A DNA stretch of 64,000 nucleotides, taken from assembly GCA_947625045.1 (NCBI GenBank), contig CANQMW010000012.1, forward strand, positions 1-64,000, in the 5' to 3' direction. This DNA is from an uncultured Oscillospiraceae bacterium (GTDB lineage: Bacteria > Bacillota > Clostridia > Oscillospirales > Oscillospiraceae). A program made the position numbers and the translations under genes. This document shows positions 1 through 64,000 of this stretch, piece after piece (the stretch's first letter is position 1; the number at the start of each line of letters is the position of its first letter). Under the pieces are notes generated by a model. That model searched no databases. It was not told the origin of the DNA and saw only the letters and a list, made by a program, of their open reading frames with translations.

Positions 1-104
1 TGGCTCCAGACCATGAGCCGGAGCTGGCCGGGATAGGGCGTCATCTGGGGGATGCCCTGGGCCTGGGTCTCCAGCACCAGATAGGGGGCCTTTTTTCCAG
101 ACAG
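1..104 (-). pseudogene. GH42 beta-galactosidase remnant, partial
   Basis: The reverse strand of the left edge translates to a run containing YLVLETQAQG and PYPGQLRL, which resembles the part of glycoside hydrolase family 42 beta-galactosidases near the end of the TIM barrel. Going toward the expected N-terminus, the frame meets a TGA at 105-107, and the HMA gene begins only about 50 bp further on. There is therefore no room for the roughly 350 upstream codons of an intact enzyme. I read it as the surviving 3' part of a broken gene that continues off the window. The family assignment is from memory of the motif and is moderately sure. Confidence 0.4.
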
Positions 105-154
105 TCAAAGAGCGTCCAGGGGGCTATTGGTATACAGTCCTTCTCCTTCCCTTA

Positions 155-406
155 TTACCGAAGGCCAAAGAAGCCTTTTCTCTCATAAGGCCCACTCTCC
201 ACGGACAGCACCCTGTACCCCGTGGCGTCAATGGCCGAGCGGAGGGCTGCCTCGTCGATGTCCGTCTCTGTCACGATCACCGTCTCGCCTTTTGTATGGG
301 AGGACGTGACCTTCTTCACCGGGAAGTCCCGGCGGATGGCGTCGTTGATGTGGGATTCGCACATCCCGCACATCATGCCGTCGATCTTGACTGTTACCTT
401 TTTCAT
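155..406 (-). CDS. Heavy-metal-associated (HMA) domain protein, CopZ-like
   Basis: This 83-residue protein has the ferredoxin-like HMA fold signature. The metal-binding CxxC lies at residues 13-16 in the context GMMCGMCES, and the usual basic helix and the CopZ-type second half follow. Such proteins bind Cu(I) or other soft metals through the two cysteines and hand them to P-type ATPases. No ATPase lies beside it here, so the partner is unknown. It carries a short extra C-terminal tail of about 13 residues ending in FFGLR. An AGGACAGG stretch precedes the ATG. It is transcribed away from gpx and seems to stand alone. Confidence 0.85.
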   Translation of the reverse strand: MKKVTVKIDGMMCGMCESHINDAIRRDFPVKKVTSSHTKGETVIVTETDIDEAALRSAIDATGYRVLSVESGPYERKGFFGLR

Positions 407-632
407 TGCTTACCTGTCCTTTCCACAGTATCATCCTTTCAACAGGGTTGTTTGTATAGCTAATCTAATGTAACACGATTCCGCGCCGCCCGCAAGCTTG
501 ATAACGAAACTCCCCCTTCCCCCCGCCCCAGCGCACTGACAAGCGCCCGGTCCCTCTACAAAACATGACGATATGGAGATGCAGGCGCGGTCCTAAAAAT
601 GGGGCCGTGTTCATTTTTAGTATTGTGGCCTA
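407..632. other. Intergenic region, no gene seen
   Basis: Together with the promoter that follows, this is about 300 bp between the divergent HMA gene and gpx. I see no open frame with a ribosome-binding site, no strong hairpin and no repeat in it. It presumably carries the divergent control region for both genes. Confidence 0.5.
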
Positions 633-661
633 TTGACATGCAAACAACTTTATATTATACT
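633..661 (+). promoter_or_regulatory. Sigma-A-type promoter of gpx
   Basis: A perfect -35 TTGACA at 633-638 and a -10 TATACT at 656-661 are separated by 17 bp, about 50 bp upstream of the gpx start. No PerR-like or OhrR-like palindrome is obvious around it. Confidence 0.8.
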
Positions 662-710
662 TAAGTCAATCTCGCAAGATTAAAAAGCCGGTATCAAAGG
701 AGAATTTTCA

Positions 711-1250
711 ATGAGCATTTATGACTTCACGGTAAAGGCCCGGGATGGGAGCGATGTCTCCCTGGAGCAATATAAGGGTAAGGTTCTGGTCATCGTCAAC
801 ACCGCTACCGGCTGCGGCTTCACGCCCCAGTACAGTGAGCTGCAGGACCTGTATGCGCAGCACCAGAAGGACGGTCTGGAGATACTGGACTTCCCCTGCA
901 ACCAGTTCATGGACCAGGCCCCCGGCACCGACGAGGAGATACACTCCTTCTGCACCGGCCGCTTCGGCATCACCTTCCCTCAGTTTTCCAAGATCGACGT
1001 GAACGGAGAGAACGCCATCCCGCTATATCAATACCTCACGGCCAACACAACTTTTAACGGGTTCTCCGGACCCATGGGGCTGGTCTTGAAGCCCATCGTG
1101 AAGAGGATGGACAAGGACTATAAGAATAACGGCAATATCAAGTGGAACTTCACCAAATTCGTCATCGACAGAGATGGCAATATCGCCGGGCGGTTTGAGC
1201 CCACGGACTCCATGGACAAGCTGAAGGCGAAGGTGGAGGAGCTTTTGTAA
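711..1250 (+). CDS. gpx: Glutathione peroxidase family protein (thiol peroxidase)
   Basis: At 179 residues it has the normal length for a bacterial non-selenium GPx. It reduces hydroperoxides through a catalytic cysteine. The active-site Cys is residue 35 (NTATGCGFTPQY), with Gln65 in FPCNQF and the Trp/Asn motif in KWNFTKF. A cysteine rather than selenocysteine is encoded (TGC). An AAAGGAGA ribosome-binding site sits just before the ATG. It is the first gene of a short plus-strand group with a CDF transporter and an OhrR-like regulator, which fits a peroxide/metal stress role. In organisms lacking glutathione, such enzymes usually use thioredoxin; that is family knowledge, not visible here. 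Confidence 0.93.
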   Translation: MSIYDFTVKARDGSDVSLEQYKGKVLVIVNTATGCGFTPQYSELQDLYAQHQKDGLEILDFPCNQFMDQAPGTDEEIHSFCTGRFGITFPQFSKIDVNGENAIPLYQYLTANTTFNGFSGPMGLVLKPIVKRMDKDYKNNGNIKWNFTKFVIDRDGNIAGRFEPTDSMDKLKAKVEELL

Positions 1251-1257
1251 TACGGCC

Positions 1258-2361
1258 ATGGACCGGGAAAAAGCAATCGTAAAAGTAAGCGTCGTCGGCA
1301 TCGCCGTCAACGCCGTGCTGGTGGCGTTCAAGCTGGCGGTGGGGTTTCTGTCGAGCTCTATCGCCATCATCCTGGACGGGGTAAACAACCTCACCGACGC
1401 CCTGTCCTCGGTGGTCACCATCGTGGGCACGAAGCTGGCCGGCAAAGCCCCGGACAAAAAGCACCCCTATGGCTACGGCAAGATCGAATATGTAAGTTCC
1501 GTCACCGTGGCGGTCATCATTTTACTTGCCGGCCTCACGGCCTTCCGGGAATCCCTGGACAAGACGCTCCACCCCACCCCGGCGGACTATTCTGTTGTGA
1601 CCCTCGTGGTCATCGCGGCGGCCGTGGCGGCAAAGCTGGTCCTGGGGCGGTATGTGAAGGCGGCCGGGAAGACATGGCGCTCCGAGTCGCTCATCGCCTC
1701 CGGCACCGATGCGGTCATGGACGCCATCATATCCCTGTCCACCCTGGTCGCGGCGGGTGTCAGCATGGCCTTTGACCTCAGCGTGGAGGGCATTCTCGGC
1801 CTGGTCATCTCCCTGTTCATCCTAAAGGCGGGTATCGAAATATTGATGGATAGCATGGGCCAGCTTATCGGCGAGCGGGTGGACAGCGCCCTGGCCCGGG
1901 AGCTGAAGGACTTCATCGGAGAATATCCCTCTGTCCTGGGTGCCTATGACCTGTCGCTGCATCAGTACGGGCCGGAGCGGCTGATAGGGTCGGTGCACAT
2001 CGAGCTGCCCGACGACATGACCGCCCGGGAGATACACGGCCTGACCCGCCAGATCGCCGAGGACGTGTACCGCGCCTTCGGCATCGTCCTCACCGTGGGC
2101 GTTTATGCCTCCAACACGGCGGACGGGACCGCCGCCGATATGAAGCGGACGCTGACTGAGATCATCCGTGGATACCCAGAGGTGCTGCAGATGCACGGAT
2201 TCTATGTGGACAGGTCGAAAAAGCTGGTCTACTTTGACCTGATCCTGGACTTCAAGGCGGAGAACAAGGCGGAGATCGAGGCCGGCGTCATTCGGCGGAT
2301 GAAGGAGCGGTTCGGAGAATATGAGTTCGCCGCGGTCCTGGACAGCGACGTGAGCGATTGA
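1258..2361 (+). CDS. Cation diffusion facilitator (CDF) transporter
   Basis: This 367-residue membrane protein is of the CDF/ZT_dimer type. It exports divalent metals such as Fe, Zn, Co or Mn in exchange for protons. Paired acidic metal-site motifs are visible in the second and fifth transmembrane helices (LDGVNNLTDALSS, and GTDAVMDAIIS), separated by the GYGKIEYVSS loop. A C-terminal cytoplasmic dimerisation domain from about residue 205 is followed by an extra 80-residue tail resembling a second ZT_dimer repeat. It starts 7 bp after gpx and is followed 16 bp later by the OhrR-like regulator, so the genes are likely co-transcribed. The metal cannot be told from sequence alone. Confidence 0.9.
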   Translation: MDREKAIVKVSVVGIAVNAVLVAFKLAVGFLSSSIAIILDGVNNLTDALSSVVTIVGTKLAGKAPDKKHPYGYGKIEYVSSVTVAVIILLAGLTAFRESLDKTLHPTPADYSVVTLVVIAAAVAAKLVLGRYVKAAGKTWRSESLIASGTDAVMDAIISLSTLVAAGVSMAFDLSVEGILGLVISLFILKAGIEILMDSMGQLIGERVDSALARELKDFIGEYPSVLGAYDLSLHQYGPERLIGSVHIELPDDMTAREIHGLTRQIAEDVYRAFGIVLTVGVYASNTADGTAADMKRTLTEIIRGYPEVLQMHGFYVDRSKKLVYFDLILDFKAENKAEIEAGVIRRMKERFGEYEFAAVLDSDVSD

Positions 2362-2377
2362 AAGGCGGGTGAACAAG

Positions 2378-2821
2378 ATGCGCGACAAATACGCGGCGCT
2401 TCGGCTGGAGAACCAGCTGTGCTTTCCCCTGTATGCCTGCGCAAAGGAGATCGTCAAGGCCTATAAGCCCTTTCTGGACGAGCTGGGGCTGACATACACC
2501 CAGTACATCACCATGATGGTCCTGTGGGAGCACAAGGAGCTGCGGGTCAAAGAAGTGGGCGAAAAGCTGTTTCTGGACTCCAGCACCCTGACGCCGCTTC
2601 TAAAGCGCCTGGAAGAAAAGGGTTATGTCACGCGCCGGCGCTCCGCCCAGGACGAGCGGGACGTGTTCGCGGCCATCACCCCGGCGGGCGAGGCCCTGCA
2701 GGAGAGGGCTCTCTCCGTCCCCAGCCGGCTGGCCGCCTGCGTCCAGCTGGAGCCGGAGAAAGCGGCGGCGCTCTACGGGACCCTTTACGAGATCATCGGA
2801 AAGCTGACGGCGAGGGAGTAA
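2378..2821 (+). CDS. MarR-family regulator, OhrR-like organic peroxide sensor
   Basis: A winged-helix MarR protein of 147 residues. The N-terminus contains LENQLCFPLYA, placing a cysteine at residue 15, the position of the peroxide-sensing Cys of OhrR. The Tyr residues in YTQY match the partners that bind the oxidised Cys. The recognition helix and wing lie around LDSSTLTPLLKRLEEKGYVTR. I use the ATG at 2378 because the AAAGGCGGG ribosome-binding site then has a normal spacing; a GTG at 2369 would overlap it. Family members repress peroxidase genes until oxidised, so gpx upstream is a plausible target. No operator was identified. Confidence 0.88.
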   Translation: MRDKYAALRLENQLCFPLYACAKEIVKAYKPFLDELGLTYTQYITMMVLWEHKELRVKEVGEKLFLDSSTLTPLLKRLEEKGYVTRRRSAQDERDVFAAITPAGEALQERALSVPSRLAACVQLEPEKAAALYGTLYEIIGKLTARE

Positions 2822-2826
2822 AGGAA

Positions 2827-3591
2827 ATGGACGAGAGATTTGACATACAAGCCTATATGACCCGTGGCGTGGAGAACATCGTCTCCGGTGCGCTGCGGGC
2901 AACTCTGAAAGACCCACGGGAGGGCGCGTTCATGGTCCGGTTCGCGGCGGCCAGCCGCAAGGCGTCCCAGCGCCGGAAAGAGGCGGAGAAGGCCGGCGAG
3001 CACATCCCGCCCTTTCTCATCGCCAGCATCACCAGCGCCTGCAACCTCCACTGCGCCAGGTGCTACTCCCGCTGCAACCACGCCACCGTGGACGGGGAGC
3101 CTACGCGCCAGCTCACGGATGAAGAATGGCTCTCCATCTTCCGTCAGGCAGAGGAACTGGGCGTCAGCTTCATCCTGCTGGCCGGGGGCGAGCCCATGCT
3201 CCGCCGGGGCGTGCTGGAGGCGGCGGGGAAGCTGCCGAACATCCTCTTCCCCATCTTCACCAACGGTACACGCCTGCGGGACGGCATCGCCCGGCTGCGG
3301 GAGCAGTATCCAGAGGTGGTATTCGTGTCCTTCCCCGGGGACGAGAAGAGCTCCGGCGGCTGCATCGCGGCGGGTCGGGGCTTTTTCCACATCAATTCCC
3401 ATGGCGGCGCGGAGCCCTGTCCGTTCTCGCCCTATTCGGACGTGAACGTGCGGGACGCCTCCCTGCGCCAGGCGCTGGCCTCGCCCCTGCTCACCGCCCT
3501 GCAGGAGGGGGAGCTTCTGGCAGACGACCATGTGGGCGGCTGTGTGCTCTTTGAAAAGCGGGCGGCCGTGGAAGCGCTGCTGAAACGTTAG
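2827..3591 (+). CDS. Radical SAM protein with an apparent internal deletion
   Basis: The [4Fe-4S]/SAM cluster motif CNLHCARC (CX3CX2C) is intact at about residues 66-73, and LLAGGEPMLRR follows as the glycine-rich SAM motif. The C-terminal half (SFPGDEKSSGGC, HINSHGGAEPCPFSPYSD, GGCVLFEKR) is that of a Clostridia radical SAM family that is normally about 350 residues long. Here only 254 residues remain. The text runs directly from FTNGTRL to ARLREQYPEV, omitting about 100 residues of barrel. The reading frame is kept. Function is unknown, and catalytic competence is doubtful. It starts 6 bp after ohrR with an AAGGA ribosome-binding site. Confidence 0.8.
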   Translation: MDERFDIQAYMTRGVENIVSGALRATLKDPREGAFMVRFAAASRKASQRRKEAEKAGEHIPPFLIASITSACNLHCARCYSRCNHATVDGEPTRQLTDEEWLSIFRQAEELGVSFILLAGGEPMLRRGVLEAAGKLPNILFPIFTNGTRLRDGIARLREQYPEVVFVSFPGDEKSSGGCIAAGRGFFHINSHGGAEPCPFSPYSDVNVRDASLRQALASPLLTALQEGELLADDHVGGCVLFEKRAAVEALLKR

Positions 3592-3605
3592 AATACTGAT
3601 AAACC

Positions 3606-3640
3606 ATCAGACCGGCGCGTTTGCCGCGCGCCGGTCTGAT
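3606..3640 (+). terminator. Strong hairpin after the gpx-ohrR-radical SAM group
   Basis: A perfect 14-bp stem (ATCAGACCGGCGCG at 3606-3619 and its complement at 3627-3640) encloses a 7-nt loop just after the radical SAM stop codon. There is no long T run, so termination efficiency is uncertain. Confidence 0.6.
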
Positions 3641-3649
3641 ATTGCGCTG

Positions 3650-3998
3650 AAGACGGATGATCCTGTTGAGCCCGCTGCGGGTGCACCTCGTCCCCGTCGC
3701 ATAAGCCCGAAATCGCTGAAAATGTATAAGAGGCTCTGACCAGCCTCTCTGTGATGCTCCGCGGGATATAAAGGAATCCATAACCGTCGGTGGCATACAC
3801 TGCCCCGTCCATGCATTCCGCGCCGGAGCACTGCAAGCGTTCTGAGCGCTTTCTCCCTGCTGCGGAATCCCACCCACGACGCCGCCAGCCCACGTTCCTG
3901 GCGTCACAGCGTTGATATGGCCACAGTATGACGCCCTTCCCAGTTAGTACAAGCGCCCGGAGCAGCTTGACCCACCTATATTTCATTAGGCACTTCAT
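3650..3998 (-). pseudogene. Decayed gene of an integrated mobile element (conserved accessory protein)
   Basis: Reverse-strand fragments in more than one frame resemble a protein common in conjugative/integrative elements of gut Clostridia. They are MKYRWVKLLRAL near 3985, then INAVTPGTWAGGVVG in another frame near 3895-3930, then CSGAECMDGAVYATDGYGF and PRSITERLV in the first frame near 3750-3830, followed by noise. Intact relatives, as I recall them, are about 250 residues. The frame changes and missing pieces show a dead gene. The family itself has no function I can name. A search with the joined fragments would test this. Confidence 0.5.
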
Positions 3999-4098
3999 GT
4001 GTCTCCTCCAGATGCAATGTGGATATGAAAAAGGCGACCTCAAAAATGAAGTCGCCCTTACAATAGTTTGATTTAGCCGGTTCTTTCAGCGTTTTACT

Positions 4099-4641
4099 TC
4101 ACCCTGCACCGCTTGCGTCGCCGAAGCGCTGGAAGTGGACCACCTCCCTCTCCCGCAGGAACCGTATCACGTCGATCACGTCCGGGTCGTCGCACATGCG
4201 CAGGATGTTGTCGTAGGTCACCCGGGCCTTCTGCTCCGCCCCCATGTCCTCGGCCAGGTCCGCAATCACGTCGCCCTTCACCTGGAAGGTGGCGGCGGAG
4301 TACGGGAAGCCGGAGGCCGCCTGGGCGTATACGCCGGCGGTGTGGTCTACGAAGTAATCCTGGAAACCCTGCTTCTCCAGCTGCTCCACGGTCATGTTCC
4401 GTGTGAGCTGGTGGACGATAGTGCCAACCATCTCCAAATGGCCAAGCTCCTCTACGCCGATGTCCGTCAAAACGGCCTTCAGCTCGGGATACGGCATGGA
4501 GTACCGCTGGCTCAGATAGCGCAGGGATGCGCTCAGTTCGCCGTCGGGTCCCCCGTACTGGCTGATGATATACTTTGCCATGGCGGGGTTGGGCGTCTTG
4601 ATGTTGACGGGGTATTGCAGCTTCTTCTCATATACGAACAT
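4099..4641 (-). CDS. cotJC: Spore coat protein CotJC (manganese-catalase fold)
   Basis: A 180-residue protein with the hallmark CotJC opening (MFVYEKKLQYPV, YIISQYGGPDGEL) and the ferritin-like/Mn-catalase core. Likely di-metal ligands sit in GVEELGHLEMVG and AEDMGAEQKA. CotJC is made in the mother cell and placed in the inner spore coat layers, and it can act as a Mn catalase. Its ATG overlaps the stop of the upstream cotJA-cotJB gene by one base (TAATG), so translation is coupled. The length is normal for the family. Confidence 0.95.
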   Translation of the reverse strand: MFVYEKKLQYPVNIKTPNPAMAKYIISQYGGPDGELSASLRYLSQRYSMPYPELKAVLTDIGVEELGHLEMVGTIVHQLTRNMTVEQLEKQGFQDYFVDHTAGVYAQAASGFPYSAATFQVKGDVIADLAEDMGAEQKARVTYDNILRMCDDPDVIDVIRFLREREVVHFQRFGDASGAG

Positions 4642-5084
4642 TACTTCTTACCTGCCTTTCTGCCGTTCCAGAGCCAGGGGTCCTCGGGCCAGACCCAGCC
4701 GTCGAACATGGCCGTGTCGCCGCGCTGGACGGGGCCGCACATCTCGTTGTAGCGCCTGCGGCCCTCCTTGGCGAGAGCCGTAAAGCTCTTCCACTTTTTG
4801 AAGGCCTCGGCGTCGTTGGGATGGGTGTCGAGATACAGCGCCAGCTCCTGGCATACGAAGTCCAGGGCCATCAGTTCCGTCAGCGGCGAAGCCTCCACAG
4901 GGCCCTTGGCCACGTAATCCATAAAGGGCAGGTCCAGCCCGGGAAAGAGCGTGCCCTTGGTCAGGGCGTCCACGCTCTCATAGGCGGGCTCGCTGTGCTG
5001 CTGGGCGGCCAGCATGGGCACGGCCAGCGGTGCGCAGGAGGGCAAGGGGCCCTCTTTGTAAGTGCAGTTATCTTTATCGGACAA
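4641..5084 (-). CDS. CotJA-CotJB fusion spore coat protein
   Basis: One 147-residue frame contains both partners that are separate genes in Bacillus. Residues about 12-60 are CotJA (LPSCAPLAVP, TKGTLFPGLDLPFM). Residues about 65-145 are CotJB (LMALDFVCQELALYLDTHP, ending with the aromatic PEDPWLWN). The order matches the cotJABC operon. The start is a TTG at 5082-5084 with an AAGGGGG Shine-Dalgarno element that is itself the 3' arm of a hairpin (see the hairpin entry). No in-frame ATG lies before residue 24. Role: spore coat assembly with CotJC. Confidence 0.88.
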   Translation of the reverse strand: MSDKDNCTYKEGPLPSCAPLAVPMLAAQQHSEPAYESVDALTKGTLFPGLDLPFMDYVAKGPVEASPLTELMALDFVCQELALYLDTHPNDAEAFKKWKSFTALAKEGRRRYNEMCGPVQRGDTAMFDGWVWPEDPWLWNGRKAGKK

Positions 5085-5092
5085 AAAAATTT

Positions 5093-5124
5093 CCCCCTTT
5101 GCACGCCATACTATGCAAAGGGGG
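5093..5124 (-). terminator. Bidirectional terminator-like hairpin that contains the cotJA-cotJB ribosome-binding site
   Basis: CCCCCTTTGCA (5093-5103) pairs perfectly with TGCAAAGGGGG (5114-5124). On the plus strand CTTTTT follows; on the minus strand AAATTTTTTT follows and runs straight into the TTG start of cotJA-cotJB. The AAAGGGGG in the minus-strand 3' arm is the only candidate Shine-Dalgarno. Read-through from the MATE gene would either terminate here or make an mRNA with a closed ribosome-binding site. Confidence 0.75.
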
Positions 5125-5145
5125 CTTTTTGTTGTGCTTGATGGG

Positions 5146-6522
5146 TCAGGCAGGAGCGGCCAGCTTCTTTTCCATGTCCTTCAGGGCTTTCCGCAGGAAG
5201 AACACGCTGGCGATAAGGCTCATGAGCTCCGCGATGGGGAAGCACCACCACACGTTGTCCACGTTGCCGGTGAGGCTCAAAAGCCAGGCCGCGGGGATGA
5301 GGGCCACGATCTGCCGCAGCACGGAGACGAAGAAGGAGTATAAGCTCTTGTCCAGCGCCTGGCAGGCAGAGCCCGCCACGATGCAGAAGCCAGCCAGCAG
5401 GAAGCTCAGGCTGATGCGCCGCAGGGCGGGCACGCCGATGGCCAGCATAGTCTCCGACGGGCTGAATATCCCCAGGAAGACCTTAGGGAACACCTGAAAG
5501 CAGATAAGCCCCAGTATCATGAAGAACGACGCGTACAGCACGCCGTAGCGGATGGTGCGGTAGATGCGCTCTTTCTTCCGGGCGCCGTAGTTGTAGCCGA
5601 TGATGGGGATGATGCCGTTGTTCAGGCCGAACACGGGCATGAAAAAGAAGCTCTGGATCTTGAAGTAGGCCCCATAGACCGCCACCGCCGTGGAGGTGAA
5701 GCCGATGAGGATGATGTTCATCAAATAGTTGGTGATGGAGCCGATGCCAACCATCAGTATGGACGGGAAGCCGATGCGGTATATGTCCCGCACGATGCTC
5801 CAGGGCAGGCGGATATCGCGCCAATGGATGGGCAGCTCCTTGTTCTTCTTGAAGTGGAACAAAAAGCCCACGCCAGCGCCCATGGCCTGGCCTATCACCG
5901 TTGCAATGGCTGCGCCGGCGGTACCCATGGCGGGCAGGCCGCACCAGCCGTAGATGAAGAAGGGGTCGAGAATGATATTGGTTACCGCGCCAACCATCTG
6001 AGTCCACATGGAGAGGGTCGTGAGACCTGTGGACTGCAAGAGCCGCTCGGCGCATATCTCCAGATACACGAACGTGGAGCCGATGGTCACGATACGAAGA
6101 TAGGAGTCGGTATAGGCCCGGATGCTCTCGATGCTCGTCTGGGAGCGGATGAAAGCGTCCGCGCCGAATATGCCAAAGAGGGCCATCAGAAGCCAGCAGC
6201 ACAGGCTCAGGGCAACGGCCGTGCCCGCCGTGCGGCTTGCCAATTTCTCGTCCTTACTGCCCAAGGCGCGGGATACCAGGGTGCTCACGCCCACGCCGGT
6301 ACCGGTGCCGAGGCCTATCATGATATTCTGGGCCGGGAACGCCAGGCTCAGGGCGGAAAGGCAGTCCTCCGACACCCGGGACACATACACGCTGTCCACG
6401 ATATTGTATAATGCCTGCACCAGCATGGAGAGCATCATGGGCACAGCGATGGTCAAAAGCAGCCGTCCCTCCGGCATTTCCCCCATCCGGCTGGAATCCT
6501 GCCGGGTCTTTAATTGCGCCAT
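5146..6522 (-). CDS. MATE family multidrug/metabolite efflux transporter
   Basis: A 458-residue polytopic protein with two MatE halves and about 12 hydrophobic segments. It begins in the cytoplasm and shows typical MATE signatures (PMMLSMLVQALYNIVDSVYVSR at the start, GAVTNIILDPFFIYG in the middle). MATE pumps export cationic drugs or metabolites using Na+ or H+ gradients; the substrate cannot be predicted. It starts 6 bp after ligA, so it is probably the last gene of the murD-M42-yunB-ligA transcript. A hairpin follows directly. Confidence 0.92.
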   Translation of the reverse strand: MAQLKTRQDSSRMGEMPEGRLLLTIAVPMMLSMLVQALYNIVDSVYVSRVSEDCLSALSLAFPAQNIMIGLGTGTGVGVSTLVSRALGSKDEKLASRTAGTAVALSLCCWLLMALFGIFGADAFIRSQTSIESIRAYTDSYLRIVTIGSTFVYLEICAERLLQSTGLTTLSMWTQMVGAVTNIILDPFFIYGWCGLPAMGTAGAAIATVIGQAMGAGVGFLFHFKKNKELPIHWRDIRLPWSIVRDIYRIGFPSILMVGIGSITNYLMNIILIGFTSTAVAVYGAYFKIQSFFFMPVFGLNNGIIPIIGYNYGARKKERIYRTIRYGVLYASFFMILGLICFQVFPKVFLGIFSPSETMLAIGVPALRRISLSFLLAGFCIVAGSACQALDKSLYSFFVSVLRQIVALIPAAWLLSLTGNVDNVWWCFPIAELMSLIASVFFLRKALKDMEKKLAAPA

Positions 6523-6528
6523 TATGTG

Positions 6529-8505
<1,977 letters not shown>

Positions 8506-9153
8506 TCATCTCTCCCAGTTCATATAGCTGCCGGGCACCTGGCCCACGATCACGGTCTCCGATACCAGTATCTCCGTCTGCATGCCGGTCTCCATGCCCC
8601 GCCAGGGCATGAGGAACGAAAGCTGTACGTCCAGCTCCAGGAATATCTGGTGGCGGGTCTGGTTGATGCCGGCGCTGGAAAGCTCACTGCGGAAACACGC
8701 CGTGCTGGACGAGAGCATGGTCACGTCCACGCCCACGGAGGGGCCATGGTTCATGAAAAGGGCGCTGCCCAGCAGGTTCATCACCGGTATCTGGATGCGG
8801 ATGGCCTCCTGCTCCGTGGCCTGTACGGCCCGGCTGAGCACCTCCGCGGCCAGGCTATTGATGGCGGCAGCATTGGCCGTCACCGCTGTGACGGCGCCGT
8901 TTGCGTCCCGCTCCAGGTCCACCAGAGGCGTTCCGGCAAACTCCGGGGCGGCCATCACGTCCTGGACGATGGCGTTCACCTTCGTCACCACCTCATCCCG
9001 GGCGGCAGAAATGGCATAATCCGTCACCATACGCCGGAGCGTGACGCTGAACGACCCCGCCAGGGCCGTCAGCATGAGGATAAGGACGCACAGGACCACC
9101 CGGCGAAAGGCCGGGCTTGTTCTTTTGCGCCGGGGCCAGCGTCTCGGCGGCAT
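8506..9153 (-). CDS. yunB: Sporulation protein YunB
   Basis: A 215-residue protein with a basic N-terminus, one transmembrane segment at about residues 18-40, and an extracytoplasmic domain of the YunB family (ending with GMETGMQTEILVSETVIVGQVP). In Bacillus, YunB is a sigma-E product needed for normal spore formation; its molecular activity is unknown. It is encoded directly upstream of ligA, so a sporulation gene appears to share a transcript with housekeeping genes. Family assignment is by pattern. Confidence 0.85.
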   Translation of the reverse strand: MPPRRWPRRKRTSPAFRRVVLCVLILMLTALAGSFSVTLRRMVTDYAISAARDEVVTKVNAIVQDVMAAPEFAGTPLVDLERDANGAVTAVTANAAAINSLAAEVLSRAVQATEQEAIRIQIPVMNLLGSALFMNHGPSVGVDVTMLSSSTACFRSELSSAGINQTRHQIFLELDVQLSFLMPWRGMETGMQTEILVSETVIVGQVPGSYMNWER

Positions 9154-9204
9154 ATGACCACCCCCTTATGGGGAGCCTATGCCGCCTTTCGCCGGTTTAT
9201 CACA

Positions 9205-10224
9205 TCATTTTGCCATTTCCGCCAGGAAGAGCCGCGCCATGCGCAGCTGGTCCTCGCACTCGGCACACTTTGCCACGCAGGCCGGGGAGTGGATGTTCCG
9301 CACCGGTACGGATACGGCCGCCACGGCTACGCCCGCCTCGCTTCGCTGCACGGCGGAGGCGTCGGTGCCGCCGGATATCTTGCTCTTCGTCTGCCAGGGG
9401 ACTTCATCTTCCTCCGCCAGGCGGGTCAGGGTCTTGAAGAGGGTCTTGTCGTAGATGGTACCCCGGTCCATAAAGGGGATCACGATACCCTTGCCCAGCT
9501 CGCACACACGCTCGGCGCCCTCCGCGCCGGGGATATCCGCCGCGGTGGTGCCCTCCAGGATGAGGGCCACGTCGGGCTTGATGCTCTTCGCCGCCACAGC
9601 AGCGCCCCGGGTGCCCACCTCCTCCTGGACGGTGAAGGCGAACCAGCAGTCGCAGGGGATGTCGCTCTCGATGAGCTTGAGCATGGCGGCGCAGCCCACC
9701 CGGTCGTCGATGGCCTTGGCCTTGATGAAGCCGTCGCCGAAGCGGACCACGGTATCGTCAAAGGCGGCCAGGTCGCCGATATGGACCAGTTTTTCCGCCT
9801 CTTCCCTGCTTGCCGCGCCGATGTCGATGTACATATCCCGCATCTCGGGCAGCTTCTTGCGCTGCTCCGCCGTGGTCATGTGCACGGCCTTGGAGCCAAC
9901 CACGCCCAGGACCCGGCCCGGGCCCACGAAGACCTTCTTGCCCAGAATGACACGCCTGTCCAGGCCGCCGGCCTGGCTGAAGCGCAGATACCCCTCGTCG
10001 GTGAAGCTTGTCACGATGAGGCCTACCTCGTCCATGTGGGCGCAGAGCATGACTTTTTTGGCGGGCGTCACCGCGCCCTTTTTGAACACCATCAGATTGC
10101 CCAGGGCATCGGTGCATATCTCGTCGGCATGGGGCATGGCCCGCTCCAGGATGTAGTCCCGGACCTCATCCTCGCCCCCGGTCACGCCCTCCAGGCAGCA
10201 CAGAGTTTCCAACGTATCCAGCAT
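9205..10224 (-). CDS. M42 family metallopeptidase (glutamyl/broad aminopeptidase type), copy 1
   Basis: 339 residues with the M42 dinuclear metal-site pattern: CAHMDEVGLIV, AIDDRVGC, VQEEVGTRGA and the downstream Glu in ILEGTTAAD. The EE pair supplies the catalytic base. M42 enzymes assemble as large tetrahedral cytosolic aminopeptidases that trim peptides. The next gene upstream is a paralogue, 3 bp away, so the two may form a mixed complex as known for some archaeal TET peptidases. The specificity cannot be assigned from sequence. Confidence 0.9.
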   Translation of the reverse strand: MLDTLETLCCLEGVTGGEDEVRDYILERAMPHADEICTDALGNLMVFKKGAVTPAKKVMLCAHMDEVGLIVTSFTDEGYLRFSQAGGLDRRVILGKKVFVGPGRVLGVVGSKAVHMTTAEQRKKLPEMRDMYIDIGAASREEAEKLVHIGDLAAFDDTVVRFGDGFIKAKAIDDRVGCAAMLKLIESDIPCDCWFAFTVQEEVGTRGAAVAAKSIKPDVALILEGTTAADIPGAEGAERVCELGKGIVIPFMDRGTIYDKTLFKTLTRLAEEDEVPWQTKSKISGGTDASAVQRSEAGVAVAAVSVPVRNIHSPACVAKCAECEDQLRMARLFLAEMAK

Positions 10225-10227
10225 CTC

Positions 10228-11250
10228 TTATCCCTCCATGCCTTCCACATAGGCCGCGATCAGGTCCACGATGGCCTGCATATCCGCAACGTCCACCACT
10301 TCCACCGGCGTGTGCATGTATTTGAGCGGCAGGGATACCAGCGCCGTGACCACGCCAGTCTTGGCGATCTGTATGGCGTGGGCGTTGGTGCCGCTGTTGC
10401 CGCCGGGCACCGCCTCCGGCTGATAGGGTATGCCCTTTTCCTCCGCCAGGGCCATGAGCTCCATGGCGAGGGCCCGGTTCGTGTTGGGGCCTATGCCGAT
10501 GGCGCCGCCCTTCCCGCAGTCGGTCAGGGCCTCCGGGCCATCCGGCGTCCGGCCGTGGGTCACGTCCACCACAATGGCAATATTCGGCTCCAGCCCATAG
10601 GCCGCCACGGTGGCGCCACGGTGGCCCACTTCCTCCTGGGTGCTGACGAGGCAGCAGAGGTCCACGTTCAGGTCCTTCTCCGCCAGAAGCTCAAATGCCT
10701 TCATGATCACGGCGGCGCAGGCCCGGTCGTCCAGGGCTTTGCCGCACAGCTGTCCCTCGCCCAGCTCGTCGCAGGAGGCGGCGTATACCACCGGCGTGCC
10801 CGGGGGCGCGGCCTTCACCGCTTCCTCCTGGGATAGACCCACGTCGATGAAGAGCTTGTCCGGGTCAATGGACTTGTCCATCTGCTCCGCCGTGAGCACA
10901 TGGGGCGGCATGGTGTCGATGACGCCGAACAGCGGCGGGTCGGAGAGCACCCTCACCTCCCGGGCGGGCAGCATCCGCTGGTCCACACCGCCCAGCATGC
11001 CGAAGGACAAAAAGCCGTCCTTCGCCCCGGTGACGATGAGGCCGATCTCATCCATGTGGGCGTCCAGAAGCACCAGCTTGGCCCCGGGCTTTCCGCAGCG
11101 CTTTATGGCGATCATGTTGCCCAGCGCGTCCGTACGGACCTCGTCCGCCGCGTGGTGCAGGTAGGAGGCGATATACTCGTATACCGGCTCCTCAAAGCCC
11201 GAGGGGCCGGACAGGCCCGACAGGCATTTCGTCAGTTCCTTCAGTTCCAT
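10228..11250 (-). CDS. M42 family metallopeptidase, copy 2
   Basis: 340 residues with metal-site motifs DAHMDEIGLIV, ALDDRACAAV, TQEEVGHRGA and VDVTHGRTPDG. It is clearly homologous to copy 1 but well diverged, so this is not a recent duplication. The C-terminal HTPVEVVD motif provides the last metal histidine. It lies between murD (3 bp upstream) and copy 1 (3 bp downstream). Likely a cytosolic aminopeptidase that feeds amino-acid recycling. Confidence 0.9.
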   Translation of the reverse strand: MELKELTKCLSGLSGPSGFEEPVYEYIASYLHHAADEVRTDALGNMIAIKRCGKPGAKLVLLDAHMDEIGLIVTGAKDGFLSFGMLGGVDQRMLPAREVRVLSDPPLFGVIDTMPPHVLTAEQMDKSIDPDKLFIDVGLSQEEAVKAAPPGTPVVYAASCDELGEGQLCGKALDDRACAAVIMKAFELLAEKDLNVDLCCLVSTQEEVGHRGATVAAYGLEPNIAIVVDVTHGRTPDGPEALTDCGKGGAIGIGPNTNRALAMELMALAEEKGIPYQPEAVPGGNSGTNAHAIQIAKTGVVTALVSLPLKYMHTPVEVVDVADMQAIVDLIAAYVEGMEG

Positions 11251-11253
11251 GTC

Positions 11254-12645
11254 TTATGCAAGTTCCTCCACGATACGGCGGAACAGGTCTCCCCGTTCCT
11301 CAAAGTTCTTAAAGCGGTCAAAGGACGTGCTGGCCGGGCTCATGAGCACCGTGTCCCCGGGCTCGGCCGCGGCGGCCGCCGCCTTCACCGTCTCGGTGAA
11401 GTCCTCTATCTCAAATATCTCCGGCGCGCCGGGGACGTATTCAGGGGCGTTCAATACCGCGGCTTTTATCTTCCCCGCCGTGAGGCCGGTCAGATACAGC
11501 TTCTTCACGTGTTTGCATATGGCCGGGCCCAGGCTCGCGAAGGGCACGCCCTTGTCCTTGCCCCCGGCGATGAGGATCAACTTCTCGTCAAAGCAGGCCA
11601 GGCCTGCCAGGGTCCTGTCCGGGCTGGAGGCGATGGAGTCGTTTATATAGGTCACACCCTTGTGGACCCGCACGGTCTCCAGCCGGTGGGCCACGCCGGT
11701 GAAGGTCCGGGCCACAGTGCACATGGCGTCCATGTCCGCGAGACCCCACACCGCGGCGAAGGCGGTCATCATGTTCTCCACGTTGTGCATGCCGGGGATG
11801 CGGATGTCCGCCGCGGGCAGTATCTCCGTCGTTTCCCCGTTCACCCCGGCGCAGATCATCCCGTCGGGCCGGAGATATACGCCGGGTGATACCGGCTCTT
11901 TCCGGCTGAACCACCACACGAAGCTGTTGGCCTCGCCGGCGCAGGCCGCCGTGACGGCGTTATCGCGATTCAAAACAAGCTTGGCGTTCTGGCGCTGGTG
12001 CTTGAATATCTGCTTTTTCGCCTCGATATAGTCGGCATAGTCCTTGTGGATATCCAGGTGATTGGGGGCCATGTTGGTTATAACGGCCACATCGGGCGCA
12101 CACATCATGCTGTGCAGCTGGAAAGAGCTCAGCTCCAGCACCGCCGCGTCATGGGGGCCGATGCCGTCCGTCTCCGCGAGCAGCGGGTGGCCTATGTTGC
12201 CCCCCAGCCAGACCTTCCGGCCAGAGGCCTCCAGCATTTTGGCAATGAGGGTCGTGGTCGTGGTCTTGCCGTCGGAGCCCGTCACCGCGAGGATGGGACA
12301 GGGGCAGAGCGACATGAACACCTCCATCTCGCTGGTGATGAGGGCGCCCTGCTCCGCTGCCCGGGCAAGCTCCGGCCTAAAGGGCAGGACGCTGGGACTG
12401 CGGAAGATGACGTCGCCGGAAAGGCCTTCAAGATACCCCTCGCCCAGGCGGAACTTCACACCCTTTGCGCTCATATCCTCATAAAACGCCCCCAGACCGG
12501 CGGCGTCGGACTTGTCATATACGGTGGTATCGATGCCCGCGCCGGCGAGCAGACCAACCAGCGGGCGGTTTGAAAGCCCAGCGCCCACCACGGACACCCG
12601 CTTGCCCTGCAAAGAGGCGAGATACTCTTTCAGCGTCATGGTCAC
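11254..12645 (-). CDS. murD: UDP-N-acetylmuramoyl-L-alanine--D-glutamate ligase MurD
   Basis: 463 residues. It adds D-glutamate to UDP-MurNAc-L-Ala in peptidoglycan synthesis in the cytoplasm. Visible are an N-terminal Rossmann-type domain (VSVVGAGLSNRPL), the ATP P-loop VTGSDGKTTTTTLI, the Mur central motif (ITNMAPNHLDIH), and the C-terminal Mur ligase domain with YINDSIASSPDRT and LIAGGKDKG. It is the first gene after its own promoter, and the M42, yunB, ligA and MATE genes follow with tiny gaps. Confidence 0.97.
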   Translation of the reverse strand: MTMTLKEYLASLQGKRVSVVGAGLSNRPLVGLLAGAGIDTTVYDKSDAAGLGAFYEDMSAKGVKFRLGEGYLEGLSGDVIFRSPSVLPFRPELARAAEQGALITSEMEVFMSLCPCPILAVTGSDGKTTTTTLIAKMLEASGRKVWLGGNIGHPLLAETDGIGPHDAAVLELSSFQLHSMMCAPDVAVITNMAPNHLDIHKDYADYIEAKKQIFKHQRQNAKLVLNRDNAVTAACAGEANSFVWWFSRKEPVSPGVYLRPDGMICAGVNGETTEILPAADIRIPGMHNVENMMTAFAAVWGLADMDAMCTVARTFTGVAHRLETVRVHKGVTYINDSIASSPDRTLAGLACFDEKLILIAGGKDKGVPFASLGPAICKHVKKLYLTGLTAGKIKAAVLNAPEYVPGAPEIFEIEDFTETVKAAAAAAEPGDTVLMSPASTSFDRFKNFEERGDLFRRIVEELA

Positions 12646-12662
12646 ACCTCACGATCATAAGC

Positions 12663-12692
12663 ATTATAATACAACATCTTGTGTCACACAAG
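12663..12692 (-). promoter_or_regulatory. murD promoter with a palindrome over the -35 region
   Basis: On the minus strand a -10 TATAAT (12663-12668) lies 17 bp from a weak -35 TTGTGT (12686-12691). A perfect 15-bp palindrome, CTTGTGTCACACAAG (12678-12692), covers the -35 hexamer and could be an operator. Confidence 0.6.
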
Positions 12693-12705
12693 AAACGAAT
12701 AACTA

Positions 12706-12737
12706 CAAAGAGACAGGACCAATGTCCTGTCTCTTTG
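12706..12737 (-). terminator. Intrinsic terminator after RNase P RNA
   Basis: A perfect 14-bp stem (12706-12719 with 12724-12737) and a 4-nt loop, with A/T-rich flanks on both sides, lies just beyond the 3' end of the RNase P RNA and before the murD promoter. Confidence 0.85.
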
Positions 12738-12741
12738 ATAA

Positions 12742-13090
12742 AACGAGCCTTCCTGTAAGCCGGATTCTGTTAAAAATGGCCATCTATCTAGGCGGGACGT
12801 TGCCGTCACGCTCAAGCCACCTCCCCGGGGAGGCCGGGCCGGCCTATGTTCCCCTCCACGGTGTTGCTCCGGATAGAGTTTACAGCAGCGCTCTGTCGCC
12901 AGGGCGCCGGGTGGTCTCTTACACCGCCTTTCCACCCTTACCGCGCGAATGCGCGGCGGTTTGTTTCTGTTGCACTCGTCCTGATGTCGCCATCGGCGGG
13001 CGTTACCCGTTATCCTTGCCCTATGGAGCCCGGACTTTCCTCACGCACAGCCTTTCGGCTCGTGCCCGCGGCCATTTAGAAAACTCGATA
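12742..13090 (-). ncRNA. rnpB: RNase P RNA component
   Basis: The reverse strand carries RNase P RNA hallmarks. Near the 5' end is GAGGAAAGTCCGGGCTCC (around 13026-13043). The internal run with GGGTAACGCCCG and CTGTAAACTCTATCC follows. The universal 3' ACAGAATCCGGCTTACAGG is near 12750-12770. Together they give a bacterial A-type catalytic core that matures tRNA 5' ends. The exact ends are estimates: the 5' end must lie below the yebC stop at 13102, and the 3' end just above the terminator. Short frames inside it are not genes. Confidence 0.92.
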
Positions 13091-13101
13091 CCTTTTACTC
13101 G

Positions 13102-13842
13102 TTACTCGTCGGGATTGTCCCAGTTATGCCAGACGTTCTGCACGTCCTCGTTGTCCTCGAACACGTCCAGCATCTTCTGCATGTTCTTCCGGTCGCCCTC
13201 CGCCGTCAGGGTGACGTAGTTCTGGGGGACCATCTCCTCCTGGGCGGAGTCCAGCTTATAGCCGTGGGCGGTCATATACTCCGCCACGGCGGTCACATCC
13301 GCCGGCGCGGTGTAGAGGGTGAACACACCCTCTTCCGTCTCCATATCGGCGGCGCCGGCCTCCATGGCGTCCATCAGCACGGTGTCCTCGTCCAGGTCGC
13401 CGTCCTCGTTGTCCACCACGATGACGCCCTTGCGGTCAAAGGACCAGCTCACGCAGTTGGCGGGGCCCATGTTGCCGTTATACTTATCGAAGGTGTGGCG
13501 CACGTCGCTGGCGGTGCGGTTTCGGTTATCGGTCATGGCCTCCACGATGATGGCAACGCCGCTGGGGCCGTAGCCCTCATAGGTGACGGACTCGAAGCTG
13601 GAGGTGTCGCCGCTGCCCAGGGCCTTGTCGATGGTCCGCTTGATGTTGTCGTTGGGCATATTGGCGGCCTTGGCCTTGGTGATGACGGCAGCCAGGCGCA
13701 TATTGTTCTTCGGGTCGCCGCTGCCCCCCTCCTTCACCGCCACGATGATCTCGCGGGCGATCTTGGTGAAGGCCTGGGCGCGCTTTGCGTCAGCGGCGCC
13801 TTTCGTTTTCTGTATGTTGTGCCACTTGGAATGTCCGGACAT
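13102..13842 (-). CDS. YebC/PmpR family regulatory protein
   Basis: 246 residues from the canonical start MSGHSKWHNIQKTKG; a longer frame upstream is not used, since an AGGGGG ribosome-binding site precedes this ATG. The YebC fold is evident in ARPNM-like KAANMPNDNIKRTIDKA and YEGYGPSGVAIIVE. Family members act as DNA-binding regulators or, as shown more recently, as helpers that relieve ribosome stalling on proline stretches. It is the first gene of its unit with its own promoter, and RNase P RNA follows immediately. Confidence 0.95.
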   Translation of the reverse strand: MSGHSKWHNIQKTKGAADAKRAQAFTKIAREIIVAVKEGGSGDPKNNMRLAAVITKAKAANMPNDNIKRTIDKALGSGDTSSFESVTYEGYGPSGVAIIVEAMTDNRNRTASDVRHTFDKYNGNMGPANCVSWSFDRKGVIVVDNEDGDLDEDTVLMDAMEAGAADMETEEGVFTLYTAPADVTAVAEYMTAHGYKLDSAQEEMVPQNYVTLTAEGDRKNMQKMLDVFEDNEDVQNVWHNWDNPDE

Positions 13843-13876
13843 GGTGTTATCCCCCTGTATGATCACTTTACAGGTC

Positions 13877-13905
13877 ATTGTAACACAATTTCTCTCTAAT
13901 ATCAA
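13877..13905 (-). promoter_or_regulatory. yebC promoter
   Basis: The minus strand has a -35 TTGATA (13900-13905) and a -10 TACAAT (13877-13882) with a 17-bp spacer, about 35 bp upstream of the yebC start. The -35 nearly touches the sipL-like stop codon. Confidence 0.75.
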
Positions 13906-13911
13906 CCAAAA

Positions 13912-15414
13912 CTATCTCGCTTTGGGGATGAGCAGCAGTCCCGTCTCCTTCCCGGCGTTCGCGGCGGCGATGGCCTCCACGGTGGAGCGGTATCTACGCG
14001 CCAGGGCCCACATGTCCGCCCCCGGCTCTACCCGGACCAGGGTGATCGACGGCGCGGGGGGCATGGTCGCCCAGGCCTCGGGGTCCTCCTCTACCGCCGT
14101 CACGGCGGCGATAGCGGAGCGGGTCACGGCCGTGGCCTCCATCTGCAGGGTCGCCCGCACGTCCAGGCTCGCCCCAGCCGGGGCACAGAACACGTCCGCC
14201 GCGGTGACGCATACGCCTTGCAGCTCCGCGTCGGGATCTATATCCGTGGTGAACTCCGCCGCGAGACGGCACCGGACGCAGGTGTAACCTCCGTCCTCCT
14301 GCCGCAGGATGGCCCGGACATTCAGATTCACCTTGACGGTGCTGCCCTCCACCGTGGTCGTTCCTACGCTCGCGGAGAGGCACAGCACATCCCCTCCCGC
14401 GCCCATGAGCTCGGCCGAGCCCGTAACGGACTGGCGCATGGAGACGCTCTTCACGGCGCAGGAAAGGGGTATCTGTTCCCGGCATGGCTCCAGGCAGGTG
14501 CGGTTGCTGTAAAGGTCCGCGATGTACGCCGCCTCGCCCGTCACGCGGCAGGTGGTCTGGGCAACCAGGTGCAGCTCCGCCGCCACCCGGCCGTCCTCAT
14601 CCTGCCGCTCGGGCAGATCGAAATAGGCACCTGTGAACATGAGCGCCACCTCCGGCGTCACATCCCCCTCCTGGGGCTCCACCTCCATGATCTGGGAAAA
14701 CTCCGTCTCATACCGCCCGGCGAAGATCTGCCCGTCCCGGCAGGCGAATATGAGGCCGGAGCGGACTTTGCCCCGGAATATCACCTTGCCGGGAACAAAC
14801 TTCACATCCTCCACCGCCGCGTCCACCCGCTGGCTCAATATGCGCTCCACGCCGGCGCTGCCGGTGGGAAGCTGGTAGCCGTCGGTGAGCACGAAGGTCT
14901 TCTCCCGTACGTCCGCCACGGTCACCATGGGCGCCGTTTTGGTGAGCACATGTACGCTCTTATCGCCCTCCGCCAGGCCGGAGGGCAGCTCCATCGTCTT
15001 TCTCTGGTAGACGCAGGCCTCGCAGTCCACGTCCACCCGCACGGACATCTTACGGGAGTTGACCATCCGCGCGTCCAGCGCCCGGACCCGGAGCCTGGCC
15101 ACGGTCCGGCAGTCGCTGTCCGCCCCGGGGGCGTCGGTACGCATCTCCACAGGTATGACCACCGCCAGGCTCTGCAGCGGCCCGCCGTTCTCCGGCGTGT
15201 ACAGCACCGACACGCTGACGCTGGCACCTAGGGTGAGGCACCCGGCCTCCGTCTCCTTGCTGCGCAGGGTGATAACGCTCTCCGCGTCCACCACACCCGC
15301 CATGTCCGGCATGGCGTCGGGCACGATGCTCTCCGCGGTGAAGTCCCGGCTGAAGCAGCCGGACCACACAGGGATGAGCTGGTCATATATATCCTTTTTC
15401 AGGGCCGTATCCAT
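13912..15414 (-). CDS. SipL-like spore morphogenesis protein (DUF3794/SPOCS repeats plus LysM)
   Basis: 500 residues from the ATG at 15412-15414, preceded by AAGGAGCG at good spacing; the open frame upstream is not coding in this phase. Tandem DUF3794 (SPOCS) domains occupy most of the length. The last 45 residues form a LysM module (VRVEPGADMWALARRY ... GKETGLLLIPKA). This architecture and size match SipL of Clostridioides, which binds the coat ATPase SpoIVA through LysM during spore encasement. It is expected in the mother cell. The ortholog call rests on architecture only. Confidence 0.85.
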   Translation of the reverse strand: MDTALKKDIYDQLIPVWSGCFSRDFTAESIVPDAMPDMAGVVDAESVITLRSKETEAGCLTLGASVSVSVLYTPENGGPLQSLAVVIPVEMRTDAPGADSDCRTVARLRVRALDARMVNSRKMSVRVDVDCEACVYQRKTMELPSGLAEGDKSVHVLTKTAPMVTVADVREKTFVLTDGYQLPTGSAGVERILSQRVDAAVEDVKFVPGKVIFRGKVRSGLIFACRDGQIFAGRYETEFSQIMEVEPQEGDVTPEVALMFTGAYFDLPERQDEDGRVAAELHLVAQTTCRVTGEAAYIADLYSNRTCLEPCREQIPLSCAVKSVSMRQSVTGSAELMGAGGDVLCLSASVGTTTVEGSTVKVNLNVRAILRQEDGGYTCVRCRLAAEFTTDIDPDAELQGVCVTAADVFCAPAGASLDVRATLQMEATAVTRSAIAAVTAVEEDPEAWATMPPAPSITLVRVEPGADMWALARRYRSTVEAIAAANAGKETGLLLIPKAR

Positions 15415-15476
15415 ACAAAATCGCTCCTTGCCAAAATTTTCTATGGCAAGGATATGCGCGTACCCTCTTGGATATG

Positions 15477-15632
15477 TCAGCCCAGGAACATCCCCCGGCA
15501 GCCCCAGGCCAGCAGGAGCACCCCCAGCAGCCACCAAAGCCAGTTGGGCATCATCAGTGTCACCAGGATGAGCGTGCCCACGATCACCGCGCAGCAGCAA
15601 AGCGCACCGCCGCCCCGGCCTCTTTTTCTCAT
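15477..15632 (-). CDS. Small two-helix membrane protein, unknown
   Basis: A 51-residue protein, starting MRKRGRGGGALCCCAVIVG and ending CRGMFLG, too short for usual ORF cut-offs. It has a basic N-terminus followed by two hydrophobic segments (about residues 11-27 and 29-46) and four cysteines, three consecutive. A GGGAGGCGG ribosome-binding site precedes the ATG and lies in a hairpin arm. It sits between rsgA and the sipL-like gene. In Bacillus the small coat anchor SpoVM lies in a similar place, but this sequence does not look like SpoVM. I do not recognise the family. Confidence 0.7.
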   Translation of the reverse strand: MRKRGRGGGALCCCAVIVGTLILVTLMMPNWLWWLLGVLLLAWGCRGMFLG

Positions 15633-15638
15633 AAAGAC

Positions 15639-15669
15639 CGCCTCCCGTCCATCCTATGGGCGGGAGGCG
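15639..15669 (-). terminator. Hairpin between rsgA and the small membrane protein gene, overlapping its ribosome-binding site
   Basis: A 14-bp stem with one G-U pair (15639-15652 with 15656-15669) and a 3-nt loop begins right after the rsgA stop codon. The minus-strand 3' arm ends in GGGAGGCG, which is the Shine-Dalgarno of the 51-aa gene, and GTCTTTATG follows. Confidence 0.65.
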
Positions 15670-15677
15670 TTGTATGT

Positions 15678-16541
15678 TCACTTTTCGATCTCCCAGCGGT
15701 CCAGCCGGGCCGCCTCTTCATAAAGGCGTAGATAGGAGCCGTAACGGCTGGGATGGATGGTCTCTCCCACCGCCTCCCGGACGGCACAGCCGGGCTCCGC
15801 CCGATGGGTGCAGTCGTCAAAGCGGCATTTATCAGAAAAAGGCCGGAACTCCGGGAACAGCCCCGCCAGGTCCTCGGGCAGGATAGGCTTATCCGTATCG
15901 TCCTCAAAGGAAGCAAAGCCGGGGGTGTCCCCCAGAAGGGTACCGCCGCCGATGTCGAAGAGCTCCACATGGCGGGTGGTGTGCTTTCCCCGGCCCAATT
16001 TTTGGCTCACCTCAGCCGTGGGGATGGCGAGGCCGGGCGCCAGGGCGTTTATGAGGCTGCTCTTGCCCACGCCGGAGTTGCCGGTGAAGCAGCAGGTCTT
16101 CCCCGCCATGGCGGCCCACAGGGCGTCCACGCCCTGGCCCGTCACGGCGCTGACGGGAAAGACCCCATAGCCGGTGCCGGCGTATATCCTTCGCAGGTCC
16201 TCCGCCGGGTCCAGGTCGCATTTATTGACGGCCAGCAGGACACCGCAGCCCTCTTTTTCGCACTTTACCGTTATCCGGTCGATGAGCCAGGGGTCCGTCA
16301 CAGGGATGGCCGCCGAGACGACCATTACCAGGTAGTCTATATTGGCCATGGCCGGGCGGGAGAAGGCATTTTTACGGGGCAGTATCTCCGCCACGGTGCC
16401 GGTGCCGCCGGCGCTGTCCTCGATATTCACTCTATCCCCAACCAGGGGCGTCAGGCCCTCTTTGCGGAAGCGGCCCTTGGCCCGGCACTGGACGAGGTCG
16501 GCCCCGCAGCGGACATAGTAAAAACCGCTGAGGGCGCGCAT
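15678..16541 (-). CDS. rsgA: Ribosome small subunit-dependent GTPase A
   Basis: 287 residues from the ATG at 16539-16541, which has GGGAAGGC upstream; the longer frame is not used. It is a circularly permuted GTPase that aids 30S maturation. An OB domain comes first. Then come the G4 motif NKCD, G5 (PVSAVTG), the P-loop GNSGVGKSSLINAL, TT of switch I in KHTTRHVELF, and G3 DTPGF. Last is a zinc-binding C-terminus (CRFDDCTH ... GCAV). It is the last gene of the conserved priA-to-rsgA block, and a hairpin follows. Confidence 0.96.
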   Translation of the reverse strand: MRALSGFYYVRCGADLVQCRAKGRFRKEGLTPLVGDRVNIEDSAGGTGTVAEILPRKNAFSRPAMANIDYLVMVVSAAIPVTDPWLIDRITVKCEKEGCGVLLAVNKCDLDPAEDLRRIYAGTGYGVFPVSAVTGQGVDALWAAMAGKTCCFTGNSGVGKSSLINALAPGLAIPTAEVSQKLGRGKHTTRHVELFDIGGGTLLGDTPGFASFEDDTDKPILPEDLAGLFPEFRPFSDKCRFDDCTHRAEPGCAVREAVGETIHPSRYGSYLRLYEEAARLDRWEIEK

Positions 16542-16561
16542 GATGATGCCTTCCCGCAAGC

Positions 16562-18337
16562 TCAGCCCTCCGGCGCGGGGGCCGCCTCCTGCTGAGGCTG
16601 GGCAGGCTGGGCGGGTACGGGCGTGACGGCCGGGCCCGTGCTGATCTGCAGGTAGACCTGGGTGCCCTGGATGACCGTGGTTCCGGCGGCATAGCTCTGC
16701 CACATGACCCGGCCGGGCTCATAGTCGTTGGAGCTCACATAGGAAAGCTCGTTTTCGCCGCAGATGAGGCCCTCCCGCTGGAGCATGAGCAGTGCCGCCT
16801 CCTTCGTCAGGTCCTTGACGTTGGGCACGGTGGTGTAACTGGCCGCGGGGCCGGCGCTGACGTGCAGCGTCACGGTGCTGCCGCTGGCCACGGAGGCGCC
16901 GGGGGCGGGCTCGGAAGAAATAACGTAGTTCTCCGTGACGGAGCCGGACTCCTCCAACACGATGTTGACGTTCAGCTCCTTGGCCTGGAGCCGGACCTGG
17001 ACGTTCGTATAAGGCGCGTTCAGGATGTCCTCGGGGATGGTGACCAGCTGCACGCCGGAGCTGACGGTCAGGGAGATGTCGATGCCGTCGGAGGTGATCA
17101 TGCGGCTGGTGCCGGCGGCGGGATCCTGGTCGATGACCATGCCCTCGTCGTGGTTGGAGTCCGCCTGGTAGGTGACTTTGAAGTTATATAGCTCCTTCAT
17201 CTCCTCGTCCAGCATGATGTCGTCATACTTCAGACCCTCGAAGCTGGCCACAGAGATGCGCTCCGCGTCCCGGAAGATGTCCGCCAGCCAGTACTGCCAC
17301 ACGAACACGAACAGCGCAAGCGCAAAGGCCGCCACGATCACGAACCCGGACAGCATGCTGACGCTGGCGGCCCGGGCCCGGCGGCGGGCATAGCCCTCCT
17401 TGGACAGCTCCCCGCTCTTGCTGATGCGGGGCACGTTCTTGCTGATCACATGGACCTCGTCCCGGATCTGCCGGGCGGCCTGGGCCGCGGCGGTGCCGTT
17501 GCGGGATCGGCGGAAATCCTCCAGGTCCGCCAGCATGTCGGCGGCGGTGGCGTACCGGTCGTCCGGCTCCGGCTGCATGGCACGGAGGGTGATCTGCTCC
17601 AGCTCCGCCGGCACGGCGTTATCAAGGTCGCTGGGCGCGTCGGGCAGCGAGGACACCTGCTGCACCGCCACCTCCTCCACAGTCTTGCCGTCAAAGGGCA
17701 GCCTGCCCGTGAGCATCTCGTACATGACCACGCCCAGAGAATAGATGTCGCTGCGGGCGTCCACGGTGCCGCCCCGGGCCTGCTCCGGAGAGATATAGTG
17801 GATGCTCCCCAAAGCCTCCTCGGCGTCGTTGGGGTCGGCCTCGTCCATTTGGGCGATACCGAAGTCGGCGATCTTCACCGTGCCGTCCTTGGGCAGCATG
17901 ATGTTCTGGGGCTTGATATCCATATGGATGATGCCCCGGCTGTGGGCATGGCTCAGGGCCCGGGCGATCTGGGTGGAGAAATGCAGGACCTCCTGCCAGG
18001 AGAGGACGCCCTTGCCCTTCATATACTGTTTCAGGTTGATGCCGTCCACATATTCCATGACGATATACTCCGTGTCGCCGGAGGACACCACGTCATAGAC
18101 GGCGCGGATGTTGGGATGGCTCAGCTTCTCCACGGCCTCATATTCCTTGCGGAACTGGCGGCGGCTGTCCGCGTCCACGGACACGTCGTCCCGCAGCACC
18201 TTCACGGCCACGTCCCGCTTTTTCTCCAGGTCGTAGGCCTGATATACCACAGCCATGCCGCCGATGCCAACCACGGACACGATCTCGTAGCGGCCATCCA
18301 ATACCTTTCCAAGACGCCAATTGACTTTATTTTCCAT
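16562..18337 (-). CDS. prkC: PASTA-domain Ser/Thr protein kinase PrkC (Stk1 family)
   Basis: 591 residues. The cytoplasmic kinase domain spans about 15-275 (glycine loop GIGGMAVVY, Lys46, catalytic HMDIKPQN with Asp140, DFG at 158-160). A linker follows, then one membrane helix (about 326-350) and three extracellular PASTA domains that sense muropeptides, and a Pro/Gln/Ala-rich tail. The residue before the catalytic Asp is Met instead of the usual Arg, a non-RD type loop. Its ATG overlaps the stop of prpC by one base. Kinase and phosphatase act as a reversible pair controlling cell-wall and germination functions. Confidence 0.95.
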   Translation of the reverse strand: MENKVNWRLGKVLDGRYEIVSVVGIGGMAVVYQAYDLEKKRDVAVKVLRDDVSVDADSRRQFRKEYEAVEKLSHPNIRAVYDVVSSGDTEYIVMEYVDGINLKQYMKGKGVLSWQEVLHFSTQIARALSHAHSRGIIHMDIKPQNIMLPKDGTVKIADFGIAQMDEADPNDAEEALGSIHYISPEQARGGTVDARSDIYSLGVVMYEMLTGRLPFDGKTVEEVAVQQVSSLPDAPSDLDNAVPAELEQITLRAMQPEPDDRYATAADMLADLEDFRRSRNGTAAAQAARQIRDEVHVISKNVPRISKSGELSKEGYARRRARAASVSMLSGFVIVAAFALALFVFVWQYWLADIFRDAERISVASFEGLKYDDIMLDEEMKELYNFKVTYQADSNHDEGMVIDQDPAAGTSRMITSDGIDISLTVSSGVQLVTIPEDILNAPYTNVQVRLQAKELNVNIVLEESGSVTENYVISSEPAPGASVASGSTVTLHVSAGPAASYTTVPNVKDLTKEAALLMLQREGLICGENELSYVSSNDYEPGRVMWQSYAAGTTVIQGTQVYLQISTGPAVTPVPAQPAQPQQEAAPAPEG

Positions 18338-19080
18338 TATACGGCGCCACCTTTCTCAGCATAGATCACGATCGCAGTCACATTGTCCCTCGCCCCGCCG
18401 GCGATGGCCTCATCCAACAGTTTCCGGCAGGCGCTCTCGGCGTTTTCCTCCGCCAGCAGGACCCGGTGCATCTCCGCCTCTTCCAAAGCATTGGTCAGCC
18501 CGTCAGAGCAGAGCAAAAACCGGTCTCCCGCCCGGATGGGGACGGCGTATTCGTCACAGGAGACGAACCGCTCGCTGCCCACCGCCCGGGTAATGATATT
18601 TCGTCGGGGATGGGTCCGGCCCTGGGCGGGGGTGATCTCCCCCCGGTCTATCATCTGCTGGACCAGGGAGTGGTCCTTTGTGATCTGCAAAATGCCGTCC
18701 TTGGCGATGCGGTAGGCCCGGCTGTCGCCCACGTTCACGAAATAGGCCGTGTCGCCCTGCCAGTACCCGGCCACCAGGGTGGTGCCCATGCCGGAGTACT
18801 CGTCCATATGGGCGGCGTAGCGGAACACCTTTCGGTTGGCGGCGTCGGTGGCCTGCCGGAGGGCGTCCGCCGGGTCCTCCCCGTCGGAGGCCTCCAGGGC
18901 CGCCCGGGCAAAGGCCGAGAACCGGCCCGCCGCCAGGTCGCTGGCCATCAGGCCGCCCGCCGCGCCGCCCATGCCGTCGCACACGACGGCCAGCACGCCG
19001 CCGGCCACGGCCTTCAGGTCGAAGCAGTCCTGGTTCTCCGCCCGGTATTGCCCTTTGTCGCTCAATCCAAAGTAGTTCAT
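18337..19080 (-). CDS. prpC: PP2C-type protein phosphatase PrpC (Stp1)
   Basis: 247 residues of the bacterial PP2C fold. Metal-binding motifs are in RAENQDCF, the CDGMGGAAGG signature, SDGLTNALE and GARDNVTAIVI. It removes phosphate from the substrates of PrkC and from PrkC itself. It overlaps rlmN upstream by 4 bp (ATGA) and prkC downstream by 1 bp (TAATG), the classic Firmicutes arrangement. Cytosolic. Confidence 0.95.
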   Translation of the reverse strand: MNYFGLSDKGQYRAENQDCFDLKAVAGGVLAVVCDGMGGAAGGLMASDLAAGRFSAFARAALEASDGEDPADALRQATDAANRKVFRYAAHMDEYSGMGTTLVAGYWQGDTAYFVNVGDSRAYRIAKDGILQITKDHSLVQQMIDRGEITPAQGRTHPRRNIITRAVGSERFVSCDEYAVPIRAGDRFLLCSDGLTNALEEAEMHRVLLAEENAESACRKLLDEAIAGGARDNVTAIVIYAEKGGAV

Positions 19081-20123
19081 TTCTTCCTCATCTGTCCCCG
19101 GCGGAGCTGGCCGCAGGCAGCGTCGATGTCGCTGCCCAGCCGCCGCCTGACGGTAACGGTGACGCCCCCATCCTCCAGGCGCTTTACGAACCTGTGGACG
19201 GTCTGTTCCGATGAGGGCCGCAAGCCCCGCTCGGACACATAGTTCAGCCGAATGAGATTTATATGAGACCCGGTCCCGCCCAAGCGCTTTATGAGCATGT
19301 CCGCGTGGCGGGGGGTGTCATTCACGTCCTTCACCATGGCGTACTCAAAGGAGATGCGCCGGCCGGTCACGTCAAAATACCGGCGGCAGGCCGCGTACAG
19401 CGCGTCCACGCCGTATCTTTCGTTGATGGGCATGAGTTTGGAGCGGGTCTCGTCGTCCGGCGCGTGAAGGGACACGGACAGGGTCAATTGTAACCGGGCC
19501 GCGGCCAGTTTGTCAATCGCCTCCACCAGTCCGCAGGTGGAGAGAGAAATATGCCGCATGCCGATGTTGGCCCCCTCCGGGTCATTCACGAGCTTAAGAA
19601 ACCGCATGACGTTATCGTAGTTGTCCAGGGGCTCGCCGATGCCCATGAGCACGATGCCGTCCACTTTATCCCCGGCGGCCAGGCCGGTGCGGATGACCTC
19701 GTCCAGCATCTCCGAGGCGGTCAGGTCCCGGACCTTCCCGCCGATGGTGCTGGCGCAGAAGGCACAGCCCATGCGGCAGCCCACCTGGGAGGAGATGCAC
19801 ACCGTATTGCCGTGCTTATAGCGCATGAACACCGTCTCCACGCTCTCCCCGTCAGGCAGCTGCCAGAGAAATTTCTCCGTGCCGTCCTGGGCGGATACCT
19901 GCCGGCGCAGCATGGTGAGGCTGGGGATGGTGAAAAGCCCATCCAGCTTCTGCCTCAGGTCCTTGGAGAGGTCGCTCATCTCTTCAAAAGAAGTCACGCC
20001 CCGGCCCAGCCAGCGGAACACCTGCTTCGCCCGGTAGCCGGGCAGGCCCAGGTCGCTGAACGCCCCGGCGATCTCTGCCGGCAGCATGGCCTTTATATCC
20101 CGTTTGACCGCTCCATCCGGCAT
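19077..20123 (-). CDS. rlmN: Dual-specificity 23S rRNA/tRNA adenine C2-methyltransferase RlmN
   Basis: 348 residues. It is a radical SAM enzyme that methylates A2503 of 23S rRNA (and A37 of some tRNAs) at C2. The cluster motif GCRMGCAFCAS (CX3CX2C) is present, as is GIGEPLDNYDNV. The C-terminus contains the conserved KRLEDGGVTVTVRRRLGSDIDAACGQLR, whose Cys takes part in the mechanism. The start codon lies 31 bp inside the 3' end of rsmB. All key residues look intact. Confidence 0.97.
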   Translation of the reverse strand: MPDGAVKRDIKAMLPAEIAGAFSDLGLPGYRAKQVFRWLGRGVTSFEEMSDLSKDLRQKLDGLFTIPSLTMLRRQVSAQDGTEKFLWQLPDGESVETVFMRYKHGNTVCISSQVGCRMGCAFCASTIGGKVRDLTASEMLDEVIRTGLAAGDKVDGIVLMGIGEPLDNYDNVMRFLKLVNDPEGANIGMRHISLSTCGLVEAIDKLAAARLQLTLSVSLHAPDDETRSKLMPINERYGVDALYAACRRYFDVTGRRISFEYAMVKDVNDTPRHADMLIKRLGGTGSHINLIRLNYVSERGLRPSSEQTVHRFVKRLEDGGVTVTVRRRLGSDIDAACGQLRRGQMRKK

Positions 20124-21340
20124 AGATAAAACCCGTCCGTTCCGTCCCGGTCCGGCCAGAAGGTCCGTTCCAGGGTCTTGGTGAATTGGGGATGTGCCTT
20201 CAAAAAAGCCTCCGCCACGGCCCCGTTCTCCCGCGCCCGCCAGGTGCAGGTGGAGTAGATGAGCCGCCCGCCGGGCCGCACCGCCGCGGCGATGCTGTCC
20301 AAAAGCTCCAGCTGCAGCTCCGGCAGCGCGTCCAGTTCTATGGGGTCACGATAGCGTATATCCGGCTTTTTGCGTATGACGCCGAGGCCGCTGCAGGGAA
20401 GGTCAGCGAACGCGACGTCATAGTCCCCGCCGTCGATGTCCCGGGCGTCGCCGGGCTCACATCGGATGCAGTCAAGGCCCATGCGCTCCGCGCCCCGGGC
20501 CACCAGGGCCAGCTTTTTTGCCAGGATGTCCCGTGCCGTCACAGAACCCGTATTTCCCATAGCGACGGCGGCGGCGAAGCTCTTGCCCCCCGGCGCGGCG
20601 CAGGCGTCCAGCACCTTCATGCCGGGCCCCAGCTCCGCACACTCCGCCACGGCGTGGGCCGCCGGGTCCTGTACATAGAAAAGCCCCTTTTGAAAGGCCT
20701 CCGTGGCGGTGATGTCCCCCGCCCTGTCCAGTACCAGGCCCGCGGGCGTCTCCGTGAGGTCCAGCATGGCCTTCATCTCTTCCGCCGTTGTGCGGCAGGT
20801 GTTGACCTGCACATACACCGGCGGCGGGTCGTTGTCCGCCTTGAGGACCGCTTCCGCACCCTCATAGCCCCGCAGGGCCATGAGTTCCTCCACCAGCCAT
20901 TGGGGGTGGCTGTACCGGATGGACAGGTATTCCGCTGTGCCCTCTCCGGGGATGGGCGGCAGATGGTCCTTGTTCTTCCCTATGCGCCGCAGGACGGCGT
21001 TCACCAGGCCCGCCGCCCGGCCATAGCCCAGCGCTTTGCACAGGGCCACGGACTCGTCCACCGCCGCCCGGGGCGGGACCTTGTCCATAAAGAGAAGCTG
21101 ATATACGCCCAGACGCAGGATATCCCGCACCTTTGGCTCCAGCTTGCTCTTTGCGTAGCAGCCGATATAGAAGTCGCACAGGGCCATGTTTTGCAGCACG
21201 CCGTAGAACAGCCGCGCCGCCAGGGCTCTGTCCCGGCTGTCCAGGCGGTTTTTCTCCCCCAGCACGTCCATGACCTGCCGGCTCCAGGCAGAGTCCCGCC
21301 GGAAGCGCTCCAGGGCCTCCAGGGCCGTTCTCCGGGGCAT
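20093..21340 (-). CDS. rsmB: 16S rRNA (cytosine(967)-C(5))-methyltransferase RsmB
   Basis: 415 residues with an N-terminal NusB-like RNA-binding domain (about 1-135) and a C-terminal Rossmann methyltransferase. SAM motif I is DACAAPGGKSF. The two catalytic cysteines are in ADLPCSGLGV and YSTCTW. It methylates C967 of 16S rRNA. Its ATG overlaps the fmt stop by one base, and its own 3' end overlaps rlmN by 31 bp. Cytosolic. Confidence 0.96.
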   Translation of the reverse strand: MPRRTALEALERFRRDSAWSRQVMDVLGEKNRLDSRDRALAARLFYGVLQNMALCDFYIGCYAKSKLEPKVRDILRLGVYQLLFMDKVPPRAAVDESVALCKALGYGRAAGLVNAVLRRIGKNKDHLPPIPGEGTAEYLSIRYSHPQWLVEELMALRGYEGAEAVLKADNDPPPVYVQVNTCRTTAEEMKAMLDLTETPAGLVLDRAGDITATEAFQKGLFYVQDPAAHAVAECAELGPGMKVLDACAAPGGKSFAAAVAMGNTGSVTARDILAKKLALVARGAERMGLDCIRCEPGDARDIDGGDYDVAFADLPCSGLGVIRKKPDIRYRDPIELDALPELQLELLDSIAAAVRPGGRLIYSTCTWRARENGAVAEAFLKAHPQFTKTLERTFWPDRDGTDGFYLCRMERSNGI

Positions 21341-22260
21341 TACCGGACCTCCATGGGATGGCCAAGAAGGTAGGCACCCGCGGCCATGCGCCTGCCGCCT
21401 GCGGCCTGCAGTTCAGTGACGAGCAGGGTCTCTCCCCCGCCGCATACCACCTCGATGCCCGCCTTCCCGGCGGACACCACCGTGCCGGGAGTCTTGTCGC
21501 TCTGCCGCCCGGTGGCCTCGCCGGCAAAGAGCTTGAACGCCGTGCCGCACAGCTCCGCCGTGGCGCAGGGCCAGGGCTGCATGCCGTAGATGTGCTTCAG
21601 GACCATTTGGACCGGTTTTGTCCAGTCCACTGGGGACTCTTCCTTTGTCAGCGGCGGCGCGTAGGTGGCGGCGCTGCCGTCCTGGGGAACGCGGGGCGCA
21701 GTTCCCGCCTCTATGTCCCGCAGGGTCTTTACCAGCAGCTCCGCGCCCATGGGGGCCAGGCGGTCGAAAAGCTCGCCGCTGGTCTCCCGCTCGCCGATAG
21801 TCGTCTCGGCGGTGTAGATCATATCCCCCTCGTCCATGCCCGCGGAGAGATACATGGTGGTGACGCCGGTGACGGCTTCGCCGTTCAGCACCGCCCGCTG
21901 GATGGGGGCGCTGCCCCGGTATTTGGGCAGCAGGGACCCGTGGACGTTGACGCATCCATACCTGGGCAGGGCCAGGATGTCCCCGGGGATGATGCGCCCG
22001 TAGGCCACCACCACGATGATATCCGGCTTAAGGCTTTTCAATATGGCCAGGGCCGTGCCGTCCCGCAGCTTTTCCGGCTGGTATACGGGTATGCCCGCCG
22101 CCTGGGCAGTCTGCTTCACGGCGCAGGGAACAAGCTTATGGCCCCGGTCCCGGGGCTTGTCCGGCTGGCAGAATACGCCGCACACGTCAAAGTCCTCCGC
22201 CAGCAGCTTTTCCAATGAACAGGCGGCAAAGTCCGGCGTGCCCATGAACACGATCCGCAT
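21340..22260 (-). CDS. fmt: Methionyl-tRNA formyltransferase
   Basis: 306 residues from the ATG at 22258-22260, which begins the canonical MRIVFMGTPDFA; the extra 23 codons of open frame upstream belong to the def region. It formylates initiator Met-tRNA using 10-formyl-THF. The catalytic Asn-His pair is in CVNVHGSLLPKYRGSAP and the Asp is in MDEGDM. A C-terminal OB-like tRNA-binding domain is present. It overlaps def by an ATGA. Confidence 0.97.
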   Translation of the reverse strand: MRIVFMGTPDFAACSLEKLLAEDFDVCGVFCQPDKPRDRGHKLVPCAVKQTAQAAGIPVYQPEKLRDGTALAILKSLKPDIIVVVAYGRIIPGDILALPRYGCVNVHGSLLPKYRGSAPIQRAVLNGEAVTGVTTMYLSAGMDEGDMIYTAETTIGERETSGELFDRLAPMGAELLVKTLRDIEAGTAPRVPQDGSAATYAPPLTKEESPVDWTKPVQMVLKHIYGMQPWPCATAELCGTAFKLFAGEATGRQSDKTPGTVVSAGKAGIEVVCGGGETLLVTELQAAGGRRMAAGAYLLGHPMEVR

Positions 22261-22778
22261 CAGTCCTCTTCCTCCCGCTGGGCGGCGTAGTAGGCCTCCA
22301 GCTCCTCGTCGGAGAGGATATGGTCGCAAAGCTCCGTGAACATATGCCCGTCCAGGTGGTCCAGCTCATGGCAGAAAGCCCGGGCCGTCAGGCCAACGCC
22401 CTCGGCCTCGAACCAGTTTCCATCCCTGTCCTGGGCCTTCACCCTCACATAGTCCGGCCGCTTCACCATGCCGAAATCCCCGGGTACGGAGAGGCACCCC
22501 TCCGGGCCCTCCTGCTCGCCGCTGGATTCCAATATCTCCGGGTTCACCAGCTCGATGATGCGCTCCGGCTCCCCCTCGGGCACGTTGGTCTCCAGGACCA
22601 CCACCGCCCGGCGGAGAATGCCCACCTGGGGCGCGGCCAGGCCCACCCCGTTGGCGGTGGTCATGGTCTCAGCCATGTCGTCCAAGAGGGTGTGCAGGCG
22701 CTCGTTGAAGTCCGTCACGGGACGGCAGCGCTTTGTGAGGGTCTCGTCGCCCTGTTTCAGTATGTTCCGAAGAGCCAT
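22260..22778 (-). CDS. def: Peptide deformylase
   Basis: 172 residues with all three deformylase motifs: GVGLAAPQVG, EGCLSVPG with the metal Cys, and CHELDHLDG with the two metal His and catalytic Glu. It removes the formyl group from nascent proteins and so forms a functional pair with the overlapping fmt. priA starts the unit 12 bp upstream. The C-terminal tail is acidic and ends in EREEED-like residues. Confidence 0.97.
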   Translation of the reverse strand: MALRNILKQGDETLTKRCRPVTDFNERLHTLLDDMAETMTTANGVGLAAPQVGILRRAVVVLETNVPEGEPERIIELVNPEILESSGEQEGPEGCLSVPGDFGMVKRPDYVRVKAQDRDGNWFEAEGVGLTARAFCHELDHLDGHMFTELCDHILSDEELEAYYAAQREEED

Positions 22779-22790
22779 AGATATCTCCTG

Positions 22791-25235
22791 TCAGTCCAGG
22801 GGGTCGAAGTCCGCGTATACGCCCACGCCCCTGTATCGTTTTCCGTCGTTTGCCAGCATCAGCACCCGGCCCACCGCGGCCCGTATCTCCCTGGAGGCGG
22901 GGCAGCACACCGTCACCCGGTAGCGCCAGGTGCCCATGACCTTGGCGATGGGCAGCGGCGCGGGGCCCAGCACCTTCGCCCCGGGCATATCCCAGGTGAG
23001 CCTTGTCATCTCGTCCCGGATATCGGCGCAGCAGCGAAGGACCGTGCTCTCGTCGGCGCCGGTGGCCATGATCTCATACATCTCTGAGAAGGGCGGCGAG
23101 CCCGTCACGCTCCGAAGGCCTATCTCCCCCTCGTAGAACCCGTCATAGTCCTGCCGCGCGGCCTGAAGGATGATCTGGTTTTCCGGGGTGAAGGTCTGGA
23201 TCACCGCCCGGCCCGGTTTTTCAAAACGGCCGCTGCGGCCTATCACCTGAGTGATGAGAGAGAAGGTCCGCTCCCCCGCCCGGTAGTCGCTGTTGTAGAG
23301 GCTCTGGTCGGCGTTCAGCACGCCCACCAGCGTCACGTTCTCAAAATTCAAGCCCTTTGTCACCATCTGGGTGCCCACCAGAATGGGGATGCGCTGGGCC
23401 CGAAACTGTTCAAAAAGCGCCCGGTGGCTCCCCACCGGGGCCACCGCGTCCGTGTCCATGCGCAGTACGGGCACGTCGGGAAAAAGCTCTCCCAGCTCCT
23501 CCACCACCTTCTGGGTCCCGGCACCGGTGAAGGTCAGCTTCCCGCCGCACTGGGGGCAGGCGGCGTCCAGCCGTTGGGTATGGCCGCAGTAGTGGCACAT
23601 GAGCCGGTTTCCCACGCTGTGGTAAGTCATGTTGGCGGTGCAGTTGGGGCATTTATAAGTATACCCGCATATGCCGCAGGCTACCAGCTTGCTGGCGCCC
23701 CGCCGGTTGAGAAACAGAATAGACTGCTCCCCCCGGTCCAGATTTTCCGCGATCTCCTGCCGCAGGAGCGAGGATATGCTGCCGCCGTTGCCGGCCCGGA
23801 GTTCCTGCTTCATGTCCGCGATGCGCACCTTCGGCAGGCGCATGGCGTTGTAGCGGTGGGGCAGCGTGAAAAAGTGATACCGCCCCGTCTGGGCCCAGTA
23901 GCGGCTGCATACATCCGGCGTGGCGCTTCCCAGCACCAGCAGCGCCTTGGACCGGGCACAGAGGAACTTCGCCACGTCCCGGGCGTGATAGCGGGGATTA
24001 TTTTCCGATTTGTAGGTATCCTCCTGTTCCTCGTCCAGGATGACGATCCCCAGGTCGGACACCGGCGCGAAGATGGCGCTGCGGGTGCCGATGACCACCC
24101 GGGCGGCCCCGGCGCGGATGCGCTTATATTCGTCGTAGCGCTCGCCCATGGACAGCGACGAGTGGAGCACGGCGATGTTGTCGCCGAAATGGGAGGAAAA
24201 GGTCTGGAGCATCTGGGGCGTCAGGGCGATCTCCGGCACAAGGAATATGGCCGACTGGCCCCGCTTCAGCACTTCATCGATGAGATGCAGATAGATGGTG
24301 GTCTTGCCGCTGCCCGTGACGCCAAATAAAAGCGCGGCTTTGGCCTCTTTGCCGTCCGCCAGGGCCAGGATGCCCTCAAAGGCGGCCCGCTGCTCCGGAT
24401 TCAATTCCGGCAGTGGTTTCTCCCGGGTGCAGACGCCATAGTCCGGCCGGCGGTATACCTCATGGTCGGAGAGGGTCACGAGACCCTTCTCTGAAAGTCT
24501 CTTCACCGCGTCCCGGCCCGCGCCGGTGAAGTAGCATATATCCGCCACGCTGGCCCGGCCCAGCTCGGCGAGGAGGCGCAGCACTGCGCCCTGGCGCACA
24601 GCGCGGGTATTCTTTTCCGCGATCTTAAGGGCCTCCTCCGGGCTCACGGCCAGCTCCGCCTGGAGGATGGTCTTGTCCCCGGCCCGGCGGGCGGCGCCCG
24701 CCTCCGTGCGGAGCACGCCCTTCTTCACAAGGGACGCCAGCGCGGGTCCGGGATTCTTCGCGCCGAACACAGCTTCTATATCCGCCAGCTCGCACCGGCC
24801 GCCGTGGCCGGCCACCGCGTCCAGCACCAGCTTCTCCCCGGCGCCTTTCGCTTGGATGTAGGCTTCTTCCGCCTCCCGCGCCAGCAGATACACGGGCCAC
24901 ACGTCGTACCACAGGCCCGCCGGGAGCATGGCCCGCACCGCGTCCATGACCGTGCAGAAAAACCGCTCCCGCATCCACATGGCCAGCTTCAGCTGGGTCT
25001 CGCTCAAAAGAGGCTCGGCGTCCAGCACATCAAGGATGTTCTTGAGCCGCTTGTCGGTCTGGCCGCCCATGGCCAGCACCACCCCCTCCCGGGGGCGGCT
25101 GCCGCCGAAGGGCACCGCCACCCGCACGCCGGGGCGCACCTTATCCGCGAGCTTATCCGGCACGGCATAGGTATAGGGCCGGTCCACCCAATAGGTCACG
25201 TCCGCCACGGCGACACGGGCCGTCAAGCCGCTCAT
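22791..25235 (-). CDS. priA: Primosomal protein N', replication restart helicase PriA
   Basis: 814 residues. The N-terminal DNA-binding region is followed by an SF2 helicase core with Walker A GVTGSGKTTIYLHL, Walker B ILDEEQED, and the ARDVAKFL motif. A cysteine-rich zinc region (CGICGYTYKCPNC, CHYCGHTQRLDAACPQCG) comes next, then helicase motifs V-VI (GTQMVTKGLNF, QVIGRSGR). It reloads the replisome at collapsed forks. In Bacillus coaBC lies between rpoZ and priA; here it is missing from this position. Confidence 0.97.
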   Translation of the reverse strand: MSGLTARVAVADVTYWVDRPYTYAVPDKLADKVRPGVRVAVPFGGSRPREGVVLAMGGQTDKRLKNILDVLDAEPLLSETQLKLAMWMRERFFCTVMDAVRAMLPAGLWYDVWPVYLLAREAEEAYIQAKGAGEKLVLDAVAGHGGRCELADIEAVFGAKNPGPALASLVKKGVLRTEAGAARRAGDKTILQAELAVSPEEALKIAEKNTRAVRQGAVLRLLAELGRASVADICYFTGAGRDAVKRLSEKGLVTLSDHEVYRRPDYGVCTREKPLPELNPEQRAAFEGILALADGKEAKAALLFGVTGSGKTTIYLHLIDEVLKRGQSAIFLVPEIALTPQMLQTFSSHFGDNIAVLHSSLSMGERYDEYKRIRAGAARVVIGTRSAIFAPVSDLGIVILDEEQEDTYKSENNPRYHARDVAKFLCARSKALLVLGSATPDVCSRYWAQTGRYHFFTLPHRYNAMRLPKVRIADMKQELRAGNGGSISSLLRQEIAENLDRGEQSILFLNRRGASKLVACGICGYTYKCPNCTANMTYHSVGNRLMCHYCGHTQRLDAACPQCGGKLTFTGAGTQKVVEELGELFPDVPVLRMDTDAVAPVGSHRALFEQFRAQRIPILVGTQMVTKGLNFENVTLVGVLNADQSLYNSDYRAGERTFSLITQVIGRSGRFEKPGRAVIQTFTPENQIILQAARQDYDGFYEGEIGLRSVTGSPPFSEMYEIMATGADESTVLRCCADIRDEMTRLTWDMPGAKVLGPAPLPIAKVMGTWRYRVTVCCPASREIRAAVGRVLMLANDGKRYRGVGVYADFDPLD

Positions 25236-25266
25236 GAGTCCTTATTTCCCCCGCTGGATGCCCGGC

Positions 25267-25485
25267 TCACATCTCGCCGGACGGGGCGTTGTTATCGCTG
25301 TTGATGGTGAGCTTGCCGGTATATACCTCGTCGATGGCGGCGGACACGGGCTTTTTCGTCAGGGGCTCGCCGGAGTTCTCCGCCTCGGCGGAGATGGAGC
25401 GGGCCCGCTTGGCCACCAGGTTGATGAGGGCGTAACGGCTGCCGACCTTGTCCACCAGGTCGGCTACGGGGGGATAGAGCATCAT
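25267..25485 (-). CDS. rpoZ: DNA-directed RNA polymerase subunit omega
   Basis: 72 residues containing the omega core VGSRYALINLVAKRAR followed by the KPVSAAIDEVYTGKL segment. It supports folding and assembly of the beta' subunit. The start overlaps the gmk stop by 4 bp (ATGA), which is the conserved Firmicutes gene order gmk-rpoZ. Confidence 0.93.
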   Translation of the reverse strand: MMLYPPVADLVDKVGSRYALINLVAKRARSISAEAENSGEPLTKKPVSAAIDEVYTGKLTINSDNNAPSGEM

Positions 25486-26093
25486 GATAGCAAGTCTCCT
25501 TTTGCCATAGATTCCAGTTTCCGGCCGCTGCGGCAGCTCTCCGCCGTGATGATGGCGTCCAGCTCCCGGGCGGCTTTTTCCGCGTCGTCATTGACGACGA
25601 TGTAGGTGTAGTTATTGGCGAGGGCGCACTCCCGCCGGGCCGTCATAAGGCGTCCCGCGATCTTTTCCTCGGTGTCGGTTCCCCGGCCCCGGAGGCGGCG
25701 CTCCAGCTCCGCGAGGCTGGGGGGCGCCAAAAATATGCTCACGGCGTCGGGCCGCTTTTGAAGGACCTGGGCCGCGCCCTGGACCTCGATGTCCAAGAGC
25801 ACGTGCCAGCCCTCCGTGAGCCGCTCGTCCACGGGCCGCGCCGGGGTGCCGTAGAAGCTGCCCACATACTCCGCGTGCTCCAGAAAGGCATCCTCGTCGA
25901 TCATGCGAAGGAATTCCTCCCGGGTGCGGAAGAAGTAGTTGACACCGTCCTCCTCCCCGGGGCGGGGGTCCCGGGTGGTGGCGGAGACGGAAAAGCGCAC
26001 ATCAGAGCGCATTTTCATAAGCCTCCCGATGACGGTGCTCTTGCCCGCGCCGGAGGGGCCGGACAGCACGATCAGAAGTCCCTTCTCAGCCAT
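25482..26093 (-). CDS. gmk: Guanylate kinase
   Basis: 203 residues starting MAEKGLLIVLSGPSGAGKST, chosen because a GGAGGGAGG ribosome-binding site precedes this ATG. It phosphorylates GMP/dGMP with ATP. The P-loop, the GMP-binding SxxTRxPRPGE segment (SATTRDPRPGEEDGVNYFF) and the lid Arg residues are visible. It overlaps remA by 8 bp and rpoZ by 4 bp. Confidence 0.96.
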   Translation of the reverse strand: MAEKGLLIVLSGPSGAGKSTVIGRLMKMRSDVRFSVSATTRDPRPGEEDGVNYFFRTREEFLRMIDEDAFLEHAEYVGSFYGTPARPVDERLTEGWHVLLDIEVQGAAQVLQKRPDAVSIFLAPPSLAELERRLRGRGTDTEEKIAGRLMTARRECALANNYTYIVVNDDAEKAARELDAIITAESCRSGRKLESMAKGDLLS

Positions 26094-26340
26094 GGGATGC
26101 GCCTCCCTCCTGCCCCATCCTTCCGGACAGTTCCTCCGGGGACACAGGGGCGAGGATGACATGGCCGCTGTCCATGATGAGCACGGCCTCGGTCTTCCGG
26201 CCATAGGTGGCGTCTATGAGCCGCCCCGCCTCTTTGGCCTGGGATATGACCCGCTTGATAGGGTTGGACTCCGGCTCCACCGCGGCCACCAGCTTGCCCG
26301 GGGCCACAAAGCTTCCAAATCCGATGCTTACAAGCTCCAT
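26086..26340 (-). CDS. remA: RemA-like extracellular-matrix/biofilm regulator (DUF370)
   Basis: 84 residues of the DUF370 family: IGFGSFVAPGKLVAAV, ESNPIKRVISQAKEAGRLIDATYGR and IMDSGHVILAPVSPEEL. In Bacillus RemA is a ring-shaped DNA-binding protein that activates matrix operons. The gene order yicC-remA-gmk is the standard Firmicutes one. The C-terminal 12 residues (GRMGQEGGASHG) overlap the gmk start region. Confidence 0.92.
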   Translation of the reverse strand: MELVSIGFGSFVAPGKLVAAVEPESNPIKRVISQAKEAGRLIDATYGRKTEAVLIMDSGHVILAPVSPEELSGRMGQEGGASHG

Positions 26341-26347
26341 AGACGGC

Positions 26348-27226
26348 TCACTCCATGTTCTGGATCTGCTCGCGTATCTTCTCCAGCTCCGCCTTCATGT
26401 CGATGACGGTGCGGGCGATCTCGCTGTCGGCGCATTTGGAGCCGGTGGTGTTAGCCTCCCGGTTCATCTCCTGCACCAGAAAGTCCAGCTTCCGCCCGGC
26501 GGGGGAGCCGGCGGCCAGCAGGAGCCGGAACTGGGCGATGTGGCTCTTGAGCCTCACCATCTCCTCGTCCACGGCCACCTTGTCGGCATAGATGGCGGCC
26601 TCCTGCAAAATGCGGCTCTCATCCACCCCGGCGTCCGCCAGCACCTCCTGCATGCGGCCCAGGAGCTTTTCCCGGTACTCCGTTACGGTCTGAGGCGAGC
26701 GCTCCTCTATCTTCGCCACCATGGCCTCCAGGGTGGCGAGCTTGCCCTCGATGTCCTCCCGGAGCTTCTCCCCCTCCCGGGTGCGCATGGCATCGAACTC
26801 CTCCAGCGCTTCAGAGAGAACAGTTACGATGGCATTGGATACCGCGTCCCGGCCCGCGTCGGTCTTGTCGGTGGACAGGACCTCGGGGAAGCGCACCAGG
26901 CTCAGGGCGCTGATGTCCCCGTCCAGGCCGAACTTTTCCGCCGTGTCCCGCACGGCTTTGAGATAAGCCGCCGCCAGGCTCTCGTTGACCTGGATGACGG
27001 CTTCCTCCGCCTTGGAGGCGTCCACGGTGATGAATACGTCCACCTTGCCGCGGCTGATGACGCCCGCCACGGCAGAGCGCACCGCCTCCTCGGCGAACAG
27101 GCAGCTTTTGGGCAGGCGCACGGACACATCCAGGTAGCGGTTATTGACGCTCTTCAGCTCCGCCGTCACGGCGATGGCATCCACCTCGCCCTTAGCGCCG
27201 CCGTAGCCTGTCATGCTCTTGATCAT
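26348..27226 (-). CDS. YicC/YloC family endoribonuclease
   Basis: 292 residues with the family opening MIKSMTGYGGAKGE, the central coiled segment and the C-terminal DUF1732 signature (VQEMNREANTTGSKCADSEIARTVIDMKAELEKIREQIQN). YicC/YloC proteins are metal-dependent endoribonucleases that act on structured RNAs. It begins 4 bp inside the upstream membrane-protein gene and is followed 7 bp later by remA. Confidence 0.94.
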   Translation of the reverse strand: MIKSMTGYGGAKGEVDAIAVTAELKSVNNRYLDVSVRLPKSCLFAEEAVRSAVAGVISRGKVDVFITVDASKAEEAVIQVNESLAAAYLKAVRDTAEKFGLDGDISALSLVRFPEVLSTDKTDAGRDAVSNAIVTVLSEALEEFDAMRTREGEKLREDIEGKLATLEAMVAKIEERSPQTVTEYREKLLGRMQEVLADAGVDESRILQEAAIYADKVAVDEEMVRLKSHIAQFRLLLAAGSPAGRKLDFLVQEMNREANTTGSKCADSEIARTVIDMKAELEKIREQIQNME

Positions 27227-27726
27227 TCAAAGTACCTCGCGATCTTCACGATATAAAACCGGATGAGAGAGGAATAGGCCTGGTCGTAGAGCCAGAACAC
27301 CACCGCTCCCAGGGGGTAGAGTATGTACCAGGAGAGCTCCCTGCCTGTGAAGGAGAAGAGCGCCTTTGCCAGGAGCCAATAGATGACGAAGGCAAAGGTG
27401 TAGAGGGCGAACTTGCACGCCCAAACCTGCCACAGCTTGTGGAGCTTTTCAAAAAGGCTCTTGGCGATGGGATAGAACCCGAAGAAGGCGATATACATGA
27501 TGGCCGCCGCCCCGGGGAACAGCAGCGCCCCCAGCGCCGCCGTCAGCACGAATACGCCGAGAGACCACTTGACCCCGTACATCATCAGCGCCACGCACAC
27601 CGGCACGCTGGAGATCGCCACCAGCGCAAGCCTGCCCGCGGGCAGGACAGAGCCCAGCACCAGCAGCACCGTGCCCAGAGCCGTCAGTATGGCCAGCCGC
27701 GCCAGCCGTTTCGTCCCGCTTTTCAT
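27223..27726 (-). CDS. Conserved membrane protein of unknown function
   Basis: 167 residues with about five hydrophobic helices (around 11-30, 33-52, 56-80, 105-125, 130-150) and a basic N-terminus. Helix content and the FFGFYPIAKSLFEKL segment recall small ECF-S-like membrane proteins of Clostridia, but I cannot name the family. It lies between the dnaJ-like gene and yicC, overlapping yicC by 4 bp, so it is expressed with this housekeeping block. Confidence 0.8.
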   Translation of the reverse strand: MKSGTKRLARLAILTALGTVLLVLGSVLPAGRLALVAISSVPVCVALMMYGVKWSLGVFVLTAALGALLFPGAAAIMYIAFFGFYPIAKSLFEKLHKLWQVWACKFALYTFAFVIYWLLAKALFSFTGRELSWYILYPLGAVVFWLYDQAYSSLIRFYIVKIARYFE

Positions 27727-27727
27727 C

Positions 27728-28369
27728 TCACCGGCAGCCGATGCAGGGGATAAGGTTCCCGCCGACCATCTCGCAGCAGCAGTCCGCGCAGATGAGGTTC
27801 TGGCACAGGTTGCAGGCCGCGTCGCCGCCCATCATGTCGCCCATGCCCGTCCCGGCGGGCCGGTAGGCCTGACCGCCTTGGTTCATGTACTGCACCGCGT
27901 TGCGGTACTCCACATTGGTCGGGTCCATGGTGGAGGCGGTGCGGAAAAACTGCCCCGCCTGGTCCATCCAGCCCTTGCGCCAATAGACGCTGCCCATGAG
28001 ATAGTACCACTCCGCGTCGTGGGTGGAGATGGCGTTCAGCATGGCCTCGGCCTGGGCCAGGTTGTTGGCGTTGATGAGGGCCCGTATCTGGGCATAGCTC
28101 CCTGTCTGGCCCGCGTTCTGCCGTCCCGGCTGGGACTGATAGGCCGCGCCGCCGCCGTAGGAATACCCTCCGCCGCCCTGTTCCCGGCTCTTGGTTATGG
28201 CGTCGTAGGCCTCGTTGATCTCCTTCATCTTCTCGGAGGCCAGGTCCGCCAGGGGGTTATCATGATAGTTGTCAGGATGATACTTCCTGGCCAGGTCCCG
28301 GTATGCCCTCTTGACCTCGTCGTCGCTGGCCGAGGGGGACACGCCCAATACGCTGTAAGGATCGTTCAT
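27728..28369 (-). CDS. DnaJ-domain protein with Cys-rich C-terminus
   Basis: 213 residues from [14 protein letters not shown]. The N-terminal J domain carries HPD in [10 protein letters not shown], which stimulates DnaK-type ATPase activity. A Gly/Tyr/Gln-rich linker, a TPR-like pair of helices ([15 protein letters not shown]) and a C-terminal Cys-rich stretch ([15 protein letters not shown] ... CIGCR) follow. The zinc-finger domain of true DnaJ is absent, so this is a co-chaperone-like protein rather than DnaJ itself. It overlaps the DUF5685 gene by 4 bp. Confidence 0.88.
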
Positions 28370-29253
28370 GATATGCTCCGTTCTTTTTGTAGTTTCGTTT
28401 TCGTCTTCCATGTCCCGGCAAAGACGGCCTGCGCCGCCGCGGGAAGGCCGAGATAGATGGTGTTGGTCAATATCCCTGCGTAAATGTTTTCATCCAGCAG
28501 CGCATATGCCCCCGCCAGGGCGTTGTGGGAAAGCTGCAGACTGGCCCGGATGGTCTTCTCATCCTCCGCTGTCAGTTTGCTGTCCACTGGCTTGAACCGG
28601 TACCGCAGGGGATTGTAGCTGTCCGTTTGGATATCCTCGGAAAGGTCGTCCGCCGCGTCCAGGATGTAGATGATGCGGCCCAGGTGGTAGAGAAGCTCCG
28701 AGAGGATGCGCCCGGTCTTCTCATCCTCCGCCGCCTCGCCGGCGGCCCGGAGTATGAGAGCGAACTTGTCCGCCGCCTCGTCCACGCTGGGGCATTTGGC
28801 CTTCTCCAGCGTTTGCAGCGCCCGGAGGTTATTCTCCGTCGCCGCGGCAAAACCCGGCCGGCGGGAAGCCGCCTTTTTGTAGGCGCCCTTCAAAAGGCCG
28901 CAGGCGGCTTTATACCCCCATGACGCGGGAAAAGCCTTGTCCTCTGCCCCGTCCGCCAGCTTCCACCAGCCCAGTATGACGGTCATATCCGCCGCGAGAG
29001 CGAGGCTCTCGCAGCTTTCCAGGCACACGGTCTTTTGGATGGGATGAGCCGCGCACCGCCGGGGGCAGGTTGTTGCCGGGCCCGTCGGGGCCAGCAGCAT
29101 GGCGAGAAAGGTGAAGTCGTAGTTCACCAGGAACCGGGCTGCGAAGCCGTACCGCCGGGCAAGTTCATGGCACAGCCCGCAGTACACGCCCCGGAACCGC
29201 TCGAATTCCGATATCTTCAGCTCGCCCTTCACCGGGCGGACGTAGCCGTACAT
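28366..29253 (-). CDS. DUF5685 family protein
   Basis: 295 residues from the ATG at 29251-29253 ([18 protein letters not shown]), with RGVYCGLC near the N-terminus as the family's hallmark. It is Cys-containing in the first half and alpha-helical throughout ([23 protein letters not shown] and similar). Its function is unknown. It is consistently found next to small dnaJ-like genes in Clostridia, as here, suggesting a joint role. The start overlaps the RseC-like stop by one base. Confidence 0.82.
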
Positions 29254-29651
29254 CAGCGCTTGTAGCCGGTGATGAAGTAGTCTATCTTCTTGAACCGCTT
29301 GCCCAGACCTGTGGCGGCCGCGGCGCCCGCGGCGATGCCCAGGGCGCTGCCGATGATGCATTTCTCCTGATCCAGGCCGATGGCCGCGGCGATGGCGTAG
29401 CCGGCGAACAGCATGGCCACCGGCAGCATATATATGAGCAGCGTCACGGCCAGGATGGTTGTGGTCTTGCTCTCCAGCACCACCCGCTCCCCGGGCTGGG
29501 CGTAGATCTTATTCTCCGCCTCTACGTGGATCTCCTTGCCGTAGATGCACTCGCCGCAGCCGGAGCAGTGGCTGCAGGCAGTGACCCGCTCCACAGCCAC
29601 GTCCGCCAGGCCGTTATCCAGTATCTTCGTTATGATCCCCGTCTGGGTCAT
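29253..29651 (-). CDS. SoxR-reducing system protein RseC family
   Basis: 132 residues: an N-terminal domain with ACSHCSGCGECIYG (four cysteines that could bind an Fe-S cluster), then two transmembrane helices (about 66-84 and 92-112) and a short basic tail. In Enterobacteria RseC helps keep SoxR reduced and is linked to Rnf. In Clostridia its partner is unclear; no rnf genes are in the window. It overlaps cdaR by 4 bp. Confidence 0.88.
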   Translation of the reverse strand: MTQTGIITKILDNGLADVAVERVTACSHCSGCGECIYGKEIHVEAENKIYAQPGERVVLESKTTTILAVTLLIYMLPVAMLFAGYAIAAAIGLDQEKCIIGSALGIAAGAAAATGLGKRFKKIDYFITGYKR

Positions 29652-30913
29652 TGTATCTCCTCCAATCGTATGTACAGCGGATATGTACCCACCGCACCGG
29701 CGCTCTCAAAGCCGTCCACATACACCGTCGTGGCCACGCGGGACGTGGCCGTCACATCCGTCAGGTCCGCCACGATGCGGATATTGTTGGCGGATATCAT
29801 GGGCAGCACGTCCTTGGGCGCCCGGATGGTGACGATCTTGTTGGCGTCCATGACGCTGGCCCGGTAGCCCTCCGGCACATTCGTATAACGCAGGTTGGTG
29901 ACGGTGAAGAGCCCCGTCTCCAGGCCGGTGAACTCCATGTTCACCGAAGCCGTGGTCTCCCCGGACAGGCACTCCACCCCGTTGGGCAGCACAATGTTAT
30001 AGACCGTGGGCTCAAAGCTCAGAGTATTGGCCAGCTGCACGGTGGCGAGAGAGATGATGTTCAGCCCGTCCAGCGTGGCCGCGTCGCCCGCCACGGTGAT
30101 GGCCGCGGGCTCGATGGTGGTGATGACATTGCTGGCCGTGGCGCCGCCGCCGGGAACCAGGTCCACGCCCAGGGCCACTTCTTTGACCATGCTCACCGGC
30201 ACGTTCACGGATACGGTGTCCACATCCGCCTGCACGTCGTCGAATTCCAGGATATTGCCCTCGGCGTCCAGCATCACATAGTTGCCCACGGCGGTGAAGG
30301 CGGCGTTCACTTCATCCCGGGCCACCACTACCTGCAGCTTGTCTATCTGGTCCAGCTCCTCCTCCGGGCCCGTGAAGGTCACAGAGGCCGGATCGAAGGT
30401 CATCTCGGAGGCATCTACCATGTAGCCCTCGGCGGTGGTTCCCTCGAACTGGCCGGAGACCACCATGGGCTTGGTGGAGAGCTTGCTGATCTGCAGGCCC
30501 ACGGTGGAAGGCGAGCGGGAGGTCTCCCGGATGTTGGCCTGGTTCACCCCGGCGGGATAGCTGATGGAATAGGTCATGGCCCGGTTGCCCGCCATAGTGA
30601 CGTTGGAGAGGTTCACCACGGCCTTCATATCGTCGGCGGTGAACTTGGAAAGCTCCCGGCGGGTGCCGGAGAGGGTCACGTTCACCCGGGTGGTATCCTG
30701 GTCGGAGACCACCATGTTCAGGGTGTCCCGCATGGCGTCCTGACCGGTGAAAGTCACCTCCACGCCATAAAAGGTCCTGGTCTGGGTGCTGCCGTAGTTG
30801 GACGTATAGTAAAGCCACATGACCAGCGCCGCCAGCAGGCTCAGAATAGCCCAGAAAAGGCGGCTGTCCAGTATCCCGCGGCTGCGGGCGTTGGCACTAT
30901 TATTGTTTTTCAT
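29648..30913 (-). CDS. cdaR: CdaR-like YbbR-domain protein
   Basis: 421 residues: a membrane anchor at about 19-38 and a large extracytoplasmic region with YbbR repeats (about four beta-rich units of 80-90 residues, recognisable from the recurring VTFTGPEEELDQIDKL-type segments). CdaR modulates the c-di-AMP cyclase CdaA, which overlaps it by 14 bp upstream. The usual third partner glmM does not follow; an RseC-like gene does. Confidence 0.9.
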   Translation of the reverse strand: MKNNNSANARSRGILDSRLFWAILSLLAALVMWLYYTSNYGSTQTRTFYGVEVTFTGQDAMRDTLNMVVSDQDTTRVNVTLSGTRRELSKFTADDMKAVVNLSNVTMAGNRAMTYSISYPAGVNQANIRETSRSPSTVGLQISKLSTKPMVVSGQFEGTTAEGYMVDASEMTFDPASVTFTGPEEELDQIDKLQVVVARDEVNAAFTAVGNYVMLDAEGNILEFDDVQADVDTVSVNVPVSMVKEVALGVDLVPGGGATASNVITTIEPAAITVAGDAATLDGLNIISLATVQLANTLSFEPTVYNIVLPNGVECLSGETTASVNMEFTGLETGLFTVTNLRYTNVPEGYRASVMDANKIVTIRAPKDVLPMISANNIRIVADLTDVTATSRVATTVYVDGFESAGAVGTYPLYIRLEEIQ

Positions 30914-31769
30914 GGTCCGCTCCCTTTCTGGCCCTGAGCCTGTCCAGCCAGCTGACGCCCCGGGATTCCTCCGCCGGGAGCAGCTCCCGGCGCAGCAGGG
31001 TCTCGAAGGTGTCCGCGCTCAGATGGCGCTTCAAAAGCCCATCCTCCGCCACGCTGATGCCGCCGGTCTCCTCGGAGACGATGACCACCACTGCGTCGGA
31101 CCGCTCGCTCATGCCGATGCCCGCCCGGTGGCGCATCCCTAAGTCCCGGCTCAGATTGGCGTTCTCGCTCAGGGGCAGCATGCACCCCGCCGCGGCCAGC
31201 CGGCCGTCCTGGATGATCACCGCCCCGTCATGGAGGGGGGACTTGTCGTAAAATATGTTTTTCAAAAGCTCCGAGGACACCACCGCGTCCACCTGGGTGC
31301 CGGAGGCCATGGCCTCGTTGAGCCGGTTGGTCCGCTCAAAGACGATGAGCGCGCCGGTGCGGCTTTTGGACATGTCCTCGCAGGCGTATACGGTCTGCAT
31401 GATGGCCTTGTCCATCACCTGACCGCCCATGATGCCCCGGCCAAAGATGGAGAAGAGCCGGTAGGAGCCCACGCGCTCCAGGGCCCGGCGTATCTCCGGC
31501 TGGAACAGCACGATCACCGCCAGAACGCCTATCTCGAACACCTGCCGCAGGATGAAGCTGGTCAGGGTCAGGTTCAAAGCGGTGGACAGCACCAGCGCCG
31601 CCAGCAGCAGCAGTATGCCCTGGGCCAGGCGCATGGAGTTGTTCCGCCGGACGAAGGAGATGACCGCGTACACCGCCACCGCCACGATGAGCACGTCGAC
31701 GATGTCGGCCAGTCCCATATCCAGGATGAGGCCGAAGGACTCTTTTATGTTGGTCAGAAAATTACTCAT
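30900..31769 (-). CDS. cdaA: Diadenylate cyclase CdaA
   Basis: 289 residues with three N-terminal transmembrane helices (within about 15-85) and a cytosolic DAC domain. The active site motifs are HDGAVIIQDGR and GMRHRAGIGMSE, so it should condense two ATP to c-di-AMP. This messenger controls potassium and osmolyte uptake and cell-wall homeostasis. It is the first gene of a long minus-strand unit with its own promoter. Confidence 0.97.
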   Translation of the reverse strand: MSNFLTNIKESFGLILDMGLADIVDVLIVAVAVYAVISFVRRNNSMRLAQGILLLLAALVLSTALNLTLTSFILRQVFEIGVLAVIVLFQPEIRRALERVGSYRLFSIFGRGIMGGQVMDKAIMQTVYACEDMSKSRTGALIVFERTNRLNEAMASGTQVDAVVSSELLKNIFYDKSPLHDGAVIIQDGRLAAAGCMLPLSENANLSRDLGMRHRAGIGMSERSDAVVVIVSEETGGISVAEDGLLKRHLSADTFETLLRRELLPAEESRGVSWLDRLRARKGADHEKQ

Positions 31770-31826
31770 AGGCCCGTACCATTCATGATCTATACCGTAT
31801 TGATGAACACTCTACGTCGACTTTGT

Positions 31827-31855
31827 ATTATATAACAAATTAGTTCTGTTGGCAA
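31827..31855 (-). promoter_or_regulatory. cdaA promoter
   Basis: The minus strand has a -35 TTGCCA (31850-31855), a 17-bp spacer and a perfect -10 TATAAT (31827-31832), about 60 bp upstream of the cdaA start. Confidence 0.8.
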
Positions 31856-31872
31856 CATAATTTACTGCATTT

Positions 31873-31895
31873 TAGCGGCGGGCCGAAGCCCGCCG
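31873..31895 (-). terminator. Terminator after the cysteine desulfurase-like gene
   Basis: GCGGCGGGC and its complement form a 9-bp G+C stem closed, on the minus strand, by a TTCG tetraloop, followed by TAAAATG. It ends the ispD-ispF-DUF3343-desulfurase transcript just before the cdaA promoter. Confidence 0.75.
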
Positions 31896-31904
31896 CCTGT
31901 AAAG

Positions 31905-33023
31905 TCATCCCAATATCTCCTTCACGGCCTCCGCCGCTGCCAGGACCTCGCCCACCGTGTTGAAGGGCGAGAAGCTGAAACGCACCGTCCCTCTGTCCAG
32001 CGTCCCCGCCGTCTCATGGGCCAGGGGCGCGCAGTGGAGCCCCGCCCGCACGGCGACGCCCCGCTCCGCCAGCTTTTCCGCCGCCTCCTCGCAGTCCATC
32101 TCTCCCATCTGCACCGACAGGACCCCGGCCTGATATGCCGGGTCAGAAGAATAGAACTGCCGTACTTGTTTATTCCCCGCCAGTGCGCCGGAGAATGCTG
32201 CCAGCAGCTTCCGCTCGTGGGCCAGCAGCGCGGCGGGCGTCTTTCGCCGCAGCCATTTGACGCCTTCCAAAAGTCCCGCGATTCCCGGCACGTTGTGGGT
32301 ACCAGGCTCCAATCTGTCCGGCAGGAATGCCGGCATGGCCGCCTCAGCGCTCACGGAGCCGGTGCCGCCGAAGAGCAGCGGCCGCACCCGCTCGTCTTTA
32401 CACAGCAGCACTCCGGTCCCCTGAGGGCCCAGCAGACCCTTGTGGCCCGGCATGGCGGCGAAGGCGCAGCCCAGGCCGTCGAAGTCCAGACCCACCGTCC
32501 CCGCCCCCTGGGAGGCATCCACGATGAGGGGCACGCCCATCTCCCGGCACAGGGCGGCAATTTTTCCAATGGGCAGGATATAGCCGAACACGTTGGACAC
32601 TTGGGTGCACACCGCCGCTTTCGCCCCCGGCAGCAGTTTTCGGAACGCCTCCACGGCGGCGTCCGGCTCAAACAGCGGCGAGGCCGCTATTTGCACATCC
32701 GCCCCTATCCCCCGCAGGGTCCGCCACACGGCGTTGTGCTCATAGCCGGAGATGACCACCCGGTCCCCGGGGCCAATGAGGCTCCCGATGGCGATGTTCA
32801 GGCCGTGGGTGGCGCTGGAGGTGAACACCACCCGCTCCGGGTCTTTGACGCAGAAGAGGTCCGCCAGGGCCAGACGGCAGTCCAAGAGCACCTCCGCCGC
32901 CGCCATAGCGCTTTCATATCCGCCCCGGCCGGGGCTGGACAGGGTCTCCATGGCCCGGGACATGGCGTAGCGCACCGCGGCGGGCTTTTGGAAGGAGGTG
33001 GCGGCGCAGTCCAGATAGATCAT
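31905..33023 (-). CDS. Cysteine desulfurase-family aminotransferase (class V, PLP)
   Basis: 372 residues. The PLP-binding Lys is in MPGHKGLLG, preceded by the cofactor-binding VDASQGAG and GYEHNAVWR. GLHCAPLAHET contains the putative persulfide cysteine. The sequence matches the subfamily typified by Enterococcus EF2568, which is linked to selenium/sulfur-dependent enzymes. It overlaps the DUF3343 gene by 4 bp, and that small protein is a proposed S/Se carrier. Cytosolic; the physiological acceptor is not visible. Confidence 0.9.
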   Translation of the reverse strand: MIYLDCAATSFQKPAAVRYAMSRAMETLSSPGRGGYESAMAAAEVLLDCRLALADLFCVKDPERVVFTSSATHGLNIAIGSLIGPGDRVVISGYEHNAVWRTLRGIGADVQIAASPLFEPDAAVEAFRKLLPGAKAAVCTQVSNVFGYILPIGKIAALCREMGVPLIVDASQGAGTVGLDFDGLGCAFAAMPGHKGLLGPQGTGVLLCKDERVRPLLFGGTGSVSAEAAMPAFLPDRLEPGTHNVPGIAGLLEGVKWLRRKTPAALLAHERKLLAAFSGALAGNKQVRQFYSSDPAYQAGVLSVQMGEMDCEEAAEKLAERGVAVRAGLHCAPLAHETAGTLDRGTVRFSFSPFNTVGEVLAAAEAVKEILG

Positions 33024-33268
33024 GCCTCCGCCTCCAGCGTCCCGTCGGGGTGGCGCAGCAGCACCCGCTCCGGTTGGATGCCCGCGCCGGTGAGGATGGC
33101 CGTGGCCCGCTCCTTATGCCGGGCCGCCACGATGACGCAGTAGGCGCAGCCCTTGGCGGAGGCGGCCTTGGGCACGCGGGAGACCGTTCCCGTGATGCCC
33201 GCCCGCTCCAGGACCCGGGCCGCCCGCTGGGCAAAGGTCAGGCTTCGGAATGAAAGAAGATAGTGCAT
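33020..33268 (-). CDS. DUF3343 protein, putative sulfur/selenium carrier
   Basis: 82 residues from MHYLLSFRSLTFAQRA, preceded by GGAGGTC and a T run. The family has a conserved cysteine region, here SAKGCAYCVIV, that has been proposed to carry sulfur or selenium delivered by the neighbouring desulfurase. It is fused to that gene by a 4-bp overlap. A hairpin lies directly over its ribosome-binding site. Confidence 0.85.
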   Translation of the reverse strand: MHYLLSFRSLTFAQRAARVLERAGITGTVSRVPKAASAKGCAYCVIVAARHKERATAILTGAGIQPERVLLRHPDGTLEAEA

Positions 33269-33273
33269 AAAAA

Positions 33274-33310
33274 GACCTCCCGCATAAGTCACAGCACATC
33301 TTATGCGGGA
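33274..33310 (-). terminator. Hairpin overlapping the DUF3343 ribosome-binding site
   Basis: TCCCGCATAAG (33278-33288) pairs with CTTATGCGGGA (33300-33310) around an 11-nt loop. On the minus strand the 3' arm runs into GGAGGTC (33274-33280) and then TTTTTATG. The hairpin plus T run therefore looks like an intrinsic terminator for ispF and at the same time supplies the DUF3343 Shine-Dalgarno. Confidence 0.7.
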
Positions 33311-33324
33311 GGGGCTTATTTTGT

Positions 33325-33804
33325 TTAACGGGTGTGGAGCAGCGCCACCGCGTGGCAGCTTATCCCCTCCCCGGCGCCGGTGAAGCCCATCTTCTCCTCG
33401 GTGGTGGCCTTCACACTGACGCAGGATATATCCACGGCCAAGTCCTTGGCGATATTTTGGCGCATCTCGTCGATATAGGGTGCCAGCTTGGGCCGCTGGG
33501 CGATGACGGTCACGTCGCAGTTTCCGACGGCAAAGCCCGCCTCTGCCGCCGCCTTTGCCGCCGCCCGGAGGATGACACGGCTGTCGATGCCCTCGGTGGC
33601 GGGGTCGTTATCCGGAAAGAGCTTTCCGATGTCCCCCAATGCCGCCGCGCCCAAAATGGCGTCCGCCAGGGCATGCAGGAGCACGTCCGCGTCCGAGTGG
33701 CCCAGAAGGCCCTTGTCATAGGGCACCTCCACCCCGCCCAGAATGAGCTTTCGCCCCTCCACAAGGCGGTGGGCGTCATATCCGTGGCCAATGCGCATGT
33801 TCAT
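33325..33804 (-). CDS. ispF: 2-C-methyl-D-erythritol 2,4-cyclodiphosphate synthase
   Basis: 159 residues from [20 protein letters not shown] precedes this ATG. It forms the cyclic diphosphate in the MEP isoprenoid pathway. The metal ligands are in GYDAHR and [15 protein letters not shown], and DIGKLFPD and [12 protein letters not shown] complete the site. The start overlaps the ispD stop by 4 bp; ispD and ispF catalyse non-adjacent steps of the same pathway. Confidence 0.97.
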
Positions 33805-34523
33805 GGTTCGCTCCTCTCCGCCAGCAGCGCCCGGGCCAGGGTCAGGTCCAGGGGCGTGGTGATCTTGATGTTCTCCCCGCTGCCCGGGGAGATGAATATC
33901 TTTCCCCCGATGCGCTCCACGGCCAGGCAGTCGTCGGTGATGTCCGGGGCGTTTTCCGCCGCGTCCTGCAGGGCGGCGCGGATGAGGTCCGCCTGGAAGC
34001 ACTGGGGCGTCTGGGCCGCCCAGAGGGATGCCCTGTCCGGCGTGGCCGTCACCACACCATCCGCGGCCTCCTTGATAGTGTCCCGGACGGGCACGGCGGG
34101 CAGGGCCGCCGTGTGGCGGTACGCGGTCCAGAGGGCGTCCAATATGACCTTCTCCGTCACCAGGGGCCGGGCCCCGTCGTGGATGGCAATGAGCTCCGCT
34201 TCCGGCGGCACGGCCGTCACCCCGGCAAGGCATGACTTGGCCCTCGTCTTTCCCCCCGGCACCACGGCCGTGAGCTTGGATATGTCATACCGGGCACAGA
34301 GGCTTTTGACCTCCTCCACCATATCCGCCCGGGCGGCGATGACGATGGCCCGCACCGCCTCGGCTTTTTCAAAGGCCAGCACGGAGCGTATGAGCACCGG
34401 CATGCCCCCCAGGTCCGCCATCAGCTTGTCCGCGCCGAAGCGCCGGGCGGAGCCCGCCGCCACGATGACGGCGGCGGCGTAGGGCAGCCGCGCATTCTTC
34501 AGTTGTTCCGACGGTCTTCTCAT
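33801..34523 (-). CDS. ispD: 2-C-methyl-D-erythritol 4-phosphate cytidylyltransferase
   Basis: About 240 residues. It transfers CMP to MEP. The nucleotide-binding [17 protein letters not shown] is followed by [10 protein letters not shown] and [14 protein letters not shown]. The start is uncertain. The ATG at 34521-34523 is 16 bp from a GGGAGG element, which is long; a TTG at 34545-34547 would overlap the same element. The catalytic core is complete either way. A promoter lies just upstream, and the spoVB-like gene diverges from it. Confidence 0.93.
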
Positions 34524-34564
34524 GGCAAGAGCAACATATCCTCCCAATTTGTCCCATATAAGTG

Positions 34565-34593
34565 ATTATACCCGTTTGGGACATCTTACGCAA
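34565..34593 (-). promoter_or_regulatory. Candidate ispD-ispF promoter
   Basis: A -10 TATAAT (34565-34570, minus strand) lies 17 bp from a weak -35 TTGCGT (34588-34593), giving a leader of about 35 nt before the ispD ATG. It shares a 90-bp gap with the divergent spoVB-like gene. Confidence 0.5.
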
Positions 34594-34613
34594 GGGCGCG
34601 GGGAGGAGTTTTA

Positions 34614-36110
34614 TTGCTGCGGGACAGAAAGCTTGCGTTCAACACGGCGTTGCTCACCGGCTCAGGCCTCGCCATGCGGTTCGTGGGCATGGTGTGGCAG
34701 GTGTGGCTTGTAAGCCGCATCGGCGAGGCGGGCATCGGGCTATTCCAGCTGGTCATGAGCGTGAACGCCCTGGCGGTGACGGTGGCCATGAGCGGCAGCC
34801 GCTACGCCGTGACGAGGCTGGTATCCGAGGAAAACGGCCTGGAGCGGCCCCACGGGGCGGCCCAGGCGCTGGGCGCCTGCATGCTCTACGGGCTGGGCTT
34901 CGGTCTGGCCGCCGGGCTCATCCTCATGGTCCTTGCCCAGCCCATGGGCTTTCTCTGGCTGGAGGACGCCCGGACAGTGCGGCCGCTGATGCTCCTGTCG
35001 CTGACCATGCCCCTCACCGGCATAGACTCCGTCATGCACGGCTACTTCACCGCCGTGGGCCGGGTGTGGAAGAGCGTGGCCGTGTCCGTGGGCCAGCAGC
35101 TGGTCACCATCGCGGTCACCGCCGCCATGCTGCTCGCGGCCCCAGCGGGAAATCTGGAATACACCGCGGCGGTCATCACCGGCGGCAGCCTCATAGGGGA
35201 GCTGGCCGGCGTCACCGCCCTGGGCCTGGCCTATGCCTTCGACAGGCGGCGCCACGACATCGTGCGGGGCGGCGCCCCCGCCCTCGCCGGGATGACGGGC
35301 CGGATGCTGCGCATCGCCCTGCCATTGGCGGCGGCGTCCTACGCCAGAAGCGGCCTCTCCACATTGCAGCACCTTCTGGTGCCCCGGGGCCTGCGGGCCT
35401 CGGGCCTCAACGCGGAGAGCGCTCTCGCGGGATATGGGGTCATACAGGGCATGGCATTACCGGTGGTGCTCTTCCCCTCCTGCCTCATGCTGGCCATCGC
35501 GGAGCTCATCGTGCCGAAGCTCACGGAAAAGCAGATACAGGGGCAGCAAGACAGCATCCGGGCCGTGACGGAGGACGTGCTCTACAAGAGCTTTCTCTTC
35601 AGCGCCGTCACCGCCGCCCTGCTCCTGGGGCTGGGGGACAGCCTGGGCCTGGCGCTCTACGATTCGGCGGAGGCCGGGCGGTATATCCAGCTTTTCGCCC
35701 TCATCGTGCCGGTGATGTACATGGACACGGCCACGGACGGCTGCCTCAAGGGCCTGGGCGAGATGATGTTCTGCATGTACGTGAACATCGCGGACGTGGG
35801 CCTTTCCGCGCTGATGGTGTGGCTCATGCTGCCCCGGTGGGGCCTGGGGGCCTATATCTTCGTCATCTGCTTCACGGAGATATTCAACTTCGCCCTGAGC
35901 CTGTGGCGGCTCCGGCACGTCTCCGGCGCGGGCCTCCCCTGGCGGGCCCTCTGCCGGGCGGGGCTCTGCGCGCTTTTAAGCGGTCTGGCCGCCCGGCTGC
36001 TGGGGACATACACCGGCGCGGGGTCGAGCGTACCGGCGCTGGTCCTGTCCATGGCCGGGGGACTGGGGCTCTACTGTCTCATGATGCGCAAACACACAAC
36101 TATCCTTTGA
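34614..36110 (+). CDS. SpoVB-like MOP-superfamily flippase
   Basis: 498 residues with about 14 hydrophobic segments and the Wzx/SpoVB/MurJ-type organisation (AFNTALLTGSGLAMRFVGM opening, then VSRIGEAGIGLFQLVMSV). SpoVB relatives move lipid-linked precursors across the membrane and serve in spore cortex synthesis; other members export polysaccharide. The start is a TTG at 34614 with GGGAGGAG at ideal spacing. It transcribes divergently from ispD and is followed by the coaX-like gene 45 bp later. Confidence 0.85.
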   Translation: MLRDRKLAFNTALLTGSGLAMRFVGMVWQVWLVSRIGEAGIGLFQLVMSVNALAVTVAMSGSRYAVTRLVSEENGLERPHGAAQALGACMLYGLGFGLAAGLILMVLAQPMGFLWLEDARTVRPLMLLSLTMPLTGIDSVMHGYFTAVGRVWKSVAVSVGQQLVTIAVTAAMLLAAPAGNLEYTAAVITGGSLIGELAGVTALGLAYAFDRRRHDIVRGGAPALAGMTGRMLRIALPLAAASYARSGLSTLQHLLVPRGLRASGLNAESALAGYGVIQGMALPVVLFPSCLMLAIAELIVPKLTEKQIQGQQDSIRAVTEDVLYKSFLFSAVTAALLLGLGDSLGLALYDSAEAGRYIQLFALIVPVMYMDTATDGCLKGLGEMMFCMYVNIADVGLSALMVWLMLPRWGLGAYIFVICFTEIFNFALSLWRLRHVSGAGLPWRALCRAGLCALLSGLAARLLGTYTGAGSSVPALVLSMAGGLGLYCLMMRKHTTIL

Positions 36111-36155
36111 CATCGGGGGCGGTATCTGATAAGCTGTGGTCAGGAAGTGATCAAA

Positions 36156-36929
36156 ATGCTTTTGACTGTGGACTTATCCAATTCCCGCATCACCCTGGCG
36201 GGCGTAAAAGACGGCGCGGTGGCCTTCTCCTGCGGCATGGCCACGGTGAAGACCCGCACGGCGGACGAATACGCCGCCCTCATGGGCCTCATCCTGGAGC
36301 AGCACGGCGCTGTACGGGACAGCTGGGACGGGTGCATATTGTCCTCCGTGGTGCCGGAGCTCACCCTCACCCTGCGCCAGGCCCTGGAGCTTCTCACGGG
36401 AACCTCTCCCATGGTGGTGGGCCCCGGGGTGAAGACCGGGCTCAACATCCGCCTGGACGACCCCTCGGAGCTGGGAAGCGACTTCGTGGCCGCCGCCGTG
36501 GCCGCCCAGGACGCTTACCCCCTGCCGGTGATCACCGTGGACATGGACACCGCCATCGGCATGGGCGTCACCGACGGCGAGGGCCGGTATATCGGCGGCG
36601 TCATCGCCCCGGGCATCATAACCTCCACCGCCGCCCTCACCAGCCGGGCGTCATTGCTGCACAACGTGGTGCCCCAGGCGCCGGGCCACATCATCTGCAA
36701 GAACACGGACGAGTCCATGCGCTCGGGCATCATCTACGGCGCCGCCGCCATGCTGGACGGGCTCCTGCAGGGCATGGAGGAGGAGCTGGGAACGGCCGCC
36801 ACGGTGGTGGCCACCGGGGTGTGGGCTCCCGCCGTCATCCCCCACTGCCGCCGGAAGGACATCCGCCTCGACAAGGACCTGATCCCCCGGGGCCTGTGGC
36901 TCATATGGAAGAAGAACCAGAAGCGATAA
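36156..36929 (+). CDS. Degenerate type III pantothenate kinase (CoaX-like)
   Basis: 257 residues from the ATG at 36156, which has AGGA at proper distance; a GTG at 36147 would overlap that element. The overall CoaX pattern is clear (GGVIAPGI, KNTDESMRSGIIYGAAAMLDGL, VVATG). However, the first phosphate motif DxGNT reads DLSNS and the second DFGTA reads DMDTA, so glycines of both ATP loops are lost. Type III kinases make 4'-phosphopantothenate for CoA. This copy may be inactive or have another role. A terminator follows. Confidence 0.8.
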   Translation: MLLTVDLSNSRITLAGVKDGAVAFSCGMATVKTRTADEYAALMGLILEQHGAVRDSWDGCILSSVVPELTLTLRQALELLTGTSPMVVGPGVKTGLNIRLDDPSELGSDFVAAAVAAQDAYPLPVITVDMDTAIGMGVTDGEGRYIGGVIAPGIITSTAALTSRASLLHNVVPQAPGHIICKNTDESMRSGIIYGAAAMLDGLLQGMEEELGTAATVVATGVWAPAVIPHCRRKDIRLDKDLIPRGLWLIWKKNQKR

Positions 36930-36934
36930 AAAAG

Positions 36935-36966
36935 CCGTCAGCGGAAGCACCGCTGACGGTCTTTTT
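36935..36966. terminator. Bidirectional terminator between coaX-like gene and thioesterase
   Basis: CCGTCAGCGG (36935-36944) pairs with CCGCTGACGG (36950-36959) around a 5-nt loop, with an A run before and TCTTTTTT after it. It serves the two convergent genes; the thioesterase stop lies in its T run. Confidence 0.9.
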
Positions 36967-37697
36967 TAACGAAGGCGCAGGATCATCTGGGCGGCCACGG
37001 CGCCGTCGGGCTTTTGCACCAGCAGGTGCCAGCCCTCCCCGTCTTTGCGGCGGTAGAGACGCAGCTCCTCCCCCTCCCGGCAGGCGTCCTGGTAGTTGAT
37101 CTCCGCTTCGGCAATGTCCATGCTCTCCAGCTCCGCCACGGTGAAGGAGCCCATGAGCATGCGCACATAGGCCACGTTGTTCATGTGCCGGCCGGTGTCG
37201 ATGTCCCGGGAACAGACGGTATAGGTCGTGTGCAGATTTTCCGGCTCCGGCTTTTCCCTGAACCGGGTGAAGAGCCCTTCGCACACCCGCTCCGGCAGGG
37301 GCTCCATGTCCACTGGGTAGCCGAACTCCGACGTCTTCATGACCCGGCCCGTGTCCACGTTCTGGGCCGCCCACTCGGTACGCCCCTCGGCCAGCAGCTC
37401 GCCGTCCCGCCTGAGGGTATAGAACCTGTCGCACTTGATGATGCCCGGCTTGCCCGGCCAGGTCTTCACCGTGACGGTATCGCCGTAACCGGGTACCTTG
37501 TGGATGCGCACCCGGGTGCGCACCGCCAGCCAGAAGGCCCTGTGGCCCATCATGTCGGCGTAGCCTACGTCCATGCGCTCGGCCTGCTCCGCCGCTAGGT
37601 CCATGAAGAGGTCAAAAAGCCCCGCCAGCTTCAATTTTCCCTCGTAGTCCAGCTTGCTGGTATACAGGGTCTCTTCCTTTTCCAGATAGTTTTCCAT
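36966..37697 (-). CDS. Acyl-ACP thioesterase
   Basis: 243 residues from MENYLEKEETLY, preceded by GGGGAGAG. It has a double hot-dog fold of the FatA/FatB-like bacterial family. The substrate-site residues are in DTGRHMNNVAYVRML (Asn-x-x-His type context) and the first hot-dog motif is in FDLFMDLAAEQAERMDVG. It releases free fatty acids from acyl-ACP. It is downstream of nrdG with a strand-specific hairpin between the two. Confidence 0.88.
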   Translation of the reverse strand: MENYLEKEETLYTSKLDYEGKLKLAGLFDLFMDLAAEQAERMDVGYADMMGHRAFWLAVRTRVRIHKVPGYGDTVTVKTWPGKPGIIKCDRFYTLRRDGELLAEGRTEWAAQNVDTGRVMKTSEFGYPVDMEPLPERVCEGLFTRFREKPEPENLHTTYTVCSRDIDTGRHMNNVAYVRMLMGSFTVAELESMDIAEAEINYQDACREGEELRLYRRKDGEGWHLLVQKPDGAVAAQMILRLR

Positions 37698-37717
37698 TTG
37701 CTCTCCCCTATATCGAA

Positions 37718-37748
37718 CCGGCACCCCGCTCTAGCTGCGGGATGCCGG
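37718..37748 (-). terminator. Hairpin spanning the nrdG stop codon
   Basis: On the minus strand CCGGCATCCCGC pairs with GCGGGGTGCCGG over 12 bp with one G-U. The loop holds the nrdG TAG. Read on the plus strand the same place is a C-A mismatch, so the structure favours the minus transcript. There is no T run; it may act on mRNA stability or attenuation. Confidence 0.5.
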
Positions 37749-38276
37749 AAACATTTGGTCGTCCCAGAGGACTGGCTTACCCGCCTCGCGGGTCCTGTTC
37801 ATATCGATGAGCCGCTGGTTCCGGGAGCCCCGGAACCGGAGGCCTATGTCCTTCTCCGCCAGGATAAAGGGCCCGTCCACCAGCACATCCGTCAGGGCCA
37901 GCAGTTCGTCCGTCGCCTCGCAGCGGGGGTGGCTCCCCTCCCGCAGCAGGTCCTCGTAAACGAAGCCTGTGAAGGCCCAGATGGTCTTCTTGGGGTAGGT
38001 CTGCTTCACCCGCCGGAGGAAGGGGACCAAGGCCCGCTGGTTGTCCGGCTCAAAGGGGTCGCCCCCCAGGAGCGTCAGCCCGTCGATGTACCCCGGCGAC
38101 AGCATGTCCAAAAGCTTCTCCTCCGTCTGGGCGGTGAAGGGCTGGCCGTAGTCAAAGTCCCATGTCTGGGGCTGAAAGCATCCCGGGCAGCGGTTGGTGC
38201 AGCCGGACACGAACAGCGTCACCCGCACGCCCACGCCGTTGGCGATGTCGCAGTTTTTGATCTCGCCGTAGTGCAT
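37731..38276 (-). CDS. nrdG: Anaerobic ribonucleotide reductase activating protein
   Basis: 181 residues. A radical SAM enzyme whose cluster motif is CTNRCPGC (CX3CX2C), with LLGGDPFEPDN as the SAM-binding motif. It generates the glycyl radical on NrdD. It starts 3 bp after the nrdD stop, so the two are co-transcribed under the NrdR-type promoter. Length and motifs are normal. Confidence 0.96.
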   Translation of the reverse strand: MHYGEIKNCDIANGVGVRVTLFVSGCTNRCPGCFQPQTWDFDYGQPFTAQTEEKLLDMLSPGYIDGLTLLGGDPFEPDNQRALVPFLRRVKQTYPKKTIWAFTGFVYEDLLREGSHPRCEATDELLALTDVLVDGPFILAEKDIGLRFRGSRNQRLIDMNRTREAGKPVLWDDQMFPASRS

Positions 38277-38279
38277 AGT

Positions 38280-40478
38280 TTACAGGTGCAGGACCCGGTC
38301 CTTGATCTCCTGGGTGCGGCCCTGGTTCCAGAACTGGGTGCCGATGTAGCCGCAGGTCCGCCGGGCCACGTTCATCTTGTCCTGGTCGGTGTTGCCGCAG
38401 CGGGGGCAACGCCAGATGAGCTTGCCGTCGTCCTCCACGATCTCGATCTCCCCGTCCCAGCCGCACACCTGGCAGTAGTCGCTCTTGGTGTTGAGCTCGG
38501 CGTAGATGATGTTGTCGTAGATGAAGCGCATGACCTGCAGCACCGCCTCCAGGTTGTTCTGCATGTCGGGCACCTCCACGTAGCTGATGGCGCCGCCGGG
38601 AGACAGGTGCTGGAACTGGGCCTCGAATTTCAGCTTGGTGAACGCGTCGATCTCCTCGGTCACATGCACGTGGTAGGAGTTGGTGATATAGCCCTTGTCG
38701 GTGATCCCCTCGATGATGCCGAAGCGTTTCTGCAGGCACTTGGCGAACTTGTAGGTGGTGCTCTCCAGGGGCGTGCCGTACAGGGAGAAGTCGATGTTGT
38801 GCTGTTCCTTCCAACGCTTGCAGGCGGCGTTCATGTACTGCATGATCTCCAGGGCGAAGGGCGTGGCGGAGGGGTCCGTGTGGCTCTTGCCGGTCATGTA
38901 CTTGACGCACTCGTAAAGGCCTGCGTAGCCCAGGGAGATGGTTGAGTAGCCGTTGTAAAGGAGCTTGTCGATGGGCTCGCCCTTCTGCAGTCTCGCCAGG
39001 GCGCCGTACTGCCACAGGATGGGCGCCGCGTCGGAGAGGGTCCCCTTCAGACGCTCGTGGCGGCACATCAGCGCCCGGTGACACAGCTCCAGCCGCTCGT
39101 CGAATATCTTCCAGAACTTCTCCAGGTTGCCGCCGGAGGAGAGAGCCACGTCGGGCAGGTTGATGGTGACCACGCCCTGGTTGAAGCGGCCGTAGTACTT
39201 GTGCTTGCCCGGCTCATAGTTGCCGGCGTTGGCGATGTTGCCGATGCCGGCGTCGGTGAACCGGTCAGGGGTCAGGAAGCTGCGGCAGCCCATGCAGGTG
39301 TACACGTCGCCCTTGAGCTCCAGCATCTTCTTCTCGGAGATGTAGTCGGGCACCATCCGCTTGGCGGTGCACTTGGCCGCCAGCTTCGTCAGGTAGAAGT
39401 AAGGCGTGCCCTCCTCCACGTTGTCCTCCTCCAGCACGTAGATGAGCTTGGGGAAGGCGGGGGTGACCCATATGCCCTGCTCGTTCTTCACGCCCTCGTA
39501 GCGCTGCAGGAGGGTCTCCTCGATGATGATGGCCAGGTCCCTCTTCTCCTGCTCGCTCTTGGCCTCGTTGAGGTACATGAACACGGTGACGAAGGGGGCC
39601 TGTCCGTTGGTGGTCAGCAGCGTTACGACCTGATACTGGATGGTCTGCACGCCCCGGCGGATCTCCTCCCGCAGGCGCTTTTCCACGATATGGTCCACCT
39701 GCTCCTTTTCGGGGATGACGCCCAGGGTGCTGATCTCGTCCCGGACCACGGCGCGGATCTTCTCCCGGCTCACCTGCACGAAGGGGGCCAGATGGGCCAG
39801 AGAGATGGACTGGCCGCCGTACTGGTTGGAGGCCACCTGGGCCACGATCTGGGTGGCGATGTTGCAGGCGGTGGCGAAGGTGTGGGGCCGCTCGATGAGG
39901 GTGTCGGTGATGACGGTGCCGTTCTGGAGCATGTCCTCCAGGTTCACCAGGTCGCAGTTGTGCATGTGCTGGGCATAGTAGTCCGTGTCATGGAAGTGGA
40001 TGATGCCCTGCTCATGGGCCTCCACGATGTCGGGGGGCAGCAGCAGGCGGTTGGTGATGTCCCGGCTGACCTCGCCGGCCATATAGTCCCGCTGGGTGGA
40101 GTTGACCACGGGGTTTTTGTTGGAGTTCTCCTGCTTGGCCTCCTCGTTGTTGCACTCGATGAGGGCCAGGATGCGGTCGTCGGTGGTGTTGGACTGGCGC
40201 ACCAGGGAGCGGGTGTAGCGGTAGGTGATATACCGCTTGGCCACCTCATAGGCGCCGTGGGCCATGATCTGCTCCTCCACCATGTCCTGGATCTCCTCCA
40301 CGGAGGGAGAACGGCCCAGCTCGATGCAGGCCTTCTCCACCGAGTCCGCGATGCGGTGGATCTGGGTGTTGGTCATGCGCAGGTCCTCGTCCACCACGTC
40401 GTTTGCCTTGCCGATGGCGTTGATGATCTTGGTGATGTCGAAAGCGACTTCCGAACCGTTCCTCTTGATGATCTTCAT
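38280..40478 (-). CDS. nrdD: Anaerobic ribonucleoside-triphosphate reductase
   Basis: 732 residues from MKIIKRNGSEVAFD, with AGGGGA before the ATG. An N-terminal ATP-cone (about 1-92) gives allosteric control, and the ten-stranded glycyl-radical barrel follows. Near the C-terminus a Cys4 zinc site (CQVCG ... CPRCG) precedes the radical site RTCGYIGTQFWNQGR. It makes all four dNTPs without oxygen. Promoter and NrdR-type boxes lie upstream. Confidence 0.98.
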   Translation of the reverse strand: MKIIKRNGSEVAFDITKIINAIGKANDVVDEDLRMTNTQIHRIADSVEKACIELGRSPSVEEIQDMVEEQIMAHGAYEVAKRYITYRYTRSLVRQSNTTDDRILALIECNNEEAKQENSNKNPVVNSTQRDYMAGEVSRDITNRLLLPPDIVEAHEQGIIHFHDTDYYAQHMHNCDLVNLEDMLQNGTVITDTLIERPHTFATACNIATQIVAQVASNQYGGQSISLAHLAPFVQVSREKIRAVVRDEISTLGVIPEKEQVDHIVEKRLREEIRRGVQTIQYQVVTLLTTNGQAPFVTVFMYLNEAKSEQEKRDLAIIIEETLLQRYEGVKNEQGIWVTPAFPKLIYVLEEDNVEEGTPYFYLTKLAAKCTAKRMVPDYISEKKMLELKGDVYTCMGCRSFLTPDRFTDAGIGNIANAGNYEPGKHKYYGRFNQGVVTINLPDVALSSGGNLEKFWKIFDERLELCHRALMCRHERLKGTLSDAAPILWQYGALARLQKGEPIDKLLYNGYSTISLGYAGLYECVKYMTGKSHTDPSATPFALEIMQYMNAACKRWKEQHNIDFSLYGTPLESTTYKFAKCLQKRFGIIEGITDKGYITNSYHVHVTEEIDAFTKLKFEAQFQHLSPGGAISYVEVPDMQNNLEAVLQVMRFIYDNIIYAELNTKSDYCQVCGWDGEIEIVEDDGKLIWRCPRCGNTDQDKMNVARRTCGYIGTQFWNQGRTQEIKDRVLHL

Positions 40479-40569
40479 GGCGTGCGTCCCCTCTCTTATC
40501 CTTTGTCCCACAGTTAACGCGGCCGCCCATGAGCAGGCCGCGGATGGTTACATAATCCCGGTAGCCGTT

Positions 40570-40623
40570 ATATTAGCACAATATCTTGTGCCTGTCAACC
40601 GTTTCATGACCAATATTTTGTAA
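40570..40623 (-). promoter_or_regulatory. nrdD promoter with two NrdR-like boxes
   Basis: A -35 TTGACA (40593-40598) and a -10 TAATAT (40570-40575) on the minus strand have a 17-bp spacer. Box 1, GCACAATATCTTGTGC (40576-40591), fills the spacer and matches 13 of 16 positions of the NrdR consensus as I recall it. Box 2 (40608-40623), with CCAATATTTTGT in its core, matches 10 of 16. The boxes are 32 bp apart, three helical turns, as usual for NrdR. Confidence 0.75.
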
Positions 40624-40743
40624 GCGGCCAAAACACCCGCAAAGCATTGGGAGCAGTACATGTCCGGGCTTTTTGCCGGGCAAAAATGCATGTCTTGCCA
40701 AAAAAATTTTTTTCCTGCACGGCGGGGACCACCCCTAAATATA
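40624..40743. other. Intergenic region, no gene seen
   Basis: This stretch lies upstream of the nrdD promoter and downstream of the symporter terminator. Apart from an A/T-rich AAAAAAATTTTTTT patch near 40700 it shows no frame, hairpin or repeat I can support. Confidence 0.4.
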
Positions 40744-40779
40744 GTCATGCCGCCGCCCGGGATGGGACGGCGGCATGAC
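40744..40779 (-). terminator. Terminator after the dicarboxylate symporter
   Basis: GTCATGCCGCCG (40744-40755) pairs with CGGCGGCATGAC (40768-40779), a perfect 12-bp stem. On the minus strand TATATTTAG follows. It closes the single-gene symporter unit. Confidence 0.75.
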
Positions 40780-40793
40780 ACATAGGAGAGATA

Positions 40794-42029
40794 TCACCGG
40801 GCCAGCTTCTTCTGCAGCCAGTCCCTGCCGTCGGTGAACCGGGACACGATATAGCACACCACGTAGTCGCCGGCGGCGTTGATCATGGTGGCAGGCGGGT
40901 CCACCAGGTTGCCGATGGCCACCAGGATGGGGAACGCCATGGTCATCTGCTCCGGGAAGAAGATGGAGCATATGATATACTCGCCGATATACCCGCCGCC
41001 GGGCACACCGCTCATGCCCACGGAGCTGAGCACCGCCACCAGTACCACGGGAACCAGCATCTTGAAGCCCAGATCCTGACCGAACACCCCCAGCACGAAG
41101 GCGATCTTCAGCACACAGGAGAAGCAGGAGCCATCCATGTGCATGGTGGCGCCCAGGGGCAGCACCATGTCGGACACGTCCTTGGAGATGCCGGTGGCCT
41201 CCGCCTCCTCCATGTTGGTAGGGATGGTGGCCACGGAGGAGCAGGTGCCAAGGGATACCACCGCGGGCTTGGCGATATGGCTGAACATGGTCTTCACCGC
41301 GCCCTTGCCGCCGCCGAACCAGGCGAACAGGGGCCAGGCCGTGAAGATATAGATAAAGCAAAGCGGATAATAGAGGATGAGCGCCCGACCGTAGCTGGCA
41401 GTGATCTGGGGCCCGTAGGAGGCCACCAGGTCGGCAAAGATGGCGAAGAAGGCGATGGGCGCATAATAGGTGACGATCTTCACGAACTTCAGCATCACGT
41501 TCGTAAGATCCTCCAGGAACTTGCCAACCACGGTGTCATGCCCGCCGTTCAGGTTCACGGCGAAGCCGAACAGCAGCGAGAACACGATCAGCGGCAGCAT
41601 GGCCCGGCGGCTCAGAAGGCCCACGAAGTCCTCCGCCGTGAAGAAGTTCACCAGCATGGTGGAGAAGCTTGCGTACTCCCCCATCTCCTCCTGGGGTATC
41701 TCCTGCCAGGGCTCCAGCACCGGCGGGAACACCTTCACCAGCAGGAACATGATCACCGCGGCGATGGCGCCGGTGACCACGAAGGTACCGATGGTAACGC
41801 CCATGATCTTCCCCGCCCGTTTGCGGCTGCCCATGTTGGCCACCGCACCGGCGATGGAGGCGAACACCAGGGGCACCACGATGCAGAACATCATGTTGAT
41901 GAACACGGTGCCCAGGGGCTTCAGCACCGAGGCGTTGGGCCACACCCAGCCCACGACGGCGCCCGCCACCATGGCAATGAGCATCACCGCCATAAAGCGG
42001 TAATTCTTCGCGACTGCTTTCTTATCCAT
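40794..42029 (-). CDS. Dicarboxylate/amino acid:cation symporter (DAACS family)
   Basis: 411 residues from MDKKAVAKNYRFM, with AGGAGGAAG before the ATG. The open frame extends further upstream, but that part covers the promoter region and is not coding. Typical DAACS features are visible: a serine-rich hairpin (SLGTCSSVATIPTN, normally the HP1 motif), MHMDGSC and DPPATMINAAGD. It takes up glutamate, aspartate or C4-dicarboxylates with Na+ or H+. It diverges from an AraC-type regulator, the probable controller. Confidence 0.92.
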   Translation of the reverse strand: MDKKAVAKNYRFMAVMLIAMVAGAVVGWVWPNASVLKPLGTVFINMMFCIVVPLVFASIAGAVANMGSRKRAGKIMGVTIGTFVVTGAIAAVIMFLLVKVFPPVLEPWQEIPQEEMGEYASFSTMLVNFFTAEDFVGLLSRRAMLPLIVFSLLFGFAVNLNGGHDTVVGKFLEDLTNVMLKFVKIVTYYAPIAFFAIFADLVASYGPQITASYGRALILYYPLCFIYIFTAWPLFAWFGGGKGAVKTMFSHIAKPAVVSLGTCSSVATIPTNMEEAEATGISKDVSDMVLPLGATMHMDGSCFSCVLKIAFVLGVFGQDLGFKMLVPVVLVAVLSSVGMSGVPGGGYIGEYIICSIFFPEQMTMAFPILVAIGNLVDPPATMINAAGDYVVCYIVSRFTDGRDWLQKKLAR

Positions 42030-42129
42030 AAAAACTTCCTCCTGGATAGTCCTCCGGCCGGGTCTGCCCCGCCGGAATATCTGCCCTATTATAGCGACAT
42101 AGGAATGCAAATAACATTGCCATATGTGC

Positions 42130-42158
42130 TTGAAACATTTCAAAAAGTGCTGTATAGT
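42130..42158 (+). promoter_or_regulatory. araC-type gene promoter with inverted repeat at the -35
   Basis: TTGAAA (42130-42135) and TATAGT (42153-42158) are 17 bp apart. TTGAAA and TTTCAA (42138-42143) form an inverted repeat around the -35 that could be an operator. A minus-strand TATAAT near 42090-42095 is the likely -10 of the divergent symporter gene. Confidence 0.6.
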
Positions 42159-42191
42159 ATGTCCACGACCCAGTAATGCGAGGTGCTTTGC

Positions 42192-43028
42192 GTGAATACC
42201 AGCTACAGCCGGGAGGGTTACCTCACCGAGGACTACCACTATTTCCACCTGAAGGACACCGCCGGCCAGGAACGGGATTTCCACTTCCACGACTTCGACA
42301 AGCTGGTGATCCTCCTGTCCGGCCATGTGGACTACATGGTGGAGCGGGCCACCTATGCCCTGCGGCCCTGGGACATCCTGCTCATCGGCCACCATACCAT
42401 CCACAAGGCCCTTATCGACAAATCCGTGCCCTACGAGCGGGTCATATTATATCTGGATAGAAATTACCCCGCCCATGCCGGAGGCGGCACAGACCTCGCC
42501 GAGTGTTTCAAGGGGGCCGACCGCCTGGGCCGCCGCCTGCTCACCCCCGCGCCAAATGACATCGGCGTCATCGGCGGCGTGCTGGAGGCGCTGGACAGAG
42601 CGGCCTCTGACGAAGGCTTCGGCGCCCAGGCATTGCGGGACACGCTGGTTACTCAGCTTCTCATCGCCGTGAACCGGGTGTTCCTCACCGGCGGCGGGGA
42701 TGCGGCCGAGACGCCGCCTCAGTATGACCCCAAGATCGCCCAGACGCTGTCCTATATCAATGAGAACCTGGCCAAGCCCCTTACCGTGGAGGCCCTGGCC
42801 GAGCGGGCATACCTAAGCAAATACCACTTCATGCGCCTTTTCAAGGCCCAGACGGGCAGCACGGTTCACGCCTACGTGCGCCAGCGGCGGCTTTTATACG
42901 CCGCCCAGCTGATACGCCAGGGAGAGAACGTGAACAAGGCCGCCGCGGACAGCGGCTTTGAGGAATATTCCACTTTTTTCCGGGCCTTCCGGGAGTGTTT
43001 TGGCGTCAGCCCGGGACAATTAAAATAG
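42192..43028 (+). CDS. AraC family transcriptional regulator
   Basis: About 278 residues. An N-terminal cupin-type sensor region (residues about 10-100, with FHFHDFDKLVILLSGHVDYMV) precedes two C-terminal helix-turn-helix motifs (LTVEALAERAYLSKYHFMRLFK and NVNKAAADSGFEEYSTFFRAFR). I prefer the GTG at 42192 because GCGAGG precedes it at good distance; a GTG at 42183 overlaps that element. It is divergent from the dicarboxylate symporter and likely senses its substrate, but that is inference. Confidence 0.9.
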   Translation: MNTSYSREGYLTEDYHYFHLKDTAGQERDFHFHDFDKLVILLSGHVDYMVERATYALRPWDILLIGHHTIHKALIDKSVPYERVILYLDRNYPAHAGGGTDLAECFKGADRLGRRLLTPAPNDIGVIGGVLEALDRAASDEGFGAQALRDTLVTQLLIAVNRVFLTGGGDAAETPPQYDPKIAQTLSYINENLAKPLTVEALAERAYLSKYHFMRLFKAQTGSTVHAYVRQRRLLYAAQLIRQGENVNKAAADSGFEEYSTFFRAFRECFGVSPGQLK

Positions 43029-43037
43029 TATAAATGA

Positions 43038-43065
43038 AAACCATCCATTTTGAAAATGGATGGTT
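43038..43065. terminator. Bidirectional terminator between araC-type gene and pseudouridine synthase
   Basis: AAACCATCCA and TGGATGGTTT pair around an A/T loop (43038-43065), followed on the plus strand by CGTATATTATT. It separates two convergent genes. Confidence 0.8.
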
Positions 43066-43072
43066 TCGTATA

Positions 43073-43726
43073 TTATTCAACGAAGTCCTGGGCATTAAAG
43101 GGTGAAAACGGTTGAATATGCAGCGCTTTATGCAAAAATGTTGTCTTTTCGCCTGTCTCTGGATGCATAAAAGACAGTTTATACGACCACAATCCAATAT
43201 CGCTTTCATCCTCCGGCGCGCCGTATTTCCGGTCCCCCGCCAGGGGCATGCCCCGGCTGGCAAATTGGCAGCGTATCTGATGGGTGCGCCCCGTGAGCAG
43301 CCGTACCCGCACCAGGCTCATGCCGTCACGGCTTTCCAAACACTCATATTCCAGTGCCGCCGGTCTTGCATCCGGCCCGGGCACATCGGTGACGTAAGTG
43401 AGCCGCCGGACCCTGTCCCGGGCCAGCAGGTCCTCCATCCTCCCCTGCCGCTCATCCGGCACACCTTGGATCACGGCCAGGTATTCCTTATTGAATATAC
43501 CCTCCCGCACCTGCCGGCTCAATTCTGATGCCGCTTTCACGCTGCGGGCCAGGACCATCACCCCGCCCACAGGCCTGTCCAGCCGGTGGACCGTGCGCAC
43601 GCAGGCATGCCTATCCCCCAGCGCCTGGCGCACCAGGGAGGGCATCCCGCCCGGCTCGTCCGTGGACAGTACCCCCGCGGGCTTTAAGCACACCGCTATG
43701 CGCTTGTCAAGATACAGAAACTCCAT
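43073..43726 (-). CDS. RluA family pseudouridine synthase
   Basis: 217 residues from MEFLYLDKRIAVCLKP, with GGGAGGGTG before the ATG. The catalytic Asp is in VHRLDRPVGGVMV. The rest of the fold includes KEYLAVIQGVP and RLLTGRTHQIRCQFA. No S4 domain is present, so it is of the short RluA type. It converts uridine to pseudouridine in rRNA or tRNA; the target base is unknown. Confidence 0.92.
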   Translation of the reverse strand: MEFLYLDKRIAVCLKPAGVLSTDEPGGMPSLVRQALGDRHACVRTVHRLDRPVGGVMVLARSVKAASELSRQVREGIFNKEYLAVIQGVPDERQGRMEDLLARDRVRRLTYVTDVPGPDARPAALEYECLESRDGMSLVRVRLLTGRTHQIRCQFASRGMPLAGDRKYGAPEDESDIGLWSYKLSFMHPETGEKTTFLHKALHIQPFSPFNAQDFVE

Positions 43727-43816
43727 GAAGGCACCCTCCCGTCTCTGCCCATTATAGGCCATGGCCGCGCGTTTCTCAAGGCATTTCCATCATAGCAAAA
43801 AAAGGTGAAAAAACCC

Positions 43817-43845
43817 TTGATTTCATCGGACAGGTATGGTATAGT
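43817..43845 (+). promoter_or_regulatory. secG promoter
   Basis: TTGATT (43817-43822) and TATAGT (43840-43845) are separated by 17 bp, 36 bp upstream of the secG start. Confidence 0.75.
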
Positions 43846-43880
43846 AATTGAGCGAATTTTGGATAAAGGACGAGATCATC

Positions 43881-44108
43881 ATGACTATAGCCGTTTCTGT
43901 ACTGCAGCTCATCGCCGACCTGTTCCTCATCGTCGTCATCCTCTTCCAGAGCGGAAAGCGCTCCGGTCTGTCCGGCGCCATCGCCGGCGGCGCGGATACT
44001 TTCATGACGAAGAGCAAGGCCAAGACCTGGGACGCGAAGCTGGCAAAGATGACGAAGTGGGTCGCCATCGTCTTCGTGCTGCTGACCCTTGTGCTGAACT
44101 TCATCTGA
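43881..44108 (+). CDS. secG: Preprotein translocase subunit SecG
   Basis: 75 residues with two transmembrane helices (about 3-23 and 56-74) joined by a loop containing LFQSGKRSGLSGAIAGGAD, the SecG signature. It assists SecYE in protein export. The ATG at 43881 follows AAAGGA. In many Firmicutes secG precedes rnr and smpB; here a strong terminator follows it directly, so it is a single-gene unit. Confidence 0.93.
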   Translation: MTIAVSVLQLIADLFLIVVILFQSGKRSGLSGAIAGGADTFMTKSKAKTWDAKLAKMTKWVAIVFVLLTLVLNFI

Positions 44109-44125
44109 TAACTGCATATAAGCGC

Positions 44126-44156
44126 AGCGCCGCTCATGTGAGCGGCGCTGTTTTTT
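44126..44156 (+). terminator. Intrinsic terminator after secG
   Basis: AGCGCCGCTCA (44126-44136) pairs with TGAGCGGCGCT (44139-44149) and is followed by a G and TTTTTT. It lies in the short gap before the convergent S66 peptidase gene. Confidence 0.9.
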
Positions 44157-44166
44157 GTTGTCTTTC

Positions 44167-45222
44167 TCACGCGGTGGCCGGTTCCAGCAGCACGAGCTTT
44201 TTTCTGTCCGCGTCCAGCCGGCACCTGAGCCCGTAAGGAATGATGCCGATGGGCTCCGCGTGGCCGAAGTTCACATTATATAATATTGGCAGCTCCGGGT
44301 GTCCCGCCTCTCCGCCGACGACCTTTCGGTATACCTCTTTGTAGGGCTCATACTTACTGCGGCGGGCTGGTTTGCCTACGAGGATGCCGTTGATCACATC
44401 GAACAGCCCCTGGGCGGCCAGGTTCCGGAGGTACCAAGTGAGATAGTCGCAGGGTATATCCTCCTCGCTGGTCTCCAGGAACATGAGCTTCCCGGCCCAC
44501 TGCTCTTTTGTGGGCCATATGGCCGTGCCTACCACCTCAGGGAACACATCCACACATCCGCCCAACAGCTCGCCCTCTACAACGCCGGAACCCTGGACGA
44601 TCTCATAGCCCACCGTCTCCGGATGGTACGGCTTGAGCCGGTGCATGTTCTCCGGCTTCCACCATATCTTCTCGTCCTCGTCGTCGCACCAATAAGGTGC
44701 GGAGAGTATCTCCAGGGTGGGCTTGGGCTCAAAGAGCGTATCCCGGATCATGGCGGCCGTGTAGTCGTTGATGCGGACATATTCAGAAAAGTTGTTCATG
44801 ACGCTGGCACCGTAATAGGACACCAGCCCAGCCTTATAGCACATCAGATGGTTGGTGGTTGTATCGGAAAAGCCGGTGAATATCTTGGGATTGGCCCGGA
44901 TCACGTCAAAGTCGATATATGGCAGCAGCCGGACGGTGTCGTCCCCGCCGATGGCGTTGAATATGGCCTTGACGCCCTTGTCCCGGAAGGCGTCCATCAT
45001 GTCCGCCGCCCGGGCCTCCGGATGCTCGTAGAGATAGTCCCGGCCCTTGAGGGCGTTGGGCATGACGGCCACGCGAAGACCATAGTCCCCCTCCAGCCGT
45101 TCTCTCGCGATGTCCAGCTTGTGGATGGCCCAGGGTTCCCCAAGGGTGCCCGCCGAGAGGCTCACCACGGCCACAGTGTCGCCCCGCTCCAAGTGCTTTG
45201 GCTTTATCATGCCCGAGACCAT
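44167..45222 (-). CDS. S66 family serine peptidase (LD-carboxypeptidase/MccF-like)
   Basis: 351 residues. The nucleophile Ser119 is in FTGFSDTTTNH. The catalytic Glu is in FLETSEEDIP and the His is in NVNFGHAEPIG. S66 enzymes cleave L,D bonds in muropeptides or, in MccF, detoxify microcin C-type nucleotide peptides; the large C-terminal domain here fits the MccF-like branch. GGGAGGGC precedes the ATG, which is 2 bp after the gpsA stop codon. Confidence 0.88.
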   Translation of the reverse strand: MVSGMIKPKHLERGDTVAVVSLSAGTLGEPWAIHKLDIARERLEGDYGLRVAVMPNALKGRDYLYEHPEARAADMMDAFRDKGVKAIFNAIGGDDTVRLLPYIDFDVIRANPKIFTGFSDTTTNHLMCYKAGLVSYYGASVMNNFSEYVRINDYTAAMIRDTLFEPKPTLEILSAPYWCDDEDEKIWWKPENMHRLKPYHPETVGYEIVQGSGVVEGELLGGCVDVFPEVVGTAIWPTKEQWAGKLMFLETSEEDIPCDYLTWYLRNLAAQGLFDVINGILVGKPARRSKYEPYKEVYRKVVGGEAGHPELPILYNVNFGHAEPIGIIPYGLRCRLDADRKKLVLLEPATA

Positions 45223-45223
45223 G

Positions 45224-46240
45224 TCATGCCCTCCCGGCCATATCCCAGCCCCGGTCGAACTCGCTGCGCCGGTCCCGGTTCATGAGGCTCCGGAAGACGT
45301 CCTCCGGCTCCATGTCATCATAGAGGATGCCGTAGATACTTTTGCAAATAGGCATCTCGGTATGCAGCCGCTGGGCCAGGGTCATGACGCTGGCGGCGGC
45401 ATAGTAGCCCTCCACCACGGCGCCCACCTCCCGCAGGGCGATGGCCACCGGGGCGCCCCGGCCGATGAGAAGGCCAGCCTGGCGGTTCCGGGAGTGGCCG
45501 GACAGGCACGTGACGATCAGGTCGCCCATACCGGCGAGGCCCGAGCAGGTAGTGCGGTCGCCCCCCGCCGCCTGGCACAGCACCGCGATCTCCGCCATGG
45601 CCCGGGTCATAAAGAGGGCCTTGGCGTTGTCGCCCAGGGCCAGGCCGTCCATGATGCCCACGCCCAGGGCGATGATGTTCTTCACCGCGCCGCAGAGTTC
45701 CACGCCAACCACGTCCAAGTTCACATAGACCCGAAACATGTCGTTCATAAAGGTGCGCTGGACCAGCTCCGCCACGGCCTGGTCCTCGCAGGCGGCCACG
45801 CAGCCCGTGGCCATCCGGCGGGAGACCTCCTCCGCGTGGGAGGGGCCGGACAGCACCGCCACAGGGCAGTCCTTCCCAACCTCCTGGCGGATGACCTGGC
45901 TCATGCGAAGCTCGGTTCCCTCCTCGATGCCCTTAGTGGCCGAGACCAGCACTGTGCCCGGCTTTATATGGGGCGCGGCGGTCTTCGCCGTGCGCCGAAG
46001 GATGTTGGACGGGGACGCGAACAGCACAAGCTCCGCCCTCTCCGCGCCCGCGGGGTCGCTGGTGATACCCAGGGCTTCGGGAAGGATAGCGCCGGCCATG
46101 GCCGGATTCTTCCGCCGCTTCGCCATGGCCGCGGCCTTCTCCGGGTCATGGGACCACAGGGTCACGTCGTGGCCGTTATCCACAAGCAGCATGGCCAGGG
46201 CCGTGCCCCAGGCGCCGCTGCCGTATACGAATATGTTCAT
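45224..46240 (-). CDS. gpsA: NAD(P)-dependent glycerol-3-phosphate dehydrogenase
   Basis: 338 residues. The N-terminal Rossmann motif is VYGSGAWGTALAM, and the catalytic Lys region is VELCGAVKNIIALGVG, with LAGMGDLIVTCLSGHSRN downstream. It makes sn-glycerol-3-phosphate for phospholipids. In many Firmicutes it follows plsY; here it is preceded by the ArsC-like gene with a small hairpin between them, and the S66 gene follows. Confidence 0.96.
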   Translation of the reverse strand: MNIFVYGSGAWGTALAMLLVDNGHDVTLWSHDPEKAAAMAKRRKNPAMAGAILPEALGITSDPAGAERAELVLFASPSNILRRTAKTAAPHIKPGTVLVSATKGIEEGTELRMSQVIRQEVGKDCPVAVLSGPSHAEEVSRRMATGCVAACEDQAVAELVQRTFMNDMFRVYVNLDVVGVELCGAVKNIIALGVGIMDGLALGDNAKALFMTRAMAEIAVLCQAAGGDRTTCSGLAGMGDLIVTCLSGHSRNRQAGLLIGRGAPVAIALREVGAVVEGYYAAASVMTLAQRLHTEMPICKSIYGILYDDMEPEDVFRSLMNRDRRSEFDRGWDMAGRA

Positions 46241-46255
46241 GGTTTATCCTCCAAA

Positions 46256-46271
46256 CGGCGGTCATCCGCCG
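46256..46271 (-). terminator. Small hairpin between the ArsC-like gene and gpsA
   Basis: CGGCGG and CCGCCG pair around a TCAT/ATGA loop, right after the ArsC-like stop and just before TTTGGAGG, the gpsA ribosome-binding site. On the plus strand CTTTTT follows, but no plus-strand gene needs it. Confidence 0.4.
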
Positions 46272-46276
46272 CTTTT

Positions 46277-46594
46277 TCATTCCCAGCTCTTCCACACGTC
46301 CGGGCAGTAGCCCACCGTGGCCTGTTTGCCGTTTCGGACGATAGGCGTCTTCAAAAGCTCTGGATATTCGAAGAGCTTATCCAGCTTGTCCTCGTCGTAG
46401 GCAAGATAGCTTATCTCCGGCGCGTCGCTCATGGCGGCCAGCCCCACCGCGTTCTTCACGCTGGTGAGCTCTCCCCGGCTCATGCCGTAGCGCTGGACGT
46501 CCACGTACTGGAACTTGATCCGCCGCTCCTTGAAATACCGCTGGGCTTTTTTCGTGTCGAAGCACTTATTCTTGCCAAATATCTGGATATTCAC
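46277..46594 (-). CDS. ArsC/Spx family thioredoxin-fold protein
   Basis: 105 residues from a GTG at 46592-46594 with GGAGG at ideal spacing. It has the ArsC-like fold: IQIFGKNKCFDTKKAQRYF with a single Cys11, and LLKTPIVRNG with the cis-Pro. Spx regulators have CxxC here; this protein has only one cysteine, so it is closer to the YffB/ArsC-like branch of unknown substrate. It is the first gene of the arsC-gpsA-S66 group. Confidence 0.85.
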   Translation of the reverse strand: MNIQIFGKNKCFDTKKAQRYFKERRIKFQYVDVQRYGMSRGELTSVKNAVGLAAMSDAPEISYLAYDEDKLDKLFEYPELLKTPIVRNGKQATVGYCPDVWKSWE

Positions 46595-46647
46595 CTGGCA
46601 TACCTCCACTCCGGCCAGACATGACCGCTCTGCTTTCAATAGAAAGA

Positions 46648-46682
46648 GAGCTCGATTGGCCACAGTATAGCCAATCGAGCTC
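46648..46682 (-). terminator. Hairpin after the methyltransferase-STAS gene
   Basis: GAGCTCGATTGGC (46648-46660) pairs perfectly with GCCAATCGAGCTC (46670-46682) around a 9-nt loop. On the minus strand TCTTTCTATTG follows. It lies about 115 bp past the stop codon of the accessory operon and is its likely end. I see nothing else between 46683 and 46797. Confidence 0.6.
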
Positions 46683-46797
46683 ATTATGTCAAGTTGGGCT
46701 AATAGGCAGAGCCTCCTGCTGGATGTCAGGGCCACCAGTCACTCAAGGTCCCAAAGACGATCCGCCCTCCTGTATCACCGCTGCCGCCGGAAACGGC

Positions 46798-48033
46798 TTA
46801 CACGTCGTCGGACAGCGCGCCATCGGCGGACACGAAGAACTGGCTGAAGCCGGTGTCCTTCAATATGGCCGCGACGGCGGCGTTCACGTTCGTGAGCCGG
46901 AAGTGGCCCTCGCCCATCTGCTTATACATGATGAGCATGACCCGCAGGCCCGCGGAGGAGGTGTATTCCAGGTTCTTGAGGTCCAGGGTGATATCCTTCA
47001 CGGCGGTGGGGATGTCCCAGAACGCGTTCAAAAGCGCCGGCGCGCTGATGGAGTCCATCCGGCCCGCGAGGCGTACGGTGAGCGCGTCCCCGTTCAGGTC
47101 CTGGTCGATGGCGAGCCCGCCGGCTCCTGTCCCGGCGGGCTGGGCCGCCTTCGCGACGCTGGGGGTCATGATCCACACATTGATCTTCTCCAGGGCCGCG
47201 GCAATGGCCTCGCGCTGCTCCGGCGTGCAGGCATAGAGGGTCCGCAGGCCCATGTTGGCCACGCCGGTGATGGGCCGCCGCTCCACAGAAAGGCCCATGC
47301 TCTCCAGGAAGGCCAGCTTCTCCTCATCGTTCGCGAACACGGGCGCGTGGTCCGCGTCGGCGGTCTTTTTGTTCACCTGGGAATCCACCAGCTTCAGGAA
47401 TTTCTCCCCCTGACCGCCGGTGACCGCCTGGATGATGGCGAGGAAATAGTGATCGCTCTCAAAGTCCGTGGTGACCCAGCAGCCGCCCCGCTGAGCCAGG
47501 AGCGCAGCGAAGTTTTTGACCATGGCGGTCATCTCGTTCTTGTCCAGATACGCCACCAGCCCCTCGCAGTCGATGGTGACGGGCCCCTCCGGCAGATGCG
47601 CGGCCGCCGCCGTCACGCTGGTGCCGTTGGTCACGTCCACCGCCTGGAAGATGGCCTTGCCGTCCAGCAGCTCCCTGGACACCCGGGCCATGTCCTCCAC
47701 CACCGCGGGCAGGTCGCCGCCCACGTAGTTATAGCCCCGGTCCATCAGGTACTTGGCCTTGGGCGTATAGCCGCAGGCCAGATCCAGCACGTTTTTGTTC
47801 CCCGCCTGCTCGATCATCCGGTTGGCCAGGGCGTAGCGCAGCTCGATGGTGATGGCGCCGATGCGCTTCAAAAGCTCGTACTCTTTGCCCTTGGCGTCCA
47901 CGTGGGGCATCTGCTCAAAGCCCAGCACCTTCTCAAAGGCGATGGAGTCCTCGTTGCCCACGGCGCTTAAGAGCGTCAGGGTCATCTTCGCGGTGTTGAA
48001 CACAGGGTTCGTAAGTTCATAAAGCTCGTTCAT
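46798..48033 (-). CDS. Methyltransferase-STAS fusion protein
   Basis: 411 residues with two domains. Residues about 1-300 form a SAM-dependent methyltransferase of the LCM/O-methyltransferase type; motif I is VLDLACGYTP at 82-91 and an acidic residue follows in GGDLP. Residues about 315-405 are a STAS domain like anti-sigma-factor antagonists, with the helix LEYTSSAGLRVML that carries the serine phosphorylated by SpoIIAB/RsbW-type kinases. Such a fusion suggests that methyl transfer is tied to a partner-switch signal. It has AAAGGAGA before the ATG and is the last gene of the accessory operon, 27 bp after a GG-leader peptide gene. The methyl acceptor is unknown. Confidence 0.85.
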   Translation of the reverse strand: MNELYELTNPVFNTAKMTLTLLSAVGNEDSIAFEKVLGFEQMPHVDAKGKEYELLKRIGAITIELRYALANRMIEQAGNKNVLDLACGYTPKAKYLMDRGYNYVGGDLPAVVEDMARVSRELLDGKAIFQAVDVTNGTSVTAAAAHLPEGPVTIDCEGLVAYLDKNEMTAMVKNFAALLAQRGGCWVTTDFESDHYFLAIIQAVTGGQGEKFLKLVDSQVNKKTADADHAPVFANDEEKLAFLESMGLSVERRPITGVANMGLRTLYACTPEQREAIAAALEKINVWIMTPSVAKAAQPAGTGAGGLAIDQDLNGDALTVRLAGRMDSISAPALLNAFWDIPTAVKDITLDLKNLEYTSSAGLRVMLIMYKQMGEGHFRLTNVNAAVAAILKDTGFSQFFVSADGALSDDV

Positions 48034-48060
48034 AAGTAGTCTCCTTTCGTCCCGGCCTTA

Positions 48061-48309
48061 TCAGCTCTTGAAATTCGGGCACTTCGCGTTGGGGTTCCCG
48101 CCGAACATAGCGTAAACATCTTCATGATCCATCTCTAAAGTCGTGCAATCCCAGTATAACTGGCAACTGTCGCAATTATTGTTGTTCTTAAATTGCTTAA
48201 CAAAATTGATATATTCCATAAGTTCACTGGCAGTCATTCCCCCGGAGACCTTGTCCAGGGCCTCGTCGGCCAGCTCCTTAGAAGCTTTTTTGTTCTCGCT
48301 GCCGTTCAT
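48061..48309 (-). CDS. GG-leader Cys-rich peptide 1
   Basis: 82 residues. The leader (1-24) is charged and ends in ELADEALDKVSGG, a double-glycine processing motif like that of bacteriocin and RiPP precursors. The remaining 58 residues contain four cysteines (CDSCQLYWDC, later CPNF) and an Asn run. The gene overlaps the stop codon of the giant Sel1 gene by 4 bp (ATGA), so its translation depends on that gene. Three sibling peptides lie at 54.9-55.6 kb. Maturation by a C39 peptidase is expected from the motif, but no such gene is in the window. Confidence 0.8.
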   Translation of the reverse strand: MNGSENKKASKELADEALDKVSGGMTASELMEYINFVKQFKNNNNCDSCQLYWDCTTLEMDHEDVYAMFGGNPNAKCPNFKS

Positions 48310-51300
48310 TGTGATACCTCCGCCAGGTCCGCCAGCCGCTGGGCGGCTCTGTCAAGCCCCAGCGCCGCGGCCTGTTCATAGAACTGCCGGGCCATATCCA
48401 GGTCCGCGTCCACGACCTTGCCGCGCTCGTACACCATGCCCAGTATCTCCATGGCATAGTACTCCCCCTGCTCTGCCGCGCCGGTCAGCAGCTCCAAGGC
48501 CTTTTCCGTGTTCTGTTCCACGCCCTGGCCGGCAAGATAGCAGAGGCCCAGCATATACATGGCTTCCCGGTCATTGTCCCCGGCGGCGTCAGCCAGCAGT
48601 TCCGCGGCCTTTTCATAGTCCTGCTCCACGCCATAGCCATCGAGGTACAGCATGCCAAGGGTCCGCTTATCGGAGATGTCCAGTTCGTCCTCTGCCTCCC
48701 ACGCCAGCAGAAGCTCTGCGGCCCGGCCAAAGAGCTCTTCGGCCCTCGCCTCGTCCTTTTCCTCGCCATCACCGTCTTTGAAAAAAGCGCCCAGCTCGAT
48801 CATGGCCTCTACCGTTTCATCGTCCGCCTCCAAGGCCTTTTCATACCACTCCACGGCCTTGGCGTCGTCCCTCTCCACCACGCCGTAGCCATACTCATAG
48901 AACTTGGCCAGCTGACACATGCCGGCGCTCTCACCGGCATCCGCCGCCGCCTGGGCCAGCTCGAAGGCCTTGCTCTCGTCCCGCTCAACGCCCAGGCCGC
49001 AGGCGTACAGCCAGCTCAGGTTCGCCGCGGCCATCGAGTCGCCCTGGTCCGCGGCCTGAGCGTAATACTCCGCCGCCTTGGCATAGTCACGCTCCACGCC
49101 GTCGCCGTATTCGTAGAGGCAGCCGATGTTGTTGAGCGCGTCGGTGCTGCCCATCTCCGCGGCCTTTTCGTACCACTCCATCGCTTTGGCGTAATCCTGC
49201 TCCGTGCCCTCGCCGTAATCGTGCATCACCCCCACGTCGAACGCCGCGCTGGCGCTGCCCAGCTCCGCCGCCGCGGTATAGCAGGCCAGGGCCTGCTCGT
49301 AATCCTGTTCCACGCCCTCGCCGGCATAGTACATATAGCCCAGCCACTCCCAGGCGTTGGGATCGTCCTGCTCCGCCGCCTGGCTGAAGAGCTCGAAAGC
49401 CTTTTCATAGTCCTGTTCCACGCCGTCGCCGTACACATACGCCATGGCCTTATCGAAAGCGTCCTCCGCAGCAGGAGCATTCTCCGCCGGGGCAGCGTCC
49501 TCCGCCGTCTCCTCCTCCGGCTCCGCCGCCAGCTTTTCCAGCACCTGGGCGGCTTCCTCAATGCCCAGCGCCGCGGCCTGTTCCAGCAGCTCCCTGCCCT
49601 TGGCCTGGTCCTGCTCCACGCCGTTTCCGCGCCAGTATAGGGTCCCCAGCGCGAAGAACGCTGCGGGCTCGCTCCATCCAGCCGCGGCGGTCAGGTACTC
49701 CACGCCCTTGGCCTCGTCCTTTTCCACGCCGTTGCCGAAATAATAGCAGGTGCCCAAAGCGAACAGGGCGTCCGGGTCGTCGTCCTCCGCCGCGGCGGCA
49801 AGCAGCTCCACGCCTTTGGCCTCATCCTTTTCCACGCCGTAGCCATGGAGATACATCTCGCCCAGCACATACTGCTCGCTGGAAGAAAGGTTATCCTCCT
49901 CTTCCCACTCCTGCAGCAGCGGCAAAGCCTGGGCATAGAGCTCGTCGGCCTTGGCCTCGTCCTGCTCCACGCCCTCGCCATAGTCATACATCCAGCCCAG
50001 CTGTACCATGGCCTTGGCGTTTTCGTCGTCCGCCTCGATGGCCTTTTCGTACCACTCCACGGCCTTGGCGTCGTCCACATCCACCGCGCCGTAGCCCTCG
50101 TCATAGAGCTCGCCCATCAGAAGCATACCGTAGGAGTCGCCCGCGTCCGCGGCCTTTTGGGCCAGCTCCAGGGCCTTGGCGGCGTCCCGCTCCACGCCCT
50201 TGCCGTAGAGATAGAGTTCCGCCAGGTTGCACATCGCCCGGCTCCTGCCCATATCCGCGGACTGGGCGTAATACTCCGCGGCTTTGGCATAGTCACGCTC
50301 CACGCCGTCACCGTTTTCATACATCAGGCCCAGATTGTTGGCAGCCGCGCCGCTGCCCAGCTCCGCGGCCTGGGTATAGAGCTCAAAGGCCTTGCCGGGG
50401 TCCTTCTCCACGCCCTCGCCCACGTTGTACATATAGCCCAGCTGGCCCAGCGCGCTGGCATTGCCCAGCGCCGCCGCCTTTTCGTAATACTCTATGGCCT
50501 GAGCGTTGTCCTCCTCCATGCCCTTGCCGTTGTCATACATCCAGCCCAGGGCGTAATAAGCCTCGGGGAGTTCCTGCTCCGCGGCCTTGGTGTAAAGCTC
50601 AATGGCCTTGTCATAGTCCTGGTCCACACTGTCGCCGGAATAGTACATATAGCCCAGGTCGTACATCGCCCGGCGCACGCCGTGCTCCGCCGCCTGGGTG
50701 TAGAGCTCCGCAGCCTCGGCCTTGTCCTCCTCCACACCGTAGCCATAGAAATAGCACTGGCCCAGATCGTACACGGCCCGCCAGTCGTCCATCTCCGCGG
50801 CGGCGGCCATGAGCTCCACGGACCTGGTCTCGTCCTGCTCCACGCCCTTGCCGTAGTCATAGAGGCAGGCGAGAACGCGCGCCTCCGCACCGGAGAGCTC
50901 GCTCTCGTCTATGGCGGTGAGCTGGGCGGCAAGGCGGTCGTAGAGCTCCTGGCTCTTGGCCTCGTCCTGCTCCACGCCAAAGCCCTCATCATAATCCCTG
51001 GCCAGATAGTACAGAGCCTCCGGCTGGTCCTGCTCCGCCGCTCTTTCATACCATTCCACAGCCTTGGCCAGGTCTATGTCCACCGCGCCAAAGCCGTTTT
51101 CATAGAAATCGCCCACCATATACATGGCGTCGGCGTAGCCGTCTTCCGCGGCCTGGGAGTAGTATTCAAAGGCCTTGGCCGTGTCCTGCTCCACGCCGTC
51201 GGCGAACATGTATATATCGCCCAGGGCCTTCATGGACCAAAGGTCCCTCATGGCCGCGCCCTGCTCATAGAGCTCTTTTACCTTGGCCGCGTCCTGTTCC

Positions 51301-54300
51301 ACGCCGGCGCCGGCCTGATAGACCTGGCCCATGTAGCCGTATGCCTCGGGTACGCCGTGGGCCGCCGCGTCCTCCAGCAGCTCCAGGCCCTTGGCCTCAT
51401 CCTTCTCCGTACCCAGGCCCATGATGTACATCACGCCAAGCTGGTTCTCGGCCTCGAAGATATCGTCCTCCGCCGCGGCGGTGAAATACGCAAGGGCCTT
51501 TTCATAGTCCTGCTCCACGCCGTAGCCATGCCCATAGAGATAGCCCAGCACCAGCTGGTTATAGCTGTAATCCTCATCCTCCAAGGCGGTCTCAAGGGCT
51601 TGGGCAAAGAGTTCCGCCGCCTTGTCCTTATCCATCTCCACGCCCTGGCCCTGCTCATAGAGCCAGCCCAGGTACAGCATGGCCTCGGCGTCGCCCTGGT
51701 CCGCGGCCTTCTGATACCACGCCGCGGCTTTGGCATAATCTACGTCTACCACGCCGTAGCCGTAGTCATAGTACCGGCCCAGGGAAGTCTGGCCGTCCAC
51801 ATAGCCCAGCTCCGCGGACTGGGTGTAGAGCTCAAAAGCCTTTTCCTTGTCCATCTCCACGCCCATGCCGTAGTCATAGAACCAGCCGTCGCTCTCCAAA
51901 GCGTAGCCCAGTTCATCGTCGTCCTGGGTGCGGGTCATGGACTGCTCATAGTACTCCCGCGCCTTGGCATAGTCCTCCTCCACGCCCTGGCCATACATGT
52001 ACATGTCGGCCAGATAGAAGCAGACGTTGGCATCCCCCAGGGCCTCGCCCTCGGTCAGGAGCTCCATGGCCTTTTCATAGTCCCGCTCCACGCCGGTGCC
52101 GGTCTTATAGGCGCCGCCCAGATAGTAGTATGCCATCGGCACGCCGTGGGCCGCCGCGTCGGAGAGCAGTTCAATGCCCTTGGCCCCGTCCTTCTCCGTG
52201 CCGAGGCCCCGCAGATACATCATGCCCAGCTCACATTCGGCCTCGAAGATATCGTCCTCCGCCGCCGCGGTGAGGTACGCCAGGGCCTTTTCATAGTCCT
52301 GTTCCACGCCGGTGCCGTCCAGGTAAAGGTAGCCCAGCACCAGCGCGTTATAGCTGTAGTCCTCATCCTCCGAGGCTGCCTCAAGAGCCTGGGCATAGAA
52401 CTCGTCGGCTTTCGCCTGATCCATCTCCACGCCCGCGCCCTGCTCATAGAGCCAGGCCAGATACAGCATGGCCTCCGCGTCGCCCTGGTCCGCCGCCTTC
52501 TGGTAGAGCTCCGCCGCCGTGGCGTAATCCTTGTCCATTATGCCGTAGCCATAGTCGTAGAACCGTCCCAGGGAGGTCTGGCCGTCCTTATAACCCAGCT
52601 CCGCCGACTGAGTGTAGAGCTCAAAGGCCTTGGCCTTGTCCATCTCCACGCCCATGCCGTACTCGTAGAACCAGCCGTCGCACTCCAAAGCGTAGCCCAA
52701 GTCATCGTCGCCCTGGGGGCGGGTCATGGACTGCTCGTAGTACTCCCGCGCCTTGGCGTAGTCCTTCTCCACGCCCATGCCGTACATATACATGTCGGCC
52801 AGGTAGAAGCAGACGTCGACGGCGCCCAAGGCCTCGCCCTGTTCCAGATACTCCGCGGCCTTGGCATAATCCTGCTCCACGCCAGTGCCATCCACATAGG
52901 CGTGGCCCAGATAGTAGTATGCCTCAGGCACGCCACGCTCCGCCGCGTCTTCCAGCATCTCAATGCCCTTGGCCTCGTCCTTCTCTGTGCCGAGACCCCC
53001 GAGATACATCGAACCCGCATGGCACTCGGCCTCGAAGATATCGTCCTCCGCCGCGGCGGTAAGGTACGCCAAGGCCTTTTCATAATCCTGTTCCACACCG
53101 GTGCCGTCCAGGTAAAGGTAGCCCAGCACCAGCTGATTGTAGCTGTAGTCCTCGTCCTCCGAGGCAGTCTCCAGGGCCTGCGCGTAGAACTCGTCGGCCT
53201 TGGCCTGGTCCATATCCACGCCCTGGCCCTGCTCATAGAGCCAGGCCAGGTACAGCATGGCCTCGGCGTCGCCCTGGTCCGCGGCCTTCTGGTACCACTC
53301 CGCGGCCTTTGTATAGTCACTGTCCACTACGCCGTAGCCGTAGTCGTAGAACCGGCCCAGGGAAGTCTGGCCGTCCACATAGCCCAGCTCCGCCGACTGG
53401 GTGTAGAGCTGGAAGGCCTTGGCCTTGTCCATCTCCACGCCCATGCCGTACTCATAGAACCAGCCGTCGTTCTCCAAAACGTAGCCCAGGGTCTCGTCGC
53501 TCAGCCCGTCAAAAGTCACGGCCTGCTCATAGTACTCCCGCGCCTTGGCATAGTCCTCCTCCACGCCTTGGCCGTACATATACATGTCGGCCAGGAAGAG
53601 GCAGACGTTAGGCTCATCCAGGGCCTCGGCCTCGTCAAACAGCTCCAGAGCCTTGCTGAAGTCCTGGTCCACACCTTCGCCGTAGTAGTACATGGCGCCC
53701 AGTCCCTCTATGGCCTCGGGCATGTTCATGTCCGCGCACTCGTTCAAAAGCTCCAAGGCCTTGTCGTACTCGCCCGCCTCATAATAGCACAGTGCCAGGT
53801 CGAACATGCCGTCCGGGTCGCCCAGCTCCGCGGAGGCGGTGAGGTATTCCATCGCCTTGCCGGCGTCTTCCTCCACACCCAGGCCGTACTTATAAATATA
53901 GCCCAGGAGGAAATAGCCGTTGTCATACTGCGCCTCCTCGCCGGCGTCGGTAAGGGTCTCCAGCGCCTGGCCGTAGAGCTCGTCGGCCTTGGCCTCGTCC
54001 TGCTCCACGCCCAAGCCGTTGGCGTAAAGGTCGCCCAGGAAGATCATGCCGCCCGCGTCACCCTGGTCCGCGGCCTTCTGATACCACTCCGCCGCCTGGG
54101 CGAAGTCTATATCCACCACGCCGTAGCCGAACTGATAGATCCGGCCCACGAACTGCTGGGAATAGGCGGAGCCGGCCGACCCGGTCTGGGAAAACAGCTC
54201 CAGGGCCTTTTCATAGCTCTGCTCTATGCCCTGGCCAAAGAAATACGACTCGGCCAGGTTCTCGATGCACTGGGTCTTGACGGGCCCATCCGCGCATTCC

Positions 54301-54785
54301 TCCATGGCCTTGGTCCAGCACTCCACGGCCTTGGCATAGTCCTTCTCCGTGCCCTCGCCATAGAAGTAGGCGGTGCCCAGGTTGCCATAGGCGTCGGGGG
54401 TCAGCTCCGCCGCCTTGGTGAACAGCTCAAAGGCCTTGGCTGCATCCTTTTCCACGCCCTCGCCCAGGACATACATCACGCCCAAGGCGTCCATGCTGCT
54501 GCCGTCGCCGCCGTCCGCGGCCTTCTGGTACATCTCTGCGGCCTTGGCCAGGTCCTGCTCCACCCCGTCGCCGGAGTAATACATCGTACCCAACTTGGCG
54601 CTGGCGGGGGCATAGTCCTTCTCCGCCGCCTTTTCAAGCAGCTCCTCGCCCTTGGCGGTGTCGCCGCCCTCCAGGGCCTCTATGGCCTCGTCATACATCT
54701 CCTCGGGCTTTTTCCCGCAGCCCGCGCACAGTCCCAGCAGCATGGCCGCCGCCAGGATGAATGCCAATACTTTTCGAAGCTTCAT
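48306..54785 (-). CDS. Giant Sel1-repeat lipoprotein, 2159 residues
   Basis: An N-terminal signal peptide ends in the lipobox CAGC with Cys23, so the protein is probably lipid-anchored outside the membrane. The rest is an almost unbroken array of Sel1-like repeats of about 36 residues (pattern A-x-Y-x-L-G-x-x-Y-x-x-G-x-G-V-E-x-D), about 58 by length. A Glu/Ala-rich linker (EEETAEDAAPAENAPAAED) interrupts it around residues 1740-1770. Within it three blocks repeat with a period of exactly 789 bp (263 residues). It is strikingly acidic. GGGGAGG precedes the ATG. Sel1 solenoids bind other proteins; here the neighbours suggest the GG-leader peptides or their products. No enzyme domain is visible. 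Confidence 0.92.
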   Translation of the reverse strand: MKLRKVLAFILAAAMLLGLCAGCGKKPEEMYDEAIEALEGGDTAKGEELLEKAAEKDYAPASAKLGTMYYSGDGVEQDLAKAAEMYQKAADGGDGSSMDALGVMYVLGEGVEKDAAKAFELFTKAAELTPDAYGNLGTAYFYGEGTEKDYAKAVECWTKAMEECADGPVKTQCIENLAESYFFGQGIEQSYEKALELFSQTGSAGSAYSQQFVGRIYQFGYGVVDIDFAQAAEWYQKAADQGDAGGMIFLGDLYANGLGVEQDEAKADELYGQALETLTDAGEEAQYDNGYFLLGYIYKYGLGVEEDAGKAMEYLTASAELGDPDGMFDLALCYYEAGEYDKALELLNECADMNMPEAIEGLGAMYYYGEGVDQDFSKALELFDEAEALDEPNVCLFLADMYMYGQGVEEDYAKAREYYEQAVTFDGLSDETLGYVLENDGWFYEYGMGVEMDKAKAFQLYTQSAELGYVDGQTSLGRFYDYGYGVVDSDYTKAAEWYQKAADQGDAEAMLYLAWLYEQGQGVDMDQAKADEFYAQALETASEDEDYSYNQLVLGYLYLDGTGVEQDYEKALAYLTAAAEDDIFEAECHAGSMYLGGLGTEKDEAKGIEMLEDAAERGVPEAYYYLGHAYVDGTGVEQDYAKAAEYLEQGEALGAVDVCFYLADMYMYGMGVEKDYAKAREYYEQSMTRPQGDDDLGYALECDGWFYEYGMGVEMDKAKAFELYTQSAELGYKDGQTSLGRFYDYGYGIMDKDYATAAELYQKAADQGDAEAMLYLAWLYEQGAGVEMDQAKADEFYAQALEAASEDEDYSYNALVLGYLYLDGTGVEQDYEKALAYLTAAAEDDIFEAECELGMMYLRGLGTEKDGAKGIELLSDAAAHGVPMAYYYLGGAYKTGTGVERDYEKAMELLTEGEALGDANVCFYLADMYMYGQGVEEDYAKAREYYEQSMTRTQDDDELGYALESDGWFYDYGMGVEMDKEKAFELYTQSAELGYVDGQTSLGRYYDYGYGVVDVDYAKAAAWYQKAADQGDAEAMLYLGWLYEQGQGVEMDKDKAAELFAQALETALEDEDYSYNQLVLGYLYGHGYGVEQDYEKALAYFTAAAEDDIFEAENQLGVMYIMGLGTEKDEAKGLELLEDAAAHGVPEAYGYMGQVYQAGAGVEQDAAKVKELYEQGAAMRDLWSMKALGDIYMFADGVEQDTAKAFEYYSQAAEDGYADAMYMVGDFYENGFGAVDIDLAKAVEWYERAAEQDQPEALYYLARDYDEGFGVEQDEAKSQELYDRLAAQLTAIDESELSGAEARVLACLYDYGKGVEQDETRSVELMAAAAEMDDWRAVYDLGQCYFYGYGVEEDKAEAAELYTQAAEHGVRRAMYDLGYMYYSGDSVDQDYDKAIELYTKAAEQELPEAYYALGWMYDNGKGMEEDNAQAIEYYEKAAALGNASALGQLGYMYNVGEGVEKDPGKAFELYTQAAELGSGAAANNLGLMYENGDGVERDYAKAAEYYAQSADMGRSRAMCNLAELYLYGKGVERDAAKALELAQKAADAGDSYGMLLMGELYDEGYGAVDVDDAKAVEWYEKAIEADDENAKAMVQLGWMYDYGEGVEQDEAKADELYAQALPLLQEWEEEDNLSSSEQYVLGEMYLHGYGVEKDEAKGVELLAAAAEDDDPDALFALGTCYYFGNGVEKDEAKGVEYLTAAAGWSEPAAFFALGTLYWRGNGVEQDQAKGRELLEQAAALGIEEAAQVLEKLAAEPEEETAEDAAPAENAPAAEDAFDKAMAYVYGDGVEQDYEKAFELFSQAAEQDDPNAWEWLGYMYYAGEGVEQDYEQALACYTAAAELGSASAAFDVGVMHDYGEGTEQDYAKAMEWYEKAAEMGSTDALNNIGCLYEYGDGVERDYAKAAEYYAQAADQGDSMAAANLSWLYACGLGVERDESKAFELAQAAADAGESAGMCQLAKFYEYGYGVVERDDAKAVEWYEKALEADDETVEAMIELGAFFKDGDGEEKDEARAEELFGRAAELLLAWEAEDELDISDKRTLGMLYLDGYGVEQDYEKAAELLADAAGDNDREAMYMLGLCYLAGQGVEQNTEKALELLTGAAEQGEYYAMEILGMVYERGKVVDADLDMARQFYEQAAALGLDRAAQRLADLAEVSQ
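51094..53460 (-). repeat. Three tandem 789-bp super-repeats inside the Sel1 gene
   Basis: The landmark CCAGCCGTCG starts at 53460, 52671 and 51882, exactly 789 bp apart each time. The encoded blocks (for example GWFYEYGMGVEMDKAKAF and TSLGRFYDYGYG) are nearly identical in the three copies, whereas the blocks on either side are related but diverged. The unit boundaries given are arbitrary because the array is cyclic. Confidence 0.85.
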
Positions 54786-54813
54786 TTTATGTACCTCCCC
54801 GGTTTAATATTTT

Positions 54814-54870
54814 TTATTCAGACAGGTCCGCCAGGGCCTCATTGCTCTTTTTTGTCTCGCCGCTTTCCAT
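54814..54870 (-). pseudogene. Truncated GG-leader peptide stump
   Basis: An 18-codon frame, MESGETKKSNEALADLSE, begins with the same AAGGAGAACG ribosome-binding site and leader as the neighbouring peptides but stops before the double glycine. It lies between peptide 2 and the Sel1 gene. It reads as a deletion remnant of another family member; an active short leader is less likely. Confidence 0.6.
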
Positions 54871-54897
54871 GTTCGTTCTCCTTTTCTGACTATTTCA

Positions 54898-55131
54898 CTA
54901 CCGTCTCGCCTGCCGTACTGTATAGCCCTTTTTCCGGCGATCATCCATGCAGCTCGGACATAATGAACAGTTCACATCGCCGCACAGACAGTGCTGAACG
55001 CTTTTGTCCTGCCGGAGACAATCAATACATATCAAATACTGTTCAGTGCTGTCGTCTGTCCCACCGGAGACCTTGTCCAGCGCCTCGTCGGCCAGTTCTT
55101 CGCTGCTCTTTTTGGCCTCGTTGTCGTTCAT
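54898..55131 (-). CDS. GG-leader Cys-rich peptide 2
   Basis: 77 residues from MNDNEAKKSSEELADEALD; the ATG at 55129-55131 has AAAAGGAGAACG upstream. The leader ends in DKVSGG at 19-24. The 53-residue core is the richest in cysteine of the family (seven: CIDC, CLC, C, CPSC), then a basic tail ending KKGYTVRQARR. Spacing of the cysteine pairs would suit a zinc site or disulfide knots. It shares leader and ribosome-binding site, but not core, with the peptides on both sides. Confidence 0.78.
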   Translation of the reverse strand: MNDNEAKKSSEELADEALDKVSGGTDDSTEQYLICIDCLRQDKSVQHCLCGDVNCSLCPSCMDDRRKKGYTVRQARR

Positions 55132-55151
55132 GATCGTTCTCCTTTTGATCC

Positions 55152-55358
55152 TCACGCCTTATCGGGGCAGGACGTATTGCCCAATTTCAAAAAGCCACCA
55201 GTCGGAGCACCGTAGGGACAGCCATCATAAAAGTGACAGCAGACGTCGCAATTGTTCTCTTTAAATACTTCCCAAGAAGTATACCTCCCCCCTGCCACCT
55301 TGTCCAGGGCGTCGTCGGGCAGGGCTTCGCTGCCTTTTTTGTTTTCATTGTTTTCCAT
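55152..55358 (-). CDS. GG-leader Cys-rich peptide 3
   Basis: 68 residues from MENNENKKGSEALPDDALDK, with AAAAGGAGAACC before the ATG at 55356-55358. The leader ends in VAGG at 21-24. The core has five cysteines (CDVCCHFYDGC and a late C) and a Gly-rich turn (PYGAPTGGF). The open frame extends upstream, but the conserved leader fixes the start. It lies 20 bp from peptide 2 and 13 bp from peptide 4. Confidence 0.78.
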   Translation of the reverse strand: MENNENKKGSEALPDDALDKVAGGRYTSWEVFKENNCDVCCHFYDGCPYGAPTGGFLKLGNTSCPDKA

Positions 55359-55371
55359 GGCGGTTCTCCTT

Positions 55372-55602
55372 TTACCTTTTCCAACCGCTGAGTTGATACC
55401 AGCAGGTCTCACAAAACCATACTCCATCGGTCCTTTTGAAGGCGGCGTTGCCGCTGACCGATTTGTGGCAGTTGCTGCACTCGTGATCGGAATAGAGTTC
55501 ATCGAACTCGAGCATCTCGCTTGCCCAGCTTCGACTCCCGCCGGCGACCATATCCAGCGCCTCGTCGGTCAGCTCCTCAAAGCTCTTTTTATTGTTTTCC
55601 AT
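55372..55602 (-). CDS. GG-leader peptide 4 with zinc-finger-like core
   Basis: 76 residues from MENNKKSFEELTDEALDM, with AAAGGAGAACC upstream. The leader ends in VAGG at 19-22. The core contains CSNC and, 18 residues on, CETC, with a His between or near each pair (HECSNCHK, FCETCWYQ), which resembles a LIM-like or treble-clef zinc ribbon. It is the first peptide gene after the ATP-grasp gene, 75 bp downstream. Its function is unknown. Confidence 0.78.
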   Translation of the reverse strand: MENNKKSFEELTDEALDMVAGGSRSWASEMLEFDELYSDHECSNCHKSVSGNAAFKRTDGVWFCETCWYQLSGWKR

Positions 55603-55677
55603 GACGGTTCTCCTTTCTGGCTTCTGTCCCTTTATACGACCCACCGGGGCAAAAGGGCCAAAGATGACCCGCTTTTT

Positions 55678-56616
55678 TCATGCGTTCTCCCTGCTGTTCC
55701 ACGCGGACAGCAATATGTCCTCTACCATTTCCTCGTAGGCTATCCCGGAGTACTCCGCCGCCCGGGGCATCAGGCTCTCCCGCTTCAGCCCCGGCACCGC
55801 GTTTATCTCCAACGTGTAGATGCGGCCCGTATCGTGGCTCACCATGAAGTCCACCCGGCCCACATCCTTCGCGCCGGTGATCTTAAATACCTTCTCCGCC
55901 GTCCGCTCCATCTGGTGGAGCAGCTTTTCATCCAGCTTCGGCGGCTCCACGCCGTACTCCCCGGTGAACAGCGTCAGGTCGTTCTTCTTATGTACCCGCG
56001 CGCCGGACAGGGTCTCCACACCCTCCACGCACTTGAGGGTGATGAGCTTCCCCTCCTTTTCAAAGAGCCCCACGGTGTAAAAGCCCCCGTCGATGAACTC
56101 TTCCAATAAGATGGGGTCGTCGAATTTAAACACATGGGCCATCTTGGGCAGGTCCTCCGGGGAGCGTATCAGCTCTATGCCAAAGCTGCCCCCCTGGCTG
56201 GGCGCCTTCGCCACGAAGGGATAGCCCAGCGCGGCATAGTCGAAGTCTCCCCGGTCGTATTCCTCCTTCCGCAGGATGGTCCACCGGGGCGTGGGCACGC
56301 CGTAGTGGTCGAAGAGAAACTTGCAGAGGATCTTATCGTTGATGAGCATGGCCGCGTGGGTGCGGCTGCCCGTATAGGGGATCCCCTCGTGGTCCAGCAT
56401 GGCCTGCAGGGTCCCGTCGCCGTGGTACTTTCCCTGCACGCAGAGATAGACGATGTCAGCCTTCTCCCGCCGCAGGGCATGGACCATGTCCCGGCCGTAT
56501 TCCAGCATGCATACGTCATAGCCCTTCTGCCGCAGGACGCTTTCTATGCTCTTGGCATTCTTTGTGGAGGCCCCCGCCTCGCTGGAGGTACCGCCGTATA
56601 CGATAGCAACTTTCAT
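55678..56616 (-). CDS. D-Ala-D-Ala ligase-like ATP-grasp enzyme
   Basis: 312 residues of the ATP-grasp fold. The N-terminal YGGTSSEAGAS recalls GGxSxEhxVS of Ddl. VQGKYHGDGTLQAMLD replaces HGxxGEDG. The ATP loop SQGGSFGI and metal ligands in LEINAVPGL are present. Differences from true Ddl at the first two motifs make a changed substrate likely. AAGGAGT precedes the ATG. It lies between the MATE/ATPase gene and the GG-leader peptides; ATP-grasp ligases can also modify ribosomal peptides. A second true ddl may lie elsewhere. Active-site Lys and Glu residues seem intact. Confidence 0.82.
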   Translation of the reverse strand: MKVAIVYGGTSSEAGASTKNAKSIESVLRQKGYDVCMLEYGRDMVHALRREKADIVYLCVQGKYHGDGTLQAMLDHEGIPYTGSRTHAAMLINDKILCKFLFDHYGVPTPRWTILRKEEYDRGDFDYAALGYPFVAKAPSQGGSFGIELIRSPEDLPKMAHVFKFDDPILLEEFIDGGFYTVGLFEKEGKLITLKCVEGVETLSGARVHKKNDLTLFTGEYGVEPPKLDEKLLHQMERTAEKVFKITGAKDVGRVDFMVSHDTGRIYTLEINAVPGLKRESLMPRAAEYSGIAYEEMVEDILLSAWNSRENA

Positions 56617-56652
56617 GTGTTTATACTCCTTTTCTTTCCGGGCAGCCCGGTA

Positions 56653-57369
56653 TCAGATCGTGATGAGCAGGTTGTTCATATCCATCGTGTTGGTGTAGGT
56701 CACATCCTTGGAGAGAGACAACACCAGGCGGATGCCCACATTTTCCTCCGGATGCTCCGGGTCCAGGGTCCAGGAGCGGACCTTCTCCTTCAGGTCGAAC
56801 TTGGCGCAGTCGTCCCGCAGCCGCAGCAGCACGTCCCCGTCCCGCAGTATGACCCGGATGTCCACGCTGTGCCGTTTTCCGTCGGCGAAGCCGTAGGTCA
56901 CCGTGTTGCCCGCCATCTCCTCCACGCACAGCGCCGCCAGATAGCTCCTTCGCCGGTCTACGTCGTGGCTGGAGCAGAAGGCACTGATATGCTGAGAAAG
57001 GCCTATGACCTGCTCCATGGCCGTGACGGACACGGATATGTAGTCGCTCTCAGGCAGGCTGAAGCCCCGGGGCAGGAACAGGAGCTTTTCCGCCCCTTTC
57101 GCGTCCGTATCGCGCCGCAGCGCGCCGCAAAGGAGGAACACCGCCAGCGTCACGAGCTGACTTACGCAATAGGCCGCCCACACGCCGTTGATGCCGAACA
57201 GTTTTCCCAGCACGGCCACGCATGCCACCAGGCTTATGAGCTCGTTGCCGATGTTGATGGTATAGGCGCGGCGCCGGTCCCCCAGGGCCGTCAGGTAGTT
57301 GCCCACGCACATGTTCACCGCCATGGGCGGCAGGGACAGGGCAAACCAGCGCAGCGCGTTGGCCGCCAT
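56653..57369 (-). CDS. C-terminal part of MATE-ATPase fusion: RsbW/SpoIIAB-like ATPase domain
   Basis: 238 codons following the in-frame TAG at 57379-57381. The first 85 or so residues finish the MATE transporter (MAANALRWFALSLPPMAVNM and three helices). The last 135 are an HATPase_c_2 domain with the N-box LCVEEMAGNTVTYGF and a G2-like ENVGIRLVLSLSKDV, as in anti-sigma kinases RsbW and SpoIIAB. The ATG at 57369 has no ribosome-binding site, so independent translation is unlikely. It makes sense only as the end of the upstream frame. Confidence 0.75.
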   Translation of the reverse strand: MAANALRWFALSLPPMAVNMCVGNYLTALGDRRRAYTINIGNELISLVACVAVLGKLFGINGVWAAYCVSQLVTLAVFLLCGALRRDTDAKGAEKLLFLPRGFSLPESDYISVSVTAMEQVIGLSQHISAFCSSHDVDRRRSYLAALCVEEMAGNTVTYGFADGKRHSVDIRVILRDGDVLLRLRDDCAKFDLKEKVRSWTLDPEHPEENVGIRLVLSLSKDVTYTNTMDMNNLLITI

Positions 57370-57378
57370 CTTTTTGGC

Positions 57379-58428
57379 CTACGGCGCGTCCGGCAGATAA
57401 AACGCCGCCAGGGCTGGTGCGAACAGAATCACAGCGCCGGCAATGACGCTCATCAGGCCGACAGCGTACCACAGCGTCACCCGCACGGTCTGCTTCAGGC
57501 CGTTCACGTCCTTCTCCCCCGCGTACACGCCGGTCATCAGCATCACCGCCCCAGCCATGCCCACGATGGGGCTGCGGACCACCAGTTTCACATTACTCTG
57601 CGCCGACAGGGCCGACAGCCCCGCCGTGGCGGCCACGGACAGGACAATGCTGTTGATGAGGATGGGCCCTATGGCCCGGCATATCTGGGTGGCGCCGCTG
57701 GGAAGGCCCCCCGCGACGATCTTCGGCGTCAGCCGCCAGTTCATATCCTTGGCCCGGAAGTGGAAGAGCCGGTCCTTCTTCCTGAAATGGGTCAGAAGCA
57801 CCGCCAGGGCCGCGTAGTTGCTGACCGCTGTGCCCAGGCCCAGGCCCAGCAACCCCATCTTCATCACGACCATAAACAGGACGTCGCCGATCACGTCCAC
57901 TACCGTGATGGTCAGACTTGCCACGGTGGTCCGTTTCGCCCCGCCGTCCAGCTGGACGATAGGCGAGAGGATAGCCACCATGATGAGGCCCGGCGTGCCG
58001 GTGAAGAGGCCTATGAGATAGGCTCTGGCATAGGGCAGAAGCTCCGCTGAGGCGCCCCGGGCGCCCAGCAGCCGCGCGAAGGGCCCCGCCAGGATGATCC
58101 CCACTGCCGTCATCACGCAGGACAGTACCATCCCCAGTGTGCAGCACAGGGAGAATATCCGGTCCGCCTCGTCCAGCCGGCCGCTTCCCACGCTGCGGGC
58201 GCACATGGTCTGACAGCTGGTCATCAGCACGCCGCTGATGACGGCGGCGATGCTGTAGTAGGGCGTACATATGCCCAGGGCGGCCAGCTCCGCCGCGCCC
58301 AGCAGCCGCCCGGCCATGGCCCCGTCCACCAGGGTCGCCGCGGCGTGGGCCAATTCCATCATGGTCATCACGATCATGGCGCCGAAAAACTGCTTATAGA
58401 TCACAGATGATGTATGGGCTTTTTCCAT
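57379..58428 (-). CDS. MATE transporter, N-terminal part of a MATE-ATPase fusion cut by an in-frame TAG
   Basis: 349 residues with about nine transmembrane helices and MATE hallmarks (ELAHAAATLVDGAMAGRLLG, DVIGDVLFMVVMKMG). The frame stops at a single TAG (57379-57381), and the same frame continues without other lesions for 242 more codons into the rest of the transporter and an RsbW-like ATPase. The whole would be about 590 residues. Either a recent nonsense mutation, suppression of the TAG, or a sequencing error explains it. It is the first gene of the accessory operon; GAGAGGAAAG precedes the ATG. Confidence 0.8.
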   Translation of the reverse strand: MEKAHTSSVIYKQFFGAMIVMTMMELAHAAATLVDGAMAGRLLGAAELAALGICTPYYSIAAVISGVLMTSCQTMCARSVGSGRLDEADRIFSLCCTLGMVLSCVMTAVGIILAGPFARLLGARGASAELLPYARAYLIGLFTGTPGLIMVAILSPIVQLDGGAKRTTVASLTITVVDVIGDVLFMVVMKMGLLGLGLGTAVSNYAALAVLLTHFRKKDRLFHFRAKDMNWRLTPKIVAGGLPSGATQICRAIGPILINSIVLSVAATAGLSALSAQSNVKLVVRSPIVGMAGAVMLMTGVYAGEKDVNGLKQTVRVTLWYAVGLMSVIAGAVILFAPALAAFYLPDAP

Positions 58429-58581
58429 CTTTCCTCTCCCTTGTCTTAAGGCAATATTCTACCTATTAGATTTTATCACGGCCGCCGGAGCCCTTCAACG
58501 AGTGAGTCCTGACGTTTTCGCAGTCAGACCTGACTTTTGCGAAGTGGGCCCGTTGGCCTTTCAACGATACCCCCCCATCGC
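58429..58581. other. Divergent intergenic region with left inverted-repeat copy
   Basis: The gap between the MATE-ATPase gene and tex. It holds the left copy of a 38-bp inverted repeat (58508-58545) and A/T-rich sequence near 58450-58480 that may carry the minus-strand promoter, though no good -35/-10 pair is visible. No frame is supported. Confidence 0.5.
58508..58545 (+). repeat. Left copy of an inverted repeat flanking tex
   Basis: It begins CCTGACGTTTTCGC and ends TTTGCGAAGT. It matches the reverse complement of 60979-61016 at 35 of 38 positions. Each copy itself holds two related direct units (CCTGACGTTTTCGC and CCTGACTTTTGCG). Confidence 0.8.
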
Positions 58582-58610
58582 TTGCGCTGAAGGCTCGCCC
58601 CTGTTATAAT
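58582..58610 (+). promoter_or_regulatory. tex promoter
   Basis: TTGCGC (58582-58587) and a perfect TATAAT (58605-58610) have a 17-bp spacer, about 45 bp before the tex ATG. Confidence 0.75.
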
Positions 58611-58654
58611 GGCATCCATGCCAAAATGAGACCGATGAAAAGGAACGACAGACC

Positions 58655-60808
58655 ATGGATCATGCGAAGATCATAGCGGAGGAACTGGGCCTGCGCCCCG
58701 GGCAGATACAGGCGGTCATCGACCTGCTGGACGGGGGCAACACCATCCCCTTCATCGCCCGGTACCGGAAGGAGGCCCACGGCTCCATAGACGACCAGAC
58801 CCTGCGGCAGATCGCCGAAAGGCTTTCGTATCTGCGGGGGCTGGAAAAGCGCCGGGAGGAGATCGAAAAGGCCCTGACAGAGCAGGGCGTCCTGACAGAG
58901 GAGCTCACGGAAAAGCTGCGGGCCGCGAAAACGCTGGCGGAGCTGGAAGACCTCTACCGCCCCTTCCGGCCCAAGCGCCGGACCCGGGCCACGGTGGCTA
59001 AGGAGCGGGGCCTGGAGCCCCTGGCCCAGTGGCTGCTGCTGAACCAGGCCCGGTCGGACGTGGCTGCCGCGGCGGAAAAGTATATAAGCGAGGACGTGCC
59101 GGACGCGGAGAGCGCCCTTGCCGGGGCGCGGGACATCATCGCCGAGACGGTCAGCGACGACGCGGCCCTCCGCAAAGACCTGCGGGCGCTTCTGCTGCGG
59201 GACGGTGTCATAAACACGACCGCTGCCAAGGACGAGGACAGCGTCTACCGGATGTACTATGACTACCAGGAGCCGGTACCCCGCATGGCCCCTCACCGGG
59301 TGCTGGCCGTCAACCGGGGCGAACGGGAGGGATTCCTGAAGGTGACCCTTTCTGTGCCGGATGACCGCGTTCTGGACCGGATACGGCGGCGCTTCGTCCG
59401 GGCCAATGGCGAGGCTGCCCGGCAGGTGGCCATGGCCTGCGAGGACGCCTGGGACCGGCTCCTCTTCCCCTCTCTTGAGCGGGAACTGCGGGGCGAGCTG
59501 ACAGATAGGGCCAACGAGTCCTCCATCCGCGTCTTCAGCCAAAATCTCCACCAGCTTCTCATGCAGCCGCCGGTGAAGGGGCGGGTCATATTGGGCGTGG
59601 ACCCGGGGTTCCGCACCGGGTGCAAGCTGGCCGTGGTTGACGAAAACGGCAAGGTTCTGGAGACGGGCGTTGGGTATTTCACCCTGCCCGGCCAGACCCG
59701 CCAGAAGGAGCAGGCGGCCAAACTGATCGAGAGCATGGTGCGGCGGCACCATGTGACGGCCATCGCCATCGGCAACGGCACCGCCTCGAGAGAGAGCGAG
59801 CAGTTCATCGTCTCCCTCCTGCCCCGGCTGCCCGGCGCCGCCTACGCCATCGTCAGCGAGGCGGGCGCGTCCGTGTACTCCGCCAGCCCCCTGGCCGCCC
59901 GGGAATTCCCCGATTACGACGTGTCCCTGCGCAGCGCCGTGTCCATCGCCCGGCGGCTGCAGGACCCCCTGGCGGAGTTGGTGAAGATCGACCCCAAGGC
60001 CATCGGCGTGGGGCAGTATCAGCATGACCTGAAGCAGGCGGAGCTGTCCGCCGCCCTGGACGGGGTGGTGGAGCAGTGCGTCAACGACGTGGGCGTGGAG
60101 GTGAGCACCGCCTCGGCGGAGCTATTGAGCCGCGTGGCGGGCATCGGTCCCGTGCTGGCCAGGAATATCGTGGCCTGGCGGGAAGAAAATGGGCCCATCC
60201 CCTCCCGGGCGGCCCTGAAGAAGGTACCCAAGCTGGGGCCCAAGGCCTTCGAGCAGTGCGCCGGCTTCCTCCGGGTGGCGGACAGCCGGGAGCCCCTGGA
60301 CGCCACCGCCGTCCACCCGGAGAGCTACGACAGCGCCAAGGCGCTTTTGAAGACCCTGGGCTTCTCCCTGGGGGACATCCGAAACGGCGGCGTGCCCCAG
60401 ATAGGCCCGCGGGCAAAGGAATACGGGCTGGAGAAGCTGGCCGCGGAGCTGGATGTGGGCCTGCCTACCCTGAAGGACATGCTCGCGGAGCTTGCAAAGC
60501 CCGGCCGGGACCCCCGGGAGGAGCTTCCCGCCCCGGCTCTTCGCACCGACGTGCTGGACATCAAGGACCTGAAGCCCGGCATGGAGCTGACCGGCACGGT
60601 GCGAAACGTCATCGACTTCGGCGCGTTCGTGGACATCGGCGTCCACCAGGACGGTCTGGTCCACATCTCCCGCATGGCGGACAGGTTCGTGAAGCACCCC
60701 TCGGACGTGGTGAAGGTGGGCGACGTGATAAAGGTCTGGGTGGTGGAGGCGGACCCGGTGAAAAGGCGCATCGCCCTGACCATGGTAAAGGAGCATGATG
60801 ACCAGTAA
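58655..60808 (+). CDS. tex: Tex family RNA-binding transcription accessory protein
   Basis: 717 residues in the normal Tex order: N-terminal helical domain (NTIPFIARYRKEA), YqgF/RuvC-like domain (ILGVDPGFRTGCKLAVVD), helix-hairpin-helix (GIGPVLARNIVAWR), and a C-terminal S1 domain (GTVRNVIDFGAFVDIGVHQDGLVHIS). It binds nucleic acid and influences transcription in many bacteria; the exact role is unclear. The catalytic YqgF residues are not all those of active resolvases. It is a single-gene unit between the inverted repeats. Confidence 0.96.
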   Translation: MDHAKIIAEELGLRPGQIQAVIDLLDGGNTIPFIARYRKEAHGSIDDQTLRQIAERLSYLRGLEKRREEIEKALTEQGVLTEELTEKLRAAKTLAELEDLYRPFRPKRRTRATVAKERGLEPLAQWLLLNQARSDVAAAAEKYISEDVPDAESALAGARDIIAETVSDDAALRKDLRALLLRDGVINTTAAKDEDSVYRMYYDYQEPVPRMAPHRVLAVNRGEREGFLKVTLSVPDDRVLDRIRRRFVRANGEAARQVAMACEDAWDRLLFPSLERELRGELTDRANESSIRVFSQNLHQLLMQPPVKGRVILGVDPGFRTGCKLAVVDENGKVLETGVGYFTLPGQTRQKEQAAKLIESMVRRHHVTAIAIGNGTASRESEQFIVSLLPRLPGAAYAIVSEAGASVYSASPLAAREFPDYDVSLRSAVSIARRLQDPLAELVKIDPKAIGVGQYQHDLKQAELSAALDGVVEQCVNDVGVEVSTASAELLSRVAGIGPVLARNIVAWREENGPIPSRAALKKVPKLGPKAFEQCAGFLRVADSREPLDATAVHPESYDSAKALLKTLGFSLGDIRNGGVPQIGPRAKEYGLEKLAAELDVGLPTLKDMLAELAKPGRDPREELPAPALRTDVLDIKDLKPGMELTGTVRNVIDFGAFVDIGVHQDGLVHISRMADRFVKHPSDVVKVGDVIKVWVVEADPVKRRIALTMVKEHDDQ

Positions 60809-60823
60809 ACTAGTGGCATGATC

Positions 60824-60840
60824 AGCCCCTGGAAGGGGCT
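60824..60840 (+). terminator. Small hairpin after tex
   Basis: AGCCCCT (60824-60830) and AGGGGCT (60834-60840) form a 7-bp stem with a 3-nt loop 15 bp past the tex stop. There is no long T run, so this is a weak candidate. The following stretch to 60978 shows no gene. Confidence 0.45.
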
Positions 60841-60978
60841 CTGAAAGTTTGACACCGCATTACCATCTCGGGCAGTCACTTTAAGCTGCGATGAGCGCCT
60901 GGAGTACCGTTTTGCTGTCAGGGACGGCGCTGAGCTTTCCGTGGCATCACCCCATTAAATGCTAGCACGCAGAACAGG

Positions 60979-61016
60979 ACTTCGCGAAAGTCAGGTTTGA
61001 CCGCGAAAACGTCAGG
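60979..61016 (-). repeat. Right copy of the inverted repeat flanking tex
   Basis: The reverse complement matches 58508-58545 at 35 of 38 positions. It lies 10 bp upstream of the promoter of the lipoprotein gene. Confidence 0.8.
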
Positions 61017-61025
61017 TCCCCCGCA

Positions 61026-61055
61026 TTGAAGGAAGCGCCGCGCATGATTTATAAT
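61026..61055 (+). promoter_or_regulatory. Promoter of the acidic lipoprotein gene
   Basis: TTGAAG (61026-61031) and a perfect TATAAT (61050-61055) are 18 bp apart, 40 bp before the start codon. Confidence 0.65.
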
Positions 61056-61095
61056 GATACGCGGTACACAAAACTAAAAAGGAGGACCACAAGAA

Positions 61096-62220
61096 ATGAA
61101 AAAACTGCTAGCTGTCATCCTGAGCGCTGTACTCATGCTCAGCGCCTGCGCCTTTACGGAGGGCCCCGGGGCCGGTACCTGCTACTGCCTGTCCGGCGTC
61201 ACCGTTGAGACGGGCGATATGAACATCGACCTGTCCGACGTGGAGATCGGTGTGGACGTGATGGACGGTGAGCCGGGCGCCGTGCTGGTACACGTGGATA
61301 ACGCCGGCGAGCGTGTCTGCGAGATCGGCTTTACACAGGTGGACGATCTTTACATCATCCACCTCGCCAGCCCCACCCTGGGCGACAAGGACTACGCCAT
61401 CGACCCGGTGATGGAGCTTGCCAACAGCCTGGACGAGCTGCGCGACGTGCTCATCGAGAAGCTCCAGAACATGGACGCCAACCAGGCCGCCCAGAGCATC
61501 TTCGACTTCTTCGACCGCGTGGAGGCCGGGGAAATACCCGCGCCCGCTGAGGTTCCCGCCGAGACGCCTGAACCCGGTCTTGTGGTGAACGGCGACATCC
61601 TGGAGGTCCTGGAGGACAACGTCAGCGCCGACCAGACCGTCACCATCGACGAGGACGTCACCGACCCGGATACCGGCGAGGTGCTGCTGCCCGCGGGCGA
61701 GTATAAGGTGACCAGCTTCAGCGTGGATAAGGAGCACCTGCTCCAGGTCGCGGACATGATCACCATGAACGGCCAGCCTTTTGATGGCGCTGAGGAACTG
61801 CAGGACGAGAACGTGGACGCGGTGCTGGAGGGTGCCTTCTATCAGGGCATGAACGGCCTGGATGCCGGTCTGGGCTACGTGCTGGTGTCCGCCTCCGATG
61901 GCGAGACCGAGGGCCACAACGGCCTGAGCTACGTGCTGACCACCACCGAAGAGGGCAAGACCCTGGCCTTTGATATCATAAGCATCGACGGCGACAAGCG
62001 CGTGGACGTGCAGTTCGACGTCAACAAGCACACGGTCGAGGACGCCACCTTCGGTCCCGACGCCATCGACATGGACAGCGTCGTGAACCTGAGCGAGCTG
62101 GACGCCGCGGGCGAGGAGAGCCCGCTGCCGGCGGACCTGCAGACCCTGCTGGGCGAAGCCCTTGGGGCGGTCCTGAGCCCCGTCCTGGCCGCCATGGCGG
62201 CCCAAGCCCCCGCGGCATAA
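61096..62220 (+). CDS. Acidic secreted lipoprotein of unknown function
   Basis: 374 residues. The signal peptide ends in the lipobox LSAC with Cys18, so it is likely anchored on the outer face of the membrane. The mature part is very acidic, has a Pro/Glu-rich hinge (PAPAEVPAETPEPG, about residues 148-161), beta-rich segments on either side, and an Ala-rich end. No enzyme motif is visible and I do not recognise the family. A clear AAGGAGG precedes the ATG. It stands alone between tex and the trp genes. Confidence 0.85.
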   Translation: MKKLLAVILSAVLMLSACAFTEGPGAGTCYCLSGVTVETGDMNIDLSDVEIGVDVMDGEPGAVLVHVDNAGERVCEIGFTQVDDLYIIHLASPTLGDKDYAIDPVMELANSLDELRDVLIEKLQNMDANQAAQSIFDFFDRVEAGEIPAPAEVPAETPEPGLVVNGDILEVLEDNVSADQTVTIDEDVTDPDTGEVLLPAGEYKVTSFSVDKEHLLQVADMITMNGQPFDGAEELQDENVDAVLEGAFYQGMNGLDAGLGYVLVSASDGETEGHNGLSYVLTTTEEGKTLAFDIISIDGDKRVDVQFDVNKHTVEDATFGPDAIDMDSVVNLSELDAAGEESPLPADLQTLLGEALGAVLSPVLAAMAAQAPAA

Positions 62221-62242
62221 GCGCGTAAAGACTTTTCCTGTG

Positions 62243-62276
62243 CGGCGGTCCAGGTCTGTGATCTGGGCCGCCGCAT
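62243..62276 (+). terminator. Hairpin after the lipoprotein gene
   Basis: GCGGCGGTCCAG and CTGGGCCGCCGC pair over 12 bp with one G-U and a 9-nt loop. No T run follows directly. Confidence 0.45.
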
Positions 62277-62284
62277 TGCGGGAG

Positions 62285-62376
62285 GGAAAACTTCTGGCGT
62301 AGATCACACGCGCGACCGTGACCAGCTTTCTTTGTTCATCCACCCAATAGAACATCTGGTAACTGTGCACCCGCAT
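62285..62376 (-). pseudogene. RelE/ParE-type toxin C-terminal remnant
   Basis: The reverse strand reads HSYQMFYWVDEQ then KLVTVARVIYARS, which resembles the last two strands of RelE/ParE family toxins. A TGA lies just upstream in the same frame and no antitoxin or N-terminal half is present. The beginning of the toxin seems to have been lost. The match is by pattern and short. Confidence 0.45.
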
Positions 62377-62437
62377 CCATAGATCTCACGCTCCCGCTTT
62401 GTCTCTTAGCATAATTACGCTAAAATACGACATACGC

Positions 62438-62476
62438 AAAAACTCCTCACCTCCAACAAGGAAGTGAGGAGTTTTT
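62438..62476. terminator. Bidirectional terminator between the lipoprotein region and trpA
   Basis: AAAACTCCTCAC (from 62439) pairs with GTGAGGAGTTTT (to about 62475) around a 13-nt loop, with T runs on both strands. It ends the trp transcript on the minus strand. Confidence 0.88.
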
Positions 62477-62495
62477 TATACTACCGGCGTCCCCG

Positions 62496-63266
62496 TTACC
62501 CAAGAGCCTCCGTCATGGCCCGCACATACGCGCCCACGTGCTCCGGCGCGTCCTTGCCGTACTGGGCCAGCAGCTTGATGATGGCGGAACCCACGATGGC
62601 CCCGTCGGAATAAGAGGCCATTTTGGCCGCCTGTTCCGGCGTGGAGATGCCAAAACCGATGGCGCAGGGTATGGACGTATTGGCCCGGACCACCTTCACG
62701 ATGGAGGCCAGGTCCGTTGTGATCTCGCTGCGGGTGCCGGTAACGCCCAGGCTGGAGACGATGTAGAGGAAGCCCTCCGCCTCCCGGGCGATCATGGCGA
62801 TGCGGTCGGCGGAGGTGGGCGCCACCAGGGATATCAGGTCCACCCCATACTGCCGGCACAGGGGCAGGAACTCCCCCTTCTCCTCGAAGGGCAGGTCGGG
62901 CAGGATGAGCCCGTCGATGCCGATGTCCCGGCAGGTGGAGATGAAACGCTCCGCGCCGTAGGAGAATACCACGTTGGCATAGGTCATGAACACCATGGGC
63001 ACTCTCACGTCCCGGCGCAGGTCCCGGACCAGATCGAAGATCCTGTCCGTAGTGACGCCGCCGGTCAGCGCCCGCAGGTTGGCTCCCTGGATGACAGGGC
63101 CCTCGGCGGTGGGGTCCGAAAACGGGATGCCCAGTTCTATGAGGCTGGCCCCGTTTTCCGCGCAGGCACGCACACAGGCGGCGGTGGTTTCCAGGTCCGG
63201 GTCGCCGCAGGTGATGAACGGGATGAACGCCTTGCCGTTTTCAAACGCCTTATGGATGTTACTCAT
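62496..63266 (-). CDS. trpA: Tryptophan synthase alpha chain
   Basis: 256 residues from the ATG at 63264-63266 ([17 protein letters not shown]), preceded by GGGGAGG. It splits indole-3-glycerol phosphate. The catalytic Glu is in [16 protein letters not shown] and the Asp is in [23 protein letters not shown] and [10 protein letters not shown] bind phosphate. It overlaps trpB by 8 bp. The longer open frame upstream is the antiphase of trpB. Confidence 0.97.
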
Positions 63267-64000
63267 GGATATCCTCCCCTCTGTAGCGGGCGATGGCGGC
63301 GCAGTCCTTGTCCCCCCGGCCAGAGATGGTGATGACGATGATCTGGTCCTTTCCCATGGCCGGGGCCAGCTTTTGGGCGTAGGCCACGGCGTGGGCGGAC
63401 TCGATGGCGGGAATGATGCCCTCTGTCCGGGCCAGGTACTCAAAGGCGTCCACCGCCTCGCCGTCGGTGATGGGCACATACTCCGCCCGGCCGGTGTCGT
63501 GCAGCCAGGCGTGCTCCGGGCCGATGCCGGGATAGTCCAGCCCCGCGGAGATGGAATATACCGGGGCGATCTGGCCGTACTCATCCTGGCAGAAGTAGCT
63601 CTTCATGCCGTGGAAGATGCCCAGCCTTCCCGTGGCGATGGTGGCGGCAGTCTCAAAGGTATCCACGCCCCGCCCGGCGGCCTCGCAGCCGATGAGCCGC
63701 ACGGAAGGCTCCGGGATGAAGTGATAAAAGCTGCCGATGGCGTTGGAGCCGCCGCCCACGCAGGCGATCACCGCGTCGGGCAGCCGGCCCTCCTTCTCTT
63801 GAAGCTGCTGCCTGATCTCCCGGGAGATCACCGCCTGGAAGTCCCGCACGATGGTGGGGAACGGGTGCGGGCCCATGACGGAGCCCAGGCAGTAGTGGGT
63901 GTCGTCGATGCGGCGGGTCCACTCCCGCATGGCCTCGGATACGGCGTCCTTCAGCGTGCCGGTGCCGGTGGTCACGGGCACTACCTCCGCACCCAGAAGA
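63259..64000 (-). CDS. trpB: Tryptophan synthase beta chain, partial
   Basis: The last 247 or so codons of trpB; the N-terminal half runs off the right edge. It joins indole and serine using PLP. Visible are the Lys-distal phosphate loop [29 protein letters not shown], and [11 protein letters not shown]. It overlaps trpA by 8 bp, as expected for channel-forming partners. More trp genes are probably beyond the window. Confidence 0.97.

Follow-up and report, generated by a model that had tools for sequence, protein, structure and literature searches.

About a dozen scattered sites in the genome of an uncultured gut Oscillospiraceae bacterium (GCA_947625045.1) encode small cysteine-rich peptides that appear to have an export machine and a control sequence in common; giant, presumably surface-located proteins adjoin the peptides at some of these sites. 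The locus studied here lies in the window, which is the whole 64,000-nucleotide stretch of contig CANQMW010000012.1 that was analysed. On balance, it is probably one of the satellite loci in a regulon of secreted peptides that is dispersed over the genome, with an element serving as promoter, export in trans, a partner switch and a Sel1 dock. The analysis demonstrated one kind of leader on many precursors, one detected C39 exporter pair, a common sequence element and recurring gene neighbourhoods.

Organization of the locus

The initial annotation described a row of genes on one strand with short gaps, and this layout was confirmed: all genes lie on the minus strand at the expected positions between 46798 and 58428 (Table 1). 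The promoter-like element at the head of the peptide array and the hairpin 3' of the last gene were missing from its list. The region contains 6 sigma-70-like sites, with 3.4 expected from shuffles, and 14 terminator-like sites, with 7.2 expected. An Rfam search of 46000-59500 gave no match up to E 0.5, and a PADLOC search with eight window proteins other than the Sel1 protein gave none up to 1e-5.

Table 1. Features identified at the peptide locus (window coordinates)
Feature	Position	Strand	Support
Weak sigma-70-like promoter match (9/12) upstream of MATE	58470..58498	-	Sequence scan
MATE transporter, N-terminal part, 349 aa, ends at in-frame TAG	57379..58428	-	MatE 6.7e-25
MATE end with RsbW/SpoIIAB-like ATPase domain, in frame with the MATE part, 238 aa	56653..57369	-	HATPase_c_2 9.1e-10
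Ddl-like ATP-grasp ligase, 312 aa	55678..56616	-	Dala_Dala_lig_C 8.4e-29
Conserved promoter-like element (GCCCTTTT box, then CGTATAAAGGGACAGA), head of peptide array	about 55621..55661	-	Motif search
GG-leader peptide 1, type B core (CxxC..CxxC)	55372..55602	-	ORF and leader pattern
GG-leader peptide 2, type A core (NNCxxC..CPYG..CP)	55152..55358	-	ORF and leader pattern
GG-leader peptide 3, Cys-rich core	54898..55131	-	ORF and leader pattern; close counterpart in L224, L225
Leader-only remnant, 18 codons then stop	54814..54870	-	By-eye reading
Giant Sel1-repeat protein, 2159 aa, lipoprotein-like signal	48306..54785	-	Sel1 1128.7 bits, 51 stretches
GG-leader peptide 4, type A core, start overlapping Sel1 stop (ATGA)	48061..48309	-	ORF and leader pattern
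Methyltransferase-like domain fused to STAS (MT-STAS), 411 aa	46798..48033	-	STAS 1.1e-10
Terminator-like hairpin, 16 pairs, T-rich tail, 3' of MT-STAS	46648..46682	-	Sequence scan

The assignment of the Ddl-like ATP-grasp enzyme was upheld, and the other large proteins required some revision. The proposed MATE-ATPase fusion is interrupted in the window by an in-frame TAG but is one open frame in the related genomes G150 (594 aa, domains checked) and G152 (596 aa). The split protein may be nonfunctional here. For the MT-STAS fusion the STAS half was verified, whereas the methyltransferase half matched weakly (Methyltransf_23, E=0.033, below cut-off); a profile comparison matched this half to one SAM methyltransferase chain (E=8.3e-4). 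The MT-STAS protein retains the SSAG motif of partner-switch STAS proteins, whose serine is the phospho-acceptor; the motif is invariant in the MT-STAS rows (6/6 and 14/14). The 2159-residue Sel1 lipoprotein was recovered in length and repeats; its lipoprotein nature is suggested by a lipobox-like LCAGC recognized by eye. Pfam detected no toxin domain in this protein.

Leaders and cores of the peptides

All peptide counts are based on a text pattern of the leader. Allowing up to 3 mismatches, the window contains 4 matches (mean of 0.04 in 100 shuffles). In the source genome the leader pattern occurs at 32 places (2 for the reversed pattern). The cysteine-rich peptides with a common double-glycine leader that had been predicted were found as four genes, accompanied by a leader-only remnant. 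Mean identity is 0.62 for the leaders versus 0.27 for the cores, and sequence comparison with relatives revealed cores swapped at the leader boundary. Most cores have at least four cysteines in two layouts (type A and type B), one of them zinc-ribbon-like; the four cysteines are invariant in A3 and A5, in part because the rows were picked beforehand.

The type B profile, composed of 18 rows selected by cysteine pattern, matched zinc-finger and zinc-ribbon chains in the PDB from 1.2e-7, among them RpoM (8.7e-7), and also some c-type cytochromes (6.6e-4) and the carrier LysW (2.5e-3). Two CxxC-type knuckles and this profile similarity suggest that type B cores are zinc-ribbon-like. Type A cores yielded no meaningful match in the PDB (best E 0.26). 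The matches of the type A profile include leader-only ones. The Nif11-like model (TIGR03798) matched 6 of 10 scanned peptides at 22.6-31.9 bits, below its cut-off of 32.3, and none of the four window peptides was among them. Nif11-like leaders have the promoter-like element as well. The cut-off of the NHLP model (TIGR03793, 50.9 bits) was not reached, with 15.4 bits as the best score (L127) and at most 12.2 bits for the window peptides.

A putatively shared exporter and a shared promoter-like element

A single C39 peptidase was detected in the source genome. It belongs to an NHLM-type exporter (TIGR03796/TIGR03797) encoded on contig C34, outside the window; a second peptidase could be missing because the assembly is 95% complete. 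The peptidase-bearing ABC protein (L032:5659-7833) scored 952.9 bits with TIGR03796 (cut-off 853.3) and the second ABC protein (L032:7845-10043) 751.1 bits with TIGR03797 (cut-off 709.4). The adjacent HlyD-like protein (L032:5175-5654) gave 43.6 bits with TIGR03794, below the cut-off of 156.2, and covers the first 58 of 421 model positions. The genes next to the exporter encode an MT-STAS paralog, STAS proteins and same-leader peptides, and the window peptides are putatively assigned to it because of the shared leader. That the peptides are exported, as originally suggested, is the best reading, as the lone C39 exporter found precedes peptides with the same leader.

An element of about 40 bp heads the window peptide array and matches the core exactly; allowing up to 3 mismatches, the single window match is within chance (0.54 expected). 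The core was found at 14 places in the source genome (2 for the reversed pattern) and at 30 places in 4 of 13 other genomes (5 for the reversed pattern over all 13). It was not found in the other 9, of which at least four (G153, G158, G159 and G160) have GG peptides. The resulting 44 places include orthologous sites in sister genomes. A GCCCTTTT-like box, which lies outside the search pattern, is present at 43 of them under a rule broadened after the sites were seen, and at least 33 are followed within 240 nt, under a lax GG rule, by a small GG-containing ORF that has a ribosome-site-like sequence. The places scored as 'other' include at least one peptide, in L262, that starts with GTG. The shared element provides a handle on the system, a single motif that locates precursor arrays in these genomes.

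Giant Sel1 proteins and partner-switch genes

GG peptides were located within 2 kb of 9 of the 11 Sel1 genes of at least 1500 aa among the matches listed, the other two having none at this distance; these nine cases are not independent because several are orthologs in sister genomes. For the smaller tabulated Sel1 frames the count was 1 of 12 (among the matches listed). In the source genome 150 of 313 Sel1 candidates were scored, and the sister loci are those among the matches listed for 11 genomes chosen for MT-STAS relatives. The tabulation omits at least six small frames beside listed ones (L176, 665 aa; L179, 447 aa; L181, 490 aa; L184, 581 aa; and, in the source genome, C13, 973 aa; C3, 918 aa). 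The omitted frames in L179 and L181 stand among peptides. L175 ends at the contig end, L182 has no tabulated Sel1 frame, and in L180 a GG peptide lies 2.9 kb from Sel1, beyond the 2-kb rule. The complete locus of G157 has a small Sel1 protein (631 aa) without a lipobox cysteine.

One contig carries STAS, MATE-HATPase, SpoIIE, STAS-APH, exporter, peptides and Sel1 in each of G151, G152 and G157. An HATPase domain is predicted in the window, and both HATPase and SpoIIE phosphatase domains in L084, L163 and L226. The initial annotation had proposed co-occurrence of the parts as its check, with scattered homologs counting against it. Because relatives carry these kinds of parts together, the proposal came through this check in the main, but the sister loci L224 and L225 combine MATE-HATPase, ligase, peptide and MT-STAS without Sel1, and most MT-STAS loci lack peptides. 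Among the best 79 of 152 MT-STAS relatives, 13 loci have GG peptides nearby and 66 do not, a count that led to the rejection of MT-STAS as an indicator of the peptide system.

Alternative explanations

An antibacterial role of the cores is possible but doubtful. In that case the neighbouring genes would protect the producer, Sel1 by binding the peptide at the cell surface, and a VanX-like dipeptidase and the Ddl-like ligase by altering the D-Ala-D-Ala target; Van-style immunity is considered solely within this explanation. The leaders resemble those of class II bacteriocins, with one window peptide reaching 20.3 bits with the ComC model (cut-off 20.4) and Bacteriocin_IIc matching weakly. VanX-like M15 genes adjoin the exporter in L032, L084 and L162 and occur in 3 of the 13 MT-STAS loci with peptides versus 1 of the 66 without (p=0.013), an enrichment favoured by the greater average length of peptide loci (18.7 versus 14.2 kb). 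However, of 21 other peptide loci tested, only 2 gave a match to the dipeptidase, the ligase is not enriched in peptide loci, and the zinc-ribbon-like cores are, to our knowledge, unlike known bacteriocins.

It is rather unlikely that Sel1 and the partner-switch genes form independent modules, located in the same hot spots as the peptide arrays but with no joint function. Sister loci without Sel1, a transposase-like gene in L225, and MT-STAS and HATPase fusions found without peptides would all fit such a mosaic. Sel1 and the peptides may also be transcribed apart, because the element lies between them in most giant Sel1 loci. Against it stand the peptides near most giant Sel1 genes among the matches listed, the recurrence of like neighbourhoods across several genomes and the ATGA overlap of Sel1 and peptide 4 in the window.

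A RiPP cluster, in which the ligase attaches a group to the peptides and MT-STAS methylates them before export, is improbable, although ligation and methylation had been suggested initially. Ligase and MT-STAS flank the peptide array in the window, L224 and L225, and the ligase keeps much of the ATP-grasp C-terminal core in the alignment. It is homologous to D-Ala-D-Ala ligase over its length and scores below the cut-off of the best family model (TIGR/NCBIfam, 204.3 versus 243 bits). LysW, matched by the type B profile, is a small carrier protein charged by an ATP-grasp enzyme. Yet a 96%-identical ligase copy adjoins a SpoIIE phosphatase, with no peptide listed there, and among the source-genome arrays viewed the ligase adjoins the window array only. 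In G151, G152 and G157 the ligase query found no match at the exporter loci, and in the 79 MT-STAS loci it matched 0 of 13 with peptides versus 1 of 66 without. No known RiPP maturase family was found among the minority of neighbours scanned with Pfam or NCBIfam. Modification by the ligase was dropped as the main reading on account of the peptide-less copy and the lack of enrichment, and the predominance of MT-STAS loci without peptides speaks against methylation as well, as does the partner-switch SSAG motif that MT-STAS retains.

That the small proteins are intracellular zinc-ribbon regulators whose GG motif is no cleavage site, as the resemblance of type B cores to such proteins might suggest, is very improbable given that leaders are conserved and cores are not, that same-leader peptides follow the C39 exporter and that Nif11-like leaders have the element too.

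A model of the proposed peptide regulon

In the favoured reading of a dispersed secreted-peptide regulon, the conserved element would be a promoter, perhaps for an alternative (ECF-like) sigma factor, and the transcripts of many arrays would all begin shortly after CGTATAAAG. The NHLM-type exporter of C34 would cut after Gly-Gly and secrete the cores of the window and of other arrays in trans. These cores would fold as four-cysteine, probably metal-bound mini-domains with no dedicated maturation enzyme. MATE-HATPase, MT-STAS, STAS, STAS-APH and SpoIIE phosphatase may act together as a partner-switch circuit whose ATPase domains would bind or phosphorylate STAS serines and thereby gate transport or expression. 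In the weakest step of the model, the giant Sel1 lipoprotein might bind secreted cores on the cell surface as a dock or receptor; the initial annotation had suggested that it may display, bind or guard the peptides. We regard it as speculative and not very likely that the system forms a shuffled surface repertoire, in which leader-anchored recombination would swap four-cysteine metal-binding cores between arrays, a single exporter would secrete all of them and giant Sel1 lipoproteins would serve as docking arrays matched to them, all turned on as a single regulon by a sigma factor that a partner switch controls.

Comparison with known systems

STAS proteins are known to sit on an ABC ATPase in MlaFB (available text of PMC7367683). 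In the present system STAS genes likewise neighbour an ABC transporter, to which their products would be linked, and the kind of transporter differs. Sel1 occurs as repeats in polymorphic toxins according to the available text of PMC3482391. Sel1 repeats in secreted proteins are a common trait, secretion being putative here, whereas the window protein is a 2159-aa lipoprotein-like protein with 51 repeat stretches, stands beside small peptides and has no Pfam toxin domain.

Short acidic leaders ending in GG, one of them scoring just below the ComC cut-off, and a C39 peptidase transporter in the genome, here on another contig, resemble those of class II bacteriocin and ComC-type peptides. Unlike those, the cores are four-cysteine and partly zinc-ribbon-like and the exporter is of the two-ABC NHLM kind. 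The system resembles SpoIIAA-SpoIIAB-SpoIIE and RsbV-RsbW in its SSAG STAS proteins, HATPase_c_2 domains and SpoIIE phosphatases, which in some genomes all lie near NHLM exporters. In contrast to these systems, MATE transporters carry the ATPase domain and STAS is joined to a methyltransferase-like or APH-like domain, in a candidate circuit without an assigned sigma factor.

The NHLM/NHLP export system (TIGR03794/TIGR03796/TIGR03797) was described by Haft et al. 2010 (PMC2887384). As far as the available text of that paper goes, both ABC proteins above curated cut-offs and many hypervariable precursors per genome are common to both, and the present precursors include Nif11-like candidates just under the cut-off. 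Short GG leaders without a significant NHLP match, partner-switch genes, the shared element and giant Sel1 set the present system apart, and the term STAS is absent from that text. The system brings together NHLM-type export, four-cysteine or zinc-ribbon-like cargo, transporter-fused partner-switch proteins and giant Sel1 lipoproteins, which were not found together in the literature searched. The initial annotation did not recognize the combination as a described RiPP or bacteriocin class; the kind of export is already known, and cargo, regulon, Sel1 partner and their combination look new.

Gene organization of the window locus

The window locus is part of a real, recurring system, which we read as a dispersed regulon of peptides served by one shared exporter. 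All genes named in the initial annotation were recovered on the minus strand (see table). The MATE-ATPase fusion proposed there does not hold in the window, where a TAG separates two same-frame pieces, but it is a single open frame in genomes G150 and G152, and both MatE and HATPase_c_2 domains were found in the G150 frame. Because the Sel1 stop overlaps the start of the fourth peptide (ATGA), coupled translation of the two is suggested. Scans of the same kind gave 6 promoter-like sites in the region versus 3.4 in shuffles and 14 terminator-like sites versus 7.2. A lipoprotein-like ORF (MKKLLAVILSAVLMLSACAFTEG..) also lies in the window; look-alikes occur in L180 and in L237, there directly upstream of the shared element described below and a Nif11-like peptide.

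Features of the window locus and of related loci
Feature	Location	Coordinates	Strand	Source
MATE	window	58428-57379	-	
MATE end plus HATPase	window	57369-56653	-	
Ddl-like ATP-grasp	window	56616-55678	-	
Three GG-leader Cys peptides	window	55602-54898	-	
Leader-only remnant	window	54870-54814	-	
Sel1 protein, 2159 aa	window	54785-48306	-	
Fourth peptide	window	48309-48061	-	
MT-STAS	window	48033-46798	-	
Weak sigma-70-like match, before MATE	window	58498-58470	-	promoter scan
16-pair hairpin with T-rich tail, after MT-STAS	window	46682-46648	-	terminator scan
Lipoprotein-like ORF	window	61096-62220		
SDF (DctA-like) transporters	L033	1120-2703, 2919-4499		
AIM24/TIGR00266 protein	L033; L084	278-1030; 9273-9953		
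VanX-like dipeptidase	L032; L162; L180	11399-12127; 7141-7800; 1423-2160		
Signal-peptide-like protein	L187; L072	2653-3438; 1-777		
Small membrane protein look-alike	L034	10621-10848		

The ATP-grasp ligase is homologous to Ddl along its whole length, with scores (204.3 vs 243 bits) below the family cut-offs shown. Aligned by eye, it keeps the C-terminal end that binds metal and ATP (GRVD, LEIN, PGL..SLMP) and diverges from Ddl at the GEDG and FYDYxAKY regions. A second Ddl-like gene elsewhere in the genome (33% identity) is perhaps the housekeeping Ddl.

Peptides, leaders and cores

The leader pattern (at most one mismatch) occurs at 32 places in the genome carrying the window and its reversed form at 2. 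From the loci then in hand, 71 distinct GG-leader peptides were collected from eight genomes, 28 from this one, with genome labels assigned by locus handle or common assembly name. At least four core cysteines are present in 64 of the 71, and two layouts accommodate 60: type A, CxxC..C..C and frequently NNCxxC..CPYG..CP, and type B, with two CxC/CxxC knuckles. A type A profile built later found 28 places in the same genome, some matching the leader only. Among 23 Cys peptides of that genome, mean identity is 62% in the leader and 27% in the core, and leader identity exceeds core identity in 251 of 253 pairs. With profile rows selected by cysteine pattern, the type B profile (18 rows) matched zinc-finger and zinc-ribbon chains in the PDB, including a designed finger protein (1.2e-7), RpoM (8.7e-7), a small CPxCG zinc finger (2.7e-4) and LysW (2.5e-3), as well as small c-type cytochromes (6.6e-4); the type A profile had no PDB match (best E 0.26). 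The cores are predicted to bind metal. Signal-peptide-like proteins adjoin peptide arrays in L187 and L072, the former matching Peptidase_C70 (1e-5).

Exporter and partner-switch genes

At 2.93 Mb in 73 contigs (95% complete), the assembly contains a single C39 match at E<=0.001, on contig C34. The protein bearing it exceeds the TIGR03796 cut-off, the next protein exceeds that of TIGR03797, and a short HlyD-like protein, scoring below its cut-off, precedes them. Upstream lie an MT-STAS paralog, a STAS protein and a STAS-APH protein; downstream are peptides with window-like leaders (KKxxEELxDEALDxVxGG). Because the leaders are alike, the window peptides probably use this exporter. VanX-like D-Ala-D-Ala dipeptidases occur near exporters or peptides in three loci (PF01427 2.3e-45 in L032).

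The exporter was present in 15 of 150 family genomes at E<=1e-150, above its cut-off in 13, with a STAS match within about 6 kb in at least six of the 15 (G000, G004, G022, G072, G077, G109). Cache-SpoIIE phosphatases were found in exporter loci L084, L162 and L163, two of these three proteins also carrying HATPase. One arrangement runs in one direction over about 19 kb of G157:C10 (L187, L231), with genes for STAS, MATE-HATPase, GH3, SpoIIE (two frames), STAS-APH, an HlyD-like protein, the C39 exporter, a second ABC protein, peptides and Sel1 (631 aa). The same gene kinds recur in G151:C12 and G152:C3, plus a giant Sel1 on the same contig. The ligase match is absent from these three loci, and MT-STAS was not seen within the stretches fetched. 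The GH3-family protein lies between MATE-HATPase and SpoIIE in L231 (PF03321 1.4e-61), with look-alikes in L232 and L233.

SSAG is kept in all 14 MT-STAS rows. Among the best 79 of 152 MT-STAS relatives, GG peptides were found in 13 loci (reversed-sequence control, 0/79) and a C39-exporter match above 400 bits in 4, three of these with peptides; such low counts speak against specificity. In the same set, SpoIIE was found in 4 of 13 loci with peptides versus 3 of 66 without (p=0.012), and STAS-APH in 4/13 versus 18/66 (p=0.75). AIM24/TIGR00266 proteins, which adjoin MT-STAS in L033 and L084, occurred in 3/13 versus 0/66. SDF transporters lie next to MT-STAS in L033; the N-terminal part of these and of L268 was read as ATPase-like, and Pfam gave SDF only.

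A shared promoter-like element

A conserved noncoding block was found between Sel1 stops and first peptides. Its core, CGTATAAAGRGACRGA (at most one mismatch), occurs at 14 places in the window's genome (reversed, 2) and at 30 in 4 of 13 other genomes (G150 14, G151 6, G152 8, G157 2; reversed, 5 over the 13). In 43 of the 44 places the core is preceded, at a distance of about 20 nt, by a GCCCTTTT-like box, which was outside the search pattern. A GG-containing ORF with a ribosome-site-like sequence begins no more than 240 nt away at 33 of the 44 places, 21 of them with a spacing of 36-40 nt. Among the others, the one in L268 precedes a HATPase-SDF-like transporter gene, those in L243 and L272 precede a small membrane protein, and some had no ORF under this rule. 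The near-fixed distance together with the CGTATA box suggests that the element is a promoter recognised by an alternative sigma factor. Proteins of 163-167 aa with sigma-70 regions 2 and 4 adjoin exporters in G022 (L160) and G148 (L166). The membrane protein (MKLxEKIQxAVSIIAAAG..) has a look-alike after a GG peptide in L034, and an SDF-like gene in G150, similar to those of L033, is headed by the element.

Sel1 proteins and history of the locus

Sel1 matches in the window's genome (150 of 313 candidates scored) lie on contigs C3, C12, C13 and C23, and on each of them GG peptides follow a giant Sel1 gene. Sister loci were taken among the matches listed, in 11 genomes picked for MT-STAS relatives. 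Among the loci listed, 9 of the 11 Sel1 proteins of at least 1500 aa have GG peptides on their own strand no more than 2 kb away, the exceptions being L178 and L180; for the smaller tabulated frames, which leave out at least six frames beside listed ones, the count is 1 of 12. Signal and lipobox regions are similar across many giant Sel1 proteins. Downstream of the giant gene in L178 and L180 stand an ABC transporter gene and a small secreted protein encoded in tandem copies.

Sel1 is missing from two close relatives of the window locus, L224 (G150) and L225 (G152), which have MATE-HATPase, ligase, one or two peptides and MT-STAS. Three matching pieces of DNA are 91.6, 89.5 and 94.0% identical to the window in L224 and 92.2, 79.6 and 93.4% in L225. 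Sel1 and the further peptides were thus gained in the window locus or lost in the other two. The L224 match extends through the first window leader and resumes in the third peptide, and L225 joins that leader to a different core, so the leader boundary has been a site of core exchange, insertion or loss.

At 1e-3 the type A profile found 5 of the 150 family genomes, and at 1e-4 it found 3 of the 394 genomes of the order; one of the latter, G249, is, judging by coordinates, apparently the genome of L092 and L135 and belongs to another family. In G006 and G109 exporter genes lie no more than about 3 kb from the weak type A match, and in G057 a STAS match is roughly 0.4 kb away from it. The congeneric genome G095 (97% complete) gave no match to the exporter, MT-STAS, the element or the type A profile at the limits applied. 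Among named relatives, the nearest are uncultured Oscillospiraceae from 'Lapin' assemblies, which we take to be rabbit gut.

Comparison with known systems

Among the titles and abstract openings returned by searches of open-licence papers, none joined Sel1 or STAS with GG-leader export. This kind of exporter and its hypervariable precursors were already described by Haft et al. 2010 (PMC2887384). The kind of export is thus known; the cargo, regulon and partners look new.
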